Positions 1 to 64,000 of a DNA stretch of 64,000 bases are shown in pieces; position 1 is the first letter of the stretch, and every line of letters begins with the position of its first letter. A program made the translations under genes and the position numbers. Source of the DNA: Geodermatophilus sp. TF02-6 (GTDB lineage: Bacteria > Actinomycetota > Actinomycetes > Mycobacteriales > Geodermatophilaceae); contig NZ_QOHF01000013.1 in assembly GCF_003319115.1 (NCBI RefSeq), positions 1 through 64,000 on the forward strand, written 5' to 3'. The notes under the pieces are model-generated. The model was not told the origin of the DNA. It did no database searches and saw only the letters and a program-made list of their open reading frames with translations.

Positions 1-547
1 CCGGCCTTCAGCACAGCGCCGCCCTCACCCGCCTGGTAACCGGAGCCCTCACGCCCTCGATCGGCGTGTCATCCCATCTGCCAGCACGTTCCCGTCACCA
101 GGCCGACAGCTTGCTGCGGAAGTCAGGACCGAGGCGTGCACCGAACAGCACCGCCATCAGGAGTTCCTCGCCTTCCTCAAGCAGGTGGCCGCCGCCTATC
201 CCCGCCGCGAGCTACACGTGGTCGTCGACAACCTGTCCACCCACAAGCACCCGACCGTGCGCGCCTGGCTCGAGCGCCATCCCCGGATGACCCTGCACTT
301 CACGCCGACCTCCGGGTCCTGGCTGAACCTGGTCGAGGCGTTCTTCTCGATCATCACCCGCCAGGCGCTGCGCCGCGGCAACTTTCCGACCGTGGCCGAC
401 CTCATCGCCGCCATCGAACGGTTCATCACCGCCTGGAACGACCGCTGCCGGCCCTTCACCTGGACCAAAGACCCCGACACGGTCATCGCCAAGGCCACCG
501 ACCCGCGGCGCCACAAGACATCAACGACGTCGGATACGGAGCACTAG
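1..547 (+). pseudogene. IS630-family transposase, 5'-truncated remnant
   Basis: This is the C-terminal part of a DDE transposase of IS630 type. The conserved part starts near base 145 (RHQEFLAFLKQVAAAYP) and continues through VVVDNLSTHKHP, which holds the second catalytic Asp, to SGSWLNLVEAFF, which holds the catalytic Glu. The N-terminal helix-turn-helix and the first Asp are missing. The same frame stays open back to base 2, but upstream of about base 140 it no longer resembles a transposase. The first in-frame start is GTG at 185. The element ends beside a small minus-strand gene that it appears to have interrupted. It should be inactive. The family call is secure; exact element ends are not. 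Confidence 0.85.
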
Positions 548-770
548 CAGCCTCAAAGTCTTCCCAGGTGGGAACCGGGCCAGTGTTGGCCAGCATGCCG
601 AAGAGGTCGCGACGCCGCTCTTGGGGTGGGGTCGCCGCGTCGGGGAGGACCCTCAGGTGCGTACCTGGCTGTAGTCCCAGGCGAGCCAGCTGGGATGCAT
701 CGACGACGCCGGAGCCGTCAGCGTTGACGACGAGGTCCAAGGCCTCGGGATGCTGCTCGGCGCTGCTCAT
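545..770 (-). pseudogene. Antitoxin-like small protein, 3' end replaced by IS630 remnant
   Basis: Reading down from ATG at 770 gives about 75 residues that look like a short actinobacterial antitoxin-type protein. An AbrB-like strand segment (LVVNADGSGVVDASQLARLGLQPGTH) is followed by a basic linker and the segment TWEDFEAAS. After EAAS the frame runs into sequence complementary to the transposase end and continues for 19 unrelated residues to a stop at 483. The break coincides with a TA dinucleotide at 545-546, the target type of IS630 elements. I infer that insertion removed the C-terminus and any downstream toxin gene. The antitoxin assignment rests on general resemblance only. Confidence 0.5.
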
Positions 771-835
771 GATCAAAGTCTACTGGTCTGGGAAGCAACA
801 CCTGGGGGTGAAGCAGAACGTACGGTGTCCGCACG

Positions 836-852
836 ATACCCCCGGGGGGTAT
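836..852. promoter_or_regulatory. CsoR-type copper operator
   Basis: ATACCCCCGGGGGGTAT is an almost perfect palindrome of the C-tract/G-tract kind bound by copper-sensing CsoR repressors. It overlaps a -10-like TATAGT at 850-855 and lies 30 bases before the start of the DUF4396 gene. No csoR gene is visible in the window, so the repressor would act in trans. Confidence 0.7.
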
Positions 853-881
853 AGTGGTACTCGTTAGGGGAGGGAGTCGCG

Positions 882-1394
882 ATGGACGCGCATCAGCACA
901 ACCAGTCGCTACACGCAGGGCACACCGGCCATGGCGGCCATGGGGGACACGCTGCCCGAGTCACCTGGGCGATGGCGGCTCAAGCGACGCTGCACTGTCT
1001 GACGGGCTGTGCGATCGGCGAAGTGTTGGGCATGGTCATCGGCACGTCGATCGGGCTGCACAACGCCGGAACCGTTGTGCTCTCGGTCGCCTTAGCCTTC
1101 GTGTTCGGCTACGCGCTGACGATGCGCGGCGTGCTCAAGGCCGGGCTGCCGTTCAGTCAGGCGCTCAAGGTGGCACTTGCGGCTGACACCGTCTCGATCC
1201 TCGTCATGGAGATCATCGACAACGCCATCATGGTCGCCGTGCCCGGGGCCATGGACGCCGGCATCTCGACGGTCCTGTTCTGGGCCTCGCTGGCCTTCTC
1301 CCTGGCGCTGGCCTTCATCCTCACCACTCCGGTCAACCGGTGGCTGATGGCCAAGGGCAAGGGCCACGCCGTCGTCCACGCCTACCACCACTGA
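882..1394 (+). CDS. DUF4396 membrane protein, probably copper-responsive
   Basis: This 170-aa protein has a His-rich N-terminus (HQHNQSLHAGHTGHGGHGGH), likely metal-binding. About four hydrophobic segments follow, including TGCAIGEVLGMVIGT, TVVLSVALAFVFGYALTM, VSILVMEIIDNAIM and VLFWASLAFSLALAFIL. It matches the DUF4396 family, which often sits with copper resistance genes. The start is ATG 882 with a purine-rich SD (AGGGGAGGG) 7 bases upstream. A CsoR-like operator covers the promoter, which supports induction by copper. No partner copper genes follow; recombinase debris begins within a few bases of the stop codon. Its biochemical role is unknown. Confidence 0.85.
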   Translation: MDAHQHNQSLHAGHTGHGGHGGHAARVTWAMAAQATLHCLTGCAIGEVLGMVIGTSIGLHNAGTVVLSVALAFVFGYALTMRGVLKAGLPFSQALKVALAADTVSILVMEIIDNAIMVAVPGAMDAGISTVLFWASLAFSLALAFILTTPVNRWLMAKGKGHAVVHAYHH

Positions 1395-1396
1395 CA

Positions 1397-1561
1397 CCCG
1401 CCGCGTCGGCGAGCCGCTCGACCTCGTCATGGGTGAGGAACCTCGGCTCCTGCCGCGTCACTCGGGGCAGGGGTACGCGCTCGGCCGGGTTGCGGGGGAT
1501 GCGCCCGTCGCGGACGGCGAGGCCCAGGGTGACCGAGTGGAGCGAGCCACCGATCCATGAC
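1397..1561 (-). pseudogene. Tyrosine integrase remnant
   Basis: About 50 residues on the minus strand (GLAVRDGRIPRNPAERVPLPRV, then FLTHDEVERLADAAG) match the junction of the core-binding and catalytic domains of actinobacterial tyrosine recombinases. The Arg-His-Arg-Tyr catalytic part is missing. The match stops 2 bases from the end of the DUF4396 gene, so a deletion or insertion boundary lies at about 1396. It is a relic of an integrated element. Confidence 0.6.
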
Positions 1562-1661
1562 GAGAACACCCTCTACGACATCGTCGACGTACTGACCGAC
1601 ATCTCCGATGCACGCGGCGTCTCGGCCGCCCAGGTCACGCTCGCCTGGACGATCGGCCGCT
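1545..1661 (+). pseudogene. Aldo/keto reductase C-terminal remnant
   Basis: The plus-strand reading EPPIHDENTLYDIVDVLTDISDARGVSAAQVTLAWTIGR corresponds to the region just before the NADP-binding end of aldo/keto reductases (usual form: LAWLL.RPGV.SVIIG). It lacks both ends: it begins at the integrase remnant and ends abruptly at about 1661, where an excisionase-like reading in another frame begins. No start codon or complete domain remains. Confidence 0.5.
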
Positions 1662-1798
1662 GGCCACCCTCCGGTACCGGCGGCACCTGGGCAACGACCC
1701 GCGCAGCTTCCGCCTCGGCCGCCGCGTCCTCTATCGCCGCGACGACCTCCCAGCCCGGATCGACGCTCAGCGCGACGGCAGTGAATCGAACCGACGGT
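1661..1798 (+). pseudogene. Excisionase/AlpA-type HTH remnant
   Basis: In frame with base 1708, the reading HLGNDPRSFRLGRRVLYRRDDLPARIDAQ resembles the second half of the winged-helix domain of actinobacterial excisionases (GPRSFRVGRHLRYRR.DV..W). The recognition-helix half and the start are gone. With the integrase fragment at 1397-1561 it indicates a decayed mobile element. Confidence 0.45.
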
Positions 1799-1964
1799 GA
1801 TCCACGGGCTGCTCCTCGGCGGCTGCGGAGCAGGAGAGGCACTCCTTACGGGTGACGCTCCTCCGGTCCGACGGCCGCTGAATTCCCAACTGACCTCGCC
1901 GGTAGCGTTGAAGTTGCAGATTAGCAGCCTCGTAATCTTCAACAGCGACGGGGGAGCCCCTGCC

Positions 1965-3746
1965 ATGTTGCCCTTCCAGCCCGAGGCAGACCTCCTGGAG
2001 GCGCGAGCGGGTCTGCGCAAGGCGGTGGACGGTGTGCTGGGACGACTGGCCGCTGGCGTACTGCCGGACGAGGCCGAGCGCGAGCGGGTGGACTTCAAGG
2101 AGGCCGGCCGTCGGGGGGCCGGAGGAGTGCTCCTGGCTGGCCAGCCGCAGAACCTGGCCGCCGCCCAGCAGCTGGCCGACAAGGTGGCCTGCTTCGCCAA
2201 CACTCCTAGCGGTGGCGCACTGATCGTGGGCGTCGACAACGCGACCGGCGACCTGCTGGGCACGGCGCTGGAGCCCGAGTGGCTCCGGCACAGCATCTAC
2301 CAGCGGGTCGACGTCGCGCCGAGCATCGAGGAGCGGCTCGTCGGCGGCGTGCGCCTGCTGGTCCTCTACGTCTCCGCCACCCGTGAACCCGTCGAGGACA
2401 CGGGGAACCGGGTCCGCTGGCGCGTCGGCCCTGCGTGCGTGCCCGTCGACCGCACCGAGTGGTGGCGCCATCGACAGGATCAGGCCGGCTACGACAGCAT
2501 GGCGACCTCCACCGGCCGCACCCTCGCCGACGTCTCACCCTCAGCGATCCTGGTGGCCAGGAGATACCTACGGGACGCCGACCCGTCCGGTGCCCAGGCG
2601 GCCGAGAGCGCGGCAGACCTGCTGCGCCGCCTGGGCGTACTCCTGCAGACCGACCGGTTGACCCAGGCCGGCGCTCTGGTCTTCTGCCCCTCCGATCACG
2701 CCCATCTCACCCTGACCGCGCTGGACGTGGAGAGCGGTGACGTCATCCTGCCGCCCGAGGACCTCTCCGGCTTGAGCCTCATCGAGCAGCTCGCCGCGGT
2801 GGAGGGGAGGCTCACCGCGCTCAACACGTCGCTCACCCTGAGGGCGTCATTCGCCGAGCAGACGGTGCGGCGGCTGCCCGCCGGCGCAGTCCGCGAGGCG
2901 ATCCTCAACGGGCTGGTCCACCGGGACTGGTTGACGCCAGAACCGGTGACCGTCACCTGGGTCCAGGCCGACTCTGCGTTGCAGGTGCTCAACCCGGGGG
3001 GCTTCGCCGGAGGGGTGACCGCCCTCAACGTCCTGACCGGTCGGTATGCCCGCCACCCGGCCCTGGCCGACCTGTTCCGAGCGCTCGGCCTGGTGGAGAA
3101 GCAGGGCCTCGGGGTGGACCGGATGTACCGGGAGATGGTCACCCTCGGCCACCGGCCTCCGCTCATCGTCGAGGATGGCGGACCCCGGGTCCGCGTGCGC
3201 CTGGTCGGCGGCCACCCCGTTGTGCCGGTGATGGCCTTGGCCGGTCGCATCGAGCCGGCGATCCGCCGGCGGGACGTTCGTGTGGCGCTAGTGGTCGATG
3301 CGCTGCTGCGCGAGCCGTTCATCACCGCCGAACGGATCGCCGGTCTCCTCCAACGCACCGTGTCCGAGGCCGGTGAAGCGATCGACGCCACCGCCGAGTG
3401 CCGAGTCGACTCCCAGCCCCTGCTGTCCCGGTACAAGGACGTCTGGCTGCTGTCACCGGGAGCCGTCTCCGTCGTGGAGAACGCCGCACCTCCCCACGAG
3501 CGCAGAGCTCGAGGGATCCTTCCGTACCGACGTCCGGAGGAGCCGCTCACCGTCGTCCGCACCTGGCTGGAGGTGCACGAGCGGATCACCTCCGGGGACC
3601 AGGCCCGACTTGCCGGGATCACCCAGACCGGCGCGCTGACCCAGCTGGAGCGGCTGGTCACGGACGGCTACCTGGTGCGGGGAGAAGGGAAAGGCAGGAA
3701 CGCCCACTTCCTCGCCGGCCCCCGCCTACCGGGACAGCGCCCGTAG
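1965..3746 (+). CDS. AlbA_2/Schlafen-type ATP-binding protein
   Basis: From ATG 1965 (SD GGGGGAG at 1950-1956) the product is 593 aa. An N-terminal AlbA_2/Schlafen-like domain occupies roughly residues 30-160, with DFKEA and the glycine-rich ACFANTPSGGALIVGVDN typical of this fold. A GHKL-type ATPase segment follows near residues 305-370 (VREAILNGLVHRDW, LQVLNPGGF, then KQGLGVDRMYREM). The C-terminus has winged-helix-like segments (ERIAGLLQRT; GALTQLERLVTDGYLVRGEGKGR). Proteins with this layout are annotated as transcriptional regulators, and some relatives belong to phage defence. It is a lone gene between recombinase relics, which fits acquired cargo. The open frame extends to 1797, but that leader is not conserved in character. 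The specific role is unknown. Confidence 0.85.
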   Translation: MLPFQPEADLLEARAGLRKAVDGVLGRLAAGVLPDEAERERVDFKEAGRRGAGGVLLAGQPQNLAAAQQLADKVACFANTPSGGALIVGVDNATGDLLGTALEPEWLRHSIYQRVDVAPSIEERLVGGVRLLVLYVSATREPVEDTGNRVRWRVGPACVPVDRTEWWRHRQDQAGYDSMATSTGRTLADVSPSAILVARRYLRDADPSGAQAAESAADLLRRLGVLLQTDRLTQAGALVFCPSDHAHLTLTALDVESGDVILPPEDLSGLSLIEQLAAVEGRLTALNTSLTLRASFAEQTVRRLPAGAVREAILNGLVHRDWLTPEPVTVTWVQADSALQVLNPGGFAGGVTALNVLTGRYARHPALADLFRALGLVEKQGLGVDRMYREMVTLGHRPPLIVEDGGPRVRVRLVGGHPVVPVMALAGRIEPAIRRRDVRVALVVDALLREPFITAERIAGLLQRTVSEAGEAIDATAECRVDSQPLLSRYKDVWLLSPGAVSVVENAAPPHERRARGILPYRRPEEPLTVVRTWLEVHERITSGDQARLAGITQTGALTQLERLVTDGYLVRGEGKGRNAHFLAGPRLPGQRP

Positions 3747-3880
3747 CGCCCGCGCCGCGGCGACCGGCGGGGGCGGCGGCACACCGGCATGGGTGGAACT
3801 CCGAGAAGCGGATGGAACGGCCGGGACGGGTCGGCGCCCACACCGCGCCCACACGGCGCCCACAGAAGGGCCGTCTGCGG

Positions 3881-4070
3881 CTATCGCCAGCCGATCACAG
3901 CAAACGGCATCTGTGCTGGTAGAAGGTCAAGCCGGCGTAGAAGACGCTGGTCCAGCCGCACGTACTTGCCGAGCTCGACGTAGGCGATGCGACGCTGAGC
4001 GACCAAGCGGCGGACGAAGCGTTCTTCTGTGCCCAGGTACTCGCGGGCTCTTCTGCAGTGCCTCTGCAGT
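3881..4070 (-). pseudogene. Excisionase (HTH_17) remnant, frameshifted
   Basis: The minus-strand reading AREYLGTEERFVRRLVAQRRIAYVELGKYVRL is a clear excisionase DNA-binding domain. It is followed by a tail ending at a TAG at 3881-3883. The expected beginning (TAEE before AREYLG) sits in a neighbouring frame (GTAEEP), so a small indel splits the gene near base 4050. No start codon with SD is visible. The adjacent integrase is absent. Confidence 0.6.
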
Positions 4071-4145
4071 AGGGGACGGAGGCGAGCGGATCCCTCCTCG
4101 CCAGGGTCTGCAGATCGGTTCTTCCGCGGCGCCGTGCGGCCTGGG

Positions 4146-4472
4146 TCAGCCGGTCGCCTTGCGGAGGTCGTCGAGGTCGCGGGAGAGGTTGTCGACCAGT
4201 CGGGACAGCTGCCCTCGGTCCAGGGGAGGCCGTTCGTCGGCCAACGCGCAGCGGCGGATGTAGGTGGTCGGCTTGAGGCCGGCGGCTTCGGCTCGGGCGC
4301 GGATGGCGGCGATCTCGGCGGCGGTGAAGCGCACCGAGATGGTCACGTCCAGGCGGGCGGAGGTCCGGTCGGCGGGCAGCGGTGTCGGCTCGCCCCACTG
4401 CTCGTCGGCGTGGTGGGCCTCGTAGTACTCGGCGAGCTCGGCATCGGTGGCGTCGGTGCCTGGTTCGGTCAT
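4146..4472 (-). CDS. BrnA-like antitoxin
   Basis: This 108-aa protein is encoded by the second gene of a toxin-antitoxin pair. Its ATG overlaps the toxin stop by 4 bases (ATGA). The C-terminal half resembles a ribbon-helix-helix/CopG antitoxin: DVTISVRFTAAEIAAIRARAEAAGLKPTTYIRRCAL, with a beta strand, two helices and the usual LKPTTYIR turn. An acidic N-terminus precedes it. BrnA-type antitoxins bind the toxin through one half and their own operator through the RHH part. The inverted repeat at 4728-4757 is the likely target. A long in-frame extension to 4688 exists but covers the toxin gene and is rejected. Confidence 0.75.
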   Translation of the reverse strand: MTEPGTDATDAELAEYYEAHHADEQWGEPTPLPADRTSARLDVTISVRFTAAEIAAIRARAEAAGLKPTTYIRRCALADERPPLDRGQLSRLVDNLSRDLDDLRKATG

Positions 4473-4708
4473 GGCTCCTCCCATGCGGTGATCGGCCGGA
4501 TGCGACGGCGGCCGGCGTCGTACCGGGCCACGACGGTGGCGCGCTTCCCGCCGTGGGCGGAGTCGGTGAACAGGACGCGGTCCGGATACCGGCGGTGTCG
4601 GCGGTAGCTGGCGGCGTTGGAGATCACCTGCTCGATCTCGACCGCGGTGAGGCGTCGGCAGGCGTGGTCGAGGTTGTTCTCGTCCCACTCGATCACGTCG
4701 GAGATCAC
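4469..4708 (-). CDS. BrnT-like ribonuclease toxin
   Basis: This 79-aa protein is first in the TA operon, the usual order for brnT-brnA. It begins VIEWDENNLDHACRR and continues with a helix (TAVEIEQVISNA), a basic stretch with Arg-rich strands (SYRRHRRYPDRVLF) and the ending RATVVARYDAGRRRIRPITAW. This matches the small BrnT/RelE-fold pattern that starts EWDE-N and ends with R.I.A. The start is GTG 4708 with GGAGGT 8 bases upstream. Family resemblance is good in layout but modest in residues, so another small RelE-like family remains possible. Confidence 0.65.
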   Translation of the reverse strand: MISDVIEWDENNLDHACRRLTAVEIEQVISNAASYRRHRRYPDRVLFTDSAHGGKRATVVARYDAGRRRIRPITAWEEP

Positions 4709-4727
4709 CGATCCACCTCCGACGCCT

Positions 4728-4764
4728 CGTGTTGCATCCTAGGCCAGCTGCAACACGATGACCA
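4728..4764 (-). promoter_or_regulatory. Promoter and operator of the toxin-antitoxin pair
   Basis: A 9-base perfect inverted repeat, CGTGTTGCA at 4728-4736 and TGCAACACG at 4749-4757, has a 12-base spacer and begins 20 bases before the toxin start. On the minus strand TGGTCA (4759-4764) and TAGGAT (4736-4741) form a -35/-10 pair with a 17-base spacer. One arm of the repeat lies in that spacer and the other abuts the -10, as expected for autorepression by the antitoxin. Confidence 0.6.
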
Positions 4765-5070
4765 GGCTGGTGGCCGCTGCGACTCCGTGTCCCGGCTCGG
4801 CGAGCCGGCCGAAGGGCTAGCGGCCCGGGCGGTCGGCGTGCTGAGTCGCACAGCTGGCGCGCTGGCGCCGGGGACCCGCGGGAGGTCGGCTGTCGGCAGC
4901 CGGGTGGGTGGCGCAGCGACCGAGCACGTGCTCGGCCGCTTTCCGGCAGGCCTCGGGGTGACAGCCGGAGGAGGGCGGGTCGTGGGAAGCAGCCACCGGT
5001 GTGGTCGCAGCCGCCTGTGCGACCACGCCCGTGTGAGGAGCGGTTCGAGCCGGTGGTGTCGAGCCGGGGC
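4765..5070. other. Gene-free stretch
   Basis: About 300 bases lie between the toxin-antitoxin promoter and the stop of the DUF1707 gene. Both strands have open frames caused by GC content only, with no start plus SD and no protein-like composition. I see no repeat or RNA gene. Confidence 0.5.
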
Positions 5071-5559
5071 TCAGCGGGGACCGAAGCCGCCGGGGCCGCC
5101 GTCGAACAGCTCGTGGACGGCCATGCCCCCGAGGAGCCCCACCAGCAGCAGGGCGACGACGACGGCCGCCAGCAACGCCACCGAACGGGGTGAGCGCAGG
5201 CCGGCGGCGCGCACGTCGCCGACCGTGGTGCGGGCGCGGGCCACGGCCATCGCGGCGAGCGGGCGCCACCCCGGCGCAGTGGTGGCTCCGCCCGCCGCCA
5301 CGGCGGGCGGCAGGTCCGCGGTGAGTGGAGGGAGCTGGTGCACGTGCCGGGCCGCCCAAGCGGCTGCCATGCGCTCGCTGCCCTCCTCCGGGGTGAGCAG
5401 GCCGCGGGCGACCGCGTCCTGCAGGACCCGCACGGTCTCGGAGCGGTCGGCGTCGGAGGCGCGCAGCGAGGGCGGCTCGGAGGGGATGGGCCCCTCCTCG
5501 GGAGGGGGCACGTCCTCAGCGCGGCGGGCGTCGTCGTGCTCGGGGAGCTCCGGGGTCAT
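5071..5559 (-). CDS. DUF1707 (SHOCT-like) single-pass membrane protein
   Basis: This 162-aa protein has a DUF1707 domain near residues 35-85 (RASDADRSETVRVLQDAVARGLLTPEEGSERMAAAWAARHVHQL). A flexible linker and one C-terminal membrane helix (SVALLAAVVVALLLVGLLGGMAV) follow. The start at 5559 is chosen because AGGAGG lies exactly 6 bases before the ATG; the frame is open further upstream but has no comparable site. It is last in a minus-strand group with FMN-binding and ApbE genes, separated by about 115 bases. Its role is unknown; DUF1707 proteins are common actinobacterial membrane or regulatory-type proteins. Confidence 0.85.
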   Translation of the reverse strand: MTPELPEHDDARRAEDVPPPEEGPIPSEPPSLRASDADRSETVRVLQDAVARGLLTPEEGSERMAAAWAARHVHQLPPLTADLPPAVAAGGATTAPGWRPLAAMAVARARTTVGDVRAAGLRSPRSVALLAAVVVALLLVGLLGGMAVHELFDGGPGGFGPR

Positions 5560-5674
5560 CGTCGGCCTCCTGGTCGGCAGGGAGGGACGGCCGCCGGGGA
5601 AGCCGGCGACCACGGTCGGGATCCGGGGAAGGCGGAAGGGGCCCGTCCTCAGGTCGGTGGTGGTCGTCATCCCG

Positions 5675-6478
5675 TCACCGGGACACCGGGTGGACCGTCG
5701 TGGTCGTCCCGTCGGCCCACACGACGAGACCGCAGCGGCCGGGCCGGGTCTCCAGCCAGCGGGCCGCCTCGGGTCCGAGCGCGAAGGCGGCGGTGGCGTC
5801 GATGTCGGCCCAGGTGAGCGAGCCGGCGATGACGGTCACCGAGGCCACCGCGGCCGGCGGGCGCCCGGTGCGGGCGTCGACGACGTGCTCGCCGCGGTGC
5901 GCCCTGCCCGACGTGGCGACGGCGCCGCTGGACACGGGCACCACCGCGACCAGCCGCCGCGGGTCGGCGGGGTCCTCGATGCCGACCCGCCAGGGCTCGG
6001 CGTCCGGGTCGGCGGTGGAGCAGACCATGTCACCGCCGGCGGACAGGCAGAAGTCGGTGCCGTCCAGCGAGCGCAGCAGCGCCGCGGCCCGCTCGACCGC
6101 CCAGCCCTTGACCACGCCGGAGGGGTCCAGGACGACGTCGCCGTCCGGACCGGGCCGCCAGACGCTGAACGCGCCGGACGAGTCGCGCTCGGCCATGGCG
6201 CCGAGTGCCAGGACCTCGGCGACCTCGGGTGCGCAGTCCTCCAGGCCGCTCTCGCCGCGGGACAGCCGCGAGACGTCGGAGTCGGCGCGGTAGGTGCTGA
6301 ACACCCGGTCGGCCTCGCGCAGCACGGCCAGGGCACCGGCCCAGGCCGTCCGCGCGGCGGTGTCGTCGGCGTGCCGCCCGCGCAGCGCCAGGCTGACCGG
6401 CATCCCCATCACGTGCTCGACGTACCGCGTCGGGGCCGGACGGGGACGTCGGGTGGGCGGGGTTCGCACGGCGGTCAC
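5675..6478 (-). CDS. apbE: FAD:protein FMN transferase
   Basis: This 267-aa ApbE-family enzyme attaches FMN from FAD to a Ser/Thr in an exported FMN-binding domain, usually using Mg2+. Visible family features are HVMGMPVSLAL at the N-terminus, TYRADSDVSRL, DPSGVVKGWAVERA, LSAGGDMVC, SGAVATSGRAHRGEHVVDARTG and the metal-binding-type WADIDATAAFALG. No signal peptide or lipobox is evident, so a cytoplasmic or membrane-proximal site is likely. The GTG start overlaps the stop of the FMN-binding gene by 4 bases, so that protein is the obvious substrate. Confidence 0.92.
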   Translation of the reverse strand: MTAVRTPPTRRPRPAPTRYVEHVMGMPVSLALRGRHADDTAARTAWAGALAVLREADRVFSTYRADSDVSRLSRGESGLEDCAPEVAEVLALGAMAERDSSGAFSVWRPGPDGDVVLDPSGVVKGWAVERAAALLRSLDGTDFCLSAGGDMVCSTADPDAEPWRVGIEDPADPRRLVAVVPVSSGAVATSGRAHRGEHVVDARTGRPPAAVASVTVIAGSLTWADIDATAAFALGPEAARWLETRPGRCGLVVWADGTTTTVHPVSR

Positions 6479-6990
6479 AGTCCGGCCTGGTCGAGGGCGC
6501 TCTGCAGCGAGCTGGTGTAGCCCTCGCTGGTGTAGGTGGCGCCGCTGACCACGTCGATGTCCGCGCTCTGCGCGTCGAGGGTCTCCGAGACCAGGATCGG
6601 CAGGGCGCGGGCGTTGATCTGCCGGTCCCTGCCGTCGTCGTCCGGGTACTCGAGGACCTCGACGTCGGTGACCTGGCCGCCGGAGACGGTGATCTGCACC
6701 TGCACCGGCCCGTAGCGGGTCGAGGCGGCGGTGCCGGTGACCGTCGTCGACGTCGCGGAGGACGACGAGCCGGAGGACGACGAGCCGGAGGACGACGAGC
6801 CGGACGACGTCCCCGAGCCCGAGGACGACGGGCCCGACGTGCCGGAGGTCGACGAGCTGGCGCCGCCGGTCGGTGCGGCCACGGAGGAGTCACCGCCCTG
6901 CGCCGACACCGACGAGGTGGAGGTGTGGTAGCCGAAGAGGAGCACGAGCGCGGTCAGCGTGCTCATGAGCCAGAGGACGATGCGTCGCAC
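6475..6990 (-). CDS. Exported FMN-binding domain protein
   Basis: This 171-aa protein has an N-terminal membrane anchor or signal (RIVLWLMSTLTALVLLFGY) and then a low-complexity Ser/Gly/Thr linker of about 50 residues. The FMN-binding domain comes next (YGPVQVQITVSGGQVTDVEVLEYP) and ends with SGATYTSEGYTSSLQSALDQAGL. The Thr in SGATYTS is the usual site of covalent FMN attachment by ApbE. It probably carries electrons at the outer membrane face. The start is GTG 6990. The gene that normally precedes it, a ferredoxin reductase-type protein, is reduced to a stub ending 4 bases upstream, which leaves this carrier without its local electron donor. Confidence 0.9.
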   Translation of the reverse strand: MRRIVLWLMSTLTALVLLFGYHTSTSSVSAQGGDSSVAAPTGGASSSTSGTSGPSSSGSGTSSGSSSSGSSSSGSSSSATSTTVTGTAASTRYGPVQVQITVSGGQVTDVEVLEYPDDDGRDRQINARALPILVSETLDAQSADIDVVSGATYTSEGYTSSLQSALDQAGL

Positions 6991-6994
6991 CGGG

Positions 6995-7150
6995 TCACCA
7001 CCCGAAGCTCTCGACGTGGAAACGGTCAGCGGGGAGGCCGGCGGCCTCGGTCGTGCGGCGGACGTCCTCGGCCCACGGCTCGGGGCCGCAGGCGTAGACG
7101 GGGTGCACGGTCGTCGGCACGGGCAGCGACGGGAGCAACGTGGTGCTCAC
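6995..7150 (-). pseudogene. Ferredoxin/flavodoxin reductase C-terminal stub
   Basis: The minus-strand reading VYACGPEPWAEDVRRTTEAAGLPADRFHVESFGW, ending in TGA at 6995-6997, is the C-terminal NAD(P)-binding end of an FNR-type oxidoreductase (usual form: V.VCGP..W...V...A.AGVP..R.H.E.F.W). Nothing before about 7150 continues the protein in any frame, and no start or SD fits. It lies just upstream of FMN-binding and ApbE genes, where ferric-reductase-like oxidoreductases normally sit. This is a decayed operon head. Confidence 0.7.
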
Positions 7151-7443
7151 CGGTCACCGCCGGGGCGGGGAGCTCGGCCACGGGGACCGGCGGGGCGGGG
7201 CGTGGTCACGGTGCACCTCGGAGGGGTCGGCACGGCCGGGACGCGCGGGTCTCGACGGCGCGTCCCGGGTACGGCGGTCAGGTGGGCGGGCTCGGCACCT
7301 CGCTGTGCTCTCCCGGTGGACCCCCGCGGCGGGGGCCCGTCGCCGTCGCAGGACAACGGTCCCGCGGGAGGTGCCGCGTCGTCGTCCTCCGGGCGCAGGT
7401 CCCGCGGACTACTGCAGGTGCGGTAGGCGGCGCAGCGGGGCGG
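7151..7443. other. Gene-free stretch
   Basis: These 293 bases lie between the reductase stub and the response regulator stop. They contain GC-rich sequence with no convincing frame. They may hold scrambled remains of the lost oxidoreductase gene, but I cannot recognise any. Confidence 0.4.
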
Positions 7444-8130
7444 TCAGCCGCGCGGGTCGGCGTCCCCGGCCCGGACCAGGCCGGTCTGGTAGGCGATGAC
7501 CACCAGCTGGGCCCGGTCCCGCACGCCGAGCTTGGCCATGGCGCGGTTGACGTGCGTCTTGACCGTCAGCGGGGACAGGTAGAGGCGGCCGGCGACGTCC
7601 TGGTTGGACAGGCCGAGCGCGACCAGGGCGACGATCTCGCGCTCGCGGTCGGTCAGCTCGGCCAGCTGCTCGGGGACGACGTCGAGGCCGCCCTCCTGCG
7701 GCTGGCTGAGGAACCGCGCGATGAGGCTGCGGGTGGCACGGGGTGAGAGCAGCGCCTCGCCCCGCGCGACGACGCGGATCGCCTCGAGCAGGTCGTCGGG
7801 CTCGACGCTCTTGCCGAGGAACCCGCTGGCCCCCGAGCGCAGCGCGGCGAGCACGTACTCGTCGGCCTCGAAGGTGGTCAGCACGACGACCCGGACGTCG
7901 GCGAGCTCCGGCGCCTCGGTGATGGCGCGGGCGGCGGCCAGGCCGTCGGTGCCGGGCATGCGGATGTCCATGAGGACGACGTCCGGGCGCAGCGCGTGCG
8001 CCTGCCGGACCGCCTCGTCGCCGTCACCGGCCTCGCCCACGACCTCGAGCTCCGGGTCGCTGCCGATCAGCGCCGCGAACCCCGACCGGATGAGCACCTG
8101 GTCGTCGGCCAGGAGCACTCGCAGCGTCAC
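7444..8130 (-). CDS. NarL/LuxR-family response regulator
   Basis: This 228-aa protein has a receiver domain (residues 1-120) with the acidic pair LLADDQ, phospho-acceptor Asp in DVVLMDIRMPGTDG, Thr in VVVLTTFEADEY and Lys in GFLGKS. A LuxR-type HTH follows (LTDREREIVALVALGLSNQDVAGRLYLSPLTVKTHVNRAMAKL). It overlaps the sensor kinase gene by 4 bases and is its partner. Such pairs act as DNA-binding regulators of stress or envelope genes. The target is not visible. Confidence 0.95.
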   Translation of the reverse strand: MTLRVLLADDQVLIRSGFAALIGSDPELEVVGEAGDGDEAVRQAHALRPDVVLMDIRMPGTDGLAAARAITEAPELADVRVVVLTTFEADEYVLAALRSGASGFLGKSVEPDDLLEAIRVVARGEALLSPRATRSLIARFLSQPQEGGLDVVPEQLAELTDREREIVALVALGLSNQDVAGRLYLSPLTVKTHVNRAMAKLGVRDRAQLVVIAYQTGLVRAGDADPRG

Positions 8131-9362
8131 GACCCGCTCCTCGGGATCTCGGCGTGCACGACGAAGACCCCGTCCGTCGCCGCGGCGCAGAAGGTACCGC
8201 CCAGCGACGTCACCCGCTCGCGCATGCCCAGCAGGCCGTGGCCGCTGCCGGCGGCGCCCGCCGGCTCCGGCGCGACGGGGTTGCGCACCTCGACGGCGAC
8301 CGCGTCCGGCAGGTGCTCCACGGAGAGCTCGGCGCTGCCGGTGCCGTACTTCAGCGCGTTGGTCAGCGACTCCTGGACGACGCGGTAGGCGGCCAGGTCG
8401 GCGAGCTCGGGCAGCGGCCGCGGCTCGCCGGTGACCCGCAGGGCGGTCTGCAGGCCGGCGGCGCGCGTGGTCTGCACCAGCGCCGGCAGCTGGTCCAGGC
8501 CCGGCGCGGGCGGCGCGGTGGGGTTCTCGTCCTCGCCGGTGCGCAGCAGACCGAGCACGGTGGACATCTCGGCCAGCACCGTGCGGCTGGCCTCACGGAC
8601 CAGGCCCAGCGCGGTGCCGGCCTGCTCGGGCGAGCGGGTGAGCAGGTGCCGGGCGACGCCCGCCTGCACGTTGATCACCGAGATGTGGTGCGCGACGACG
8701 TCGTGCAGCTCGCGGGCGATGCGCAGCCGCTCGTCGGTGACCCGCCGGACGGCCTCCTCCTCGCGGGTCACCTCCGCCTGCCGGGCGCGGGCCTCCGCGG
8801 CCTCGACCGCGGCGCGCTGGCTGCGCACGGCCACGCCGACCGCGGCCGCCGCGACGCAGAAGCCGGGCAGCGAGAGCGCGTGATCACGGATCTCACCCTG
8901 CGCCAGGGCCAGCGCGACCAGGTCGACGGCGGCGGTGACCACGGCGATCAGCGCAGTCGTCGCCACCGAGCAGCGCTCCCCCACGGTGTAGAGGGCGACG
9001 ACGGAGACGACGAGGGCGGCGGTGGGCTGGCCACTGTGCAGCACCACCAGCACCGTGGCCGCCAGCCCGACCCCCCACACGAGCAGCGGGTTGCTGCGGC
9101 GGACCACCAGCGCGGCGGCGGCCACGGCCACCAGGGTGACGGTGACCGGCTCGAGCACGTCGCGGTCGGCGAACCGCCCACCGCCGCCGAAGCCGCCGCG
9201 CGGGCCGTCGTCGCCGAACAGTCCGGTCAGGGACGCCCCGAAGACGAGGACGGCGAGGCCGGCGTCGACCAGGCGCGGGTGCTGCGCCTGCCAGCGCGAC
9301 AGCGCCCCGAGCCCCTGCACGACGGGCACCCTAGGCGCTCGCGCCCGGGCCGCCGCGGTCAC
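8127..9362 (-). CDS. Sensor histidine kinase (HisKA_3 type)
   Basis: The 411-aa kinase starts at GTG 9362, which overlaps the DedA stop codon (GTGA). The N-terminal 180 residues hold about five membrane helices, then a coiled region (RAAVEAAEARARQAEVTREEEAVRRV). The dimerisation/phospho-acceptor helix follows, with His in ARELHDVVAHHISVINVQAGVARHLL. The HATPase domain has YRVVQESLTNALKYG (N box) and GSGHGLLGMRERV (G box). It is the cognate kinase of the response regulator just downstream. No large extracellular sensor domain is present; the membrane part likely senses. Confidence 0.93.
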   Translation of the reverse strand: MTAAARARAPRVPVVQGLGALSRWQAQHPRLVDAGLAVLVFGASLTGLFGDDGPRGGFGGGGRFADRDVLEPVTVTLVAVAAAALVVRRSNPLLVWGVGLAATVLVVLHSGQPTAALVVSVVALYTVGERCSVATTALIAVVTAAVDLVALALAQGEIRDHALSLPGFCVAAAAVGVAVRSQRAAVEAAEARARQAEVTREEEAVRRVTDERLRIARELHDVVAHHISVINVQAGVARHLLTRSPEQAGTALGLVREASRTVLAEMSTVLGLLRTGEDENPTAPPAPGLDQLPALVQTTRAAGLQTALRVTGEPRPLPELADLAAYRVVQESLTNALKYGTGSAELSVEHLPDAVAVEVRNPVAPEPAGAAGSGHGLLGMRERVTSLGGTFCAAATDGVFVVHAEIPRSGS

Positions 9363-9982
9363 CGCGCGGCTGCCAGCCGGCCGCGGCGGCGCACCCACAG
9401 CCGGGCTGCGGGCAGCACGACGGCGGCCGTGACCAGCAGCCCCGATGACGCCTCCGACACGACGGTGGAGACCTCGGTCCAGCGCCCGGCCAGTGTCTCG
9501 CCGAGCCACACCAGCCCGGCGTTCCAGCCCAGCGAGCCGAGCGCGGTCAGCGCGGTGAACCGGGCCAGCGGCATCCGGGCCAGGCCGGCCGGCACCGACA
9601 CCAGGACGCGCAGCCCCGGCACCAACCGGCCGAACAGGACGACGGCGTCCCCGCGCCGGGCCGCCCAGGCCTCGACCCGGGCCAGGTGCTGCTCGTCCAC
9701 GCGCAGCGGGCGGGGCAGGCGGGTCAGCAGCACCCGGCCACCGACCCGGCCGAGGGTGTGGAGCAGCCACGCGCCGACCACGGAGCCCGCGGTGGCGCCC
9801 AGCACGGCGGCCACGAAGGACAGCGACCCGGCGGCCACCTGCGTGCCGGCCAGCGGCAGCACCACCTCGGACGGCACGAAGGGGACGACGCCCTCGACGG
9901 CCATGACCGCGGCGAGGCCCGGCCAGCCGGCGCCGCCGACGAGCGCGGACACCGCCGTCGGCAGGCCGGCGAGCAGGCTCAC
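9359..9982 (-). CDS. DedA family membrane protein
   Basis: This 207-aa DedA/SNARE-associated protein has several membrane helices and the family hallmarks FVPSEVVLPLAG near the N-terminus and GRLVPGLRVLVSVPAGLARMPLARFTALTALGSLGWN in the middle. DedA proteins are thought to move lipid carriers or support membrane energetics. The start is GTG 9982 with only a weak SD. It is translationally coupled to the following histidine kinase gene, which suggests an envelope-stress link. Confidence 0.88.
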   Translation of the reverse strand: MSLLAGLPTAVSALVGGAGWPGLAAVMAVEGVVPFVPSEVVLPLAGTQVAAGSLSFVAAVLGATAGSVVGAWLLHTLGRVGGRVLLTRLPRPLRVDEQHLARVEAWAARRGDAVVLFGRLVPGLRVLVSVPAGLARMPLARFTALTALGSLGWNAGLVWLGETLAGRWTEVSTVVSEASSGLLVTAAVVLPAARLWVRRRGRLAAAR

Positions 9983-10307
9983 CGGGCACCCGCGGCGGCG
10001 CGGCGCGGACAGCGGTCGGAGGTGGTCGGGGGCACGCCACCACGGTGCCGGCCGGGCGGGCGTCCGTCGTCGTCCCGCTGCAGGCTCGGCGGGGTACCGC
10101 GGTCGCAGTACGCCCGTCGACCCGGCGCGGCGCCGGCGCCCGAGGGCTCGCGGCGTCCGCGGCCGCGTTCGACCTCGGTCGTCGGAGGCCCGACCGTCCG
10201 ACGGGACGTCCTGGCGAACCACCGCCGCGGTCGGTACCCCGCTCGGCGATCGAGGACCCTCCTGCACCCGCAGCGCTGCAGGACGACACGAGACCGTCCG
10301 GTTCACC
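9983..10307. other. Gene-free divergent spacer
   Basis: These roughly 325 bases lie between the divergent DedA and asparagine-synthetase-like genes. No small gene with an SD is recognisable. The only clear signal is the -10 box at the right end. Confidence 0.5.
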
Positions 10308-10313
10308 TAGCCT
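10308..10313 (+). promoter_or_regulatory. -10 box of a leaderless transcript
   Basis: TAGCCT fits the actinobacterial TANNNT -10 and is followed by exactly 6 bases before ATG 10320. No SD is present. This spacing predicts transcription starting at the A of the start codon. Confidence 0.45.
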
Positions 10314-10319
10314 CCCGCC

Positions 10320-12995
10320 ATGGGCGGTGTTGCCGGTTGTTTCGGGCTGGTCGACGACCCGGGCCTGGTGCGGCGGATGAGGGCGGCTCAACGACACCGC
10401 GGGCCGGACGGCGAGGGCTGTTTCACCCACGGTCCGGTCGGCCTCGCCCACTCGCGGCTGGCCGTCCTCGACCGGGAGCACGGGGCCCAGCCGCTGACCG
10501 ACGCGAGTGGCCGTTACGTCATCTGCTGCGACGGCGCGGTCCACAACCACGGCGAGCTGCGGGACGAGCTGCGCGGCCTGGGCCACACCTTCCGCAGCGG
10601 CTGCGACACCGAGGTGCTGGTCGAGGCGTTCGCGGAGTGGCGTGAGGCTGCCTTCGACCGGTTCGACGGGATGTTCGGCCTGGCGGTCTACGACACGGTC
10701 GAACAGCGGCTGTTCCTCGCTCGTGACCACTTCGGCATCAAGCCGTTGTACGTGGCCTGTCTCCCGGACGGGACCGGCTGCCCACGGGTGCTGTTCGCCA
10801 GCGAGATCAAGGCCCTGCTGGGATCGGGGGAGGTCGAGCCGGTCGTGGACGAGCGGGTCCTCTACCGCTACCTGCGTTTCGGTGTGCACGACGACGGGGC
10901 CGACACGTTCTTCGCCGGCGTGCAGCGGGTGCTCCCCGGCGAGGTGCTGACGATCGACGACCGCGGCGTCCGGCGGCGCACCTCCGATCTACCGGCGCGG
11001 CTCGGTAGCCTGCCACGGCGGCGCTACACGTCCCGGGACGGCGACGAGTACGCCGAGCAGCTGCGCCGTTCGGTGCGCGAGCGCCTGATCAGCGACGTCC
11101 CGGTGGGCACCCGCCTGTCCGGGAGCCTGGGCTCGTCGACCGTCGTCCTGCTCGTCGACGAGTTGCTGCGGCAGGATCCGGCGGCCCGGGCGGTGGGCGC
11201 CCGACAGCACACCGTCAGCGCCGTCCTCCCCGGTTCACGCTCCGACGAGGAGCGCTGCGTCGAGGCGGTCCTCACCCGCACGGAGGGGCGCGCCGTCGGG
11301 CACACGGTGCGGCCCAGCGCCGACGCCTTCGCCGAGGACCTGCGCGACTTCGTGCTCACGCAGGAGGAGCCGACGCTCAGCACCGGTCCCTACGTGCAGT
11401 ACACGGTCGCGCAGGCGGCGGCCGAGCACGTGACCGTCCTGCTCGACGGCTCGGGTGCGGACGAGCTGCTGGCCGGCTCCCCGTCGTACCGCCTCGTCCA
11501 CCTGCGCCAGCTGCTCCGTCAGCGGCGCCTGCTCAGGCTCGGCGTCGAGGCGGCGCGGTCCCGCCGACAGCTCTGGCAGCTGCTGCGTCCGCGGCTGTCC
11601 GCCCGGCTGCGCGGGCGGCACCGCGTCGACCCGGTGACGCTCCTGGACGACGGCTTCCTGGCCGCGCACGCGTCCGAGCGCTTCTCCCCGGTGTCGGACG
11701 ACCTGCGCGCGCGGCTGCTGCAGGACCTGTTCGAGGCCAGCCTGCCGGCGCTGCTGCGCTGCTCCGACAAGAACACGGCGCGGTTCGGCCTCGAGGGGCG
11801 GACGCCCTTCCTCGACGTCGCCGCGGTCAGCCACCTCTTCTCCCTCGACGACGAGGCGGTCCTCGCCGACTCGGCGGGCAGCCGGGTGCTGCGCGACGCC
11901 ACCGACGACCTGCTGCCGGACGTCGTCCGCACCCGCCCCGACCGGACCGGCTCCACGACGCGTGAGGAGCAGTGGTTCGAGCGGCTCAAGACCCGGTTCT
12001 ACGAGGTGTTCTGCTCGGCGAGCTTCGGCCGCCGGCCGTACTTCGACCAGGCCGCCGTGCTCGCCGAGTTCGAGCGCTTCGTCCGAGGTCGAGGCGCCGC
12101 GGACACGGCGCTGTTCTGGCGACTGCTCAACACCGAGCTGTGGCTGCGCGCGTTCATCGACGAGGAGCCGGCCGATGTCGGCGCGGCCGTCGCGGAGGCC
12201 GAGGACAAGCCCGACCTGACGCCGAACGAGGGCAAGTCGCTCGACATCGAGGTCGGCGGCCACCGCCGTCGGCGCTATCCGGTGCAGACGCGGGCGATCA
12301 CGGCCGACGACGACCTGGCCGCCCTCGCCCGGGAGCGGGTGGCCGAGTTCTTCGCGCGCCTGCGGGAGTCCCCCGAACACCGGGAGTGGCTCGGCTGCGA
12401 GTGGTCGCTGGTCGTGTGCGAGAAGGTCGTCGCGATCACGCAGGGGCGCTCGTTCTTCGTCTGGGACATCGCACCCGGCAGGTGGGCGCGGTTCCTGAGC
12501 CGCCGCGTGGCGCACACGCCGCACGGGATCGGGCTGGGCAGTCCGGAGACGATGCAGCTGGCCATCCAGGAGGCCGGGCTGCCCCGCATCCTGTTCGCCG
12601 CGCTCGTCGGCGCCGCGGCCAAGGCGCTCGGACGCCACGGCGACTTCTACCGCCTGGCCGGCTCCCACGTCGCGGCGATCGACGGCCCCACCGAGTACTC
12701 GGTGTATCCCAGCAACGTGTCGGCCAAGCTCCCGCCCGCCCGGCCGGACGAGGTGGCGGCGCGGCTCGCCGAGGCCGTGCGGACCGTTCTGCCTGCCGAC
12801 GTCGCCAGCCGGTTCCGAGGAGTCGTGGTGATCGACGCCAACGACCTGGGCTGCCAGGTCCTGGGCAGCGACCGGCCCGACCAGGCGGCGAGGATGCCCG
12901 CGGTGTTCGCCGACAACCCGCTCGGTCAGGACCGGGAGCGCACACCCCTGTGCGTCGTCTTCGACGTGCCGGCCGGCGGACACTCCCGCTCATGA
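10320..12995 (+). CDS. Asparagine-synthetase-like protein fused to CofE-like domain, catalytic residues altered
   Basis: This 891-aa protein has three parts. Residues 1-200 match a class II glutamine amidotransferase, but it begins MGGVAGCF instead of MCGIAG, so the nucleophile Cys is Gly. Residues 230-625 match the asparagine synthetase domain; the PP-loop near residue 265 reads LSGSLGSS instead of LSGGLDSS, while DGSGADELL and CSDKNTARFGLEGRTPFLD are kept. Residues 630-891 match coenzyme F420-0:L-glutamate ligase-like proteins (NEGKSLDIEVGG, RRRYPVQTRAIT, CEKVVAITQGR, HTPHGIGLGSPETMQLAI, AAIDGPTEYSVYPSNVSAKL, DANDLGCQVLG, DNPLGQ). In relatives I believe these two parts are separate neighbouring genes. 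The product probably makes or modifies a peptide or amide, but the reaction is unknown. It stands alone on its strand. Confidence 0.85.
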   Translation: MGGVAGCFGLVDDPGLVRRMRAAQRHRGPDGEGCFTHGPVGLAHSRLAVLDREHGAQPLTDASGRYVICCDGAVHNHGELRDELRGLGHTFRSGCDTEVLVEAFAEWREAAFDRFDGMFGLAVYDTVEQRLFLARDHFGIKPLYVACLPDGTGCPRVLFASEIKALLGSGEVEPVVDERVLYRYLRFGVHDDGADTFFAGVQRVLPGEVLTIDDRGVRRRTSDLPARLGSLPRRRYTSRDGDEYAEQLRRSVRERLISDVPVGTRLSGSLGSSTVVLLVDELLRQDPAARAVGARQHTVSAVLPGSRSDEERCVEAVLTRTEGRAVGHTVRPSADAFAEDLRDFVLTQEEPTLSTGPYVQYTVAQAAAEHVTVLLDGSGADELLAGSPSYRLVHLRQLLRQRRLLRLGVEAARSRRQLWQLLRPRLSARLRGRHRVDPVTLLDDGFLAAHASERFSPVSDDLRARLLQDLFEASLPALLRCSDKNTARFGLEGRTPFLDVAAVSHLFSLDDEAVLADSAGSRVLRDATDDLLPDVVRTRPDRTGSTTREEQWFERLKTRFYEVFCSASFGRRPYFDQAAVLAEFERFVRGRGAADTALFWRLLNTELWLRAFIDEEPADVGAAVAEAEDKPDLTPNEGKSLDIEVGGHRRRRYPVQTRAITADDDLAALARERVAEFFARLRESPEHREWLGCEWSLVVCEKVVAITQGRSFFVWDIAPGRWARFLSRRVAHTPHGIGLGSPETMQLAIQEAGLPRILFAALVGAAAKALGRHGDFYRLAGSHVAAIDGPTEYSVYPSNVSAKLPPARPDEVAARLAEAVRTVLPADVASRFRGVVVIDANDLGCQVLGSDRPDQAARMPAVFADNPLGQDRERTPLCVVFDVPAGGHSRS

Positions 12996-13210
12996 CACCG
13001 GCGCCCCGACGAGTCGACCGAGCAGCGCCTGCCTGATCGCCGGGCGGGAACCGAAGACCAGCAGGAACAGCGCCTCCCGCGCCGTCCGCTCGGCGTCGCT
13101 GCCGGTCAGGACGGCGCGGCTGCCGGTGGCCACGTCGCGTCGACCGCGGCCGCCGCCGGCGCGAGCAGGTCGGCGGCCAGCTCGCGGGCCCGGGCGACGA
13201 CGTCGGTCAC
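12990..13210 (-). pseudogene. Acyl-CoA dehydrogenase remnant with internal deletion
   Basis: GTG 13210 opens a reading (TDVVARARELAADLLAPAAAAVDAT) like the start of an acyl-CoA dehydrogenase. It stops within 35 codons. Another frame then gives TGSRAVLTGSDAERTAREALFLLVFGSRPAIRQALLGRL, the typical last 40 residues of the same enzyme family. The flavin- and substrate-binding core of about 300 residues is missing. It overlaps the stop of the synthetase-like gene. Confidence 0.6.
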
Positions 13211-13258
13211 CCCGCCATCCTCGCGTCCGGGCGGACGGGTCCGCGCCCGGCGGCGGGC

Positions 13259-14797
13259 TCAGGCCGCCGGAACGGCGGCCCGCGCGGTGCGGGTCGCGGC
13301 CAGCACGCAGACGTCGTCGTCCCGTTCGACGGCGGTGTGGCTGCCCTCGATGACGGTGTGGACGAGCGCACGTGCCCCTCCGCGGCGCCGGAGACCCCGG
13401 CGGGCGGCGGCGGTCAGCCGGGCCAGGCCCTCGTCGAGGCTCTCGCCCCGGCGCTCCACCAGCCCGTCGGTGTACAGCAGCACGGCGGCGCCGCCCGGGA
13501 GGGTCGTCCTCCCGGTGGGGTAGTCGAGGTCGGCCTCCACCCCGAGGATGAGCCCCTGTGCCCGGTCGAGCAGCGTCACCCCGCCGTCCGGTGCGCACAG
13601 CAGCCCGTAGGGGTGACCGGCGCTGGCGTACTCGAGGGCGCCGGTGGCCAGGTCGAGGTTGAGCACCGCGGCGCTGGCCATCGCCGGGCCCAGGGCGCCG
13701 ACGAGGAGCCGGTTGAGGCAGGTGAGCACCTGCCCGGGGCCGTGGCCGTCGGTGACGTAGGCCCGCATGGCGCCGCTGAGCCGGGCCATCAGCCCGACGG
13801 CGGCCGGCCCGTGGCCCACGACGTCGCCGATGGCCAGGACCAGCCGTCCGTCCGGAGCGGGGAAGACGTCGAACCAGTCGCCGCCGAGACGGATCTCCTC
13901 GGACGCGCCGAGGTAGCGGGCGGCGAGATCCAGCCCGGGTACCTCGGGCAGCGCGGGCAGCAGGCTGGTCTGCAGCTCCTGCAGCACCTGCCGCTGGCGG
14001 CCCAGGGTGGCCTTCAGCTCCTGTTCCAGGCGGCGGACCTCGGTGACGTCGCGGGCGACCGCGGCCACCCCGACGGTGGGCCCGTGCGGTACGCGGACGG
14101 GGAAGAACGACTCCAGCCAGGTGTGGCTCCGCCCGGGGTCGGCCGGGGTGGTGCCGACGATCTCCACGTCCCGCAGGGGCCGCCCGGTCTCCAGCACCCC
14201 CCGCAGCAGCGGCTCGGCCTCGTCCCGCAGGTCGGGCAGCAGGTCGAACACGGGTGTGCCCTCGTGGTCGGCGACGCTGAAGCCGTTCATGGCGGCCAGC
14301 TCCTGGTTGATGCGGACGAAGCGCAGCTCCGGGTCGATCAGCGCGAACCCGATCGGCGCGTCCTGCAGCAGGGTGGACACGATCGCCGCCTCCGACTGGA
14401 CGAGGCGGCGCAGGCGCTCCTCCCGGCTGAGGTCGATGACGACGGCGACCCACTCGTAGGGCTCCCAGCTGACCGCCGACACGGCCGCGAGCACCGGCAC
14501 CCGGCTGCCGTCGGGCCGCAGGAAGTCCTTCTGCAGCACGGCCGACCCGGTGCGGCGGACGTCGTCCACCGCCGCCGCGTCGCGCTCGGCGTGGTCGGCC
14601 GGGGTGATCGCCGGCCAGGCGATGCCCTCCTCCAGCTCGCCGCGGCTGCGGCCGAGGATGCGCAGCAGTTCGTCGTTGGCCTCCGTGACGACCTCGTCGG
14701 TGCCCGACGCCATCCCCACCGCGTCGCCGGCGAACAGCGCCCGCAGCCGTTCGGCCTGCCGGACGACCTCGACCGGCCCAGGGCCCCCGTCTCCCAC
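13259..14797 (-). CDS. PAS-PAS-PP2C (SpoIIE/RsbU-type) phosphatase
   Basis: This 512-aa sensor phosphatase has two PAS domains (about residues 20-125 and 135-260: VVTEANDELLRILGRSRGEL and GFALIDPELRFVRINQELAAMNG) and a short coiled linker (LEQELKATLGRQRQVLQELQ). The SpoIIE domain follows with the metal-binding motifs GGDWFDVFPAPDGRLVLAIGDVVGHG, LYTDGLVERR and ERDDDVCVLA. Such proteins dephosphorylate anti-anti-sigma factors in general stress signalling. No anti-sigma partner lies nearby. The start is GTG 14797. Confidence 0.92.
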   Translation of the reverse strand: MGDGGPGPVEVVRQAERLRALFAGDAVGMASGTDEVVTEANDELLRILGRSRGELEEGIAWPAITPADHAERDAAAVDDVRRTGSAVLQKDFLRPDGSRVPVLAAVSAVSWEPYEWVAVVIDLSREERLRRLVQSEAAIVSTLLQDAPIGFALIDPELRFVRINQELAAMNGFSVADHEGTPVFDLLPDLRDEAEPLLRGVLETGRPLRDVEIVGTTPADPGRSHTWLESFFPVRVPHGPTVGVAAVARDVTEVRRLEQELKATLGRQRQVLQELQTSLLPALPEVPGLDLAARYLGASEEIRLGGDWFDVFPAPDGRLVLAIGDVVGHGPAAVGLMARLSGAMRAYVTDGHGPGQVLTCLNRLLVGALGPAMASAAVLNLDLATGALEYASAGHPYGLLCAPDGGVTLLDRAQGLILGVEADLDYPTGRTTLPGGAAVLLYTDGLVERRGESLDEGLARLTAAARRGLRRRGGARALVHTVIEGSHTAVERDDDVCVLAATRTARAAVPAA

Positions 14798-14994
14798 GGC
14801 GGGGGAGTCTGCCAGAGGGCCACGACGCTCCCGGCGCGCGCGGAGCGCTGCAGCGCGGACCGCCCGGCGACCGGGAGGGACGCCGTCCCGGGAGGCCGCT
14901 TCGGCTCAAGCCGGGACCGGTCGGTGCCGATGACCCCCGACGACGGAGGAGCGCGCCCGCCGGGGTCGGGTGGGCGTCGGCGGGAGGGGAGGCC

Positions 14995-16434
14995 GTGGTC
15001 AGCGCAGCGGCCGTGGTCACCGCAGCGGCCGGGACGCGCCCGGCGGACCCGCACGCCGCCCGGCCCGAGCAGCGGCGACTGGTGCTCCTGTCCTACGTCT
15101 GCGGCTTCGCCGTGGTGGCCGCGCTGTACGGGCTCGACCGCACGCTCGGCGTCGTCGCCGGCCTGCTGAACGTCGTCTTCGGCGTCTACTTCTGCCGGCA
15201 CCTGGCGTTCGCGGTGGCCGCCGCCCGCTGGGCGGAGAAGGACCTCCTGGCCGCCGACGTCGGCCTGGGGACCTACACCCCGTCGGTCGCCGTCCTCGTC
15301 GGCTGCAAGAACGAGGAGCTCGTCGTCGACGGGATGGTCACCGCGCTCCTCTCGCTGGACTACCCGGCCGACCGGCTCACCCTCGTCGTCGTCGACGACG
15401 GGTCGGACGACGGCACCGGCGCCCGGCTGGACGGGTGGGCCGCCCGCGACCCCCGGCTGCGGGTGCTGCACCGCCCGCCGGGCTCCGGCGGCGGGAAGTC
15501 CGGCGCCCTCAACGACGCCCTCGACCTGCTGGACGCCGAGATCGCCGTGGTGTTCGACGCCGACCACGAGCCGGAGCCGACGGCGCTGCGCCGTCTCGTC
15601 CGCCACTTCCGCGACCCGGTGGTCGGCGCGGTGATGGGCCGCTGCGTCATCCGCAACGGCCGCGACTCGTCGATGGCCGGCACCGTCTTCGTCGACTTCC
15701 TCTCCGGCTACCTGGTCAACGAGTACGGCCGGCAGGCCCTGTTCGAGCTGCCCGCCTACGGCGGGGCCAACTGCGCGGTGCGGATGTCGACCCTGCGGGC
15801 CCTGGGCGGCTGGAACCCGCACACGGTCACCGAGGACACCGACCTGACCCTGCGCGTGCTGCTGGCCGGCCAGCGGGTCCGCTACGACCTCTCCGCCGTC
15901 GACTTCGAGGAGGCGGTGGTCAGCGCCCCGCGCTTCTGGACGCAGCGGTACCGGTGGGCCCGGGGCCACCAGAAGTGCTTCCGGGACCACTGGCGTCCGC
16001 TGATGCGCTCGCCGCACCTGTCGCCGGTGGAGAAGGTCGAGACGACGCTGTTCCTGCTCGTCTACCACGTGCCCCTGCTCAGCGGCATCGGGCTGCTGCT
16101 CACCGGGCTGCGGGCCGTCGGGATCGGCGACCTGCCGGTCGTCGGGCTGCTGCCCCTGTCGATGCTGCTGTTCGTCGGCCCGCTGGCCGAGCTGTCCGTG
16201 GGGCTGCTCATCGGGCGGGTGGAGCGGCGCGCCGCCTGGCGGCTGCTCGGCTTCCTCCCGGCCTTCGCCCTGTCCATCTGGATCACCACGCGCGCCTACG
16301 TCGACGGCATGCTCGGCCGCCCCTACACCTGGGTGAAGACGTCCCGGTCGGGGGCCACGTCCACCGTCCGGGTCGACCCTCCGCCGCCCGCGGTCGGGGC
16401 CGCCGCGCCGCCGTCGTCGAGGACCGGCGCCTGA
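14995..16434 (+). CDS. Membrane GT2 glycosyltransferase of exosortase cluster
   Basis: This 479-aa processive-type family 2 glycosyltransferase has two helices before the catalytic domain (residues 20-65). The GT-A domain has VVVDDGSDDG near 132, DAD near 188, TEDTDL near 278 and QRYRW near 316. Three or four C-terminal membrane helices follow. The D, D, D, QxxRW set is that of cellulose/hyaluronan/PGA-synthase-like enzymes, so it probably polymerises and exports a sugar chain. The start is GTG 14995 with SD GGGAGGGGA 4 bases upstream. Its stop overlaps the start of the exosortase-like gene. Confidence 0.92.
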   Translation: MVSAAAVVTAAAGTRPADPHAARPEQRRLVLLSYVCGFAVVAALYGLDRTLGVVAGLLNVVFGVYFCRHLAFAVAAARWAEKDLLAADVGLGTYTPSVAVLVGCKNEELVVDGMVTALLSLDYPADRLTLVVVDDGSDDGTGARLDGWAARDPRLRVLHRPPGSGGGKSGALNDALDLLDAEIAVVFDADHEPEPTALRRLVRHFRDPVVGAVMGRCVIRNGRDSSMAGTVFVDFLSGYLVNEYGRQALFELPAYGGANCAVRMSTLRALGGWNPHTVTEDTDLTLRVLLAGQRVRYDLSAVDFEEAVVSAPRFWTQRYRWARGHQKCFRDHWRPLMRSPHLSPVEKVETTLFLLVYHVPLLSGIGLLLTGLRAVGIGDLPVVGLLPLSMLLFVGPLAELSVGLLIGRVERRAAWRLLGFLPAFALSIWITTRAYVDGMLGRPYTWVKTSRSGATSTVRVDPPPPAVGAAAPPSSRTGA

Positions 16435-17615
16435 TGGCCCGGGCCGCCGGTGATCCCGGGGCGGGGGGCCGGCGCCGCTACCGACGCCCCGGCAGCCGCC
16501 GACGTCTCCTGGTGGTGCTGGGCGACCTGGCGCTGGCGGCGCTGATCTGCTGGGTCGGCTTCCGCCACGGCGCCGCCGTCCTGCAGGTGCACGAGGCCCG
16601 CTGGGTGGTCGCCTCGTTGCGGCTGCTCGGGGTGGACTCGGCGTCGGACGCCCTGCCGCGCCACATCATGGTGTTCCGGGACGACGGGGGGATGATCCTC
16701 GCCGGGGTCACCGAGTCCTGCTCGTCGATCCTGTCGGTCCTCGGGCTGACCGCGCTCACCGTCGTCGTCCTGCGGGGCCGGCGCCAGCACGCGGTGGCCG
16801 GGCTGGTGGTCGCGGTCGCCGCGCTGCTGGTGCTCAACCACCTCCGGCTGGCCGCCTCCACCGTCGCCGGTCTCCTCTGGGGGGACGCGGCGCTGGTCCT
16901 CTTCCACGACTGGGTGGGCACCGTCTGGAACCTCGCCGCCACCCTCGGCGGCTTCCTGCTCATGGTCTGCACCACCCTGCCCACCGCCCAGCGCGCCGAG
17001 CAGGACGTCGCCGGCCGGCACACGGCGCGCCGTCCCGACAGCTGGGCGCGCCCGGGTCTGGGCTACCGGCTGCCGGTGGACGACGCCCGCCCGGCCTCCC
17101 GTCGGTGGACCCCGACCGGCCTGGTGCACCGCCACCTGCTGCCGCGGCGGGCCTCGCGGTGGCTGGGTGCGCGCCGGGAGGCCGGGCGCATCGACTACCG
17201 GATCGGGTACCTGCCCGCGGCCGAGCGGGCCGAGCGGGTCCGCGCGCTGGCGGCCGACGGGCTCGGGGCGCACGCGGCGTCGCTGGTGGCGGTGGCGACC
17301 TACGACGACGACCCGGCCGTCCTCGACGTGCTGGCCGAGGCGGTCGCCGCCCGGCAGTGGGAGCCGGTCACCGGATCCCGCGTGGCGGCCCTGCGGCTGT
17401 GGGCGCGCGGCTGGCTGCTGCCGCACCCCGGACGGGACGGGGCCCCGCCCGCCGACGACACGCTCCCCGTGCTGGCGGCCCGCCCGGCCCCCCCGGTGCC
17501 CGCCGTCCCGCGGGCCCGGGCCGGCGACGGCCTCCCATCCCCGGCCGCCGCCACCCGACCGCGCAGCTTCGCCCGTTCCCCGCTCCCGCTCCCCGCGACC
17601 CAGGACGACCGATGA
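16434..17615 (+). CDS. Exosortase/archaeosortase family protein with long tail
   Basis: This 393-aa protein has an N-terminal membrane region (residues 20-185) with the family's three conserved residues: Cys in GVTESCSSILSVL (about 95), Arg in LNHLRLAAS (about 138) and His in LFHDWVGTVWN (about 158). Exosortases and archaeosortases are membrane transpeptidases that recognise a C-terminal sorting signal. The soluble tail of about 200 residues (IDYRIGYLPAAERAERVRALAADG and on, Pro-rich at the end) is not a known domain to me. ATGA overlaps link it to the glycosyltransferase before it and the ATP-grasp gene after it. The candidate substrate is the secreted protein at 20697. The subtype is not identified. 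Confidence 0.8.
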   Translation: MARAAGDPGAGGRRRYRRPGSRRRLLVVLGDLALAALICWVGFRHGAAVLQVHEARWVVASLRLLGVDSASDALPRHIMVFRDDGGMILAGVTESCSSILSVLGLTALTVVVLRGRRQHAVAGLVVAVAALLVLNHLRLAASTVAGLLWGDAALVLFHDWVGTVWNLAATLGGFLLMVCTTLPTAQRAEQDVAGRHTARRPDSWARPGLGYRLPVDDARPASRRWTPTGLVHRHLLPRRASRWLGARREAGRIDYRIGYLPAAERAERVRALAADGLGAHAASLVAVATYDDDPAVLDVLAEAVAARQWEPVTGSRVAALRLWARGWLLPHPGRDGAPPADDTLPVLAARPAPPVPAVPRARAGDGLPSPAAATRPRSFARSPLPLPATQDDR

Positions 17616-18682
17616 CCTCCTCCCTGCCCCAGCCCCGTTCGGCGCCGGCCGCCCCGGCGCTCCCCCCGGCGGCGGACCCGGACGGCCGCGCCCCGGCCGT
17701 GCTGGTCACCGGAGCCGGCGGCCCGGCCGGCGTCGCGGTGGTCCGCCGCCTGGTCGCCCTCGGCCACCGGGTGGTCGCCGCCGACGCCGACGCGGCGGCC
17801 GCCGGGGGAGCGTTCGCCTCCGTCGCGGTGACCGTGCCGCGCGGTGACTCCCCCCGCTTCGTCGACGCGCTGGTCGGGATCGCTCCCGCCTGCGGCGTCG
17901 ACGCCCTGGTCAGCACGGTCGCCGAGGAGCTGCCGCGGCTGACCGCCGGCGCCGACCGGCTGGCCGCGGCCGGCGTCGCCACCTGGCTGCCCACCCCGAC
18001 CGCCGTGGACCTGTGCTGCGACAAGGCGGCCTTCGCCCGGCGGATGGGAGCCGCCGGTGTGCCGCACCCGGCGACCGCGACCGGCGCCGACGACGTCGCC
18101 GGCGTCCCCGGCCCGTGGGTGGTCAAGCCGCGGACCGGGCGGGGCAGCCGCGGCGTGCGGCTGCTCGACGACCCGGCCGAGGTCGCCGCCGCGCTCCGCG
18201 CAGACGCCGGGCTCGTCGCCCAGACCCGGCTCGAGGGCCGGGAGTTCACCGCCGACGCGCTGGTCGACCGGGACGGCGAGCTGCGCACCGCCGTCCCCCG
18301 GTGGCGGGAGGAGACCCGGGCCGGGATCTCGGTGAAGGGCCGGACGTTCGCCTCCGAGGCGGTGACCGACGTCGTCGCGCGGGCCCTGGCCGCGGTCGGG
18401 CTCACCGGGTCGGCCAACGTGCAGGGCTTCGTCGCCGACGACGGCGAGGCGACCGTCGTGGAGATCAACCCGCGGTTCTCCGGCGGGCTGCCGCTGACCC
18501 TCGCGGCCGGCGCCGACGTGGTCGGCGCCTACCTCGCCGGCGTCCGGGAGCCGGGCGTGCCGCTGCCGTACCTGTGGTTCCGGCCCGGCGTCTCGATGAG
18601 CCGCTACTTCGCCGAGACCTACGCCAGCGACGACGGCAGCCCGGTCGTCGACCCCTGCGCGCCGGTGGCGGTGACCGCGTGA
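17612..18682 (+). CDS. ATP-grasp enzyme
   Basis: This 356-aa protein has an N-terminal pre-ATP-grasp fold (VLVTGAGGPAGVAVVRRLVALGHRVVAAD) and an ATP-grasp core (KAAFARRMGAAGVPHPAT, WVVKPRTGRGSRGVRLL, VAQTRLEGREFTADALVDRDG, VEINPRFSGGLPLTLAAG). The layout is that of carbamoyl-phosphate-synthase-like ligases such as PylC/CarB-type proteins found in polysaccharide clusters, often annotated as carbamoyl or amino acid ligases. It probably decorates a sugar or lipid intermediate. The start ATG 17612 overlaps the exosortase stop; its own stop overlaps the epimerase start. The substrate is unknown. Confidence 0.85.
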   Translation: MTSSLPQPRSAPAAPALPPAADPDGRAPAVLVTGAGGPAGVAVVRRLVALGHRVVAADADAAAAGGAFASVAVTVPRGDSPRFVDALVGIAPACGVDALVSTVAEELPRLTAGADRLAAAGVATWLPTPTAVDLCCDKAAFARRMGAAGVPHPATATGADDVAGVPGPWVVKPRTGRGSRGVRLLDDPAEVAAALRADAGLVAQTRLEGREFTADALVDRDGELRTAVPRWREETRAGISVKGRTFASEAVTDVVARALAAVGLTGSANVQGFVADDGEATVVEINPRFSGGLPLTLAAGADVVGAYLAGVREPGVPLPYLWFRPGVSMSRYFAETYASDDGSPVVDPCAPVAVTA

Positions 18683-19860
18683 CCGCGCGGGCGAGGTCAC
18701 GGCACGGGCGGAGCACCCGCAGCCGGCACGTCCTCGTGCCGTTCGGCACCCGCCCCGAGGTCGTCAAGCTCGCCCCGGTCGTCGCCGCCCTGCAGGCCGC
18801 GGGCCACCGGGTGAGCGTCGTCGACACCGGCCAGCACACCGACCCCGCGCTGAGCTCGCAGCTGCAGACCGCGCTCGGGCTGACCCCCGACTCCCGCTTC
18901 TGCCTGCCGGCCGCCCCGGCCGAGCGGACCGGCGCTCTGCACGCCGACGCGGCCCGCGCGGTCGCCGGCTGCGCGCCCGACCTGGTGCTGGCGCTCGGCG
19001 ACACCACCACCGTGCCCGCCTACGCCCTGGCCGCCCGCGCCGCCGGCGTGCCCTTCGCCCACCTCGAGGCCGGGTTGCGCAGCCTCAACCCGCGCAGCGT
19101 GGAGGAGGTCAACCGGCGGGTCGCCGCGGCCGCCGCGCAGCTGCACCTCGCGCCCACGGAGCGGGCCGCGGCCTTCCTCGCCGCCGAGGGCGTCGACGCG
19201 GAGCGGGTGTTCGTCGTCGGCAACCCGGTCGTCGACACCCTCGTCGCCCGCGGGGTCCGGCGGGTGCCGCTCGCCGAGCGCCGCGGCGTCCTGGTCACCG
19301 CGCACCGGCCCACCAACGTCGACGACCCCGTCCGCCTGGCCCGGCTGGTCGGCGTGGTGCGGGCGCTCGCCGAGCAGGTCGGCCCGGTGACCTTCCCGGT
19401 GCACCCGCGCACCGCGGCCCGCCTCGCCGCGGCCGGGCTCACCGGCGCCCTCGAGCACCCGGGCGTCACGCTCACCGGCCCGGTGGGGTACGACGCGCTG
19501 CTCGCGGCGCTGGCCTCGGCCCGCCTGGCGGTCACCGACTCGGGCGGCATCCAGGAGGAGGCCGCCTACCTGGGGGTGCCGGTCGTGGTGCTGCGCGGCT
19601 CGACGCCGCGCTGGGAGGGCGTCGAGGCCGGGACGACGACCCTGGCCGGGCTGGCCGACGACCGCGCGGCCGCCGCCGTCCTGGCCGCCGCTGCCGGGCA
19701 CACCAGCGCCGAGGGCCAGGAGCGGGCCGCGGCGGCGCCGTGCCCGTACGGGGACGGGACGACGGGTCCGCAGGTGGCCGCCGTCCTGGCCGATCCGCGG
19801 ACCGATGCCCTGCTCGCGCTCGACGAGCCCGACTTCACCGACGGGCGGCTGCCCTGGTGA
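18679..19860 (+). CDS. wecB: UDP-N-acetylglucosamine 2-epimerase (non-hydrolysing)
   Basis: This 393-aa enzyme interconverts UDP-GlcNAc and UDP-ManNAc. The start of the fold reads VPFGTRPEVVKLAPVVAAL. The active-site segments are kept: ALGDTTTVPAYALAARAAGVPFAHLEAGLRS, VEEVNRR, TAHRPTNVDD and the UDP-binding TDSGGIQEEAAYLGVPVVVLR. The GTG start overlaps the ATP-grasp stop and its stop overlaps the HAD gene start. It likely supplies ManNAc for the glycan made by the cluster. Confidence 0.9.
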   Translation: MTARARSRHGRSTRSRHVLVPFGTRPEVVKLAPVVAALQAAGHRVSVVDTGQHTDPALSSQLQTALGLTPDSRFCLPAAPAERTGALHADAARAVAGCAPDLVLALGDTTTVPAYALAARAAGVPFAHLEAGLRSLNPRSVEEVNRRVAAAAAQLHLAPTERAAAFLAAEGVDAERVFVVGNPVVDTLVARGVRRVPLAERRGVLVTAHRPTNVDDPVRLARLVGVVRALAEQVGPVTFPVHPRTAARLAAAGLTGALEHPGVTLTGPVGYDALLAALASARLAVTDSGGIQEEAAYLGVPVVVLRGSTPRWEGVEAGTTTLAGLADDRAAAAVLAAAAGHTSAEGQERAAAAPCPYGDGTTGPQVAAVLADPRTDALLALDEPDFTDGRLPW

Positions 19861-20582
19861 CCGGCTGGCGAGGGTCGCCGCCGCTGGGCGTGGTGGTCGA
19901 CCTCGACGACACGCTCTACCCGCAAGCCGACTACCTGGCCTCCGCCGCCGCGGCGGTGGGGGTCGCCGCGCACACCGCCGGGCTGGACGGCGCCGCGGTG
20001 CACGCCGCCCTGCGGCGCGAGCTGGCCGCCGGGTCCGACGCCGGCGGCACCGTCGACCGGGCCCTGCTCGCCGCGGGCGTGCCGGCCGCGGCCCTGCCCC
20101 GGTACGTCCCGGCGCTGGTGGCGGCGTTCACCGCGCACACCCCGTCCCGGTTGACCCCCCATCCCGGGGTGGCCGAGGCGCTGCGCGCGCTGGCCGCCGC
20201 CGCGCCGCTGGCCTGCCTGACCGACGGCAACCCGGTCATCCAGGCGGCCAAGCTGGCCGCCACCGGCCTGCAGCCGCTGCTGCCGGTCGTCGTCGTCACC
20301 GACGCGCTCGGTGGGCGGGCCGTCCGCAAGCCGCACCCGCTGGGGCTGCTCGCCGCCGCCGCGCGGCTGGGCGTGCCGCCCGACCGGCTGCTGGTCGTCG
20401 GCGACCGGCCCGGCAAGGACGTCGCCGTGGCCGCGGCCGTCGGAGCGCGCGCGGTCCGCGTCCGGCAGGGGGAGTACGCCACCGCCCCCGACGACCCGCG
20501 CACCTGGGCGGTCGTGCACTCCTTCCCCGCCGCGGCGCAGCTGGCCCTCGAGGTCCTGGGCCTGGCCGCCGCCCCGGCCTGA
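19857..20582 (+). CDS. HAD-superfamily phosphatase
   Basis: This 241-aa HAD hydrolase has motif I VVDLDDTLYP with an inserted cap domain, motif II LTDGN, motif III Lys in RKPHP and motif IV VGDRPGKDV. It is similar in size and layout to pyrimidine or sugar-phosphate phosphatases. Within the cluster it probably acts on a sugar phosphate. The GTG start overlaps the epimerase stop by 4 bases. Confidence 0.85.
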   Translation: MTGWRGSPPLGVVVDLDDTLYPQADYLASAAAAVGVAAHTAGLDGAAVHAALRRELAAGSDAGGTVDRALLAAGVPAAALPRYVPALVAAFTAHTPSRLTPHPGVAEALRALAAAAPLACLTDGNPVIQAAKLAATGLQPLLPVVVVTDALGGRAVRKPHPLGLLAAAARLGVPPDRLLVVGDRPGKDVAVAAAVGARAVRVRQGEYATAPDDPRTWAVVHSFPAAAQLALEVLGLAAAPA

Positions 20583-20696
20583 GGGGTCCTCACCCCTCCG
20601 GGTGGTCTCCGGTCCCCGGGGCTCCAGCCGGCGGCCCGGCGCGCCGATGGGGCCTCGACGGGCGGGCCGGCCGCCCCGGACCCGAGGACGCACGCC

Positions 20697-21281
20697 ATGG
20701 ACGGTCCCAGCAGGTCATCGAGGGCACGGCGCGTCCGCGCGCGTGTCGCCTCCGTCGCACTGGCCGCGGTCGTCGCCGTCGTGGGGTTGGTCGCCGCACC
20801 GGGCACGGCCTCGGCCGCGAGCAAGACGGTCACGCCGACCCTGGACTGCCTCCGCGAGAACGGCGACGGGACCTACACCGCGATCCTGGGCTACACCAAC
20901 ACCTCGAAGAACCCGGTCACCATCCCGGTGGGCTCGTGGAACCAGGTGCAGCCGGCCCGGTTCGACGGCCCCCAGCCGACCGTCTTCCAGCCGGGGACCA
21001 AGCGCGGTGCCTACACCGTGACGCTCACGCAGGACGAGTACATGGGCGGGCCCTCGTGGTACCTCGGCGGCACCTTCGTCTTCTTCGGCTGGTCCTGGAC
21101 GCACGACGGGAAGGCGCCGACCTGCCCGCCCTCGACGGAGCTGCCCGAGGAGGGCAACGGGACCGGGCCGCTCATCGCCCTGGCCGTCGCCGGGGTGGTC
21201 GGTGCTCTCGTCGTCCACCGCACCCGCCGCGGCGCGCAGGCCGCCGGCCGGGACACCGGGGCGGGCCGCGGCGATGCGTAG
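20697..21281 (+). CDS. Secreted protein with exosortase-like C-terminal sorting region
   Basis: This 194-aa protein has a Sec signal (Arg-rich start, VASVALAAVVAVVGLVAAPG, cleavage near ASAAS). A mature domain of about 110 residues follows, with two Cys (TLDCLRENGDG and PTCPP) and several aromatic residues. The C-terminus reads LPEEGNGTGP, then a hydrophobic helix (LIALAVAGVVGALVV), then HRTRR. That is the three-part layout (short motif, helix, basic end) recognised by exosortases or sortases. It sits between the HAD gene and the PIG-L gene in the exosortase cluster, so I infer it is the anchored substrate. The mature-domain function is unknown. Confidence 0.7.
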   Translation: MDGPSRSSRARRVRARVASVALAAVVAVVGLVAAPGTASAASKTVTPTLDCLRENGDGTYTAILGYTNTSKNPVTIPVGSWNQVQPARFDGPQPTVFQPGTKRGAYTVTLTQDEYMGGPSWYLGGTFVFFGWSWTHDGKAPTCPPSTELPEEGNGTGPLIALAVAGVVGALVVHRTRRGAQAAGRDTGAGRGDA

Positions 21282-21975
21282 GGTCCTCGCGGTCGGGGCG
21301 CACCCCGACGACATCGAGCTGGGCTGCGGTGCCACCCTCCTGGCCCACTCCGCCGCCGGCGACGCCGTCACCGTGCTGGTCGTGACCGGCGGCGAGAACG
21401 GCCCCGGTGACGACGCCGCGGTCGTCGGCCGCCGCGCCGAGCAGGAGCAGGCCGCCCGGACGCTGGGCGCGCGGCTGCTGTGGGGAGGGCTGCGCGACTG
21501 TGCGGTCGTCCCCGACGCCGCCACCGTCGCCGTGGTCGAGCGGGCCCTGCGGGAGACGGGCGCGGAGGTCGTGTACGTGCACGCCCCGGACGACAGCCAC
21601 CAGGACCACCGGGCCGTCGCCGCCGCGACCCTGTCGGCCGCGCGCCGGCTCTCGCGGGTCCTGCACTACCAGAGCCCGTCCACGCTGACCTTCAGCCCGA
21701 CGGTGTACGTCGACGTCACCGCCTACCTCTCCGGCAAGCTCGCCGCGCTCGGCGCGCACGCCTCCCAGGTGGAGCTGTCGGCCATGGTGGAGCCGGACGC
21801 CGTCGTCGCCTCCGCCCGGCACTGGGGCGCGCAGGCCCGGATCGGCTACGCCGAGGCGTTCGCGCCGACCCGCATGGTGCTCGACCTGGTGCCCACCCCC
21901 CGCCAGCCCGCGGTCGACGTCCCCGAGGCCCACCGGCTGACCCCGTCGGTGCTCCTGGCGGCACCGCCGCGCTGA
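21274..21975 (+). CDS. PIG-L family deacetylase
   Basis: This 233-aa zinc-dependent N-acetylglucosaminyl deacetylase-type protein has AVGAHPDDIELGCGATLLAHSAAGD (zinc site HPDD) near the N-terminus and the second zinc His in DDSHQDHRAV. The family removes acetyl groups from GlcNAc in lipids, mycothiol or glycans. ATG 21274 overlaps the end of the secreted protein gene by 8 bases. In this cluster a role in deacetylating the GlcNAc/ManNAc glycan is plausible. Confidence 0.88.
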   Translation: MRRVLAVGAHPDDIELGCGATLLAHSAAGDAVTVLVVTGGENGPGDDAAVVGRRAEQEQAARTLGARLLWGGLRDCAVVPDAATVAVVERALRETGAEVVYVHAPDDSHQDHRAVAAATLSAARRLSRVLHYQSPSTLTFSPTVYVDVTAYLSGKLAALGAHASQVELSAMVEPDAVVASARHWGAQARIGYAEAFAPTRMVLDLVPTPRQPAVDVPEAHRLTPSVLLAAPPR

Positions 21976-22115
21976 GCGCGGCGCCCTCCGGCCCCCGAGC
22001 CGCGGGTGGGACGAGCCGCCGGGTGCCGGTGCGGTCAGGGAGTTTCGTCGACGGGTGGTGGGTAGGGGCGGACGGACCGCGCGGTCCGGCGCGGTCCCGA
22101 CACAGAGGAGGCAGT

Positions 22116-22385
22116 GTGCCCGAGGTCCCGCAGCCGGTCACCGACAACAGCATCAAGGTGCGTCAGCTCAGCCACTACCAGTTCAGCTGGATCGCCGGGG
22201 AGCCCGGGAAGCCGGGCACGTACACGCTCCAGCTGGTCCTCGACCAGGGGGCGTGGGAGGAGGTCCTCACCCTCGACCCCGACGACGCGGACAACCTGCA
22301 GGACCTGCTGGCCAACACCGGCACCGTGCACTACGACGTCGAGCGCCGGGTCCTCATGTTCGGGGTGACGCCCGCCGGCAGCTGA
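22116..22385 (+). CDS. Small conserved-looking hypothetical protein
   Basis: This 89-aa soluble protein starts at GTG 22116 with GAGGAG 5 bases upstream. The sequence (IKVRQLSHYQFSWIAGEPGKPGTYTLQLVLDQGAWEEVLTLDPDDADNLQDLLANTGTVHYDVERRVLMFG) has alternating strands and one helix and normal protein composition. I do not recognise a family. It stands alone, with 140 bases before it and a convergent PRC/DUF2382 gene after it. Confidence 0.75.
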   Translation: MPEVPQPVTDNSIKVRQLSHYQFSWIAGEPGKPGTYTLQLVLDQGAWEEVLTLDPDDADNLQDLLANTGTVHYDVERRVLMFGVTPAGS

Positions 22386-22448
22386 TCCCGGGGGACGCCA
22401 GGAGGAGGTGGGAGGCCGGTTCGCCGGCCCCCACCCCCTCGCGGCGGC

Positions 22449-23264
22449 TCAGGGCCGGCGGGTCGTCGTCCCGTCGGTGTCGACCTCGATCTGCTCCTTG
22501 CGGACCTCTTCGGTGACCCGCTGCTGCTCGGTGACGGTCTCGGTGTCCAGGCGCACCCGCTCGACCGGCACGACCTCCTTCTCCACCACCGCGCGCTCGG
22601 CGTGCAGGACGACCTCGTGCTCCTCCTCGGAGATGGCCGGCCCGTCCACGGCCCGGCCCACGTTGGCGTCGGTGATCGGCTCGCGCACGACCCGGACCTC
22701 CTCGTGCGACACGGGGACGGTCTGGGTCACGTTCTCGGTGACCACGTACTTGCGCAGCCGGGCCCGCCCGGTCTCCACCCGCTGCACGCCCACGCGCAGC
22801 CGCTCCTCGGAGCGGGTCATGGCGTCGTCGGTGGTCGGGCCGGAGGTGTCGTGCCCGACCGTCCGGCCGGCGTCGTCGCGCACGCCGGCCCGGTCGCGGT
22901 CGACGTCGCCGACGACCCCGGTCCGGGAGGTCTCTGCGGTGCCGGTGCCGGTGCCGATGCCGTAGTAGCGGTAGAGCTCGGCCTCCTCGTCGGGGGAGAT
23001 GTGACCCTCCGAGTCCTCGACGCGGGGCGCGCCCTTGACCGTGTCCTTGTCGTACGGGAAGCGCAGCTCGTCGCCGGCCAGCTCCGCCTGCGCCAGCGGG
23101 ATGAAGGTCTCCTTGGTGCCGAACAGGCCGGTGTTGACCGTGGCCCACTCCGGACGGCCGGTCTCGTCGTCGAGGTAGATCTCGCCGACCTTGCCCAGCT
23201 TGCCGCCGTCGGCCGCGACGGCGGTCGCGCCGATCGCCTGCTGGATCTGCTGCTCGTTGATCAT
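22449..23264 (-). CDS. PRC-barrel and DUF2382 domain protein
   Basis: This 271-aa protein has a PRC-barrel (residues 8-75: GATAVAADGGKLGKVGEIYLDDETGRPEWATVNTG) and an acidic linker with a GTGTGT stretch. A DUF2382 domain follows (SEERLRVGVQRVETGRARLRKYVVTENVTQTVPVSHEEVRVVREPI), then a second charged repeat of the same type to the end. This pair of domains is common in desiccation- and radiation-tolerant bacteria and is linked to stress; no enzyme activity is known. The ATG at 23264 has GGGAGA just upstream. Confidence 0.9.
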   Translation of the reverse strand: MINEQQIQQAIGATAVAADGGKLGKVGEIYLDDETGRPEWATVNTGLFGTKETFIPLAQAELAGDELRFPYDKDTVKGAPRVEDSEGHISPDEEAELYRYYGIGTGTGTAETSRTGVVGDVDRDRAGVRDDAGRTVGHDTSGPTTDDAMTRSEERLRVGVQRVETGRARLRKYVVTENVTQTVPVSHEEVRVVREPITDANVGRAVDGPAISEEEHEVVLHAERAVVEKEVVPVERVRLDTETVTEQQRVTEEVRKEQIEVDTDGTTTRRP

Positions 23265-23489
23265 GGTTCTCCCGGGGTTCGAGGGGATGGCCGCGCGGCG
23301 CGGCCGCCGCGTCCGAGGACCTGGACCACCCGGACGCCGGCCCAACCGTGCCCACTCCGCTTACGGGGTAAACACGCGGGTGCCGGCACGCCCGGAACCC
23401 GCGCCGCTCCGGGCTGCTGCGCTGCGCCGGCTGGCGTAGAACAGACGGCAGTCGTGGGTGGACGACGCGACGACGGGAGGTAGCCGAGC

Positions 23490-24275
23490 GTGTTCGACCG
23501 AGCCGACCGCCCTGACCCCGACAGCCCGCAGGCCCGCGGGAGCAAGGCGGCCGTGATCCCCGCCGCTCCACCGGGAGCCGGCCGCACCCCCCTCGACCGG
23601 AGGCGGGTCCTCGGTGCGGCCGTCGCCTTCATCGACGAGCACGGGCTGGAGGCCCTGACGATGCGCCGGATGGGCGCGTACCTGGGTGTCGAGGGCATGG
23701 CCCTGTACCGGCACGTGACCAGCCGGGAGGACCTGCTCGACGGGGTCGTGGAGACCGTGGTCGACGAGCTCTACGGCGACCCCGACGTCTACCTGGCGCC
23801 CAAGCACGGCTGGCAGGACTTCCTGCAGCGACTGGCCCACGGGGTCCGCCGCATCGCCCTGGCCCACCCGGCGGTGTTCCCCCTCATCGCCACGCGACCG
23901 CCGGCCGCGCCCTGGGTGCGGCCCCCGCTGCGCAGCCTGCGCTGGCTGGAGTCCTTCCTCGACGCGCTCACCAGCCACGGGTTCTCCGACGAGGCCGCCG
24001 TCGCCGCGTACCGGGCGTACACCAGCTTCCTGCTCGGCCACCTCCTCCTCGAGGTGTCGCAGCGCGGCGTGCCGATCAGCCCCCTCGACGACCCGGACGC
24101 GGTCCCGTCGGCCGGCGCCGGGGCGCTCGAGCAGTACCCCCACGTGCGCCGGCTCGAGCCGATGCTGTCCCAGGACGAGTCGGCGGCGGAGTTCGAGGAG
24201 TCGCTGGAGAACCTCCTCGACCGCCTGCACCGGGTCCTGCGGGAGTCCCGGCGGCCCGGCTCGACCCTCCTCTGA
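23490..24275 (+). CDS. TetR family transcriptional regulator
   Basis: This 261-aa regulator has a TetR N-terminal HTH at residues 35-80 (DRRRVLGAAVAFIDEHGLEALTMRRMGAYLGVEGMALYRHVTSREDLLDGV). The ligand-binding part (WQDFLQRLAHGVRRIALAHPAVFPLIATRPP) is of the TetR_C type seen in tetracycline-repressor-like proteins. GTG 23490 has GGGAGG 8 bases upstream. It faces a HAD gene convergently and has no obvious target operon next to it; the divergent PRC/DUF2382 gene could share its control. Confidence 0.9.
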   Translation: MFDRADRPDPDSPQARGSKAAVIPAAPPGAGRTPLDRRRVLGAAVAFIDEHGLEALTMRRMGAYLGVEGMALYRHVTSREDLLDGVVETVVDELYGDPDVYLAPKHGWQDFLQRLAHGVRRIALAHPAVFPLIATRPPAAPWVRPPLRSLRWLESFLDALTSHGFSDEAAVAAYRAYTSFLLGHLLLEVSQRGVPISPLDDPDAVPSAGAGALEQYPHVRRLEPMLSQDESAAEFEESLENLLDRLHRVLRESRRPGSTLL

Positions 24276-24308
24276 CCGGCCGTCCCCGGGGTGTCGCGGG
24301 GCGGCCCG

Positions 24309-24980
24309 TCAGGCGGCGGCGCGGTCGGGACGGGCCAGCAGGGTGCCGTCCAGCCCCTCGCGCAGCTCGCGCAGGGACTCGAACACCTGGGCGGCACCGG
24401 CCTGGGTGAGCTCCTCGGGGGAGAAGCCGCCGGTCCGGACGGCGATGGTGGGGACGTCGAGCTTGCCCGCGGCGATGCAGTCCCAGGTGGAGTCGCCGAT
24501 CATCACCCCGGACGCGCCCTCCACCTGGGCCATCGCGACCTGGACGATGTCGGGTTCGGGCTTGCTGTGCTCGGCGTCGTCGGAGGTGGTCCAGGCATCG
24601 GCGATCGACCTGCCGTCGATCAGGTCGAGGAAGGCGTCGACGTGCTTGCTCATGCCGGAGCTGGCCAGCACCAAGCGGAACCCGCGCTCCTTGACCTCCT
24701 CGAGCAGGGCCCGGGCGTCCTCGAAGGGCGCCACCTCGGGGAGGAACCGGTCGAACTCCTCGACCCAGGCGTTGCGCAGCTCGTCGCCGTGCTCCTCCTC
24801 GACCTGCTGGCCGGCGACGTGGGCGACGAGCAGGTCCCCGCCCATGCCGATGGCACGGTGGATGCGCCACAGCGGGCGGGTGATGCCGTAGCGGCGGAAG
24901 GCGCGGAACCACGCCATGGCGTGCTGGTAGTTGGTGTCGACCAGGGTGCCGTCGACGTCGAAGACAGCGGTGTCGGGCAT
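24309..24980 (-). CDS. HAD family phosphatase (beta-PGM-like)
   Basis: This 223-aa HAD hydrolase has motif I FDVDGTLVDTNYQH, helical cap (IHRAIGMGGD), motif II LASSG, motif III Lys in HSKPEPDI and motif IV MIGDSTWDCIAAGKLDVPTIAVRTGGF. The class is phosphoglycolate phosphatase/beta-phosphoglucomutase-like; the substrate cannot be told. The start ATG 24980 is preceded by GAGGAG at 6 bases; an in-frame ATG 12 bases earlier lacks this. Confidence 0.9.
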   Translation of the reverse strand: MPDTAVFDVDGTLVDTNYQHAMAWFRAFRRYGITRPLWRIHRAIGMGGDLLVAHVAGQQVEEEHGDELRNAWVEEFDRFLPEVAPFEDARALLEEVKERGFRLVLASSGMSKHVDAFLDLIDGRSIADAWTTSDDAEHSKPEPDIVQVAMAQVEGASGVMIGDSTWDCIAAGKLDVPTIAVRTGGFSPEELTQAGAAQVFESLRELREGLDGTLLARPDRAAA

Positions 24981-25313
24981 GGGGCTCCTCATCGGTGGGG
25001 TCGGGCGGGCTGGAACAGCCGGACGGCGGCCGGCGCCCGCGGGCGGAGTGGTCCCGGGCGGCGCCTGGGCGGGTGGGCTCCCCGGGCGACGCCGCCGGAC
25101 GAGCGGCGGCGCGGGACGACCTGGTCGCTGGCCTCGACCGGAGCGCAGTATGGGCACCTCCGGGTCACCCGTGCACCTCGGGAGCCGGCCACAGGTCCCT
25201 CCTCGCACTGGCGGCGGACGACTCCCGGAGCCGGGTGGCCGGGTCGGGGAGCTGGGTAGAGCAGTGCCGTGTCGGCTTCCGCCACCGTCGGCGGAGACAG
25301 GGAGGAGAGCACC
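24981..25313. other. Gene-free divergent spacer
   Basis: These roughly 330 bases separate the HAD and Hsp20 genes. I see no gene, no clear heat-shock inverted repeat (HspR or CIRCE type) and no RNA structure that I can name. Confidence 0.5.
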
Positions 25314-25844
25314 GTGAGCGTGATGCGATTCGACCCCTTCGGGGACCCGTTCCGGAGCCTGGACCGGCTGACCAGCCAGTTGATGTCGGGGACGCGCACA
25401 CCGATGGCGATGCCGATGGACGTCTGGCAGGCCGAGGACGGCTACCACGTGGCCCTGGACCTGCCGGGGGTGGATCCCGGCAGCGTGGAGATCACCACCG
25501 AGCGCAACATGCTGACCATCCGCGCCGAGCGGCGCTCGGAGTACGAGCAGGGGCACAACGTGCTGCTCGCCGAGCGCCCCCAGGGCCGGTTCACCCGCCA
25601 GCTGCAGGTCGGCGAGGCGCTGGACACCGGCCGGGTGCAGGCCAGCTACGACGACGGCGTGCTGCTGCTGACCATCCCGCTGTCCGAGCAGGCGCAGCCT
25701 CGGCGGATCGAGGTGCAGCACGGTGGCGGCCAGCAGCAGCTGCCGGTCACCAGGGGCCAGCAGGACCAGGGCGGCGCGGGCGGTTCCTCCGGCGGCGGTC
25801 CGTCCGAGGGCGGCGCGTCCGAGGGCGGTCAGCAGGGCAGCTGA
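25314..25844 (+). CDS. Hsp20/alpha-crystallin small heat-shock protein
   Basis: This 176-aa holdase chaperone has an alpha-crystallin domain at about residues 25-125 (MPMDVWQAEDGYHVALDLPGVDPGSVEITTERNMLTIRAERR, then GRFTRQLQVGEALDTGRVQASYDDGVLLLTIPLSEQAQPRRIEV). The C-terminus is a long Gln/Gly/Ser tail with little structure (GGQQQLPVTRGQQDQGG, then GGSSGGGPSEGGASEGGQQ). GTG 25314 has GGAGGAG 6 bases upstream. It binds unfolding proteins under stress without ATP. Confidence 0.93.
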   Translation: MSVMRFDPFGDPFRSLDRLTSQLMSGTRTPMAMPMDVWQAEDGYHVALDLPGVDPGSVEITTERNMLTIRAERRSEYEQGHNVLLAERPQGRFTRQLQVGEALDTGRVQASYDDGVLLLTIPLSEQAQPRRIEVQHGGGQQQLPVTRGQQDQGGAGGSSGGGPSEGGASEGGQQGS

Positions 25845-25949
25845 CCCGGGAGCCGGGGTGGTGCGCGTCCGCGCCGGCCGCACCACCCCGGCTGTCCCCG
25901 CGCCCGGATCCGGGGGCCCGGCGACCGATCGGCACGGACGGCGAGGACT

Positions 25950-26017
25950 GGCGGACGGCGGGGCACGGCGGACGGCGGGGCACGGCGGACGGCGGGGCAC
26001 GGCGGACGGCGGGGCAC
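25950..26017. repeat. Four perfect 17-bp tandem repeats
   Basis: The unit GGCGGACGGCGGGGCAC occurs four times without a mismatch at 25950, 25967, 25984 and 26001, in the leader between the Hsp20 gene and the next membrane protein gene. The unit length is not a multiple of 3 and the stretch is not in a gene. Confidence 0.9.
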
Positions 26018-26050
26018 CGGAGCGGACCGGCCGGCCGATCGGAGGGGTCC

Positions 26051-27196
26051 ATGGCAACGGTGCACCGGCAGCGGCGTGCGCCCCCCTGGTGGCACCGCGC
26101 GGTGGCGAGGAGCGACGCGGTCGCCCACCTGCGCCTGACCCTGGTGACCTTCGCGGTGTCGGTGCTCGGCATCCGCATCTACCTGGCGGCCACCGGCTAT
26201 CCGCAGATCGGCGGGCAGACCCTGCACATCGCCCACGCCCTGTGGGGAGGGCTGCTGCTGTTCGTCGCCTCGCTGCTGCCGCTGCTGATCGCCGACCGCC
26301 GGGTGCTGACCACCGTCGCGCTGCTGTCCGGCGTCGGCGCGGGCCTGTTCGTCGACGAGGTCGGCAAGTTCATCACCGCCGACAACGACTACTTCTTCCC
26401 CGCGGCCGCGCCCATCGCCTACGCGGTGTTCCTGCTCACCGTCCTGGTCGGGCTGCGCTTCGTCGGCCGGTCCCGGGAGTGTTCGCCACGGGCCGACCTG
26501 CGCGCCGCGCTCGACCTGATCGCCGCGGCCCTCGACTCCGACCTGACGCCGGTGCAGCGGGCCGAGCTGGACCGGCGCCTGCGCGCCGCGGCCACCCCCG
26601 GCGCCGATCCCTCCGACGCCCCGTCCGAGGAGGAGCTGCGGCACCTGGCCGCCGGCCTGCTGGAGGTGGTCCCCTCCTCGGGGCTGCAGCTCGCCCCGGT
26701 CCGGCCGGGGCGGCTGCGCCGGCTCGTCTCCCGCCTGGACCGGTGGGTCGACCGCCGGCTCACCGAGCGGCTCCTGCGCACCGGGCTGCTCGTCGGGTTG
26801 ACCGTCCTCGGCCTGGTGGCGGTCAGCGACCTGGCCGTGATCACCGCGATCGCCGTCGACCTCTCCGACGGGTCGACCAGCGAGCTCACCGACGTGGCCA
26901 ACGGGTTCGCCCGGATCGAGATCGAGGACGCCCGCGGTGTCGGGTTCCTGTTCGCCCGCGCCGTGCTCGACGTCCTCGCCGGCAGCATGCTGGTGGTGGC
27001 CGCGGTCCTGCTGGTCCGGGGACGCCGGCGCAGCGCGATGGAGCTCGCGCGCCACGGTCTCCTGCTGTTCCTGACCGTGGTGAACCTGCTGCTGTTCTAC
27101 CTCGAGCAGTTCGCCGCGGCCGCCGCCGCCCTCGTCCAGCTCGCCCTGCTCTACGGGGTGCGGCGCTACCAGGACCACTTCGTCGAGCGGTCGTGA
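26051..27196 (+). CDS. Multi-pass membrane protein of unknown function
   Basis: This 381-aa protein has four hydrophobic segments in the first 145 residues, including LTLVTFAVSVLGIRIYLA, IAHALWGGLLLFVASLLPLLIA and IAYAVFLLTVLVGLRFV, with LFVDEVGKFITADNDYFFP in between. A charged cytoplasmic segment of about 100 residues follows, then three or four further helices. The DEVGKFIT.DNDYFFP stretch suggests a conserved family in actinobacteria, but I cannot name it. ATG 26051 follows GGAGGGG by 3 bases. The tandem repeat just upstream is its leader. Confidence 0.8.
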   Translation: MATVHRQRRAPPWWHRAVARSDAVAHLRLTLVTFAVSVLGIRIYLAATGYPQIGGQTLHIAHALWGGLLLFVASLLPLLIADRRVLTTVALLSGVGAGLFVDEVGKFITADNDYFFPAAAPIAYAVFLLTVLVGLRFVGRSRECSPRADLRAALDLIAAALDSDLTPVQRAELDRRLRAAATPGADPSDAPSEEELRHLAAGLLEVVPSSGLQLAPVRPGRLRRLVSRLDRWVDRRLTERLLRTGLLVGLTVLGLVAVSDLAVITAIAVDLSDGSTSELTDVANGFARIEIEDARGVGFLFARAVLDVLAGSMLVVAAVLLVRGRRRSAMELARHGLLLFLTVVNLLLFYLEQFAAAAAALVQLALLYGVRRYQDHFVERS

Positions 27197-27328
27197 GCGC
27201 GGGCTCCGTCGGGTGGGCCCTCGCCCGCCGGGGGAGGAGGGGTCAGGGACGGCGGCGTCGACGGACGTCACGGACCCCGAGCCGGCGCCGCCCGGCCGGT
27301 GCGCGGACCGGGGAGGAGGCCAGGGGAG

Positions 27329-28348
<1,020 letters not shown>

Positions 28349-28734
28349 GGAGGACCTCTCAGGACTGGGCGTCGTGGGTGCGCATCAGTGCGCGGAGGTG
28401 GATGCGCGGAGATGGACGGGAAAGGGCAGAGATGTGCTGTGACGCTGTGTTCGCCGAAGCGAATGGCACGCGCTCCCCGTTGTGCGCTGCAGCGCGTCGA
28501 CCCCGGCACAGAAGGTGGCCCATGTCGGCCCACCAGATCAAGTGTGATTCAGCTCACAACACTGCGGAGCGTCTCCGCTGATGGTGGAACGGGGATGCCG
28601 ACCTGTGGCGCGCGGTGCGAGCCCGTCGTCACGAGCGACGAGCCGCGATCCTGTCCGTTCCGATGGGCAGAGGTCGCCACCTGCGGACGCTCGACACGCG
28701 ACGACCGACGGACCTCACGAACCGACCGACTCGG
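28349..28734. other. Gene-free upstream region
   Basis: These 386 bases sit between the decarboxylase start and the end of the PHA depolymerase gene. The content is less GC-rich in the middle. Besides the CRP-like site at 28543-28558 and a 12-base palindrome (GCGCTGCAGCGC) near 28485, I see no gene. Confidence 0.5.
28543..28558. promoter_or_regulatory. CRP/GlxR-type binding site
   Basis: TGTGATTCAGCTCACA has both half-sites TGTGA and TCACA with the standard 6-base spacer. It lies 195 bases upstream of the decarboxylase gene start. In actinobacteria this pattern is bound by cAMP-dependent Crp/GlxR proteins. No such regulator is encoded in this window. Confidence 0.55.
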
Positions 28735-29601
28735 TCAGTCCTGGTCGTCCAGGAAGCGCTCGATGAGCGGCGCCAGGACGTCGGCCTCGGTGATCAGCGC
28801 CAGGTGCCCGCCGCCGTAGACGTGCAGCCGGGCGTCGGGGATCAGCCGGGCCATGATCCGGGCGTTCACCACCGGCACGATCGGGTCGTCGTCCCCGGCG
28901 ACCACCAGCGTCGGCTGCCGGATCAGCCGCAGGAACGGCAGGCTGCTCCAGCCCGCGCTGGCCGCCAGTTGGTAGTAGTAGCCGCGCCCCGGGCCCAGCC
29001 GGGTGGCCGCGCGCAGCACCCGCGCCGCGAGCGCCGGGTCGGTGCGGACCGTGCCGCCGTAGACCAACCCGGCGATCTCCCGGGTGTAGGCCGGGTCGTG
29101 GTGGCGGCGGGGGGTGAGCATCCGCGCCAGCACCTGCGGGTGCGCGGGCACCATCAGCGACCCGGTGCCGGTGGCCGCCAGCACCAGCCGCCGGCAGCGC
29201 CGGCGGTGCTGGACGGCGAAGTGCTGGGCCAGCGCGCCACCCCAGGACAGCCCGAGGACGTCGACCGGGCCACCGCAGTCCAGCCGGTCGAGCACCCCGG
29301 CGACGACCGGGGTGAAGGTGGCCAACAGGTACGGCACCACCGGCCGCGGCGACCCCCCCACGCCGGGGACGTCGAACCGGACCACCGTCCGCCGCGGGTC
29401 GAGCGCGTCGACGAAGGGCTGCAGCACCTCCAGGCTCGCGCCGATGCCGTTCATCAGCAGCAGCGGCGGGGTCGACCGGTCCCCGGGCCGGACCGCGACC
29501 CGCAGGGCGCGCCCGGCGACGGTCAGCGTGCGGACGTCCTCCCCGGAGTGCGTGGCGGCCGACGGCGCTGTCGGCCGCGTCGGCTCACCTGTCGAAGACA
29601 T
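28735..29601 (-). CDS. phaZ: Intracellular PHA depolymerase-like alpha/beta hydrolase
   Basis: This 288-aa protein follows the intracellular medium-chain PHA depolymerase pattern closely: PPLLLMNGIGASLEVLQPFVDALDP, VVRFDVPGVGGSPRP, nucleophile Ser in DVLGLSWGGALAQHFA, LVLAATGTGSLMVP, IAGLVYGGTVR, GYYYQLAASAGWSSLPFL, Asp in VAGDDDPIVPVVNARIMARLIPDA and His in YGGGHLALIT. It would release hydroxyacids from stored polymer. The gene starts inside the last 17 bases of the synthase gene, so the two are translated together. Confidence 0.88.
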   Translation of the reverse strand: MSSTGEPTRPTAPSAATHSGEDVRTLTVAGRALRVAVRPGDRSTPPLLLMNGIGASLEVLQPFVDALDPRRTVVRFDVPGVGGSPRPVVPYLLATFTPVVAGVLDRLDCGGPVDVLGLSWGGALAQHFAVQHRRRCRRLVLAATGTGSLMVPAHPQVLARMLTPRRHHDPAYTREIAGLVYGGTVRTDPALAARVLRAATRLGPGRGYYYQLAASAGWSSLPFLRLIRQPTLVVAGDDDPIVPVVNARIMARLIPDARLHVYGGGHLALITEADVLAPLIERFLDDQD

Positions 29602-31318
29602 ACGTCCCCGGGGCGTCGGCCAGCGGCGGCAGCTCCTCGCTGCCCAGGGACGACGGGGCCGGCACCTCGTCGCCGGTGCGCTCGGCGAGCCAGGCGGTGA
29701 AGTCCGGCCACCACGAGCCCCTGACCTTCTCCGCCGAGGCCAGCCACGCCTCCGGGTCGGCCGGGGTCTGCGGGGCCACCTGGAACGACGCCTTGGGGTT
29801 CGACGGCGGGTTGACCAGCGAGGCGATGTGGCCGGCGGTGGACAGGACGAACCGGCTGCGCCCGCCCAGCAGCTGCGTCGTCCGGTAGCAGGACTGCCAG
29901 GGGCAGAGGTGGTCGTTGATGCCGGCGGTGACGTAGGCGTCGACGTCGACCTTGGACAGGTCGACCGGCGAGCCCAGCATCGTCGCCGCCCCCGGCCGGG
30001 TCAGCTTGTTGCCGACGGCGACGTCGATGAAGTCGCGGTGCAGGGCCGCGCTCATCCGGGTGGTGTCGGCGTTCCAGAAGAGGATGTCGAAGGCCGGCGG
30101 CGGCCTGCCCTGCAGGTAGTTGTTCACCCAGTAGTTCCACACCAGGTCGTTGGGCCGCAGCCAGGCGAACACCTCGGCCAGCGTGGCGCCGTCCAGGTAG
30201 CCCCTGCGCCGCGACTTCTCGGTCGCCTCCCGGATCGCCTCGGCGTCCATGAGCGCGCCGATCGTGCCGGCGTGCGCCCAGTCGAGCACGGCGACGGCGT
30301 AGCTCGAGGCGGCCACCCGCTCCAGCCCACCGGTGGCGGCCAGGTGGGCGAGCACCATCGCGAGGATGATCCCGCCCGAGCAGAAGCCCTGCAGGGCCAC
30401 CCGGTCGCTGCCGGTGATCCGCTCGGCGGCGTCCATCGCGTCGAGGACGGCCTGCCCGTAGGCGTCCAGGCCCCAGTCGGCGTGCCGCTCGTCGGGGTTG
30501 CGCCACGACATCACGAAGACCTGCTGGCCGGAGGCGACGTAGTGCTCCACGATGCTGCGCCCGGGCGCCAGGTCGGTGACGTAGTACTTGTTGATCGTCG
30601 GCGGCACCACCACCAGGGGGACCTGGCGGACGCGCTCGGTGGTGGGCCGGTACTGGATCAGCTCGAACACCGGCGTCCGCAGCACGACCGCGCCCGGCGT
30701 GACGGCGAGGTCCTCCCCCACGGTGAATGCGTCGGACTCCACCATCGTGGGCACGCGGGGTGCGGAGGCGAGGTCGGAGACCAGCCGGCGGACGCCGGTG
30801 ACGACGTTGCGCCCACCGGTGTCGATGAACGCCTTCCACGCCAGCGGGTTGACCAGCGGGGCGTTGCTGGGCGCCAGCGCGTCGACGAGGTTGGTCACGG
30901 AGAACCGGATCCGCTCGTCGTCCTGCCAGTCCAGGTCGGCGTCGTCGACCAGGGCGACCGCTGTCTGGGCTGCGGCGATGTGCGCCTGCATCGCCCGGCG
31001 CATCAGCGGGTTGCCTGCCCAGGCCGGGTCGGTGTAACGCTTGTCCTTCGGCGAGGGGGCGAGGTCGGAGCGGCCGGCGACGATCTGCCCGAGGTCCTTG
31101 GCGAGGGTGCCCGCGCGCCGGGCGACGGCGTCGGGGTGGCGGGCCAGGCCCCGGCCGAGGTGGAGCACGGTCCGGGCGGGCGGGACCATCCGGCGCAGCG
31201 GCCCGCGGGCGCCGTCCACCAGGATCATGTCCAGACCCACGACGGCCTCGCCGGGCTCCTGGGTGTCCCCGTCGGTGGTCTGCCCCGTGCGCGGACGTGC
31301 GCTGGCTGCCTCGGTCAT
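29585..31318 (-). CDS. phaC: Polyhydroxyalkanoate synthase
   Basis: This 577-aa enzyme polymerises hydroxyacyl-CoA into storage polyester at the granule surface. The lipase-like box is GFCSGG with the catalytic Cys near residue 310; the catalytic Asp is in AGINDHLCPW (about 468) and the His in STAGHIASLVNPP (about 497). Other family segments are VPPTINKYYVTDLAPGRSIVEHYV, FVMSWRNPD and FDILFWNADTTRM. The length suits a single-subunit synthase of class I/II type. The start ATG 31318 has GAGGAG 6 bases upstream. Confidence 0.93.
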   Translation of the reverse strand: MTEAASARPRTGQTTDGDTQEPGEAVVGLDMILVDGARGPLRRMVPPARTVLHLGRGLARHPDAVARRAGTLAKDLGQIVAGRSDLAPSPKDKRYTDPAWAGNPLMRRAMQAHIAAAQTAVALVDDADLDWQDDERIRFSVTNLVDALAPSNAPLVNPLAWKAFIDTGGRNVVTGVRRLVSDLASAPRVPTMVESDAFTVGEDLAVTPGAVVLRTPVFELIQYRPTTERVRQVPLVVVPPTINKYYVTDLAPGRSIVEHYVASGQQVFVMSWRNPDERHADWGLDAYGQAVLDAMDAAERITGSDRVALQGFCSGGIILAMVLAHLAATGGLERVAASSYAVAVLDWAHAGTIGALMDAEAIREATEKSRRRGYLDGATLAEVFAWLRPNDLVWNYWVNNYLQGRPPPAFDILFWNADTTRMSAALHRDFIDVAVGNKLTRPGAATMLGSPVDLSKVDVDAYVTAGINDHLCPWQSCYRTTQLLGGRSRFVLSTAGHIASLVNPPSNPKASFQVAPQTPADPEAWLASAEKVRGSWWPDFTAWLAERTGDEVPAPSSLGSEELPPLADAPGTYVFDR

Positions 31319-31434
31319 GCCGTCTCCTCGGTGCGCTGACTCGCGGTCTGACCGCAGACACTCAACCACGGCCCGGGAGCGGACGCCCGCTCAGGTCCCT
31401 CCCCGGGTGTCGGCCGGCCCCCGCGCCGTGGCCC

Positions 31435-31475
31435 CTCCAGGGCCTCCCCTCGAGCGTGCGAGGCGCAGTCCTTCT
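31435..31475. repeat. 3'-end hairpin repeat, weak copy
   Basis: This is a diverged copy of the repeat seen at 35.9, 58.4, 60.8 and 62.2 kb. It has CCCCTCGAGCGTGCGAGG followed by GTCCTTCT, which runs directly into the stop codon (TCA) of the minus-strand flippase-like gene. Confidence 0.45.
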
Positions 31476-32570
31476 TCACACCGTCTCGGGGACCAGCGTC
31501 GTGCGGGGTGCGGCGTTCGGCGGCCGCCGCCACGACCGGTTGGCCCGCCAGAACAGGTAGGCGGCCAGACCGAGCGGGATGGGCAGCACGTAGGTGAGCG
31601 CGCGGTAGACCAGGACGGCGGCGGCGACCAGGGGCCGGTCCCCGCCGGCCGCGGCCAGCCCGGTGATCAGCGCGACCTCGACCACGCCCAGCCCCCCCGG
31701 GGTGAACGGGACCGCGGTGAGCAGCCGGGCGAAGGCGAACACCGCCAGCGCCTCGACGACCCCGACCTGGCGGCCGTCCACGCCGACGACGCGCAGGGCG
31801 ACGAGCAGGACGAGGAACAGCGACAGGTGGCTGACCAGCGTGGCCAGGGAGATCCAGTGCCAGCGGGCCCTGAGCAGCAACGCCGTCCGGTCGCGGAACC
31901 GCGTGGTCGCCCGCTCCCAGCCGTGCACCGGGCCGCGCCCGAACGGCCGGCGCAGCGCGGAGGCGACGCGGCCGGCGACGGTGCCGATCCGGGCCGCCCC
32001 CTCCCGGCTGCGCAGCAGCAGCCCGAGCAGGGCGACGGCGACGGCGAGACCGGCCAGGCCGGCCACTCCGGCCGCCACCCGTCCCGGGCTGGGCGTCGAC
32101 CCCAACGCCAGCAGGCTCAGCGCCAGGACCGGCAGCGCCAGCTTGGCGAAGTTGTTCCACAGGCCGGCCACCAGCAGGCAGACCGACGTCCGGGAGCGGG
32201 AGAACCCCCACGAGGAGTTCATCGCGTAGGTCAGGCCGAGGGCGAGGGCGGCGCCGGCGACCACGGTGTTGGACACGGCCGTCGTCGCCAGCGTGGCCAC
32301 GGTGGCCTGCCGCAGGGTCAGCCCGGGCATCGCGGCCACGACCAGGAACTGGTAGGTGGCCAGGTTCCACACCGTGACCAGCGCCAGCAGCGCCACCTCC
32401 GCAGCGGTCATCGCGCGCACCGAGTCCCACACCGCCGACAGGCTGGTGAACTGGGGGAGGAACCAGCCGAGGACGGCCGCCGCCAGCGCCAGCGACAGCA
32501 CGGGAGCGACCAGCCTCCGCCACCGGCGCCCGGTGGCCGGCGGCCGGGGCGGCGGGGGACCGGCGGTCAC
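31476..32570 (-). CDS. Lysylphosphatidylglycerol-synthase-TM (UPF0104) family membrane protein
   Basis: This 364-aa protein has about eight membrane helices of the MprF/AglD flippase-like fold. Typical segments are AVSNTVVAGAALALGLTYAMN, the central SLATLVSHLSLFLVLLVALRVVGV, AFARLLTAVPFTPGGLGVVEVALITGLAAAGG and VYRALTYVLPIPLG. The FTPGGLGVVE motif is a strong family mark. Such proteins move or modify lipids or lipid-linked sugars. The GTG start overlaps the stop of the lipoprotein gene by 4 bases, so it is part of a three-gene operon. Confidence 0.88.
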   Translation of the reverse strand: MTAGPPPPRPPATGRRWRRLVAPVLSLALAAAVLGWFLPQFTSLSAVWDSVRAMTAAEVALLALVTVWNLATYQFLVVAAMPGLTLRQATVATLATTAVSNTVVAGAALALGLTYAMNSSWGFSRSRTSVCLLVAGLWNNFAKLALPVLALSLLALGSTPSPGRVAAGVAGLAGLAVAVALLGLLLRSREGAARIGTVAGRVASALRRPFGRGPVHGWERATTRFRDRTALLLRARWHWISLATLVSHLSLFLVLLVALRVVGVDGRQVGVVEALAVFAFARLLTAVPFTPGGLGVVEVALITGLAAAGGDRPLVAAAVLVYRALTYVLPIPLGLAAYLFWRANRSWRRPPNAAPRTTLVPETV

Positions 32571-33175
32571 CGCGGGCTCCCCGCGGCCGCGGGCGGGTCG
32601 AGCCCGAGCCGGCCGCCGGTCTCCGCGCGGACCTGCTCGGCCAGCTCCTGCCGGCGCAGCGTGCCGATGTTCTGCGTGGCCAGGGCCAGCGGCTCGCCCC
32701 GGGCGTCCCCGGACAGCGTGAAGACGACGGTCAGGCAGCCGCCGTCGAACAGGTAGTAGCGCCGGCCCAGGTACTGCGGGGTGACCTGGGTGACCCGCTC
32801 CAGCCGGTGCATGCCCTCGCGGTCGCTGGGGATCTCCGTGGCGCCCGCGGTGTCGCAGGTGCCGGTCAGCCACACCTCGATGGCGTGCACCCCGTCGCGG
32901 TCGGAGTCCAGCCAGAAGCGGGCCGAGCCGCGCCGGGCGTCGAGGCCGGAGAAGTGCCACCCGACGGGCAGGCCCTGCAGGCACGGCACCCAGGACGCCG
33001 TCGGCACCGCCTGGGCCATGAGCACGACCCCGGAGGCCGCGACCGCGTCGTCCCCGATCGAGCAGGCCGGGACGTCGCCGATGAGGCCGTCGGCCGGCGC
33101 CCCGCACCCGGTGAGCAGCAGGGCCAGCACCGCTCCGGGGACGGCGGCCGGCCGGGCGGCCCGGGCCGCGGTCAC
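32567..33175 (-). CDS. Lipoprotein of PAP2-kinase operon
   Basis: This 202-aa protein has a lipoprotein signal (hydrophobic AVPGAVLALLLTGC with lipobox LTGC). The mature part has paired Cys (VPACSIGDD, WVPCLQGLPVGWHFSG, TGTCDTAG and DGGCLTVVFTLSG) and the strand FWLDSDRDGVHAIEVWL. It does not match a family I can name. Both ends overlap neighbours (GTGA at the start with the PAP2-kinase gene and at the end with the flippase-like gene). It therefore likely works with them at the outer face of the membrane. Confidence 0.8.
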   Translation of the reverse strand: MTAARAARPAAVPGAVLALLLTGCGAPADGLIGDVPACSIGDDAVAASGVVLMAQAVPTASWVPCLQGLPVGWHFSGLDARRGSARFWLDSDRDGVHAIEVWLTGTCDTAGATEIPSDREGMHRLERVTQVTPQYLGRRYYLFDGGCLTVVFTLSGDARGEPLALATQNIGTLRRQELAEQVRAETGGRLGLDPPAAAGSPR

Positions 33176-34899
33176 AGCGGCGACCCCAGCAGGTCGGCGG
33201 CGACCAGCGCGCCGAGCAGCAGGGTCAGCAGCACGACCAGCGACAGCCCGATCCGGCGCCAGCTCCACCGCTGGATGCGCACCGGCGGGAGCCGGTAGGG
33301 CAGCAGCCGCAGGAACCGGGCGTGCAGGTCGCGGCCGTCGGCGCGCAGCGACCGGCGCAGCTGCGTGGGCATCGTCAGGCCGCGGGTGGCGGCGAAGGCC
33401 TCGGCGATCTCCTCGTCGGAGAAGCGCAACCGGGCCCGGGCGTACACCCGCGCCGGGTCGGTGCGCAGCGCCAGGACCAGCATCGTGTTGGCCAGGTCGA
33501 CCGCCTGCCGCCACGGGCTGGGCCGCACCTCGGCGAAGGCGGAGTCGATGAGGTAGAGGGTGCCGTCACGCACCAGGACGTTGGCCGGCTTGATGTCGCG
33601 GTGGGCCACCCCGATGTCCCACATCCGCCGCACCACGGCCAGGCCCTGGTCGATGACGGCGTCGTCGATCTCGGCGTCCCCGATCTCCTGCGCGCCGCCC
33701 AGGAACTCGGTGACCAGCAGGTACTCCCGCTCGGGGGTGATCTCCACGATGCCCATCGGGTGCGGCACGGGCAGCCCGGCGTCGGAGAACAGCCGCAGCA
33801 CGTAGTCCTCGTGCTGCACCAGCCGGCGCACGCTGTGGAACGGCTTCTCGTCCTCCAGCCGGCCGTAGAGCAGCGTGCGGCCGAGCTTGAACCAGCGGTC
33901 CGAGCGCACGTGGGTGGCGGCGTAGAGCTTGCCGAAGACCCAGCCGTGGGCGTCGCCGCCGCCGTCGTCCCCGTCCTCCTCCCCACCCTCGGCCTCGACC
34001 TCGATCCGCAGCGGCGTCGAACCGCCCGATCCGGCGAGGTTGAACGGCGTGCACGACGTGGCGAGCAGCCCCAGCTGGTCCCGCAGCGCCCGCACGATCG
34101 CCTCGCCGCGCACGCCGGAGACGTCGAGGTGGGCGGGGCTGCCGCGGCGGTAGCGCACCGGGTGGACGTCGTTGGGCGTCATCAACCGGAACGCGGCCAG
34201 CGGCACCGCCACGCCGAGGACCACGGCCGCGACGACGTCGGTGGGGTGGTCCTGCGCCAGGTACAGCCGGGAGGCGCCGGTGAGCGCCAGCAGCCCGACC
34301 ACGACCCACTTGCCGACCGTCCGCGCCCGCCCGGCCGGCACCAGCGCGTACACCGTGCTGACCAGGAACGCGGTCAGCACGGTCACCGGCAGGGAGGGCA
34401 TCGCGTAGCCCGACCAGTCGCCGAGCAGCTCGACCTCGAACGGGCGGGGTCGCTGCAGGACCTGCGTGGCCAGCGCGCCGACGTTGACCACCAGCAGGCC
34501 CACGCCGATCCACACGAACAAGTGCCGCCACCGCCGGAACACCACCAGGACCAGCAGGTTGGCCAGCCACAGCACGTGCAGCGCACGCCGCCCGGCCAGC
34601 ACCCCGGCCGCCTCGGCGACGTCGGCCAGCCCCGGGGAGCGCACCGCGGCCAGGGCCTGCAGGAGCCGGGTGTCGACCAGGTCGACGGCCGGGACGCCGC
34701 CGGTGACCAGCGCCACGGTCCACGCCACCACCACGCCGGCGGACAGCCCCAGCCACCACTTGCCCGAGGCGTTCAGGTGGCGCGGCAGCGGCGGGGGCTC
34801 CCCGGAGGGACGGCGGCGCCGGCGGACGCGCTGGATCGCCGGCGCCGGGGGACGTCGGACGGGACCCGCCTGCGGGACGGCGCGCGGCAGCGACGCCAT
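33172..34899 (-). CDS. PAP2-like membrane domain fused to RIO/LPS-kinase-like domain
   Basis: This 575-aa fusion has a PAP2 phosphatase-like membrane part at residues 50-260. Motif 1 reads QVLQRPRPFE and motif 3 reads SRLYLAQDHPTDVVAAVVLG, but motif 2 reads YAMPSLPV where PSGH is expected, so the usual His is absent. Residues 290-545 are kinase-like: HRDIKPANVLVRDGTLYLIDSAFAEV contains the catalytic loop (HRD.KPAN) and DSA in place of DFG; a Lys-bearing strand and VTEFLGGAQEIGD precede it. A final membrane helix ends the protein (LSLVVLLTLLLGALVAADLL). It is first in an operon with a lipoprotein and a flippase-like protein. It probably handles lipid or undecaprenyl phosphate. ATG 34899 has a GGGGGG SD. 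Confidence 0.8.
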   Translation of the reverse strand: MASLPRAVPQAGPVRRPPAPAIQRVRRRRRPSGEPPPLPRHLNASGKWWLGLSAGVVVAWTVALVTGGVPAVDLVDTRLLQALAAVRSPGLADVAEAAGVLAGRRALHVLWLANLLVLVVFRRWRHLFVWIGVGLLVVNVGALATQVLQRPRPFEVELLGDWSGYAMPSLPVTVLTAFLVSTVYALVPAGRARTVGKWVVVGLLALTGASRLYLAQDHPTDVVAAVVLGVAVPLAAFRLMTPNDVHPVRYRRGSPAHLDVSGVRGEAIVRALRDQLGLLATSCTPFNLAGSGGSTPLRIEVEAEGGEEDGDDGGGDAHGWVFGKLYAATHVRSDRWFKLGRTLLYGRLEDEKPFHSVRRLVQHEDYVLRLFSDAGLPVPHPMGIVEITPEREYLLVTEFLGGAQEIGDAEIDDAVIDQGLAVVRRMWDIGVAHRDIKPANVLVRDGTLYLIDSAFAEVRPSPWRQAVDLANTMLVLALRTDPARVYARARLRFSDEEIAEAFAATRGLTMPTQLRRSLRADGRDLHARFLRLLPYRLPPVRIQRWSWRRIGLSLVVLLTLLLGALVAADLLGSPL

Positions 34900-35006
34900 G
34901 CCCCCCGATGCTGCACCCGATCCGGCCGCGGGTCCATGGGGATCCCCCGGACCGGTCGGCGGGATAGCGTGACCCGAGCGCCGTCCCCGCGGGGAGGAGA
35001 GCGCCG

Positions 35007-35909
35007 ATGCGGCGTCCCCGGGTCGTTCCCGCCCTGCTGCTCCTGCTGGGCGTCCTGCTGCTGCCCGGCTGCGGGTCGGCGCCGGCCCCGCAGGCCGACG
35101 ACGGGGCGATCCGGTTCGCCTCCTACGACTTCGTCGAGAACCAGGTGCTCGCCGAGGTGTACGCCGAGGGGGTCCGGCGGGCCGGGCTGCCCGTGTCGGT
35201 GCAGCACGGCATCGGCACCCGGGAGGTGGTCCTGCCCGCGTTGGAGCAGGGGGTCGTGGACGTCGTCGTCGACTACCTCGGCACCGCCCTCGACTTCGTC
35301 GACCCGGGCCGGCCGACGGCGCCGGGCCAGCCGCAGGACCTGCACGCGGCCCTCGCCGGCGTCCTCGGGCCGCGGGAGGTGAGCGTGCTCGACGCCGCAC
35401 CGGCCGAGGACCAGAACGGGTTCGTCGTCCGCGCCGCGTTCGCCGAGCAGCACGGCGTCCACCGGTTGTCCGACCTGGCCCCGATCGCGGCGGGCCTGGC
35501 GTTCGGTGGCCCGCCGGAGTGCCCGGAGCGGCGCTACTGCCTGCCGGGCCTGCGCGACGTCTACGGCCTGCGGTTCGCCGCGGTGCGGCCCATGCCGTCC
35601 CGGGCGGCCACGGTGGAGGCGCTGCTGTCGGGGGAGGTCGACGTCGGCCTGCTGGAGACGACCGACGCGCGGCTGGCCGACGCCCCGCTGGTCCTGCTGG
35701 ACGACGACCGGTCGCTGCAGCCGCACGAGAACGTGGTGCCGTTCGTGCGCACCGCGGTGCTCGACCGGGCGGGGCAGCAGCTGCGGACGGCGCTGGACGC
35801 GGTGAGCGCTCGGCTCACCGACGCCGACCTGGTGCGGCTCAACCGGCTCGTGGTCCTCGACGGGCGGACCCCGGCCCAGGCCGCGGCGCTGTGGTGGGAC
35901 GGCCGCTGA
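35007..35909 (+). CDS. Glycine-betaine/choline-type ABC substrate-binding lipoprotein (OpuAC-like)
   Basis: This 300-aa lipoprotein has a signal and lipobox LLPGC. A type II periplasmic-binding fold follows: IRFASYDFVENQVLAEVYAEGVRRAGLPVSVQHGIGTREVVLPALEQGVVDVVVDYLGTAL, LAFGGPPECPERRYCLPGLRDVYGL, VEALLSGEVDVGLLETTDARL. This resembles osmoprotectant binding proteins. No permease or ATPase gene is adjacent, so it is an orphan. SD GGGGAGGAGAG precedes ATG 35007 closely. Confidence 0.85.
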   Translation: MRRPRVVPALLLLLGVLLLPGCGSAPAPQADDGAIRFASYDFVENQVLAEVYAEGVRRAGLPVSVQHGIGTREVVLPALEQGVVDVVVDYLGTALDFVDPGRPTAPGQPQDLHAALAGVLGPREVSVLDAAPAEDQNGFVVRAAFAEQHGVHRLSDLAPIAAGLAFGGPPECPERRYCLPGLRDVYGLRFAAVRPMPSRAATVEALLSGEVDVGLLETTDARLADAPLVLLDDDRSLQPHENVVPFVRTAVLDRAGQQLRTALDAVSARLTDADLVRLNRLVVLDGRTPAQAAALWWDGR

Positions 35910-35924
35910 GCGGCCCCTCCCCGG

Positions 35925-35996
35925 CCTCCTGTAGGGGCGGCCCCCTCCCGGGTCCCGCCCCGAGCGTGCGAGGGGTGGGGAGGAGGGGGTCCTTTC
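35925..35996. repeat. 3'-end hairpin repeat between convergent genes
   Basis: The stem CCCGCCCC (35954-35961) pairs with GGGGTGGG (35972-35979) across the loop GAGCGTGCGA. It is followed by GAGGAGGGGGTCCTTTC, which touches the stop codon of the YihY gene. It probably terminates transcription from both sides. Confidence 0.7.
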
Positions 35997-37040
35997 TCAG
36001 TGCGTCTCCCGGTCCTTGGGCTCCGCGCGGGCGTCGAGCTGGATCTCCTTCTCCGCCAGCGGCACGCCCTCCTTGAGCTCCTTCGCGCGTTCGATCTCGG
36101 CGTCGAGCTCGATGCCGAACAGCAGGGCCAGGTTGGTCAGCCAGAACCAGACGAGGAACACGATGACGCCGGCCATCGTGCCGTAGGTCTTGTTGTAGCT
36201 GCCGAAGTTGGCCGCGTAGAACGCGAACGCCGCCGAGGCCACGGCCCAGACCAGCAGCGCGACCGCGGCGCCCGGGCTGACGAAGCGGAAGCCGCGGAGC
36301 TTGACGTTCGGCGTCGAGTAGTACAGGACGGCGATCATCAGCGCGACCAGGACGACGATCACCGGCCACTTGACCCAGTTCCAGATGGTCAGCACGGTGC
36401 TGCCCAGGCCGATCGCCCGCCCGATGGCGTCCACGACCGGGCCGCTGAGCACGAGCATCGCCACGATCACCGCGGCGAACAGGATGCCGATGAGGGTGAG
36501 CAGCAGCTGCAGCGGCTTGAGCTTCCAGACCTTGCGGCCCTCGGGGGTCTCGTAGACCACGTTGGCCGCCTTGGTGAAGGCGCCGACGTAGCCCGACGCC
36601 GACCAGATGGCGCCCGCGACACCGAGGACCAGGCCCCAGCCCGCGGTGCTGTTGCTCCCGGCGATCTGGGTGACCACCGGCTGCAGCGTGCTGGCCGCCT
36701 GCTGGGGGAGGACGGCGGTGAGCGCGTCGGTGAGCTGCTGCGGGTCGGTGAGCAGGCCGATGATGGAGGTCAGCGCGATGAGCGCGGGGAACAGCGCCAG
36801 GGTGCCGTAGTAGGTGAGCGCGGCGGCCCACTGGGTGAGGTTGTCCTCGCTGAACTCCTTGAGCGTCCGCTTCAGCGTGCCACCGGTGGTGGGCGCCGTG
36901 TCGGTGCCTTTCGGGGCGCTGTCGAGGCGGGTGGCGTTGACCTTGTCGTCCTGGGGCGCCGGGTCCCCGGCGGTGTCGCCGGTGGACCGGGGGTCCTTGG
37001 CCGCGGCGCTGCTGCCACGGGGGCCGGTGGGGCGGGCCAT
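35997..37040 (-). CDS. YihY/BrkB family inner membrane protein
   Basis: This 347-aa protein has an unstructured N-terminus of about 50 residues (GSSAAAKDPRSTGDTAGDPA and on), then six membrane helices of the YihY/virulence factor BrkB fold: FSEDNLTQWAAALTYYGTLALFPALIALTSIIGLL, WSASGYVGAFTKAANVVYE, LKPLQLLLTLIGILFAAVIV, WPVIVVLVALMIAVLYY and MAGVIVFLVWFWLTNLALLFGIELDAEIER. The function in bacteria is unsettled. The start ATG 37040 has GGAGG 8 bases upstream; the frame extends far upstream but only by composition. Confidence 0.92.
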   Translation of the reverse strand: MARPTGPRGSSAAAKDPRSTGDTAGDPAPQDDKVNATRLDSAPKGTDTAPTTGGTLKRTLKEFSEDNLTQWAAALTYYGTLALFPALIALTSIIGLLTDPQQLTDALTAVLPQQAASTLQPVVTQIAGSNSTAGWGLVLGVAGAIWSASGYVGAFTKAANVVYETPEGRKVWKLKPLQLLLTLIGILFAAVIVAMLVLSGPVVDAIGRAIGLGSTVLTIWNWVKWPVIVVLVALMIAVLYYSTPNVKLRGFRFVSPGAAVALLVWAVASAAFAFYAANFGSYNKTYGTMAGVIVFLVWFWLTNLALLFGIELDAEIERAKELKEGVPLAEKEIQLDARAEPKDRETH

Positions 37041-37321
37041 CGTCAGTCCTCCGGTCGGGATGGAACCATTCCGGTCTCTGATGCCCCGGACGGTCCGGTT
37101 CCATGCTCCGGACCGGGCGCGCCGAGGCCGTTCCGTGATCTCGAGCGGTGGCCGGCGCTCGTCGGCTCCCCCTTCGGAGTGGGGTTCGTCACCGTCTGTC
37201 AGGTGAACAGTTGGTGACGACGGTTGAGACCGCGACGCTGTGGGGAACAACCTGTCCAGACGACACGCTGCGGGACGTGGACCCGGCAGCGAGAGCCCGA
37301 GAGCGACGGGGGGACGTACTG

Positions 37322-37504
37322 ATGGTGCTGTGGCCGGCCGTGAGCCTGATCGGGTTCTTGGCCCTGACCGCACTGGTGATCGTGATGGGGGCCTCGACGA
37401 CGGCGCGGTACGAGCGTGAGCAGCGCGACGCCGACACCGCCCCGGCCGGCCCGACCGGCCGGCACGCGGCCCCCGAGCCGGTGGGGGTCGCCTCCGCCGC
37501 CTGA
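37322..37504 (+). CDS. Small single-pass membrane protein
   Basis: This 60-aa product starts at ATG 37322 with GGGGGGA 6 bases upstream. One membrane helix fills the first 25 residues (WPAVSLIGFLALTALVIVMG). A charged segment (RYEREQRDAD) and a Pro/Ala-rich tail follow. The size and layout fit many actinobacterial small membrane proteins of unknown role. The frame is open upstream to 37148 without a better start. Confidence 0.6.
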   Translation: MVLWPAVSLIGFLALTALVIVMGASTTARYEREQRDADTAPAGPTGRHAAPEPVGVASAA

Positions 37505-37591
37505 CCCGGCGACTCCGCGCCGGACCGCGACCCGCGCGCCCCGCACTCTGCCCCGGAGTCGCGGGGCGCGGGCGCACCCGGGGCCCTTCGA

Positions 37592-39385
37592 CTACAGCCA
37601 GGCCTCGTCGGTGTCGAGGACCGTGCGGTCCAGCGACTCGAGCAGGTCGAGCCGGGTGTGCACCGTGGGCAGCTCGTACCGGTGGAAGTAGCGCGCGGCG
37701 GCCCGCTTGCCCCGGTGGAAGTCGGTGTCCCGGGCCCCGGTCGCGAGAGCCTGCTCCAGCCACAGCCACGCGACGACGACGTGGCCGGCGGCCTCCAGGT
37801 AGGCGGTGGAGTTGGCCAGCGTGACCGCCGGGTCGCCGGTGCTCCACAGCGTGGCGGTGACCGCGCCGACCCGGGCGACGGCGGCGTCGAGGTCGGCGGC
37901 GAACCCGGCCCACTCGGTGCCCGCCGCCCGCGCCGTCGTCGCGCCGATGGTCTCGGCCAGCAGCGCCAGCCCCGCCCCGCCCTGCATGACCACCTTGCGG
38001 CCGAGCAGGTCGATCCCCTGGATGCCGTTGGTGCCCTCGTGGATGGGGTTGAGCCGGTTGTCCCGGTAGAACTGCTCGACGGGGTAGTCGCGGGTGTAGC
38101 CGTAACCGCCGTGCACCTGGATGGCCAGGTCGTCGGCGACCGGCCCCCACTGCGACGGCCACGCCTTGGCGATCGGGGTGAGCACCTCCAGCAGCAGGTG
38201 CGCCCGCGCCCGGTCGGCCTCGGGCTCCGCCGTCTGCTCCTCGTCGACCAGCCGCGCGCAGTACAGCCCCAGCGCCAGCCCGCCCTCGACGTAGGACTTG
38301 GCGGCCAGCAGCATCCGCCGGACGTCGGTGTGCTCGACGATCCGCACCGGCGGCGAGGAGGTGCCCTTCGCGCCGACCGGGCGGCCCTGGGTGCGGGTGC
38401 GGGCGTACTCCAGGGCGTGCAGGTAGCCGGTGTAGCCGAGCACGGTCGCGCCCACGCCGACGCCGATCCGCGCCTCGTTCATCATGTGGAACATGTAGGT
38501 CAGGCCGCGGTGCTCCTCGCCGACGAGGAAGCCTACCGCGCCGGCCCGCCCGCCCGGGGTGTGCACGCCCTCGCCGAAGTTGAGCAGCGTGTTCGTCGTC
38601 CCCCGGTAGCCCATCTTGTGGTTGAGCCCGGCGAGGACGACGTCGTTGCGCTCGCCGAGCGAGCCGTCCTCGCGCACCAGCAACTTCGGGACGACGAACA
38701 GCGAGATGCCCTTCACGCCGGGCGGGCCGCCGGGCACCTTGGCCAGCACCAGGTGGACGATGTTCTCGGAGAGCTCGTGGTCGCCGGCGGAGATCCACAT
38801 CTTGTTGCCGGTCAGCCGGTAGGTGCCGTCGTCCTGCCGCTCGGCCCGCGTGGTGATGTCGGCGAGCGACGAGCCGGCCTGCGGCTCCGACAGCGCCATC
38901 GTGCCGAACCAGCGCCCCTCCACCATCGGGCCGACGTAGGTGGCCTTCTGCTCCTCCGACCCGTGCGCGAGCAGCAGCCGCGCGTTGGCCATGGTGAGGA
39001 ACGGGTAGGCCGAGGTGCCGACGTTGGCCGCCTTGAACCAGGCGAACACCGCCTGCCCGACGGTGTGCGGCAGCTGCAGACCGCCGTACTCCTCGTCGAA
39101 CTCCCCGGCCATGAGCCCGGCCCCGGTGAAGACGTCCAGGGCCTGCTTCACCTCGGGGATCATCTGCACGCGGCCGTCCACCATCCGCGGCTCGCTCTCG
39201 TCGGCCGTCCGGTTGTGCGGCGCGAAGTGCTCGGTGGCGATCTGCTCGGCCAGGTCCAGCACCGCGTCGAAGGTCTCCCGCGAGTGCTCGGCGTAGCGGG
39301 GGCGCTTGACCAGGTTCTCGACGTCCAGCCACTCGTGCAGGAGGAAGTCCAGGTCGCGGCGGGACAGGATCAGCGACGAGCGCAC
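37592..39385 (-). CDS. Acyl-CoA dehydrogenase
   Basis: This 597-aa flavoprotein is of the long FadE/AidB-like kind with an extra C-terminal domain. It contains an N-terminal helical cap, the FAD-binding middle (FGTMALSEPQAGSSLADITTRAERQDDGTYRLTGNKMWISAGDHEL) and the C-terminal core (GLTYMFHMMNEARIGVGVGATVLGYTGYLHALEYARTR; VHGGYGYTRDYPVEQFYRDNRLNPIHEGTNGIQGIDLLGRKV). The last 120 residues form the extra helical domain of acetyl-CoA-dehydrogenase-like members. GTG 39385 has GGAGG 6 bases upstream. It performs the first step of beta-oxidation. Confidence 0.93.
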   Translation of the reverse strand: MRSSLILSRRDLDFLLHEWLDVENLVKRPRYAEHSRETFDAVLDLAEQIATEHFAPHNRTADESEPRMVDGRVQMIPEVKQALDVFTGAGLMAGEFDEEYGGLQLPHTVGQAVFAWFKAANVGTSAYPFLTMANARLLLAHGSEEQKATYVGPMVEGRWFGTMALSEPQAGSSLADITTRAERQDDGTYRLTGNKMWISAGDHELSENIVHLVLAKVPGGPPGVKGISLFVVPKLLVREDGSLGERNDVVLAGLNHKMGYRGTTNTLLNFGEGVHTPGGRAGAVGFLVGEEHRGLTYMFHMMNEARIGVGVGATVLGYTGYLHALEYARTRTQGRPVGAKGTSSPPVRIVEHTDVRRMLLAAKSYVEGGLALGLYCARLVDEEQTAEPEADRARAHLLLEVLTPIAKAWPSQWGPVADDLAIQVHGGYGYTRDYPVEQFYRDNRLNPIHEGTNGIQGIDLLGRKVVMQGGAGLALLAETIGATTARAAGTEWAGFAADLDAAVARVGAVTATLWSTGDPAVTLANSTAYLEAAGHVVVAWLWLEQALATGARDTDFHRGKRAAARYFHRYELPTVHTRLDLLESLDRTVLDTDEAWL

Positions 39386-39471
39386 GGGTGCCTCCAGACG
39401 ACGGCAGGGGATGCCGCCTCACGGTACGACGGCTGCCGTCCCACCTCGCCCCCTCGCCGTCCCGTCGCCGC

Positions 39472-39537
39472 GATCATGGAATCTGGGAAGCGACACGCCA
39501 GTCACCGGCAGCGTGTCGCTTCCCGAACTCCATGATC
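39472..39537. repeat. Long inverted repeat (27-bp arms)
   Basis: The arms 39472-39498 and 39511-39537 are complementary except for 3 positions, with a 12-base loop. The outer 9 bases read GATCATGGA and the inner 14 read GGGAAGCGACACGC. It lies between divergent genes and would form a strong stem-loop. It resembles a dispersed palindromic element or a miniature mobile repeat. Confidence 0.85.
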
Positions 39538-39645
39538 GTCGGCATGGGGGGTTGGGCGCCGCCGGTTGATCCGCGCGCCGCCGTGGGTAGGGCTCGGGTT
39601 CGGCCGGGGCGCCGGGTTCCCGGCACGTCCATGGGAGGACCGACC

Positions 39646-40116
39646 GTGCCGAAGATCCTGGACTCCCTCCGGGGAGCCGCGACGGAGGCCGGAGGCGCCC
39701 TGCTCGGTCGCCTCCAGCACGCGCGGCTGCCCGGGGTCGGCCAGTCGTCGGTCACCGACGACCCCGACACCGCCGCTCGCCGCTGGCGGGCGGTCACGGT
39801 GCTGTGCTCGCCGGAGCGGATCGGCACCGGGGCCGACCTCCCGGCTCCGCTGGCCGCGCTGGGCGACCGGCTCGAGGTGCGCATCACCCCCGCCCCCGGC
39901 GACAAGGGCACCGAGCTGGCCGCCCGTTTCCGGGACCGGCCGAGCGACGACGACCTGGGTCGGTTGCGCGCCGCGCTCCGCGAGGCCAAGCAGCTGATCG
40001 AGGTGGGCGAGGTGCTGCGGGTCGACCCGGTGCCGCACGGCGTCCGCGAGCCCACGCCCCAGGGGGCGGCGCTGGAGGGGATGACCGCGGCGGCGGGCAA
40101 GGAGGGCGTGCTGTGA
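39646..40116 (+). CDS. Hypothetical protein upstream of alcohol dehydrogenase
   Basis: This 156-aa soluble protein starts at GTG 39646, chosen because GGGAGGA lies 6-7 bases before it; an ATG 15 bases upstream lacks an SD. The middle (WRAVTVLCSPERIGTGADLPAPLAALGDRLEVRITPAPGDKGTELAARFRD) and C-terminal part (RLRAALREAKQLIEVGEVLRVDPVPHG) form an alpha/beta protein of a kind I cannot name. It overlaps the dehydrogenase start by 4 bases and is probably functionally coupled to it. Confidence 0.8.
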   Translation: MPKILDSLRGAATEAGGALLGRLQHARLPGVGQSSVTDDPDTAARRWRAVTVLCSPERIGTGADLPAPLAALGDRLEVRITPAPGDKGTELAARFRDRPSDDDLGRLRAALREAKQLIEVGEVLRVDPVPHGVREPTPQGAALEGMTAAAGKEGVL

Positions 40117-41288
40117 GGGCCGCGACCTGGACCGGGGTGAACGAGGTCTCGGTCGAGACCGTCCCGGACCCGCAGATCCTCAACGAACACGACGTGATCC
40201 TGCGCGTGCGGCGGACCACCACCTGCGGCTCCGACCTGCACCTGCTGGGCGGCTACATCCCGTTCATGCGGGCCGGCGACGTGCTCGGCCACGAGTTCCT
40301 GGGCGAGGTCGTCGAGGTCGGCAGGGGCGTGCGGGAGCGCAAGGTGGGCGACCGGGTGGTCGTCAACTCCTTTGTCGCCTGCGGCACCTGCTGGTACTGC
40401 CGGCAGGAGCTCTACAGCCTCTGCGACAACGGCAACCCCGACCCCGGCATCACCGAGGCGCTGTGGGGGCAGAGCCCCGGCGGCTGCTTCGGCTACTCGC
40501 ACGCCATGGGCGGCTGGGCCGGCAGCCACGCGGAGTACATCCGCGTCCCGTACGCCGACGTCGGCGCGTTCGTCGTCCCGGACGGCGTGAGCGACGAGCG
40601 GGCGCTGTTCGCCTCCGACGCGGTCTCCACCGGCTGGATGGGCGCCGACATGGGCGGCACGAGGCCGGGGGACACCGTCGCGGTGTGGGGCGCCGGCGGG
40701 GTCGGCCAGATGGCCGCGCGGGCCGCGATGCTGCTGGGCGCGGAGAAGGTGTTCGTCGTCGACCGCCTCCCCGAGCGGCTGGCGCAGGTCCGCACCCACG
40801 TCGGCGCCGAGACGATCGACTACTCGCAGACCGACGTCCTGGCCGAGCTGCGCGAGCAGACCGGCGGCCGCGGCCCCGACGTGTGCATCGAGGCGGTCGG
40901 CATGGAGGCGCACAGTCCCGGCGTCCACGGCGTGTACGACCAGGTCAAGCAGCAGCTGCGGCTGCAGACCGACCGGCCCTCCGCCGTCCGGGAGGCGATC
41001 CTGGCCTGCCGGAAGGGCGGCACCGTGTTCGTGCTCGGCGTCTTCGGCGGGATGGTGGACAAGTACCCGCTCGGTGCGGCGATGAACAAGGGGCTCACCG
41101 TGCGGGGCGCCCAGGTGCACGGCCAGCGCTACACGCCGCGGATCCTCGAGCGCATGGCCCGCGGTGAGCTGACCACCGAGCACCTGGCGACGCACACCAT
41201 GTCGCTCGAGGAGGCCCCGCGCGGCTACCGGATGTTCAAGGACAAGACCGACGGCTGCGTGCGGGCGGTCTTCACGCCGAACGGCTGA
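40113..41288 (+). CDS. Zinc-dependent alcohol dehydrogenase
   Basis: This 391-aa MDR enzyme has the catalytic zinc site TTTCGSDLHLLGGYIPFMRAGDVLGHEFLGEV. The structural-zinc region appears as ACGTCWYCRQELYSLC (three of the four Cys visible, with a further Cys in GGCFGYS). The NAD-binding motif is AVWGAGGVGQMAARAAMLLGAEKVFVVD. The long insert (WGQSPGGCFGYSHAMGGWAGSHAEYIRVPYADVGAFV) is typical of glutathione-independent formaldehyde dehydrogenase-like proteins. GTG 40113 overlaps the previous stop with SD GGAGGG upstream. The substrate is not certain. Confidence 0.9.
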   Translation: MRAATWTGVNEVSVETVPDPQILNEHDVILRVRRTTTCGSDLHLLGGYIPFMRAGDVLGHEFLGEVVEVGRGVRERKVGDRVVVNSFVACGTCWYCRQELYSLCDNGNPDPGITEALWGQSPGGCFGYSHAMGGWAGSHAEYIRVPYADVGAFVVPDGVSDERALFASDAVSTGWMGADMGGTRPGDTVAVWGAGGVGQMAARAAMLLGAEKVFVVDRLPERLAQVRTHVGAETIDYSQTDVLAELREQTGGRGPDVCIEAVGMEAHSPGVHGVYDQVKQQLRLQTDRPSAVREAILACRKGGTVFVLGVFGGMVDKYPLGAAMNKGLTVRGAQVHGQRYTPRILERMARGELTTEHLATHTMSLEEAPRGYRMFKDKTDGCVRAVFTPNG

Positions 41289-42174
41289 GGAAGTCGCGCA
41301 GCACGGCCAGCGTCTCGTCCGGCCGTTCCTCGGCGAGGAAGTGCCCGGCGTCGAGTGCGCACCCCGAGACGTCGCGGGCGCGACTGCGCCACACCTCGAC
41401 CGGGTCGTCGGGGCCCGTGCCGACGACGCCGCGCCCTCCCCAGACGACCAGGACCGGCGCCTCGACCCGGCGCCCCTCCGCGGCGTCGGCGCTGTCCTGC
41501 TCGTAGTCGACCGAGGCCCCGGCGCGGTAGTCCTCGAGCATGGCGTGCCGGGCGTCGGCGTCGGCGAAGACCCGCTCGTACTCGGCCACGGCCGCGGGGT
41601 CGTAGAAGGACACGCCGCTGCCTCCCCAGCCGCCGAGCAGGGTGTGCAGGTAGCCGATCGGGTCACCGCCGATGAGTCGTTCGGGCACGGGGGCCGGCTG
41701 GACGAAGAAGAACCAGTGGTAGTAGGCGGTGGCCAGCCGCCGGTCGACCGAGTCGTACACGTGCGCGGTGGGCAGGACGTCGAGGAGAGCCACCCTGGTC
41801 ACCGCGTCCGGGGCGTCCAGCGCCAGCCGGTGGGCCACCCGCGCGCCCCGGTCGTGCCCGACGACGGCGAACCGGTCGTGGCCGAGTTCGGCCATCAGCG
41901 CGCGCTGGTCGGCGGCCATCGCACGGAACGAGTAGCCGGCGTGGTCGTCGCCGGCGGGGGGACGCGAGGTGTCGCCGTAGCCGCGCAGGTCGGCGGCGAC
42001 GACGGTGTGGGTCTCGGCCAGCGCCGGCGCGATGCGGTGCCACATGACGTGCGTCTGCGGGAAGCCGTGCAGCAGCAGGACCGGCGGTCCCTCGCCGCCC
42101 ACCGCGGCGTGCACGGTGACCTCCCCGGCATCGGTGCGGACCAGTACGTCCACGGTCTGGAAGCCGTCGAACAC
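41272..42174 (-). CDS. Alpha/beta hydrolase (haloacetate dehalogenase/epoxide hydrolase-like)
   Basis: This 300-aa hydrolase has the oxyanion-hole motif LLHGFPQTHVMWHRIAPALA, nucleophile Asp in AVVGHDRGARVAHRLALD (H-D-R-G), cap residues YYHWFFFVQPAPVPERLIGGDP and the final catalytic His in LDAGHFLAEERPDETLAVL. The Asp nucleophile in GHDRGAR and the YHWFFF segment point to fluoroacetate dehalogenase-like members. Its end overlaps the dehydrogenase gene by 17 bases, convergently. The GTG 42174 start has no SD; a start near 42152 is an alternative. Confidence 0.88.
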   Translation of the reverse strand: MFDGFQTVDVLVRTDAGEVTVHAAVGGEGPPVLLLHGFPQTHVMWHRIAPALAETHTVVAADLRGYGDTSRPPAGDDHAGYSFRAMAADQRALMAELGHDRFAVVGHDRGARVAHRLALDAPDAVTRVALLDVLPTAHVYDSVDRRLATAYYHWFFFVQPAPVPERLIGGDPIGYLHTLLGGWGGSGVSFYDPAAVAEYERVFADADARHAMLEDYRAGASVDYEQDSADAAEGRRVEAPVLVVWGGRGVVGTGPDDPVEVWRSRARDVSGCALDAGHFLAEERPDETLAVLRDFLSRSA

Positions 42175-42280
42175 GCGCCGACCGTGCCAGGCGCCCAGCC
42201 GTCCCGCCAGCGGGCCGAGCGGCGCGACACGGGCTCACGTCCAGTGACCGAGCCAGCACGGTCCTACGCTTGCTGCCGCC

Positions 42281-45040
42281 ATGGACGACGAACGGCTGGG
42301 CAGACTGGCAGCGGAGCAGCGGGCGCGGGGGCTCATCGACACCCAGCTCGAGGCGGCCGGCTGGGTGGTGCAGGATCGGGCCGAGTCGAACCTCTACGCC
42401 GGCCAGGGCGTCGCCGTCCGGGAGTCGGTCATGGCGCCGGGCCACGGGCGGGCCGACTACCTGCTCTACGTGGACCGGCGTGCGGTCGGGGTCATCGAGG
42501 CCAAGCCGCAGGGGACGACGCTGTCCGGCGTCGAGTGGCAGTCAGCCAAGTACGCCGAGGGATTGCCGGCCGAGGTACGTCTCAAGGCCCTGACCGTGGA
42601 CGGTCGCCTGCCGTTCGTCTTCGAGGCCAGTGGCACCGAGACGCACATGACCAACGGCTTCGACCCCGCCCCTCGGGCGCGGCGCGTCTTCGCCGTCCCC
42701 ACGCCGGCCACGCTGGCCCGCACCCTGCGCGACGCCGAGGCCGACTCGGAACGCCCGACCTGGCGGGCCAAGGTGTCGCACCTGCCGCCGCTGGACACCG
42801 TCGGCCTGCGCCCGGCGCAGATCCGGGCGATCACCGGCATCGAGCGCTCGCTGGCCGAGCAGCGCTTCGACCGCTCCCTGGTGCAGATGGCCACCGGCGC
42901 CGGCAAGACCTTCACCGCCGTGACGAGCGCCTACCGGCTGCTCAGGCACGGCGGCTTCTCCCGCGTCCTGTTCCTCGTCGACCGCAACAACCTGGCCGAC
43001 CAGACGCTGGCCGAGTTCGGCAACTACCGGACACCGGACGACGGCCGCCGCTTCACCGAGATCTACAACGTCGACAAGCTCACCGGCGCCGGCATGCTGG
43101 CCAGCACGCACGTCGCCATCTCCACCATCCAGCGGGTCCACCGGGTGCTGCAGGGCGAGCCGGTGCCAGAAGGAGACGACCCGACGCTCGACGACGCCGT
43201 CCCCACCGCGCCGGTGACTGTGCAGTACAGCCGGTCCCTGCCGCCGGAGGCGTTCGACCTGGTGATCGTCGACGAGGCGCACCGCTCGATCTACGGGCTG
43301 TGGCGCGGGGTGCTCGAGTACTTCGACGCGCACGTCGTCGGGCTGACGGCGACGCCCGGCAAGCAGACCTTCGGCTTCTTCCGGCAGAACCTGGTCAGCG
43401 AGTACACGTATCCGCAGTCGGTGGCCGACGGCGTCAACGTCGACTTCGACCTGTACCGGATCGCCACCCGGATCTCGCAGGAGGGCTCGCGCATCGAGGC
43501 CGGCACGGTGGTGCCGAAGGTCGACCGGCGCACCCGGGTGGAGCGCCTGGAACAGCTCGACGAGGAGCTGGAGTACACGAACAGGCAGCTGAACCGGGCG
43601 GTGACGTCGACCGCGCAGATCCGCCTGGTGCTGGAGACCTTCCGCGACCGGCTGTTCACCGAGATCTTCCCCGGCCGCTCGGTGGTGCCCAAGACGCTGA
43701 TCTTCTGCAAGGACGACGCGCACGCCGAGGAGGTGGTCACCACTGTCCGGCAGGTGTTCGGCAAGGGCAACGACTTCGCCGCGAAGATCACCTACAGCGC
43801 GCAGGACCCGAAGGGCCACCTCCAGCGTTTCCGGACCTCGGCGTCGCTGCGCATCGCCGTCACCGTCGACATGATCGCCACCGGCACGGACGTGAAGCCG
43901 CTGGAGTGCGTCTTCTTCATGCGCGACGTGCGCAGCGCCCAGTACTTCGAGCAGATGAAGGGCCGCGGTGCACGCACCATCGCGCCGGCCGATTTCGCCG
44001 CGGTGACGCCGGACGCCACGCAGAAGACCCGGTTCGTGATCGTGGACGCCGTCGGCGTGACCGAGCACGACTTCGTCGACCCGCCGCTGAACCGGGAGAA
44101 GGGCGTCTCGCTGCGTCGGCTGCTCGGCAAGGCGGCGGCCCTGACGCTGACCGAGGCCGAGACGGTGACCCTCGCCTCCCGGCTGGCCGCGCTGGAGCTG
44201 CAGTTGACCCCCGCCGAGCGGGCCGAGCTGGACGGCGTGGCCGGGCGGCCGGTGCGCGAGATCGTCCGCGGCCTGGTCGACGCGGTGGACGCCGACACGC
44301 AGGCGCGCGTCTCCGCGGGAACGTCCGATCCCGCTGCTGCGGTGGCCGAGTTGCTGGAGCGGGCCGTCGAGCCGCTGGCGGCGAACCCCTCGCTGCGGGA
44401 CCGGATCCTGGAGCTCCGGACGGCGAAGGACCGGGTCATCGACGAGGTGAGCAAGGACGCCTTGATCGACGCGCACGGCGTCGTGGACACGTCACGGGCC
44501 CGGTCGATCGTCGAGTCGTGGGCTGCGTACCTGGTCGAGCACCGCGACGAGATCACCGCGATCCAGCTGGTGCAGGAGGCGCGCGACCGGCGGGTGGCCT
44601 ACGCCGACATCGCCGAGCTGGCCGACCGGATCGCCCGCCCGCCGCGCAGCTGGACGCCGGACCTCATCTGGCAGGCGTACGAGGTGGTCGTGTCCGACCG
44701 GGTGCGGCACAGCGACCGGCATACGGTGACCGACCTGGTGTCGCTGCTGCGCTTCACCCTCGGTGCGGACGACGAGCTGGTGCCCTACGCCGAGCGGGTG
44801 CGCGAGCGCTACGCGGGCTGGCTGGCGCAGCAGGAGCAGGCAGGCGTGAGTTTCACGGAGTCGGAGAGGTGGTGGCTCGACCGGATGGTCGAGGTGATCG
44901 CGGCATCGGCCGGCATCAGCGCGGAGGACCTGGACGCCGCGCCGTTCACCGAGCGGGGCGGGGTGGACGGCGCCGTCCGCGACCTCGGCCCGCGGGCGGG
45001 AACCTTGATCGAGTTGCTCAACACCGAGCTGACCGCGTGA
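42281..45040 (+). CDS. hsdR: Type I restriction enzyme, R subunit
   Basis: This 919-aa motor/nuclease subunit has an N-terminal nuclease domain with GRADYLLYVDRRAVGVIEAKPQ (D...E-x-K, residues 55-76). Helicase motifs follow: Walker A QMATGAGKTFTAV (about 203), DEAH in VIVDEAHRSIYGLW (about 329), TATPGKQTFGFF and MIATGTDVKPLECVFFMRDVRSAQYFEQMKGRGAR. A long C-terminal helical part should bind the methylase complex. It cuts unmodified DNA at a distance after ATP-driven translocation. No SD precedes ATG 42281, but TACGCT ends 10 bases upstream. The stop overlaps the hsdS start. Confidence 0.93.
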   Translation: MDDERLGRLAAEQRARGLIDTQLEAAGWVVQDRAESNLYAGQGVAVRESVMAPGHGRADYLLYVDRRAVGVIEAKPQGTTLSGVEWQSAKYAEGLPAEVRLKALTVDGRLPFVFEASGTETHMTNGFDPAPRARRVFAVPTPATLARTLRDAEADSERPTWRAKVSHLPPLDTVGLRPAQIRAITGIERSLAEQRFDRSLVQMATGAGKTFTAVTSAYRLLRHGGFSRVLFLVDRNNLADQTLAEFGNYRTPDDGRRFTEIYNVDKLTGAGMLASTHVAISTIQRVHRVLQGEPVPEGDDPTLDDAVPTAPVTVQYSRSLPPEAFDLVIVDEAHRSIYGLWRGVLEYFDAHVVGLTATPGKQTFGFFRQNLVSEYTYPQSVADGVNVDFDLYRIATRISQEGSRIEAGTVVPKVDRRTRVERLEQLDEELEYTNRQLNRAVTSTAQIRLVLETFRDRLFTEIFPGRSVVPKTLIFCKDDAHAEEVVTTVRQVFGKGNDFAAKITYSAQDPKGHLQRFRTSASLRIAVTVDMIATGTDVKPLECVFFMRDVRSAQYFEQMKGRGARTIAPADFAAVTPDATQKTRFVIVDAVGVTEHDFVDPPLNREKGVSLRRLLGKAAALTLTEAETVTLASRLAALELQLTPAERAELDGVAGRPVREIVRGLVDAVDADTQARVSAGTSDPAAAVAELLERAVEPLAANPSLRDRILELRTAKDRVIDEVSKDALIDAHGVVDTSRARSIVESWAAYLVEHRDEITAIQLVQEARDRRVAYADIAELADRIARPPRSWTPDLIWQAYEVVVSDRVRHSDRHTVTDLVSLLRFTLGADDELVPYAERVRERYAGWLAQQEQAGVSFTESERWWLDRMVEVIAASAGISAEDLDAAPFTERGGVDGAVRDLGPRAGTLIELLNTELTA

Positions 45041-46317
45041 CTCAACTACCGCCGGACTGGCGCATCACTAGGTTTGACGAGGTGGCCGATTCCGCGCTCG
45101 GCAAGATGCTCGACAAGGGCGTCGTGCGCGGCCATGCGCACGTGCCCTATCTCCGTAACGTCAACGTGCAGTGGGGGCGGGTCGACCTCGGCAGCGTGCT
45201 CACCATGGAGCTCGCCGACGACGAGCGGCAGCGCTTTGCGGTCGAGGACGGTGACCTTCTTGTCTGCGAGGGTGGTGAGATCGGCCGCGCGGCGATCTGG
45301 CGCGGCAACGGCCAGTACATGGCCTACCAGAAGGCGCTGCACCGGATCCGCAGTCGAGGCCTGGTAGATCCGCTGTTTCTGCGCTACATGTTCGAGCACT
45401 ACGCAACTAATGGGATGCTAAAGCGTCACTCGACGGGATCGACCATCGCGCACCTCCCACAGCAGAAGCTCAAGGTGTTGCCTGTTCCCCTGCCGCCGAT
45501 GCCGGAACAGCGGCGGATCGTTGACATTCTCGAGGACCACCTGTCCCGCCTCGACGCCGCCAACGCCTACGTCGATGCGGGCAAGCGCCGCCTCCAGGCG
45601 TCGCATCGAGCCATCCTGTCGAGCCTCATCCCTGATTCCACGGCCTATCCGGCCTGGTGGAAACTCGCGACCGTAGGCGAGGCCGGCCTGGTCGAACTCG
45701 GTCGTCAGCGGCACCCGGATTGGCACTCAGGGCCAAACATGCGCCCGTATATGCGCGTCGCTAACGTCTTCGAGGATGAGATCAGAGTTGACGACCTCAA
45801 GGAGATGCATTGGCCGGATGACACCTTCGCGCGTTTCAGGTTGCGACCGGGTGACGTGCTCCTCAATGAAGGGCAGTCGCCCGAACTCCTCGGGCGGCCA
45901 GCGTTGTATGCAGGCGCTCCTGCGGAGGTGGCGTTCACCAACAGTCTGATTCGCTTTCAAGCGCGAGAGGGCGTCCTCCCAGAGTTCGCCTTGCTGGTCT
46001 TCCGGCGTCACATGCACGCCCGGCGCTTTATGCGCGAATCACGCATCACGACGAACATCGCTCACCTGTCCGCAAAGCGGCTGAAGGAAGTGGAGTTCCC
46101 GATTCCTCCGTTGGAGGATCAGCGGTCTCTCATCGTTCGTGCAAAGGAAATGCTGGAAAACAACGACCGGTTGCGCGATTCGATCAAGCGCGTGGAGGTG
46201 CAGAACACAGCCCTGCGTCGTGCGCTCCTGACAGCAGCCTTCTCGGGGCGGCTGACCGGGCGGGTGAGCGACCTGGACCGGGTCGAGGAGCTGGCGGCGG
46301 CCGAGGCTGCCTCGTGA
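45037..46317 (+). CDS. hsdS: Type I restriction-modification specificity subunit
   Basis: This 426-aa subunit has two target recognition domains. The first half contains HVPYLRNVNVQWGRVDLGSV, DGDLLVCEGGEIGRAAIW and HLPQQKLKVLPVPLPPMPEQRRIVDILEDHLSRLD with a coiled helix. The second repeats the pattern: MRPYMRVANVFEDEIRVDDLKEMHW, PGDVLLNEGQSPELLGRPAL and HLSAKRLKEVEFPIPPLEDQRSLIVRAKEMLENNDRL. It determines the split DNA target. GTG 45037 overlaps hsdR. Base composition is visibly less GC-rich in the second half than in neighbours, common for exchanged recognition domains. Confidence 0.92.
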   Translation: MTQLPPDWRITRFDEVADSALGKMLDKGVVRGHAHVPYLRNVNVQWGRVDLGSVLTMELADDERQRFAVEDGDLLVCEGGEIGRAAIWRGNGQYMAYQKALHRIRSRGLVDPLFLRYMFEHYATNGMLKRHSTGSTIAHLPQQKLKVLPVPLPPMPEQRRIVDILEDHLSRLDAANAYVDAGKRRLQASHRAILSSLIPDSTAYPAWWKLATVGEAGLVELGRQRHPDWHSGPNMRPYMRVANVFEDEIRVDDLKEMHWPDDTFARFRLRPGDVLLNEGQSPELLGRPALYAGAPAEVAFTNSLIRFQAREGVLPEFALLVFRRHMHARRFMRESRITTNIAHLSAKRLKEVEFPIPPLEDQRSLIVRAKEMLENNDRLRDSIKRVEVQNTALRRALLTAAFSGRLTGRVSDLDRVEELAAAEAAS

Positions 46318-47222
46318 TCCCCGACTTCCAGACGCTCATGCGCCCCCTGCTCGAGGAGGTGAGTGACGGTTCCACGCGCCGGGTGCGCGACCTCGTCGGC
46401 CTCCTGAGCGACCGCTTCCAGCTCAGCGTCGAGGACCGGAAAGCGATGCTCCCCAGCGGGCGGCAGCGCAAGATGGACAACCGGGTCACCTGGTCCATCA
46501 CTCATCTCTTCCAGGCCGGCCTCTTGTCGCGCCCAGCCCGCGGGCAGGTCGCCATCACGCCGGCCGGCCGCCAGGTGCTGGCTGCCCATCCCGAGCGCGT
46601 CGACATGCGGGTCCTGCAGGGCTTCGAGCCCTACCGCGCCTTCCGCTCGCGGAGCACCCAGCGCGACGCCGCCGGCGACGGGCCGCTCGACGCCGAGCCG
46701 GACGCGGACGCGGCTTCCCCGCAAGACCTGCTGGCCCAGGCGGTCACCGAGAACCAGGCGGCCGTCGAGGGTGAGCTGCTGACCCGTGCGCTAGCGCTCA
46801 CGCCTACAGAGTTCGAGCGGCTCGTCGTCCGGCTGCTGGAGCGCATGGGCTACGGGCGGTTCGGCGGCGTCGAGCACTCCGGTCGCAGCGGCGACGCCGG
46901 CATCATCAGCCAGGACCCGCTCGGCCTCGACCGCATCTACCTCCAGGCCAAGCGCTACGACCCCGGCCAGTCGGTGCAGCGCCCCGCCATCCAGGGCTTC
47001 GTCGGCGCGTTGATGGGTGCCCAGGGCGATCGCGGCGTCTTCATCACCACGAGCTCGTTCTCCGACGGCGCACGACGGAAAGCAGACCGCGTCAACGCCC
47101 GCATCGAGCTCATCGACGGCGCTCGCCTGGCTCAATTGATGCTCCGCCACGGCGTCGGCGTCCAGGCCGAGACCACCGTGACGCTGCACCAGCTCGACGA
47201 GGACTTCTTCGAGACGTTGTGA
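46314..47222 (+). CDS. mrr: Mrr-type restriction endonuclease
   Basis: This 302-aa enzyme has an N-terminal winged-helix Mrr_N domain (MRPLLEEVSDGSTRRVRDLVGLLSDRFQLSVEDRKAMLPSGRQRKMDNRVTWSITHLFQAGLLSRPARGQVAITPAG). A nuclease domain follows (LTPTEFERLVVRLLERMGYG, HSGRSGDAGIISQDPLGLDRIYLQAKRYDPG, then FVGALMGAQGDRGVFITTSSFSDGARRKA). The D...Q-A-K core is the Mrr form of the PD-(D/E)xK site. It cuts modified (methylated) DNA. GTG 46314 overlaps the hsdS stop, so it belongs to the hsdRS operon. Confidence 0.92.
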   Translation: MIPDFQTLMRPLLEEVSDGSTRRVRDLVGLLSDRFQLSVEDRKAMLPSGRQRKMDNRVTWSITHLFQAGLLSRPARGQVAITPAGRQVLAAHPERVDMRVLQGFEPYRAFRSRSTQRDAAGDGPLDAEPDADAASPQDLLAQAVTENQAAVEGELLTRALALTPTEFERLVVRLLERMGYGRFGGVEHSGRSGDAGIISQDPLGLDRIYLQAKRYDPGQSVQRPAIQGFVGALMGAQGDRGVFITTSSFSDGARRKADRVNARIELIDGARLAQLMLRHGVGVQAETTVTLHQLDEDFFETL

Positions 47223-47291
47223 TCGGACGGTGACCAGCTCGACCGTGCAACCAGTGCTCACCTGTCACAGCCATGTGCAACAGTCACACGC

Positions 47292-48200
47292 ATGGCCGGG
47301 GAAGAGCTGCGGGCGACGCTCGAGGGTGGGGAGGCCCAGCTCGGGCGGATCCAGGCTCGTGACGTGGCGCGCCTCATCCAGGGGCTCGAGACTGCTATAG
47401 CAGCAGCCGCGTACGCCGCCCTGGGTCGCCGCCGTCGAGCAGCGACGGGGCGTCACCGCGCCTCGGTAGAAGCCGCTTCTCGACTCGTCTTCCGAGATGT
47501 CGAGCCCGGCAGCATCGTGGCCGTTCTGGCGCTTCCCGTCCTCGCGCCAGACGAAGAAGGCGTGTTTGACCTTGATCTCGATGATCTCGCAGGTGCGGCT
47601 TTTGACCGGCTCGTCGGCGCGGGTGACCAGCCACCCGACCAAGTTGACGTCGGCATCGCCCGAGCCCTTGCCGACCTGGGGGACGCTCTGGGCATCGGCG
47701 AGAGGTATGACGACCTCCTCCTTCAGAGCTCTCGTATCGACCGATCCCTGCGGCTGGACTCCGCCGCACGCCTTCGCTTCCGGGAGCTGGCCGACAACCC
47801 GCTGGTGCAGCAGGCCGACGTCCTCGTCGGATCGCTCCGTGAAGCCGATTTCGACAGGCATACCGCCCGTCTTCGGACCGCCTCGAATGAAGCGGTGATC
47901 GTCAGCTTTCCGCCGGAGCTGGCGGACGACGTCCACGAGGCCTTGCGCGGACAGGCGCAGTTCGAAGGGGAGGTGACGTACGACCCGGCGACCGCGACGG
48001 CCAAGCGGGTTCGTCTGCGCGGAGTGAGCCCGCCCGTGCCACTCCCGTTCGACGCGGAGGCATTCTGGACGCCCGTGTCGACTCAGGACCTTGCAGCAGC
48101 CCAGGGGGTGAGTCCGGCTGCCCTGGACGGTCCGATGGTGCACCTCAGCGACGAGGAATGGGACGACGTCGCCGACGCGCTGGCACAACTCGACGGATGA
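47292..48200 (+). CDS. Hypothetical protein paired with PIN nuclease
   Basis: This 302-aa soluble protein is unrecognised. An N-terminal helical part (IQARDVARLIQGLETAIAAAAYAALGRRRRAA) leads to strands (SRLVFRDVEPGSIVAVLALPVL). An acidic mid-part (DEEGVFDLDLDDLAGAAFDRLVGAG) follows, then NEAVIVSFPPELADDVHEALRGQAQFEGEVTYDPATATAKRVRLRGV and an acidic tail (MVHLSDEEWDDVADALAQLDG). The stop overlaps the PIN gene by 4 bases, so it is either the antitoxin-like partner or a sensor for it. It is much larger than a normal PIN antitoxin. It lies inside a restriction locus. Confidence 0.8.
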   Translation: MAGEELRATLEGGEAQLGRIQARDVARLIQGLETAIAAAAYAALGRRRRAATGRHRASVEAASRLVFRDVEPGSIVAVLALPVLAPDEEGVFDLDLDDLAGAAFDRLVGAGDQPPDQVDVGIARALADLGDALGIGERYDDLLLQSSRIDRSLRLDSAARLRFRELADNPLVQQADVLVGSLREADFDRHTARLRTASNEAVIVSFPPELADDVHEALRGQAQFEGEVTYDPATATAKRVRLRGVSPPVPLPFDAEAFWTPVSTQDLAAAQGVSPAALDGPMVHLSDEEWDDVADALAQLDG

Positions 48201-48643
48201 GGCCGGAGGATGTCCCCGACGGACCCATCCTGGTCGACACCGACGTCGCGACGTGGGTGATGCGCAACGACGAGCAGGCGCTCCCGTGGAGACCTCTTCT
48301 CCGAGGGCACCTGCTGGTCCTGTCGTTCGTCAACGTCGGCGAGCTGTTGGCAGTGCCGGTCCTCAAGGGATGGCAGGCCAAGAGGGCCGCCGCATGGGCC
48401 GACGAGATCCGGCGACACTTCGTCACGCTGCCCTTCGCCTTCGCCGTGACCGAGATGTGGGCTCCGCTCCACGTCAAGTACCGAGGGCATCTACAGAAGG
48501 GCGGGGCCAACGATCTGTGGATCGCCGCCTCCGCGTTGTCAGCCGACCCGGCGCTGCCGCTAGCGACCAACAACCTGTCCGACTTCGGCAAAGTGGCCGC
48601 CAACTTTCCGCTCCGGCTGGTTCATCCCGACCTGCCGACGTGA
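48197..48643 (+). CDS. PIN-domain ribonuclease
   Basis: This 148-aa VapC-type protein has the expected acidic residues: Asp in ILVDTDVATWVM, Glu in SFVNVGELLAVP, Asp in GGANDLWIAASAL and Asp in TNNLSDFGKV. These form a Mg2+-dependent RNase site. In toxin-antitoxin pairs such enzymes cut tRNA, rRNA or mRNA. Here the upstream partner is the 302-aa protein and no small VapB-like gene is seen. The ATG overlaps the preceding stop. Confidence 0.88.
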   Translation: MRPEDVPDGPILVDTDVATWVMRNDEQALPWRPLLRGHLLVLSFVNVGELLAVPVLKGWQAKRAAAWADEIRRHFVTLPFAFAVTEMWAPLHVKYRGHLQKGGANDLWIAASALSADPALPLATNNLSDFGKVAANFPLRLVHPDLPT

Positions 48644-48722
48644 GTCCTCTGCCGGCGCCGCGTCTGGCCGAGCTGATGCTGCACCGGCTCGACGAGATCA
48701 CCGACGCACGTAGGTCGGTGGC

Positions 48723-48878
48723 ATGCTGCGCCGGTCGCCTCCTCCTGGTCGTGTGCTGGTCGTGGCCGTGATCGGCGCGATCCTCGAGGGGCTGTTCTGG
48801 CTGGCCGTCGTGGGACTGACCTTCTTCGTCCCGACCGCGGTGCTCGGTGCGTCGAAGCGCAACCGGATCGGGCACTAG
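48723..48878 (+). CDS. Small membrane peptide
   Basis: This 51-aa frame from ATG 48723 (MLRRSPPPGRVLVVAVIGAILEG and on, ending KRNRIGH) has one or two hydrophobic segments (VLVVAVIGAILEGLFWLAVVGLTFFVPTAVLG) and a basic end. It has normal membrane-protein composition, and its stop is 46 bases before the convergent AEC gene ends. No strong SD precedes it, so it may be a remnant or a real small protein. Confidence 0.45.
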   Translation: MLRRSPPPGRVLVVAVIGAILEGLFWLAVVGLTFFVPTAVLGASKRNRIGH

Positions 48879-48924
48879 CGGCGTACGAGCTCGTCGGTGG
48901 CGCGGACGAGCTCGGCGCCCTGGT

Positions 48925-49848
48925 TCAGCCGCCGGATTCGGCGACGCTCAGCCAGAGCGGAAGGGTGAGCAGTGCGGCGGCCGTGGTGAGCGACGTCTGG
49001 GCCGCGACGAACGGCCCGTCGCCGCCCATCCCCGCCGTCAGCACGTATGACGTCGTCGCCGGCGGCACGGCGGCGAAGGCGAGCAGGACGGCACGCTGTT
49101 CCCCCGCCACGCCCAGCAGCAGCCCGAGGCCGAGCGCCACGGCCGGGACGGCGACCAGCTTGACCAGCCCGAGATGGGCGGCCATGAGCCGGCGACCCCG
49201 CGCCACCCCACCCGGCCGCAGGGCCGCCCCGACCGCCAGCAGGCCCAGCGGGACGGCGGCCCCGCCGAGCCGGGCCAGCGCCGAGTCGACCGGCGTCGGC
49301 AGGGTCAGCCCGGCCACGTTGCCGAGCAGGCCGGCGGCCGTGGACAGGATGAGGGGGTTGCCGGCGACGGCGCGCAGCACACCGGCGCCCCGTCGTCCCG
49401 CCCTCTCCGTCGTGGATCGGGCGAGCGCGGTGACCGCGAGGACGTTGACCAGCGGCACGTTGATGCCGAGCAGCACGCCCATGAGCGCCACCGCTGCGGT
49501 GCCCTGCCCGTCGACCAGGGCCAGCGCCAGGAACGAGTTGAACCGGAAAGCGGTCTGCCAGCCGGACGCCGCGGTGGGGCCGTCCGCGCCGGGTAGCCAG
49601 CGCACCACCGCGGCGAGCAGCGCACCGGCGAGCGTGCCGCCCACGGCGGCGGCCAGCACGCCTCCGGCCCCCGACGCGCCGAGGTCGGCGGCGAGCGTGG
49701 TGCGGAACAGCAGCACCGGGAAGAGCACGTAGTACACGAGGCGCTCGAGCTGGGTCCAGAAATCCGACGACCGCCAGGCCCACCGGCGCAGCACGACGCC
49801 GAGGACGATGAGCGCGAACTCCGGCAGGACCAGGGCAGCCGCGCTCAC
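48925..49848 (-). CDS. AEC (auxin efflux carrier) family transporter
   Basis: This 307-aa membrane protein has about ten helices and the AEC layout: LPEFALIVLGVVLRRWAW at the start, LERLVYYVLFPVLLF, a central pair of repeats (FNSFLALALVDGQGTAAVALMGVLLGINVPLVNVLAVTALA and GNPLILSTAAGLLGNVAG) and PPATTSYVLTAGMGGDGPFVAAQTSLTTAAALLTLPLWL near the end. It exports organic acids or similar compounds. It points against the surrounding restriction genes and is probably an insertion between hsdS/mrr and hsdM. A leaderless start is likely. Confidence 0.9.
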   Translation of the reverse strand: MSAAALVLPEFALIVLGVVLRRWAWRSSDFWTQLERLVYYVLFPVLLFRTTLAADLGASGAGGVLAAAVGGTLAGALLAAVVRWLPGADGPTAASGWQTAFRFNSFLALALVDGQGTAAVALMGVLLGINVPLVNVLAVTALARSTTERAGRRGAGVLRAVAGNPLILSTAAGLLGNVAGLTLPTPVDSALARLGGAAVPLGLLAVGAALRPGGVARGRRLMAAHLGLVKLVAVPAVALGLGLLLGVAGEQRAVLLAFAAVPPATTSYVLTAGMGGDGPFVAAQTSLTTAAALLTLPLWLSVAESGG

Positions 49849-49854
49849 CCATAG

Positions 49855-49860
49855 ACCCTA
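49855..49860 (-). promoter_or_regulatory. -10 box of leaderless AEC transcript
   Basis: On the minus strand TAGGGT is followed by 6 bases and GTG 49848, with no SD. This matches the TANNNT-N6-start pattern. Confidence 0.45.
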
Positions 49861-49866
49861 ATCGCT

Positions 49867-49908
49867 TCTCCGGGGGACACCTGCTGGTCTCCGGGGGACA
49901 CCTGCTGG
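49867..49908. repeat. Two perfect 21-bp tandem repeats
   Basis: A 21-base unit (beginning TCTCCGGGGGACACC, ending TGCTGG) occurs twice back to back at 49867 and 49888, in the divergent spacer between the AEC and hsdM genes. It may be a duplicated operator. Confidence 0.85.
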
Positions 49909-50011
49909 CTCGCGCCAGCGTGACAGCATTCACCTGGTGAGGGTCGTCGCGCGTCACAACCCCACACGGGTCCCGGTCGGCGTTGCTCACGGTGCCGCCC
50001 GCTACAGGACC

Positions 50012-50017
50012 TACCGT
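50012..50017 (+). promoter_or_regulatory. -10 box of leaderless hsdM transcript
   Basis: TACCGT is followed by 6 bases before GTG 50024, and there is no SD. hsdM thus seems to have its own promoter, separate from hsdRS. Confidence 0.45.
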
Positions 50018-50023
50018 GCAGGC

Positions 50024-51535
50024 GTGAGCGACACCCGGCGGCTGGTCGACAAGCTGTGGTCGTACTGCAACGTGCTCCGCGACGACGGCGTCGGCACCAT
50101 CGAGTACACCGAGCAGCTGACCTACCTGCTCTTCCTCAAGATGGCGCACGAGCGGGAGACGCGACCCCTCAACCCGGAGCGGGGCATCGTGCCTGCCCAC
50201 CTGTCGTGGCAGCGGCTCCTCGACGCCGATGGCGACGACCTGGAGACGACGTACCGGCACATCCTCGAGGAGCTCGGCCGGCGGCCCGGCGTCCTCGGGA
50301 CGATCTTCCGCAAGGCGCAGAACCGCATCCAGGACCCGGCGAAGCTCAAGCGGCTGGTCGTCGACCTGATCGACCGGGAGAACTGGTCGGCCATGGGCAC
50401 CGACCTCAAGGGCGACGCCTACGAGGAGCTGCTGTCCAAGGGTGCTGAGGACATCAAGTCCGGCGCCGGGCAGTACTTCACGCCACGAGCACTGATCCAG
50501 GCGATGGTCGACTGCCTGCTGCCCAGTGTCGACGACACGGTCACCGATCCGGCCGCCGGTACTGGCGGCTTCCTGCTCGCCGCCCACGAGCACGCCGCGC
50601 GGCATGCCGAGCAGCTCACGCCGACCCAGCGCGAGCACCTGCGCGACCGGTTCGCGCACGGCGTCGAGATCCACGACGGCACCGCCCGGCTGGCCGCGAT
50701 GAACCTGATCTTGCACGGGATGGGTCGCCCCACAGGCGAGAGCCCGATCGAGGTCAGGGACGCGCTGACCTCGCTGCCGGCCCGGAAGTGGTCGGTCGTG
50801 CTCTCCAACCCGCCCTTCGGGCGGAAGTCCTCGTTGACGATGGTCGGGGCTGATGGACGGGAGGCCCGCGAGGACCGGGAGATCGAACGTCAGGACTTCG
50901 TCGTCACGACGTCGAACAAGCAGCTGAACTTCCTGCAGCACATCGCCTCGATCCTCGACATCAACGGGCGTGCGGCCGTCGTCCTGCCCGACAACGTGCT
51001 GTTCGAGGGCGGGGCGGGGGAGAAGCTGCGCCGTCGGCTGCTCACCGACTTCGACCTGCACACGATGCTCCGCCTGCCGACCGGCATCTTCTACGCCCAG
51101 GGCGTCAAGGCCAACGTGCTCTTCTTCGACAAGAAGCCGGCCGGCGAGCGTCCGTGGACCGAACGGTTGTGGGTCTACGACCTGCGCACCAACTCGCACT
51201 TCACACTGAAGCAGAACCCGCTCAGGCGGTCGCACCTCGACGGCTTCGTGGACTCGTACAAGCCGGGTCGGCCGCGCGTCGAACGCGAGGAAGGCGAACG
51301 CTTTCGTTCCTTCGGCTACGAAGAACTCATCGCCAGGGACAAGGCCAACCTCGACATCACGTGGTTGCGCGACGCCTCCCTCGAGGACCTCGACAACCTG
51401 CCGGCTCCGGAGGTCATCGCCCGCGAGATCGTCGAGGACCTCACCGCCGCCCTGGCCGAGTTCGAGGCAGTGGCCGCCGCGCTGGAGGCCGGGACAGCCA
51501 GCCAGGACTCGGATACCGAGACCGCTGTCTCCTGA
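50024..51535 (+). CDS. hsdM: Type I restriction-modification DNA methylase subunit
   Basis: This 503-aa N6-adenine methyltransferase subunit has an N-terminal helical HsdM_N domain (SDTRRLVDKLWSYCNVLRDDGVGTIEYTEQLTYLLFLKMAHE). SAM-binding DPAAGTGGFL is near residue 174, with GAGQYFTPRALIQAMVD before it, and catalytic NPPF is near 261. FYAQGVKANVLFFDK follows. GTG 50024 is preferred over 49937 because the reading before VSDTRRL has no family likeness. It forms the modification complex with HsdS. It stands 4.8 kb from hsdR's end, separated by a PIN pair and a transporter. Confidence 0.93.
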   Translation: MSDTRRLVDKLWSYCNVLRDDGVGTIEYTEQLTYLLFLKMAHERETRPLNPERGIVPAHLSWQRLLDADGDDLETTYRHILEELGRRPGVLGTIFRKAQNRIQDPAKLKRLVVDLIDRENWSAMGTDLKGDAYEELLSKGAEDIKSGAGQYFTPRALIQAMVDCLLPSVDDTVTDPAAGTGGFLLAAHEHAARHAEQLTPTQREHLRDRFAHGVEIHDGTARLAAMNLILHGMGRPTGESPIEVRDALTSLPARKWSVVLSNPPFGRKSSLTMVGADGREAREDREIERQDFVVTTSNKQLNFLQHIASILDINGRAAVVLPDNVLFEGGAGEKLRRRLLTDFDLHTMLRLPTGIFYAQGVKANVLFFDKKPAGERPWTERLWVYDLRTNSHFTLKQNPLRRSHLDGFVDSYKPGRPRVEREEGERFRSFGYEELIARDKANLDITWLRDASLEDLDNLPAPEVIAREIVEDLTAALAEFEAVAAALEAGTASQDSDTETAVS

Positions 51536-51551
51536 CCGCCCCCCACACGCG

Positions 51552-51586
51552 GAGGCCCCCTCCCGCAGCTTGCGGGAAGGGGCCTC
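51552..51586. terminator. Bidirectional terminator hairpin
   Basis: Arms GAGGCCCCCTCCCGCA (51552-51567) and TGCGGGAAGGGGCCTC (51571-51586) pair fully except for one C/A, across a 3-base loop. It sits between the convergent hsdM and efflux pump genes. Confidence 0.85.
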
Positions 51587-51599
51587 GATGCGGACGGGG

Positions 51600-53582
51600 T
51601 CAGTCGTGCTGTCGGACGACCGCGTCCCGCAGGTGGTCGGCGGGGATGGAGGCCAGCCCGGTCGGGACGTGGCCGGTCGCCTCGTGCCGGCCCGCGTGCC
51701 GGCGTCCGGTCTGGCCGTTCCCGTCGGCGGAAGGGGCCCGGCCGTCCTCGTCGGCGGCGGGAGCTCGACCGTCGCCGTCCGCGGTGGACGCCGCCTCGTC
51801 GCCCCGCCATCCGTCCTCGGTGGACGTGTCGCCGGGGCGGCCCTGCGGGGGAGCGGTGGACGTCGGGGCCGCGGCGCCCACCGCCTGGGTGGCCTGGGCG
51901 GCGGCGTCGCCGTCCTCCGCCGTCCCGCCCGCGGTCTGCGCGGCCGCGGCCTGCCGGGCCTGGATGCCCGAGACGTTCCTCAGCGCCAGCTGCGGCAGGA
52001 AGAGGACGACGAAGAACCCGAGCGCCACCACGCAGGCGGCGATGAGGAACACCAGGTCGATCGAGTTCGAGAAGCCGATCTTGAACGGCAGCGCCAGCGC
52101 GTCGGGCAGCCGCTGGATGAACGAGGTGTCCGACAGGTCGCCGCCACCGACGCCGAGCTGCTGGAACTGCGGCGCCAGCGCCGGGTCGGCGCGCACGGCG
52201 TCCCCGACCGCCTGCTCGATGTCGGTGGGCAGCCGGGTGAACAGCAGCGACAGGAAGGCCGCGGTGCCGAGCGTGCCGCCCATCTGCCGGAAGAAGGTCA
52301 CCGAGGAGGTGGCCACACCCATCTGGTCCGCCGGGACGGCGTTCTGCACGGCGAGGACCATCGGCTGGAAGTTGAAGCCCAGCCCCATGCCCAGCAGCAC
52401 CATCAACGGGGCCAGCGCCCAGAACGAGGTGTCGGCCCCCACGACCAGCGACAGGCTCACCAGGGCGACGGCCATGAGCACCGAGCCGACCAGCGGGAAG
52501 ACCTTGTACTTGCCGGTCTTGGAGATCGCGATGCCGGAGCTCATCGCCCCGACCATGATCCCGGCGACCAGCGGGAACATCTCCAGCCCGGAGACCGTGG
52601 CGCTCGCTCCACGCACGATCTGCAGGTACTGCGGCAGCAGCAGCAGGCCGCCGAACATGCCCGCGCCGATGATGATGCTGCCGATGCCGGCGATGGTGAA
52701 GCTGCGGTTGCGGAACAGCCGCAGCGGCAGCAGCGCGTCCTCCCCGTAGGCCCGCTCGGCCAGCACGAACAGGACGAACCCGACCGCACCGATCGCGTAG
52801 CAGACCAGCGCCCGCGTCGACGTCCAGCCCCAGATGCGGCCCTGCTCGGCGACGATCAGCAGCGGTACCAGGCAGGTGATCAGCGCCAGCGCGCCGGGCC
52901 AGTCGATGCGGTGCTCCCGCCGCTCGTGCGGCAGGTGCAGCACCCGGAACACGGTGGCGAACGCAATGGCCCCGAGCGGGACGTTGAGGTAGAAGATCCA
53001 GCGCCAGCCGTCCAGGCCCAGCAGGGAGGACTGGCCGGCGAAGAACCCGCCGATGACCGGGCCGAGCACGCTGGAGGTGCCCCAGACGGCCATGAAGTAG
53101 CCCTGGTACCGCGAGCGCTGCAGCGGCGGCACCACGTCGCCGATGATCGCCAGGGCCAGCGACATCAGCCCGCCGGCGCCGATGCCCTGGACCGCGCGGA
53201 ACGCGGCCAGCTCGTACATCGAGCTGGCCAGGCCGCACAGGATCGAGCCGGCGACGAAGATCGCGATGGCGAACAGGTAGAACGGCCGCCGCCCGTAGAT
53301 GTCGGAGAGCTTGCCGTACAGCGGGGTGGAGATCGTCGAGGTGATCAGGAACGCCGTGGTGGCCCAGGCCTGCAGGTCGTAGCCGTTCAGGTCGTCGGCG
53401 ATGGTGCGGATGGCGGTGGAGACCACCGTCTGGTCCAGGGCGGCGAGGAACATCGCCACCATCAGCCCGACCAGGATCGTCATGATCTGGCGGTGGGTGA
53501 AGACGCCGTCCGAACCGGGCGCGGGAGTCGCCGCGTGGGCGCCCCTCCGCTCGGTCACGGCGGTGTGGGTGGTGTGGCTCAT
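51600..53582 (-). CDS. DHA2-family multidrug efflux MFS transporter
   Basis: This 660-aa 14-helix transporter has LAALDQTVVSTAIRTI (motif D1), LYGKLSDIYGRRPFYL (motif A) and WGTSSVLGPVIGGFFAG (motif C). The C-terminal 130 residues are an unstructured Ala/Asp/Gly-rich tail with repeats (GDGRAPAADEDGRAPSADGNG). It exports drugs or hydrophobic compounds by proton antiport. It overlaps the MarR gene by 4 bases and should be regulated by it. Confidence 0.93.
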   Translation of the reverse strand: MSHTTHTAVTERRGAHAATPAPGSDGVFTHRQIMTILVGLMVAMFLAALDQTVVSTAIRTIADDLNGYDLQAWATTAFLITSTISTPLYGKLSDIYGRRPFYLFAIAIFVAGSILCGLASSMYELAAFRAVQGIGAGGLMSLALAIIGDVVPPLQRSRYQGYFMAVWGTSSVLGPVIGGFFAGQSSLLGLDGWRWIFYLNVPLGAIAFATVFRVLHLPHERREHRIDWPGALALITCLVPLLIVAEQGRIWGWTSTRALVCYAIGAVGFVLFVLAERAYGEDALLPLRLFRNRSFTIAGIGSIIIGAGMFGGLLLLPQYLQIVRGASATVSGLEMFPLVAGIMVGAMSSGIAISKTGKYKVFPLVGSVLMAVALVSLSLVVGADTSFWALAPLMVLLGMGLGFNFQPMVLAVQNAVPADQMGVATSSVTFFRQMGGTLGTAAFLSLLFTRLPTDIEQAVGDAVRADPALAPQFQQLGVGGGDLSDTSFIQRLPDALALPFKIGFSNSIDLVFLIAACVVALGFFVVLFLPQLALRNVSGIQARQAAAAQTAGGTAEDGDAAAQATQAVGAAAPTSTAPPQGRPGDTSTEDGWRGDEAASTADGDGRAPAADEDGRAPSADGNGQTGRRHAGRHEATGHVPTGLASIPADHLRDAVVRQHD

Positions 53583-54091
53583 GAGGTCTCTCTGGGAGAA
53601 GGGGCGACAGGGTCTGCCGGCAGGGACCCGGCGAGGTCGTCGAGGAGTCGGCCGAACAGGCGGGTGAAGGTGGCCAGGTCGGTCGGCGACCAGTCCGCGG
53701 TCACCCGGGCCAGGTGGGCCTCGCGCTCGGCGCGGACCTGTTCCACGGCCGTCCGGCCGGCGTCGGTCACGACCAGGCGGCTGGCTCGGCCGTCGGTCTC
53801 GTCGGCGACCCGGCGCACCAGGCCCTGGTCGATCAGCGCCGCGACGTGCCGGCTGACGGTGGAGGGGTCGGCGTGCACGAGTTCGGCGAGCGCTCCCTGA
53901 CGCAGCGGACCCAGGCGGACGAGCGGGAACAGCAGGACCACGGCCGCGCGGTCACGCCCCTCGGCGGCCTGCGACTTGAGCGCGTGGACCAGCCGCAGGA
54001 AGCGGGGCAGCTGCTCACCGAGCGTGCGCAGTGCGGCGGCCCGGTCGTCGGTGCGGGTGGTCGGGTCGACCACGGTTGAGGGTGGGGACAC
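53579..54091 (-). CDS. MarR family transcriptional regulator
   Basis: This 170-aa regulator has the winged-helix pattern FPLVRLGPLRQGALAELVHADPSTVSRHVAALIDQGLVRRVADETDGRASRLVVTDAGRTAVEQVR at residues 60-125. It probably represses its own operon with the efflux gene through palindromes at 54130-54180. GTG 54091 has GGAG 8 bases upstream; the longer frame to 54250 lacks support. Confidence 0.9.
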   Translation of the reverse strand: MSPPSTVVDPTTRTDDRAAALRTLGEQLPRFLRLVHALKSQAAEGRDRAAVVLLFPLVRLGPLRQGALAELVHADPSTVSRHVAALIDQGLVRRVADETDGRASRLVVTDAGRTAVEQVRAEREAHLARVTADWSPTDLATFTRLFGRLLDDLAGSLPADPVAPSPRETS

Positions 54092-54129
54092 GGGGCGCTC
54101 CGGAGGACGTCGGAGTGGAACACGTGCAC

Positions 54130-54180
54130 AGTACAACCGGTTGTACTGATCAAGCAAACACTTGCACGGACCATGCAAGT
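54130..54180. promoter_or_regulatory. Palindromic MarR operators
   Basis: AGTACAACCGGTTGTACT (54130-54147) is a perfect 18-base palindrome. ACTTGCA (54160-54166) and TGCAAGT (54174-54180) form a second inverted repeat. Both lie in the spacer 39-89 bases upstream of the MarR start and between it and the divergent helicase gene. Confidence 0.75.
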
Positions 54181-54282
54181 GGCCCGGGTTCCGGCCGGGC
54201 GGCGGACGCGGTGGAATCCTGGACGGGGTACCCGTTGGCGGGCGGCCCACCCCTGCCGTCGCCCCTCTCTGGACGCCCGGGT

Positions 54283-54318
54283 CCGACCCTGCCGACGATG
54301 CCGACCCTGCCGACGATG
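54283..54318. repeat. Two perfect 18-bp tandem repeats
   Basis: CCGACCCTGCCGACGATG occurs twice back to back just before the hrpA start; the second copy ends next to the SD. It is probably a simple duplication. Confidence 0.85.
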
Positions 54319-54330
54319 AGGAGAACCTGC

Positions 54331-57300
54331 GTGAGCACCCCGCCCGACGACCTGCGCACGCGCCTGGCCGGGCTCACCGTCGAGGACGAGCACCGACTGC
54401 GCCGCCGGCTCGACGGCACGCGGCGCACGAGGGACGCCGCCGCGCGGGCCCACCAGCGAGAGCGCATCGCCGCCGACGTCGCGGCCGCCGAGGAGCGCAT
54501 CGCCCGCCGGCGGGGCGCCGTCCCCGCGGTGCGCTACCCCGCCGAGCTGCCGGTCAGCGCGCGGCGCGACGACATCGCCGCCGCGCTGCGCGAGCACCAG
54601 GTGGTCGTCGTCGCCGGGGAGACCGGGTCGGGCAAGACCACCCAGCTGCCCAAGATCGCCCTCGAGCTGGGCCGCGGCGTGCGCGGCCGGATCGGCCACA
54701 CCCAGCCGCGGCGGATCGCCGCGCGCACCGTCGCCGAGCGGATCGCCGAGGAGCTGGACACCCCGCTGGGGGAGGTCGTGGGCTGGAAGGTGCGTTTCAC
54801 CGACCAGGTGAGCGACTCGACGCTGGTCAAGGTCATGACCGACGGCGTGCTGCTCGCCGAGATCGGCCGCGACCGGCTGTTGCGCCAGTACGACACCCTG
54901 ATCATCGACGAGGCGCACGAGCGCAGCCTCAACATCGACTTCCTGCTCGGCTACCTGGCCCAGCTGCTGCCGAGGCGGCCCGACCTCAAGCTGGTCATCA
55001 CCTCGGCGACCATCGACGTCGACCGGATCGCCAAGCACTTCGGGGGCGCCCCGGTCGTCGAGGTGAGCGGCCGCACCTACCCGGTCGAGATCCGCTACCG
55101 CCCGGTCGTGGACCCCGACGGCCGGGCGGGGGATCCGGCAGCCGACCCCGACCGCGACCAGGTCAGCGCGATCGCCGACGCCGTCGACGAGCTGGTCGCC
55201 GAGGGGCCGGGCGACGTGCTGGTCTTCCTCGCCGGCGAGCGGGAGATCCGCGACACCGCCGACGTCCTCACCGAGCGCTTCCCCGCCGCCGAGGTGCTGC
55301 CGCTCTACTCCCGGCTGTCGGCCGCCGAGCAGCACCGGGTCTTCGCCCCGCACTCGGGGCGGCGGATCGTGCTGGCCACCAACGTCGCCGAGACCTCGCT
55401 GACCGTGCCCGGCATCCGCTACGTCGTCGACCCGGGCACCGCGCGCATCTCCCGGTACAGCACCCGGCTCAAGGTGCAGCGGCTGCCGATCGAGCCGATC
55501 AGCCAGGCCTCGGCGCGGCAGCGCTCGGGCCGCTGCGGGCGCACCTCCGAGGGCATCGCGGTCCGCCTCTACACGGAGGAGGACTTCGCCGGCCGGCCGG
55601 AGTACACCGACCCGGAGATCCTGCGCACCAACCTCGCCTCGGTGCTGCTGCAGATGTCCGCGCTGGAGCTCGGCGACGTCGCCGACTTCCCGTTCATCGA
55701 CCCGCCGGACCGCCGCGCGGTCGCCGACGGCGTGGCGCTGCTCGAGGAGCTCGGCGCGCTGGACGACGACCAGCGGCTGACCCCCATCGGCCGGGCGCTG
55801 GCCGCGCTACCGCTGGATCCCCGCATGGCGCGGATGGTGGTCGAGGCCGACCGGCGCGGCGTGCTGGAGGAGGTCCTGGTCATCGCCGCCGGGCTGACCA
55901 TCCAGGATCCCCGCGAGCGGCCCATCGAGCACCAGCAGGCCGCCGACCAGGCGCACGCCCGCTTCGCCGACGAGAACTCCGACTTCCTCGCGCTGCTCAA
56001 CCTGTGGCGCTACCTCGGCGAGCAGCAGGAGGCCCTCTCCGGCAGCCAGTTCCGCCGCACCCTGAAGCGCGAGTTCCTGCACTACCTGCGCATCCGCGAG
56101 TGGCAGGACCTCCACGGCCAGCTGCGCAGCACCGCCCGACGGCTGGGCATGGCCACGGGCTCGCTCGCCGCCGAGCCCGACGAGCGCGGCATCTCCGCCG
56201 CCCTGCTGGCCGGGCTGCTCTCCCACGTCGGCCTCCAGCTCGAGAGCGGCCAAAGTGGCCACAATGGCCGTTCTGCGGACCGGCGGCGCGTCGGCCGGGA
56301 GTACCTCGGCGCCCGGGGCGCCCGCTTCGTCATCGCGCCCGGCACCCCGCTGGCGAGGAAGCCACCGCGCTGGGTCGTCGCCGCCGAGCTGGTGGAGACC
56401 AGCCGGCTGTTCGCCCGCACCGTTGCCCGCGTCGACCCCGAGGTCGTCGAGCGGCTGGCCGACCACCTGGTCGAGCGGCAGTACTCCGAGCCGCGCTGGG
56501 ACGTCAAGCGCGGCTCCGTCGTCGCCACCGAGCGGGTCACCCTCTACGGCATCCCGCTGGTCGTCGGCCGGCGGGTGCAGTACGGCTCGATCGACCCGGT
56601 CGTCTCCCGGGAGCTGTTCATCCAGCACGCCCTGGTGCAGGGCGAGTGGGAGACGCACCACCGGTTCTGGCACGACAACCAGCGGGCCATGGAGCGGGTC
56701 GCCGAGCTCGAGGAGCGGGCCCGCCGCCGCGACATCCGGGTGGACGACGAGACGCTGTTCGAGCTCTACGACGCCCGCATCCCCGCCGACGTCGTCTCCA
56801 CCCGGCACTTCGACCGGTGGTGGAAGCAGGCGCGGCGGGAGACCCCGGACCTGCTCACCTTTCCGCCCGAGGTGCTCACCAACGCCGCGGCCGCCGGGCA
56901 GGTGGACCCCGCGGACTTCCCGGACGAGGTGCCGCTGGGTGGCGGGTCGGGCGGTGGCCTCACCCTGCCGCTGTCCTACGCGTTCGCGCCGGGCGCCCCG
57001 CAGGACGGCGTGACCGTCGACGTCCCGCTCGCCGTGCTCGACACCGTCGCGGAGCGGACGTCGGGGGAGTCGCTGGCGTTCACCGTCCCCGGGCTGCGGG
57101 AGGAGCTGGTGACGGCGCTGCTGCGCACCCTGCCCAAGCAGCTGCGCCGCACGCTGGTGCCGATCCCCGACCGGGTGCGCGAGGTGCTGCCGCACATCGA
57201 CCCGGCCGAGCCGCTGCTGCCGGCGCTGGCGCGCGAGCTGCGGCGGGCGGCGGGCGTCGTCGTCCCGCCCGACGCCTGGGCGCCGGAGCAGGTGCCCGAC

Positions 57301-58305
57301 CACCTGCGCGCGACCTTCCGGGTCGTCGACGACCGGCAGCGGGCGCTGGCGACCGGCAAGGACCTCGCCCGGCTCAGGGCACAGGTCGCGCCGCAGGCCC
57401 GGGCGAGCCTGGCCGCGGCGGCGTCCGACGTCGAGCGCACCGGACTGACGTCGTGGTCGTTCGGCACCCTGCCGCGCACCGTCGAGGTGCGCCGCGGCGG
57501 GCACGTGGTCACGGCGTACCCGGCGCTGGTCGACGAGGGGACGACGGTCGGGATCCGGGTGCTGGCCACCGAGGTCGAGGCCACCCGGCTGACCTGGCGC
57601 GGTGCACGCCGGCTGCTGGTCCTGGTCGCCGGCTCGCCGACCCGGCAGGTGGTCAAGGGCCTGTCGCCGCGCACCCGGCTGGCGCTGCAGTTCAACCCGG
57701 ACGGCGACATCCCCGCGCTGGTCGACGACTGCGTCGACGCCGCCGCCGACGACCTCGTGGCCGCCGCGGGCGGGCCGCCGCGGGACGAGGCCGCGTTCGC
57801 CGCACTCGTGCAGACCGCCCGCGCCCAGCTGCTGCCGCTGACACGGGACACGGTGGGGAAGGTCGAGGCGGTGCTCACCCAGGCCCGCGAGGTCGCCGTC
57901 GCGATCGGTGCGGCACCCGGGCGGCGGGTGCCCGAAGCGGCGATCGCCGACCTGCGCCGGCAGATGGGCGGGTTGCTGCACCGCGGGTTCGTCGCCGCGG
58001 CCGGGCGGCGCCGGCTGCCCGACCTGGTGCGCTACCTCAGGGCGATGGCGCACCGGCTGGAGAAGCTGCCGGCCAACGCCGTCCGCGACGAGCTGTGGAC
58101 GGCGCAGGTGGCCGCGGTCACCGCCGAGTACGAGCAGCTGCGCCGGCAGGTGCCGTCGACCGGGACGCCGGACGACCCGGTGGCCCGGGTCCGCTGGATG
58201 GTCGAGGAGCTGCGGGTCGGCCTGTTCGCGCAGAGCCTGGGCACGCCGCGGCCGATCTCGGAGCAGCGGGTGTACAAGGCGATCGACGCGCTGCTCGCGG
58301 CCTGA
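54331..58305 (+). CDS. hrpA: ATP-dependent RNA helicase HrpA
   Basis: This 1,324-aa DEAH-box helicase has Walker A AGETGSGKTTQLPKIALELG near residue 95, GHTQPRRIAARTVAERIAEEL, DEAHERSLNIDFLLGYL near 191, TSATID, LVFLAGEREIRDT, ATNVAETSLTVPGIRYVVDPG and QRSGRCGR. The helicase-associated and OB-like segments follow, and the DUF3418 C-terminal domain of bacterial HrpA reaches to the end (ARDVARLR-type arrays and RYLRAMAHRLEKLP). It remodels RNA or stalled ribosomes. GTG 54331 has GAGGAG 7 bases upstream. The length is normal for the family. Confidence 0.93.
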   Translation: MSTPPDDLRTRLAGLTVEDEHRLRRRLDGTRRTRDAAARAHQRERIAADVAAAEERIARRRGAVPAVRYPAELPVSARRDDIAAALREHQVVVVAGETGSGKTTQLPKIALELGRGVRGRIGHTQPRRIAARTVAERIAEELDTPLGEVVGWKVRFTDQVSDSTLVKVMTDGVLLAEIGRDRLLRQYDTLIIDEAHERSLNIDFLLGYLAQLLPRRPDLKLVITSATIDVDRIAKHFGGAPVVEVSGRTYPVEIRYRPVVDPDGRAGDPAADPDRDQVSAIADAVDELVAEGPGDVLVFLAGEREIRDTADVLTERFPAAEVLPLYSRLSAAEQHRVFAPHSGRRIVLATNVAETSLTVPGIRYVVDPGTARISRYSTRLKVQRLPIEPISQASARQRSGRCGRTSEGIAVRLYTEEDFAGRPEYTDPEILRTNLASVLLQMSALELGDVADFPFIDPPDRRAVADGVALLEELGALDDDQRLTPIGRALAALPLDPRMARMVVEADRRGVLEEVLVIAAGLTIQDPRERPIEHQQAADQAHARFADENSDFLALLNLWRYLGEQQEALSGSQFRRTLKREFLHYLRIREWQDLHGQLRSTARRLGMATGSLAAEPDERGISAALLAGLLSHVGLQLESGQSGHNGRSADRRRVGREYLGARGARFVIAPGTPLARKPPRWVVAAELVETSRLFARTVARVDPEVVERLADHLVERQYSEPRWDVKRGSVVATERVTLYGIPLVVGRRVQYGSIDPVVSRELFIQHALVQGEWETHHRFWHDNQRAMERVAELEERARRRDIRVDDETLFELYDARIPADVVSTRHFDRWWKQARRETPDLLTFPPEVLTNAAAAGQVDPADFPDEVPLGGGSGGGLTLPLSYAFAPGAPQDGVTVDVPLAVLDTVAERTSGESLAFTVPGLREELVTALLRTLPKQLRRTLVPIPDRVREVLPHIDPAEPLLPALARELRRAAGVVVPPDAWAPEQVPDHLRATFRVVDDRQRALATGKDLARLRAQVAPQARASLAAAASDVERTGLTSWSFGTLPRTVEVRRGGHVVTAYPALVDEGTTVGIRVLATEVEATRLTWRGARRLLVLVAGSPTRQVVKGLSPRTRLALQFNPDGDIPALVDDCVDAAADDLVAAAGGPPRDEAAFAALVQTARAQLLPLTRDTVGKVEAVLTQAREVAVAIGAAPGRRVPEAAIADLRRQMGGLLHRGFVAAAGRRRLPDLVRYLRAMAHRLEKLPANAVRDELWTAQVAAVTAEYEQLRRQVPSTGTPDDPVARVRWMVEELRVGLFAQSLGTPRPISEQRVYKAIDALLAA

Positions 58306-58558
58306 GGAGGCTCCTCCCCGGCGTCCCCGAGCGAGGCCCCCTCTGGGGCCCCGCCGGCCCCCTCCCGTGGCCCCCTCCTGGAGTCGGCCTCCTCCAGGAC
58401 ACCGCCCCGAGCTCGCGAAGGGTGGAACAAGGACCCCCTCGCCCCCCACGGCCCCGTCCCGAGGCTCACCCCGAGCGGAGCGAGGGGGGAGGAGGACGGG
58501 GTCCTTCTACCTGCGAGGGGGCCGGGGTCCTTCTACGAGGGTGGGGAGGGGTCCTTCT
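58306..58558. repeat. 3'-end hairpin repeats between convergent genes
   Basis: This spacer is built from several copies of the repeat: GCCCCGAGCTCGCGAAGGGTGG (58404 region), CCCCGAGCGGAGCGAGGGGG (58470 region), and three GGGGTCCTTCT ends at about 58498, 58525 and 58550. The last runs into the stop codon of the minus-strand HTH gene. It probably stops transcription from both sides. Confidence 0.65.
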
Positions 58559-58939
58559 TCAGCCCCGGTCGCGGGCGCGGTCGCGCAGCAGCGCCGAGAT
58601 GCGCTGCCGGGTCACCCCGAACATCGCGGCGATCCGGTTGATGCTCACCTGCTCGGAGGCCAGTGCATACGCCTGCTCCCGCCGCCAGGCGCCCCCCGCG
58701 GTGGCCAGGGCCGCCATCACCGAGCTGATCTGCTCGACCACCAGGGGACGGGACTCCGCGGTCACGATGTCCAGCCACGCCCGCCCGGTGTGGCGCTCGG
58801 CGAGCAGCTTCCCGGCCCGCTCGCGGGCGCTGCCCAGTTCGCTGATGCACGTGTCGAGGACGGTCAGCAGCTCGCCCAGAGCCCGGACGGCCGGGTCGCA
58901 CGGGACAGCCGGCTCGCGCTCGCCGAGGTCGGTCGCCAC
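58559..58939 (-). CDS. Small HTH DNA-binding protein
   Basis: This 126-aa protein has an N-terminal helical part (VRALGELLTVLDTCISELGSARERAGKLLAERHTG) and a central segment ESRPLVVEQISSVMAALATAGGAWRREQAYALASEQ. The C-terminal HTH is SINRIAAMFGVTRQRISALLRDR. GTG 58939 has the strong SD AGGAGGTG 5 bases upstream. It resembles small actinobacterial regulators, but I cannot name a family or a target. It is convergent with hrpA. Confidence 0.8.
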   Translation of the reverse strand: MATDLGEREPAVPCDPAVRALGELLTVLDTCISELGSARERAGKLLAERHTGRAWLDIVTAESRPLVVEQISSVMAALATAGGAWRREQAYALASEQVSINRIAAMFGVTRQRISALLRDRARDRG

Positions 58940-59149
58940 GGCACCTCCTGCGTCGTTCGGATGGGTGCACCGGTGGATCGGGAGTGTGCGATCTGGTCGC
59001 CCACTATCCGTGCGACCGGTCGACCGTGCAAGGGCGGTGGCACGCAAGGAGGCCGGCTGCGGGTGACCCCCGAGGCCGCTGCCCGGGGTTTGCGGCTGGC
59101 GGCTCCCGGGGAGGGGGCGGGGGCACCGATGGACCGAGGAGGAGATGAC

Positions 59150-59314
59150 ATGAGCGAGCCGACCGGCCACACCGAGAGCGCGGGCGAGGGGCTCTCCGAC
59201 GAGGAGATGATCCGCGTCGTCGCCGAGCAGACCGACAGCGCCTCCGAGCACGCCGACGTGGCGGGCAAGGACTGGGACGGCGATCCGGGCGCGGCGCCCG
59301 ACCCCAACAGCTGA
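59150..59314 (+). CDS. Small acidic hypothetical protein
   Basis: This 54-aa protein starts at ATG 59150 with GAGGAGGAG 5 bases upstream. It is very acidic and likely unstructured apart from one helix (LSDEEMIRVVAEQTDSASEHADVAGKDWDGDP). The good SD supports translation; the role is unknown. Confidence 0.7.
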   Translation: MSEPTGHTESAGEGLSDEEMIRVVAEQTDSASEHADVAGKDWDGDPGAAPDPNS

Positions 59315-59389
59315 TCCCCCGGGGCGGCGCCGGGCGCGGCCGGCGCCGCCCTGCCAGAATCCGGCCAGGGCAGCGGCGGAGGGAGCGGC

Positions 59390-60766
59390 GTGGACGCGAC
59401 GGCACCGGTAGCACCCTCGACCGGGAGCCACCCGACCGGGTCGCGGCCGGGCCCGGCCCACCCCCTGCGGCCGGCCCGCACGCTCGCCCGGTGGGCGGTG
59501 CGCCACGGGATGCCGGCCGCCTACCTCTCGCGCGCCGCGCGCCGCGGCGACCTGGTCGCGCGCCTGCTGCGCGACCCGGCCCTGCGCGACGAGCCGTACG
59601 CGGTGTACGAGGCGCTGCGCGCCCGCGGTCCGCTGGTGCCCACTGCCCTCGGCCCGGTCACCACGTCGCACGCGGTGGCCTCAGAGGTGCTGCGCTCCGA
59701 CCGCTTCGGCGTCGGGTTCGACTGGTCGGCCGCGCCCCGGGCGGCGCGGTGGGCGCTGTCCTTCGGTGACGACCCGGCCGTCACCGGCGTCGCCGAACCC
59801 CCGTCGATGCTCGTGGTCGACCCGCCCGACCACACCCGCTACCGCCGGCTGGTGAGCCGGGCCTTCACCCCGCGGTCGACGGCGGCCGCGGAGCCGATGG
59901 TGCAGCGGACCGCCGACACCCTCCTCGACGGACTGGAGCGCGCGGCCGGGCGCGGGAACCCCGTGGACCTGGTCGCCGAGTACGCCGCCCCGCTGCCCGT
60001 GCTGGTCATCGCCGACCTGCTCGGCGTGCCGACCGAGCGCCGCGACGACTTCCTCCGCTGGGGCGCCGGCGCGGCGGCGACCCTGGACGTCGGGCTGCCG
60101 CTGCGCCGCTTCGCCGCCGCCGACCGCGCGCTGCGGGCGCTGCACGACTTCCTGCGCGAGCACTTCGTCCGGCTGCGCCGCGACCCGGGGAACGACCTGG
60201 TCAGCCGGCTGGTCACGGCGTCGGGGGAGGAGGCGCTCACCGACCGGGAGCTGCACGCGACCGTGATGCTGCTGCTCGGCGCCGGCTTCGAGACGACGGT
60301 CAACCTGCTCGGCAACGCCGTCGTCCTGCTGGACGCCCACCGCGGCCAGCGGGACGCGCTGCTCGCCGACCCGTCGGGCTGGCCGGACGCGGTCGAGGAG
60401 GTGCTCCGGTTCGACAGCCCGGTGCAGATCACCGGTCGCACGGTCCGCACCGCGACCACGCTGGCCGGCGTCCGGCTGCCCTCGGGTTCGCGCGTGACGC
60501 TGCTGCTGGGCGCCGCCAACCGGGACCCGGACGTCTTTCCCGACCCCGCTCGCTTCGACGTCACTCGGGCGGGCGCCCGCGACCACCTGGCCTTCTCCGC
60601 CGGGATCCACTACTGCCTGGGCGCCGGCCTGGCCCGGCTCGAGGCCCGTGTGGCGCTGCAGGCGCTCACCGAGCGCTTCCCCGACCTGCGCGTCTCCGGT
60701 CGGCCGGTGCGCCGGGACCTGCAGACGCTGCGCGGCTTCGAGCACCTGCCGGTCACGCTGCGCTGA
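59390..60766 (+). CDS. Cytochrome P450
   Basis: This 458-aa monooxygenase has a Pro-rich N-terminal extension of about 40 residues. The P450 fold includes substrate-region VDPPDHTRYRRLVSRAFTPR, I-helix LLGAGFETTVNLLGNAV near 297, K-helix ExxR in VEEVLRFDSPVQITGRT and heme-binding FSAGIHYCLGAGLARLEARVAL with the Cys near 408. It oxidises small molecules using electrons from a ferredoxin encoded elsewhere. GTG 59390 follows GGAGGGAG. Confidence 0.92.
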   Translation: MDATAPVAPSTGSHPTGSRPGPAHPLRPARTLARWAVRHGMPAAYLSRAARRGDLVARLLRDPALRDEPYAVYEALRARGPLVPTALGPVTTSHAVASEVLRSDRFGVGFDWSAAPRAARWALSFGDDPAVTGVAEPPSMLVVDPPDHTRYRRLVSRAFTPRSTAAAEPMVQRTADTLLDGLERAAGRGNPVDLVAEYAAPLPVLVIADLLGVPTERRDDFLRWGAGAAATLDVGLPLRRFAAADRALRALHDFLREHFVRLRRDPGNDLVSRLVTASGEEALTDRELHATVMLLLGAGFETTVNLLGNAVVLLDAHRGQRDALLADPSGWPDAVEEVLRFDSPVQITGRTVRTATTLAGVRLPSGSRVTLLLGAANRDPDVFPDPARFDVTRAGARDHLAFSAGIHYCLGAGLARLEARVALQALTERFPDLRVSGRPVRRDLQTLRGFEHLPVTLR

Positions 60767-60880
60767 AGGGCGGCCCCGTCCAGGGCCCCGCGAGCCTGCG
60801 AGGGGTGGGGGGGGGACGGTGGCCCCCTCCCAGGGGCCCGCCGCGAGCATGCGAGCGGTGGGTGGGGAGGGGGTCCTCTT
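60767..60880. repeat. 3'-end hairpin repeats between convergent genes
   Basis: Two copies of the repeat (cores GCGAGCCTGCGAGGGGTGGG at 60790 and GCGAGCATGCGAGCGGTGGG at 60844) lie between the stops of P450 and the CynX-like gene. The second ends in GGGGTCCTCTT, touching the minus-strand stop codon. Confidence 0.65.
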
Positions 60881-62107
60881 TCAGACCTGCGCCGTCGTCG
60901 TCGGCCGCTCCTCCGCCGTCAGGACGGCGGGACGCGCGGCACCCCAGCCGGCCCACGTCATCGGCACCAGCACGCCCAGCAGCAGACCCACCGGCCACCC
61001 CCAGGCGCCGGTGCGGTCGTGCAGCCAGCCGAGCACGAGCGGGCCGACGGCGGCGAGCAGGTAGCCCAGGCACTGGGCCACGCCGCCCATCCGCGCGGCG
61101 ACCGACGGAGTGGGGCTGCGCAGCACGATGAGGGTCAGCGCGAGGGCGAAACCGCTGCCCTGGGCCAGGCCGAAGGCGGCCACCCACGCCAGGGTGCCGT
61201 CGCCGGGGGAGAGCAGCAGCCCGGCCAGCCCGACCAGGTAGGCGCCCAGGACGGCGAGGACCAGCGGCCGCTGAGAGCGCATCCGGCCGGCCTGCGCGGG
61301 CGCCAGCAGCGCACCGGCGGCCCCCACGATGTTGCTCAACCCCAGCAGCAACCCGCCCTCGGACACCGGTACGCCGGCGTCGGCCAGCAGCGTCGGCAGC
61401 CACGCGGACAACGAGTAGAACTGCACGCTCTGCAGGCCGATGTACGCGGTCACCCGGCGGGCCAGGGGCTGGCGCAGCAGCCCCCAGGAGCTGCCGCCGG
61501 GCACCGGGCTGCGTGCGGCGCGCTGCCTCCGGCCGGTACCGGCCACCGCCAGCCACAGGGCCAGCGCCGCCAGCGCCAGCACCAGCCACGAGGCGAGCGC
61601 GGCGCGCCACCCCCACCCGAACGCGACGGCCAGCGGGACGGTCACCGCCGCTCCGATGCCGGCCCCGAGGTTCAGCGAGGCGGAGTACAGGCCCATCACC
61701 ACGCCCGGGCGGGTGGCCTCGCGCTTGACGTAGGCCGGCATCAGCACGTTCGCCACGGCGATCGCCGCCCCCGCCAGCAGGCTGCCCGCGTAGAGCAGGG
61801 CCACCGGGGGCAGCAGCCGCAGGGCGATGCCGGTGGCGAGCAGCAGCAGGGACGCCGCGACCGCCAGCTCCAGGCCCACCCGCCGGGCCAACCCCGGGGC
61901 GAGCGGCGCGAAGGCCCCGAAGCACAGCACCGGCAGGGTGGTCAGCAGGCCGGCCAGGGCGGAGGACAGCCCGGTCTCGGCGCGCAGCTCCCGGAGCACC
62001 GGCGCCACGGCGATGACCGCGGGGCGCTGGTTGAGCGCCACTCCCACGACGGCGACCACGAACAGCAGCGCCGTCCCGCGGGAGCGCGTCGTCCCCCGTG
62101 TCTGCAT
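60881..62107 (-). CDS. CynX/NimT-type MFS transporter
   Basis: This 408-aa 12-helix transporter has the CynX start (ALLFVVAVVGVALNQRPAVIAVAPVLRELRAETGLSSALAGLLTTLPVLCFGAFAPLAPGLARRVG). Other segments are ANVLMPAYVKRE, MGLYSASLNLGAGIGAAVTVPLA, GLQSVQFYSLSAWLPTLLADAG and the final half-repeat. The group includes cyanate and 2-nitroimidazole transporters. ATG 62107 has GAGGTG 6 bases upstream. The substrate is unknown. Confidence 0.9.
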   Translation of the reverse strand: MQTRGTTRSRGTALLFVVAVVGVALNQRPAVIAVAPVLRELRAETGLSSALAGLLTTLPVLCFGAFAPLAPGLARRVGLELAVAASLLLLATGIALRLLPPVALLYAGSLLAGAAIAVANVLMPAYVKREATRPGVVMGLYSASLNLGAGIGAAVTVPLAVAFGWGWRAALASWLVLALAALALWLAVAGTGRRQRAARSPVPGGSSWGLLRQPLARRVTAYIGLQSVQFYSLSAWLPTLLADAGVPVSEGGLLLGLSNIVGAAGALLAPAQAGRMRSQRPLVLAVLGAYLVGLAGLLLSPGDGTLAWVAAFGLAQGSGFALALTLIVLRSPTPSVAARMGGVAQCLGYLLAAVGPLVLGWLHDRTGAWGWPVGLLLGVLVPMTWAGWGAARPAVLTAEERPTTTAQV

Positions 62108-62114
62108 GCCGGTC

Positions 62115-62267
62115 ACCTCACCACAGAAGGACCCCGTCCTCCCCACCCCTCGCAGGCTCGGGGCGGGACCCGGGACGGGGCCGCCGTCCTCCCCACCCCT
62201 CGCAGGCTCGGGGCGGGGTCCTTCCCGGGGCCGCGGCGGGACCCTGCACGGGGGCAGGGGTCCTCCC
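62115..62267. repeat. 3'-end hairpin repeats, tandem copies
   Basis: Two copies (62124-62167 and 62185-62220) share CCTCCCCACCCCTCGCAGGC followed by TCGGGGCGGG and can fold with CCCCACCCC against GGGGCGGGG. A further GGGGTCCTCCC end touches the cysN stop. The first copy lies in the reverse orientation to the others. Confidence 0.7.
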
Positions 62268-63668
62268 TCAGCCGGCGGGGGTGAGCATCCCCGCGCCGAC
62301 GGTGGCGTTCGTGGCCTCGTCGACCAGGATGAACCGGCCGGTCACCCGGTTGCGCAGGTACTCGTCGACGAACAGCGGCTGGGTCGCGCGCAGCCGCACC
62401 CGGCCGATGTCGTTGAGGCCCAGCTCGGTCGCCTCGCGGTCGCGGTGCAGCGTGTTGACGTCGAGCCGGTAGGCCAGCTCCACGACCTTGGCACGCACCG
62501 TGCGGGTGGTGTGCTTGACCGCGATGCGCTGGCGCGGGCGCAGCGGCTCCTCGGCCATCCAGCAGACCAGCGCGTCGAGGTCCTGGGTGGTGCTCGGCGC
62601 GTTCTCCGGCCGGCAGACCAGGTCGCCGCGGGAGACGTCGAGGTCGTCGGCGAGCCGCAGCGTCACCGACATGGGCGGGAACGCCTCCTCCACCGGTCCG
62701 CGCGGGCCGTCGATGCCGGCGATCGTCGTCGTCAGGCCGCTGGGCAGCACCTGCACCTCGTCGCCGGGGCGGAACACGCCGCTGGCCACGGTGCCCGCGT
62801 AGCCGCGGTAGTCGTGGTGGGCGTCGGACTGCGGCCGGATCACGTACTGCACCGCGAACCGGGCGTCGGTGAGGTTGCGGTCGCTGGCCACGTGCACGTG
62901 CTCGAGGTGGTGGATCAGCGTGGGGCCCTCGTACCACGGGGTGTTGAGGGAGTGCGTCACCACGTTGTCCCCGTGCAGGGCGGAGATCGGGACGACGGTC
63001 AGGTCGGGCACGGACAGCTTGGCGGCGAAGGCGCTGAACTCGTCGGCGATGGCGTCGAAGGTCTGCTCCGACCAACCGACCAGGTCCATCTTGTTGACGC
63101 AGACCACCAGGTGCGGCACCCGCAGCAGCGAGGCGAGGAAGGCGTGCCGGCGGCTCTGCTCCACCATGCCCTTGCGGGCGTCGACCAGCACGATCGCCAG
63201 GTCGGCGGTCGAGGCGCCGGTGACCATGTTGCGCGTGTACTGCACGTGCCCGGGGGTGTCGGCCAGGATGAACGTCCGCCGCGGGGTGGCGAAGTAGCGG
63301 TAGGCGACGTCGATGGTGATGCCCTGCTCCCGCTCGGCGCGCAGGCCGTCGGTGAGCAGCGCCAGGTCGACGTGGTCGCCCTTGCTGGCGCGGGCGACCG
63401 CCTCGTACTGGTCCTCGAAGATCGCCTTGCTGTCGAAGAGCAGCCGGCCGATCAGCGTGCTCTTGCCGTCGTCGACCGAGCCGGCGGTGGCGATGCGCAG
63501 GATGTCCTTGCGCGCGGTCGCCAGCTCCGCGGCGTGCTCCGCGACGGCGGAGTGCACGTCGACGGGCTGGTCGTCCGCGTCGGCGACGGTGGGGTAGGTG
63601 GTGTCGGTGTCGGAGGCCGTGGGGAGGGCCGGGTTGGGTGTCGTGGGGTGCGCGGGCACGGGAGCCAT
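62268..63668 (-). CDS. cysN: Sulfate adenylyltransferase subunit 1 (GTPase)
   Basis: This 466-aa GTPase drives APS synthesis with CysD. Features are P-loop AGSVDDGKSTLIGRLLFDSKAI, GITIDVAYRYFATPRRTFILADTPGHVQYTRNMVTGASTADLAIVLVDARKG, NKMDLVGW and domain II/III to VDEATNATVGAGML. No APS kinase domain is attached, so a separate CysC would be needed. It begins on the last base of the cysD stop (TGATG). The 40-residue N-terminal leader is flexible. Confidence 0.95.
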   Translation of the reverse strand: MAPVPAHPTTPNPALPTASDTDTTYPTVADADDQPVDVHSAVAEHAAELATARKDILRIATAGSVDDGKSTLIGRLLFDSKAIFEDQYEAVARASKGDHVDLALLTDGLRAEREQGITIDVAYRYFATPRRTFILADTPGHVQYTRNMVTGASTADLAIVLVDARKGMVEQSRRHAFLASLLRVPHLVVCVNKMDLVGWSEQTFDAIADEFSAFAAKLSVPDLTVVPISALHGDNVVTHSLNTPWYEGPTLIHHLEHVHVASDRNLTDARFAVQYVIRPQSDAHHDYRGYAGTVASGVFRPGDEVQVLPSGLTTTIAGIDGPRGPVEEAFPPMSVTLRLADDLDVSRGDLVCRPENAPSTTQDLDALVCWMAEEPLRPRQRIAVKHTTRTVRAKVVELAYRLDVNTLHRDREATELGLNDIGRVRLRATQPLFVDEYLRNRVTGRFILVDEATNATVGAGMLTPAG

Positions 63669-64000
63669 CAGAAGTAGCCCTCCTTCTTCCGGTCCTCCAT
63701 GGCGGCGTCGCTGACCTTGTCGTCGCCGCGGGTGGCGCCCCGCTCGGTCATCCGGGTCACCGCGATCTCGGCGATGACCTCCTCGACCGTGGTCGCCTCC
63801 GACCGGACGGCGGCGGTCAGGTTGGCGTCGCCCACCGTGCGGTAGCGGACCGTCGCGCGGAACGGCTGCTCGCCGTCCTTGGGGCGGATGAACTCGTTGA
63901 CCGCGTAGAGCATGCCCTGCCGCTCGACGACCTCCCGCTCCTGCGCGAGGTACAGCGGCGGGATGGCGATCTGCTCGCGGGCGATGTACTGCCAGACGTC
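63668..64000 (-). CDS. cysD: Sulfate adenylyltransferase subunit 2, C-terminal part
   Basis: The last 110 residues of CysD are present, reading from the window edge: DVWQYIAREQIAIPPLYLAQEREVVERQGMLYAVNEF, then VRYRTVGDANLTAAVRSEATTVEEVIAEIAVTRMTERGATRGDDKVSDAAMEDRKKEGYF. This is the conserved end of the PP-loop ATP sulfurylase subunit. It precedes cysN in the usual order. The start lies outside the window. Confidence 0.95.
   Translation of the reverse strand, partial: DVWQYIAREQIAIPPLYLAQEREVVERQGMLYAVNEFIRPKDGEQPFRATVRYRTVGDANLTAAVRSEATTVEEVIAEIAVTRMTERGATRGDDKVSDAAMEDRKKEGYF

Follow-up and report, generated by a model that had tools for sequence, protein, structure and literature searches.

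The PEP-CTERM/exosortase A system of Gram-negative bacteria combines a tripartite C-terminal signal with linked glycan genes (PMC7468200). The partner to which the cut protein becomes attached is described as an unidentified compound (PMC7468200). A better-defined acceptor has been proposed for archaeosortase A (ArtA): PssA and PssD are needed for processing in Haloferax, and their genes lie together with that of the sortase in several Methanosarcina; they are the proposed makers of its amine acceptor, an ethanolamine lipid (PMC7157517). In the type IX secretion system (T9SS) of PorU, whose sortase and export route are unrelated to exosortases, VimE is proposed as a deacetylase and VimA, described as N-acetyltransferase/FemAB-like, as the adder of Ser/Gly, yielding a linking sugar of the Wbp/Vim pathway (PMC7468200). 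The XrtG and XrtP systems (TIGR03111 and NF053846) have a dedicated GT2 glycosyltransferase with the exosortase, to judge from their model names.

Here, we report a seven-gene exosortase operon from a soil actinobacterium of the genus Geodermatophilus, found in a 64,000-nucleotide stretch of DNA (the window). The operon resembles the PEP-CTERM/exosortase A system in its type of signal and its linked glycan genes; it differs in having one substrate family per genome, in its WecB, ATP-grasp and PIG-L enzymes, in its motif and in its actinobacterial host. In the open-access collection searched, we found no paper coupling an exosortase with Geodermatophilus and, among the matches listed, none combining exosortase and XrtP; exosortase and ATP-grasp were mentioned together only inside a reference list.

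Results

Gene content and arrangement

All seven genes, from GT2 through PIG-L, were verified in the window sequence at 14995-21975 on the + strand (Table 1). The original prediction of a one-strand cluster with its first five genes joined is borne out: the GT2 and exosortase genes share one base (TGATG at 16432-16436), and 4-base overlaps are read at the exosortase/ATP-grasp, ATP-grasp/WecB and WecB/HAD junctions. A 114-base gap then precedes the secreted-protein gene, which overlaps the PIG-L gene by 8 bases provided that the latter starts at ATG 21274; GTG 21202 is merely its longest-ORF start.

Table 1. Features of the exosortase operon (window coordinates).
Feature	Position	Strand	Description or basis
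GT2	14995..16434	+	Membrane glycosyltransferase, processive-synthase type; start codon uncertain
Exosortase	16434..17615	+	Predicted 4-helix core ~20-181; linker; HEAT-like (by helix pattern) helical domain 227-328; Pro-rich end
ATP-grasp ligase, PRK12767/PylC-like group	17612..18682	+	Pfam ATP-grasp_3
WecB, non-hydrolysing UDP-GlcNAc 2-epimerase	18679..19860	+	TIGR00236 equivalog
HAD-family phosphatase	19857..20582	+	Pfam Hydrolase
Secreted substrate candidate	20697..21281	+	Structure model, alignment, co-occurrence with exosortase
PIG-L/LmbE-type N-deacetylase	21274..21975	+	Pfam PIG-L

A tRNA-Ser (14713-14804) adjoins the operon. A tRNA-island reading was rejected because, within the stretches examined, only 7 of 37 relatives' loci carry a tRNA, of differing types; an eighth carries a tmRNA. 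Rfam gave nothing in the window at gathering thresholds. A defence system was also discarded, PADLOC giving no match at E<=0.01 for any of the four proteins, out of the seven, that were scanned. When ORFs were clustered over 37 stretches, window included, no further family appeared in more than ten loci beyond the cassette and frame shadows; the ORF caller is noisy at such GC content.

The exosortase and its C-terminal module

The membrane protein passes TIGR04178, the exosortase/archaeosortase signature (36.7 bits against a cut-off of 23), a cut-off exceeded in 20 of 26 genomes of the genus, its own included, though it fails Pfam Exosortase_EpsH (PF09721; 17.0 bits, gathering cut-off 25.7). 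The predicted C-R-H set was recovered as C96, R138 and H158, which are invariant in 31/31 aligned members (fused proteins trimmed to the exosortase portion) and retained in the remote members inspected. Membership of the superfamily is thereby supported at the level of sequence; cleavage and conjugation are inferred. A named subfamily as its identity was ruled out by scores far under the cut-offs (bits/cut-off: XrtS 26.1/145, XrtR 18.9/150, ArtF 18.0/150, ArtB 15.3/150, ArtC 12.0/100, XrtM 11.7/125), and no other named NCBIfam subfamily was matched at E<=1. The nearest by score, XrtS and XrtR (NF033767 and NF012138), likewise have a short core with C-R-H; their models matched 12/12 and 10/12 core sequences, respectively, at E<=0.01, yet they span only 155 and 160 positions without the helical module of the window protein, and the XrtS cut-off was exceeded in 0/396 phylum genomes sampled.

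The soluble tail of roughly 200 residues held in length, with about 210 residues lying beyond the last predicted transmembrane helix, and its description could be refined. AlphaFold2 (mean pLDDT 74.7) predicts a mostly confident helical domain at 227-328, with most of the remainder disordered; in other loci this module is joined to the ATP-grasp ligase or neighbours it. 'HEAT-like' is our reading of the predicted helix pattern, with no database match behind it; Foldseek against the PDB returned nothing for the exosortase model at E<=0.001.

The partner enzymes

The GT2 exceeds the cut-off of Pfam GT2 models, and its best NCBIfam model is PgaC (113 bits, under the cut-off of 422). It carries DDG, DAD, TED and QRYRW motifs, which we take to be the mark of processive synthases; across 40 rows, conservation of the motif residues is 95% or higher. 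Cassette GT2s fall far short of the models of the XrtG and XrtP systems: on NF053846 (XrtP-associated GT; cut-off 520), the window GT2 scores 93 bits and six others 76-101, and all seven score 41-76 bits on TIGR03111 (cut-off 364). The remaining enzymes clear their models, namely WecB (TIGR00236, 236.7 bits against 210.15), the HAD phosphatase (Pfam Hydrolase, 65.7 against 26.4), PIG-L (Pfam PIG-L, 83.7 against 28.2) and the ATP-grasp ligase (Pfam ATP-grasp_3, 64.4 against 23.2). In 36 rows each, HAD residues D15/D17, K158 and D183/D188 and the HPDD and HQDH residues of PIG-L are at least 95% conserved. PDB relatives of PIG-L include BshB-type and diacetylchitobiose deacetylases, and we read it as cytosolic, no signal peptide being seen. 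The ATP-grasp ligase has a single PDB sequence relative, 2pn1; its 39-row conservation alignment contains one wrong row (L175, incorrect frame). ATP-grasp enzymes of similar type ligate many different things.

The secreted protein

The secreted protein consists of a signal peptide, a two-cysteine beta domain and a tail, CPPSTELPEEGNGTG-TM-RTRR (21123-21248). C51, C143 and P150 are invariant in 29/29 aligned rows, and the model places a C-terminal helix at 156-188 with an Arg cluster in the tail. By alignment and model, the tripartite PEP-CTERM-type layout is met (short motif, transmembrane helix, basic cluster). The Pro-Glu-Pro motif is absent; [LM]P stands instead, and most Geodermatophilaceae rows have GNG after it. 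The two Klenkia tails do not keep the LPxxGNG form. 'Beta-sandwich' is only a reading of the predicted strands, and the domain is left unnamed because Foldseek found no PDB match to the model at E<=0.001.

A tail profile was built from 23 of 25 tails (the two Klenkia tails excluded, Acidimicrobiia tails not cut). Each genome gave 251-352 first-look candidates, of which the best 150 were scored; weaker tails could therefore escape. Among the candidates scored across the genus, the 31 matches at E<1e-7, spread over 20 genomes, all belong to the secreted family; the next best E was 0.002.

Distribution and co-inheritance

By tblastn, all seven genes were matched in 28 of 30 distinct relatives' loci, for which reason we regard the cluster as more than chance. 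In the exceptions, the locus reaches the contig end (L056) or the secreted-protein gene lies unlinked elsewhere in the genome (L057, genome G017); in L061, the HAD match is partial, at a contig end. The relatives include named strains. The exosortase occurs in 37 of 112 Geodermatophilaceae genomes (its match is split across two frames in G437 and G458). In the 96 good family genomes, exosortase and secreted protein coincide without exception (36 with, 60 without), and a close ATP-grasp is present in the 36 bearers. Within the genus, exosortase, secreted protein, tail (E<1e-7, best 150 of 251-352 candidates per genome) and close PIG-L follow an identical pattern, in 20 of 26 congeners. Neither condition that would have refuted the original prediction applies: the membrane protein passes the exosortase/archaeosortase signature, though not Pfam EpsH, and relatives keep the genes together. 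The claim of a built-in exosortase substrate is supported by the exact co-occurrence and by confinement of the tail profile to the secreted family among the candidates scored; its cleavage is inferred from sequence data alone. One correction is needed: the combination is no oddity of one strain, given its spread in the family and cassette variants in other actinobacterial families, most with an unrelated secreted protein.

Ten loci were scanned for that protein. One yielded nothing (L177). In 9/9 cassettes from other families, a secreted protein is encoded next door whose C-terminal end combines a hydrophobic stretch with basic residues. Eight other matches were set aside: four were the exosortases themselves, three were ORFs containing additional strong hydrophobic segments, and one lay antisense to the L175 candidate. 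An internal hydrophobic segment in the L107 candidate is borderline. Just before the hydrophobic stretch, [VM]P is found in six of nine (tails include VPVG and MPIT) and AP in L108; L170 and L173 (TLARWGP and TLAGWGP) are without that proline. PIG-L was not found at these last two loci, the contig of L173 ending nearby. The partner set is not universal, since reduced sets occur in G529 (L177), with an exosortase match and no ATP-grasp, WecB or HAD match in the 9 kb of downstream sequence available, the other side being a contig end, and in L182, whose exosortase is accompanied only by GT2 and a secreted protein. A weak match in G347 (L178) has no cassette.

Fusions place the ATP-grasp next to the exosortase. 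In 4/4 Acidimicrobiaceae/Actinomycetes MAG loci (L060-L063), exosortase, helical module and ATP-grasp form a single ORF; among the other-family cassettes, the module is joined to the ATP-grasp front in L107 and is a separate ORF in the other eight of the nine, including L175, where module and ATP-grasp share one frame with one stop between. Where it stands alone, it forms a membrane protein of its own. Sixteen genomes have a distant ATP-grasp relative, which adjoins a receiver-PIG-L protein without an exosortase in 2/2 loci inspected.

Discussion

What we observe is the set of genes, their co-inheritance, the fusions and the conservation of motif residues and of the tail. From this we propose a dedicated, essentially one-substrate exosortase system whose partners build a sugar acceptor, a reading to which we give a probability of roughly 0.55; cleavage, transpeptidation, acceptor chemistry and step order are inferred. 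After export, the small secreted protein would stay anchored in the membrane through its C-terminal helix. C96, with R138 and H158, would cleave at the [LMV]P motif, which would lie immediately outside the membrane; the exosortase would transfer the new C-terminus to an acceptor produced by the same operon. For that acceptor, WecB may supply a UDP-HexNAc donor (ManNAc-type), PIG-L may strip the N-acetyl group in the cytosol, and the ATP-grasp ligase, which the helical module would dock on the exosortase where the two are not fused, may re-acylate the freed amine. An amino acid would be the simplest acyl group; HAD would take off a phosphate and GT2 would build or extrude the glycan bearing the acceptor amine. 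The acceptor is thus perhaps an amino-acid-charged amino sugar, by inference, just as 'anchoring' and 'ManNAc-type sugar' are inferred from gene content. A sugar would differ from the ethanolamine lipid proposed for archaeosortase A. Several observations weigh against the reading: the shortfall on Pfam EpsH, the deviating tails of L170, L173 and Klenkia, the unlinked substrate gene of G017, the lack of a PIG-L match in L170 and L173, the reduced sets of G529 and L182, the split exosortase matches of G437 and G458, the variety of things that similar ATP-grasp enzymes ligate, and the chance that GT2 makes a free polymer unrelated to the protein.

Judging from the exosortase/ATP-grasp fusion and the shared module, one or more of the biosynthetic steps take place on the sortase. 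A bolder extension, which we hold only tentatively and would not wager on, is that the two form one machine, charging an amino sugar inside with an amino acid and using it outside as acceptor for the cut C-terminus; this would be an ATP-driven 'linking sugar' pathway on a sortase, independent of the T9SS Wbp/Vim pathway. The T9SS likeness is an inferred analogy of function, and VimA is described as FemAB-like, not as an ATP-grasp (PMC7468200).

On a rival view, the exosortase would merely release the secreted protein by proteolysis (or lipid-anchor it), and the glycan genes would make an independent surface polysaccharide that associates with it later and non-covalently. The presumed processive motif set and the best score to PgaC are as expected for a free exopolysaccharide, and the conjugated compound of PEP-CTERM systems is itself called unidentified (PMC7468200); however, such a polysaccharide would not need a biosynthetic step on the sortase, and we consider this explanation unlikely, if still live. 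Much of the operon is biosynthetic and the ATP-grasp is fused, so the exosortase-like protein could also be a scaffold or transporter without peptidase activity in an operon that attaches a small glyco-amino-acid to the secreted protein or to the cell wall; this is improbable in view of the invariant C, R and H (31/31, kept in remote members) and of a TM-plus-basic-tail secreted protein beside the exosortase in 28/30 first-set and 9/9 second-set loci. Least favoured is a view of the secreted protein as a substrate of ordinary sortases, or simply a membrane protein, with a coincidentally LPxTG-like motif, despite the sortase-like look of LPxxGNG by eye and one to eight sortase-family matches (PF04203) per congener, because sortases occur in 26/26 congeners and the secreted protein only in the 20 with the exosortase, the two match exactly across the 96 good family genomes, and other-family tails read VPVG, MPIT and similar.

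Under the dedicated-system reading, a sortase, one substrate family and a few candidate acceptor-making enzymes lie in one compact operon, which makes the acceptor question testable, and the fusions point to the direct working partner of the sortase. The operon could therefore help to identify what exosortases attach proteins to.

Cassette and enzymes

The cassette comprises, in order, genes for a GT2 glycosyltransferase, the exosortase, an ATP-grasp ligase, WecB, a HAD phosphatase, a secreted protein and a PIG-L deacetylase. Overlaps of 1, 4, 4, 4 and 8 bases and a single 114-base gap join these seven genes, suggesting that they form one operon. All of the cassette enzymes were assigned to families (NCBIfam, Pfam), WecB above its NCBIfam equivalog cut-off; the secreted protein had no above-cut-off match in either collection. 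The membrane protein was originally predicted to be an exosortase, and this is supported by TIGR04178 (36.7, cut-off 23). It remains below the Pfam EpsH cut-off (17.0 versus 25.7) and that of every named subfamily listed in NCBIfam, and is thus an exosortase-superfamily member outside every named subfamily tested. No paper on this exosortase system was found among the matches listed in the open-access literature searched.

Residues that we take to be catalytic are at least 95% conserved: DDG/DAD/TED/QRYRW in GT2 (40 rows), HPDD and HQDH in PIG-L (36), GTRPE, EAGLRS and TAHR in WecB (37), D15, D17, K158 and D183 in HAD (36), and E284 and N286 in ATP-grasp (39, one row misread). Judged from these alignments, the cassette enzymes look active.

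The tRNA-Ser (CGA) gene 190 bases upstream of GT2 is absent from most relatives' loci. The same strand carries, two kilobases before the cassette, a large asparagine synthetase-like gene with a C-terminal extension; it is not retained beside the cassette, with one partial match in 43 loci (duplicates included). Genes of this type occur in PEP-CTERM clusters, according to one study (PMC7468200).

Coordinates of features (L-numbers, relatives' loci; G-numbers, relatives' genomes)
Feature	Sequence	Position	Strand
Asparagine synthetase-like gene	Window	10320-12995	+
tRNA-Ser (CGA)	Window	14713-14804	-
Seven-gene cassette	Window	14995-21975	+
Exosortase	Window	16434-17615	+
Secreted protein	Window	20697-21281	+
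Split exosortase match	G437	C1:363673-364828	
Split exosortase match	G458	C22:8081-9134	
Second kind of exosortase	L182 (G407:C5:551000-570500)	7003-9984	
Distant ATP-grasp and fusion protein	L183 (G422:C89)	6836-8906	
Distant ATP-grasp and fusion protein	L184 (G441:C1)	6863-9101	

Exosortase architecture

The exosortase model (mean pLDDT 74.7) has helices at residues 20-64, 99-112, 117-149 and 151-181; strands at 70-91 separate the first helix from the second. After this core, a linker predicted as disordered leads to a helical domain (227-328), modelled for the most part with confidence, and the Pro-rich end is again disordered. The predicted soluble tail of about 200 residues is folded in this model only in its helical part. 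In Geodermatophilaceae this helical module, recognisable by the motifs RQWEP and LRLWAR, sits C-terminally on the exosortase. Exosortase, module and ATP-grasp make up a single ORF of 799-812 residues in loci L060-L063, where the module is seen twice by eye. Among nine cassettes of other actinobacterial families, L107 has the module joined to the N-terminal side of ATP-grasp, and the remaining eight encode it as an ORF of its own that carries a hydrophobic segment at the N-terminus. In three Geodermatophilus genomes (L025/L046, L026/L042 and L029), exosortase and ATP-grasp share one uninterrupted frame of 726-733 codons; fusion is unproven in L042, L046 and L029, since an internal ATG could restart translation. 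These arrangements offer Rosetta-stone evidence that the ligase works at the exosortase.

Conservation and distribution

A scan of GTDB species genomes gave 24 loci, from Geodermatophilus, Modestobacter, Blastococcus, Klenkia, an unclassified member of Geodermatophilaceae, and four MAGs (three Acidimicrobiaceae, one Actinomycetes). Adding congeners' loci and removing duplicates left 30 distinct loci, 28 of which have tblastn matches to all seven genes, so that the genes are kept together in relatives as proposed. The exceptions are L056, truncated by a contig end, and L057 (G017), where the secreted gene is present elsewhere in the genome. Gene order varies: PIG-L precedes GT2 in all three Blastococcus loci, as do both the secreted gene and PIG-L in L060-L063. 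That the set survives such reshuffling points to selection on the set itself and not to a passive neighbourhood.

Within the genus, 20 of 26 genomes carry the exosortase, each with one TIGR04178 match. The same 20 hold PIG-L at 74% identity or higher and one to four secreted-family matches, some weak or fragments. In the family (112 genomes), exosortase occurs in 37 and the secreted family in 36, the sets being identical save for G458 (84% complete). Among the 96 genomes with completeness of 90% or more and contamination of 5% or less, the two agree without exception (36 present, 60 absent). Owing to shared ancestry, these are not 96 independent events, but the presence is patchy (7 of 12 genera). 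The 36 genomes are also those with close ATP-grasp homologues (at least 68% identity); in one genus, 16 genomes have a relative at 41-44%, one of them also holding a close copy. In 2 of the 37 exosortase-bearing genomes, the exosortase match falls into two reading frames, through either sequencing error or decay.

More widely, the exosortase profile matches 3 of 396 sampled phylum genomes, its own among them; in the class to which the relative G255 belongs, a core profile matches 10 of 296 genomes. Eight of these ten have the cassette whole or mostly whole; the contig of L172 ends within WecB, and PIG-L was not found in L170 or L173. In G529, neither ATP-grasp nor WecB nor HAD is present on the downstream side examined, the other side being cut off by a contig end, and G347 has a weak exosortase match without a cassette. 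The contig of L107 (G214, from the 396-genome scan) carries GT2, exosortase, module-ATP-grasp and PIG-L; it stops shortly after the ATP-grasp gene, which leaves no basis for judging WecB and HAD.

L182 holds an actinobacterial exosortase of a second kind, which scores 64.5 bits on XrtS, under the cut-off. It is accompanied by GT2 and by a secreted protein whose C-terminus is a hydrophobic stretch plus RKRRQR; the L182 sequence has no ATP-grasp, WecB or PIG-L match.

Putative acceptor synthesis

In T9SS bacteria, VimE has been proposed to remove the acetyl group from a Wbp-pathway sugar and VimA to attach serine or glycine to the amine freed in this way, a VimA swap having altered the amino acid; the authors speculated that exosortase systems may make an amino-acid-modified sugar too (PMC7468200). 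Haloferax ArtA processing requires PssA and PssD, proposed to make an amine lipid acceptor, and their homologues lie beside artA in several Methanosarcina (PMC7157517). By analogy with VimE/VimA and PssA/PssD, PIG-L and ATP-grasp would make an amine acceptor, for which WecB, HAD and GT2 would supply sugar and carrier. The solved relatives of PIG-L by sequence include N-acetylglucosaminyl-malate and diacetylchitobiose deacetylases, and deacetylation should be cytosolic, since no signal peptide is visible in PIG-L. Outside the cassette, the distant ATP-grasp relative lies directly beside a receiver-domain/PIG-L protein at both loci inspected from the 16 genomes, an independent hint that deacetylase and ligase may act in sequence. 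We somewhat favour the operon as the maker of an acceptor; its specific identity as an aminoacyl-amino-sugar is only tentative.

In L183 and L184, the distant ATP-grasp directly follows a response-regulator/PIG-L fusion protein; neighbouring ORFs resemble signal peptidase and TasA-type proteins by eye, and no exosortase is present.

Candidate substrate and proposed sorting signal

The AlphaFold2 model of the secreted protein (mean pLDDT 80.1, 29 sequences) comprises a signal helix and, at residues 45-136, a domain that is mostly beta; a linker modelled at low confidence connects this to a C-terminal helix (156-188). C51, C143 and P150 are invariant in all 29 alignment rows, and most Geodermatophilaceae rows share the tail pattern C-P-x-S-T-x-L-P-x-x-G-N-G.

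In the nine cassettes of other families (L107, L108, L170-L176), we sought ORFs that begin with a signal-like segment and carry, at the C-terminal end, a hydrophobic stretch and then basic residues. The exosortases themselves were discarded, as were one antisense ORF and three ORFs that have additional hydrophobic segments. The rule was our own, and selection bias is possible. Every cassette gave one candidate adjoining PIG-L or GT2; that of L108 is divergently oriented, and that of L175 lies upstream of PIG-L by about 670 bases. Only those of L170 and L173 showed tblastn similarity to the window's secreted protein; by this test, the other seven are different proteins. A sorting signal predicts just such a picture, in which proteins that differ otherwise have similar tails and are encoded next to the same sortase.

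Tails of substrate candidates in cassettes of other families
Locus	Tail	Remark
L172	EVPVGTWGALGL	
L174	QVPVGTWGALGL	
L175	TPVPVGGIAGG	
L171	HPVPVSGAVVP	
L176	AMPITGHPLSL	
L107	VVPVGTIGVLG	
L108	APLAGSIGAM	
L170, L173	TLARWGP, TLAGWGP	No proline at motif position

A 42-residue tail profile (23 rows) was searched in the 26 genus genomes, scoring the best 150 candidates per genome. Within that limit, 31 matches fell below E = 1e-7, all in the 20 exosortase genomes and every one at a secreted-family locus, and the next best had E = 0.002; below E = 1e-7, the search for further carriers of the predicted C-terminal signal led back to the secreted family alone. Paralogues away from the operon retain the tail at all five loci inspected (L109-L113). 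We put the probability that the exosortase acts on the secreted protein at about 0.8. The system would work like PEP-CTERM or ArtA sorting. With strong tail matches only in the secreted family and the tail kept by its paralogues, the exosortase here appears to have a single protein family as its substrate, instead of dozens of unrelated ones.
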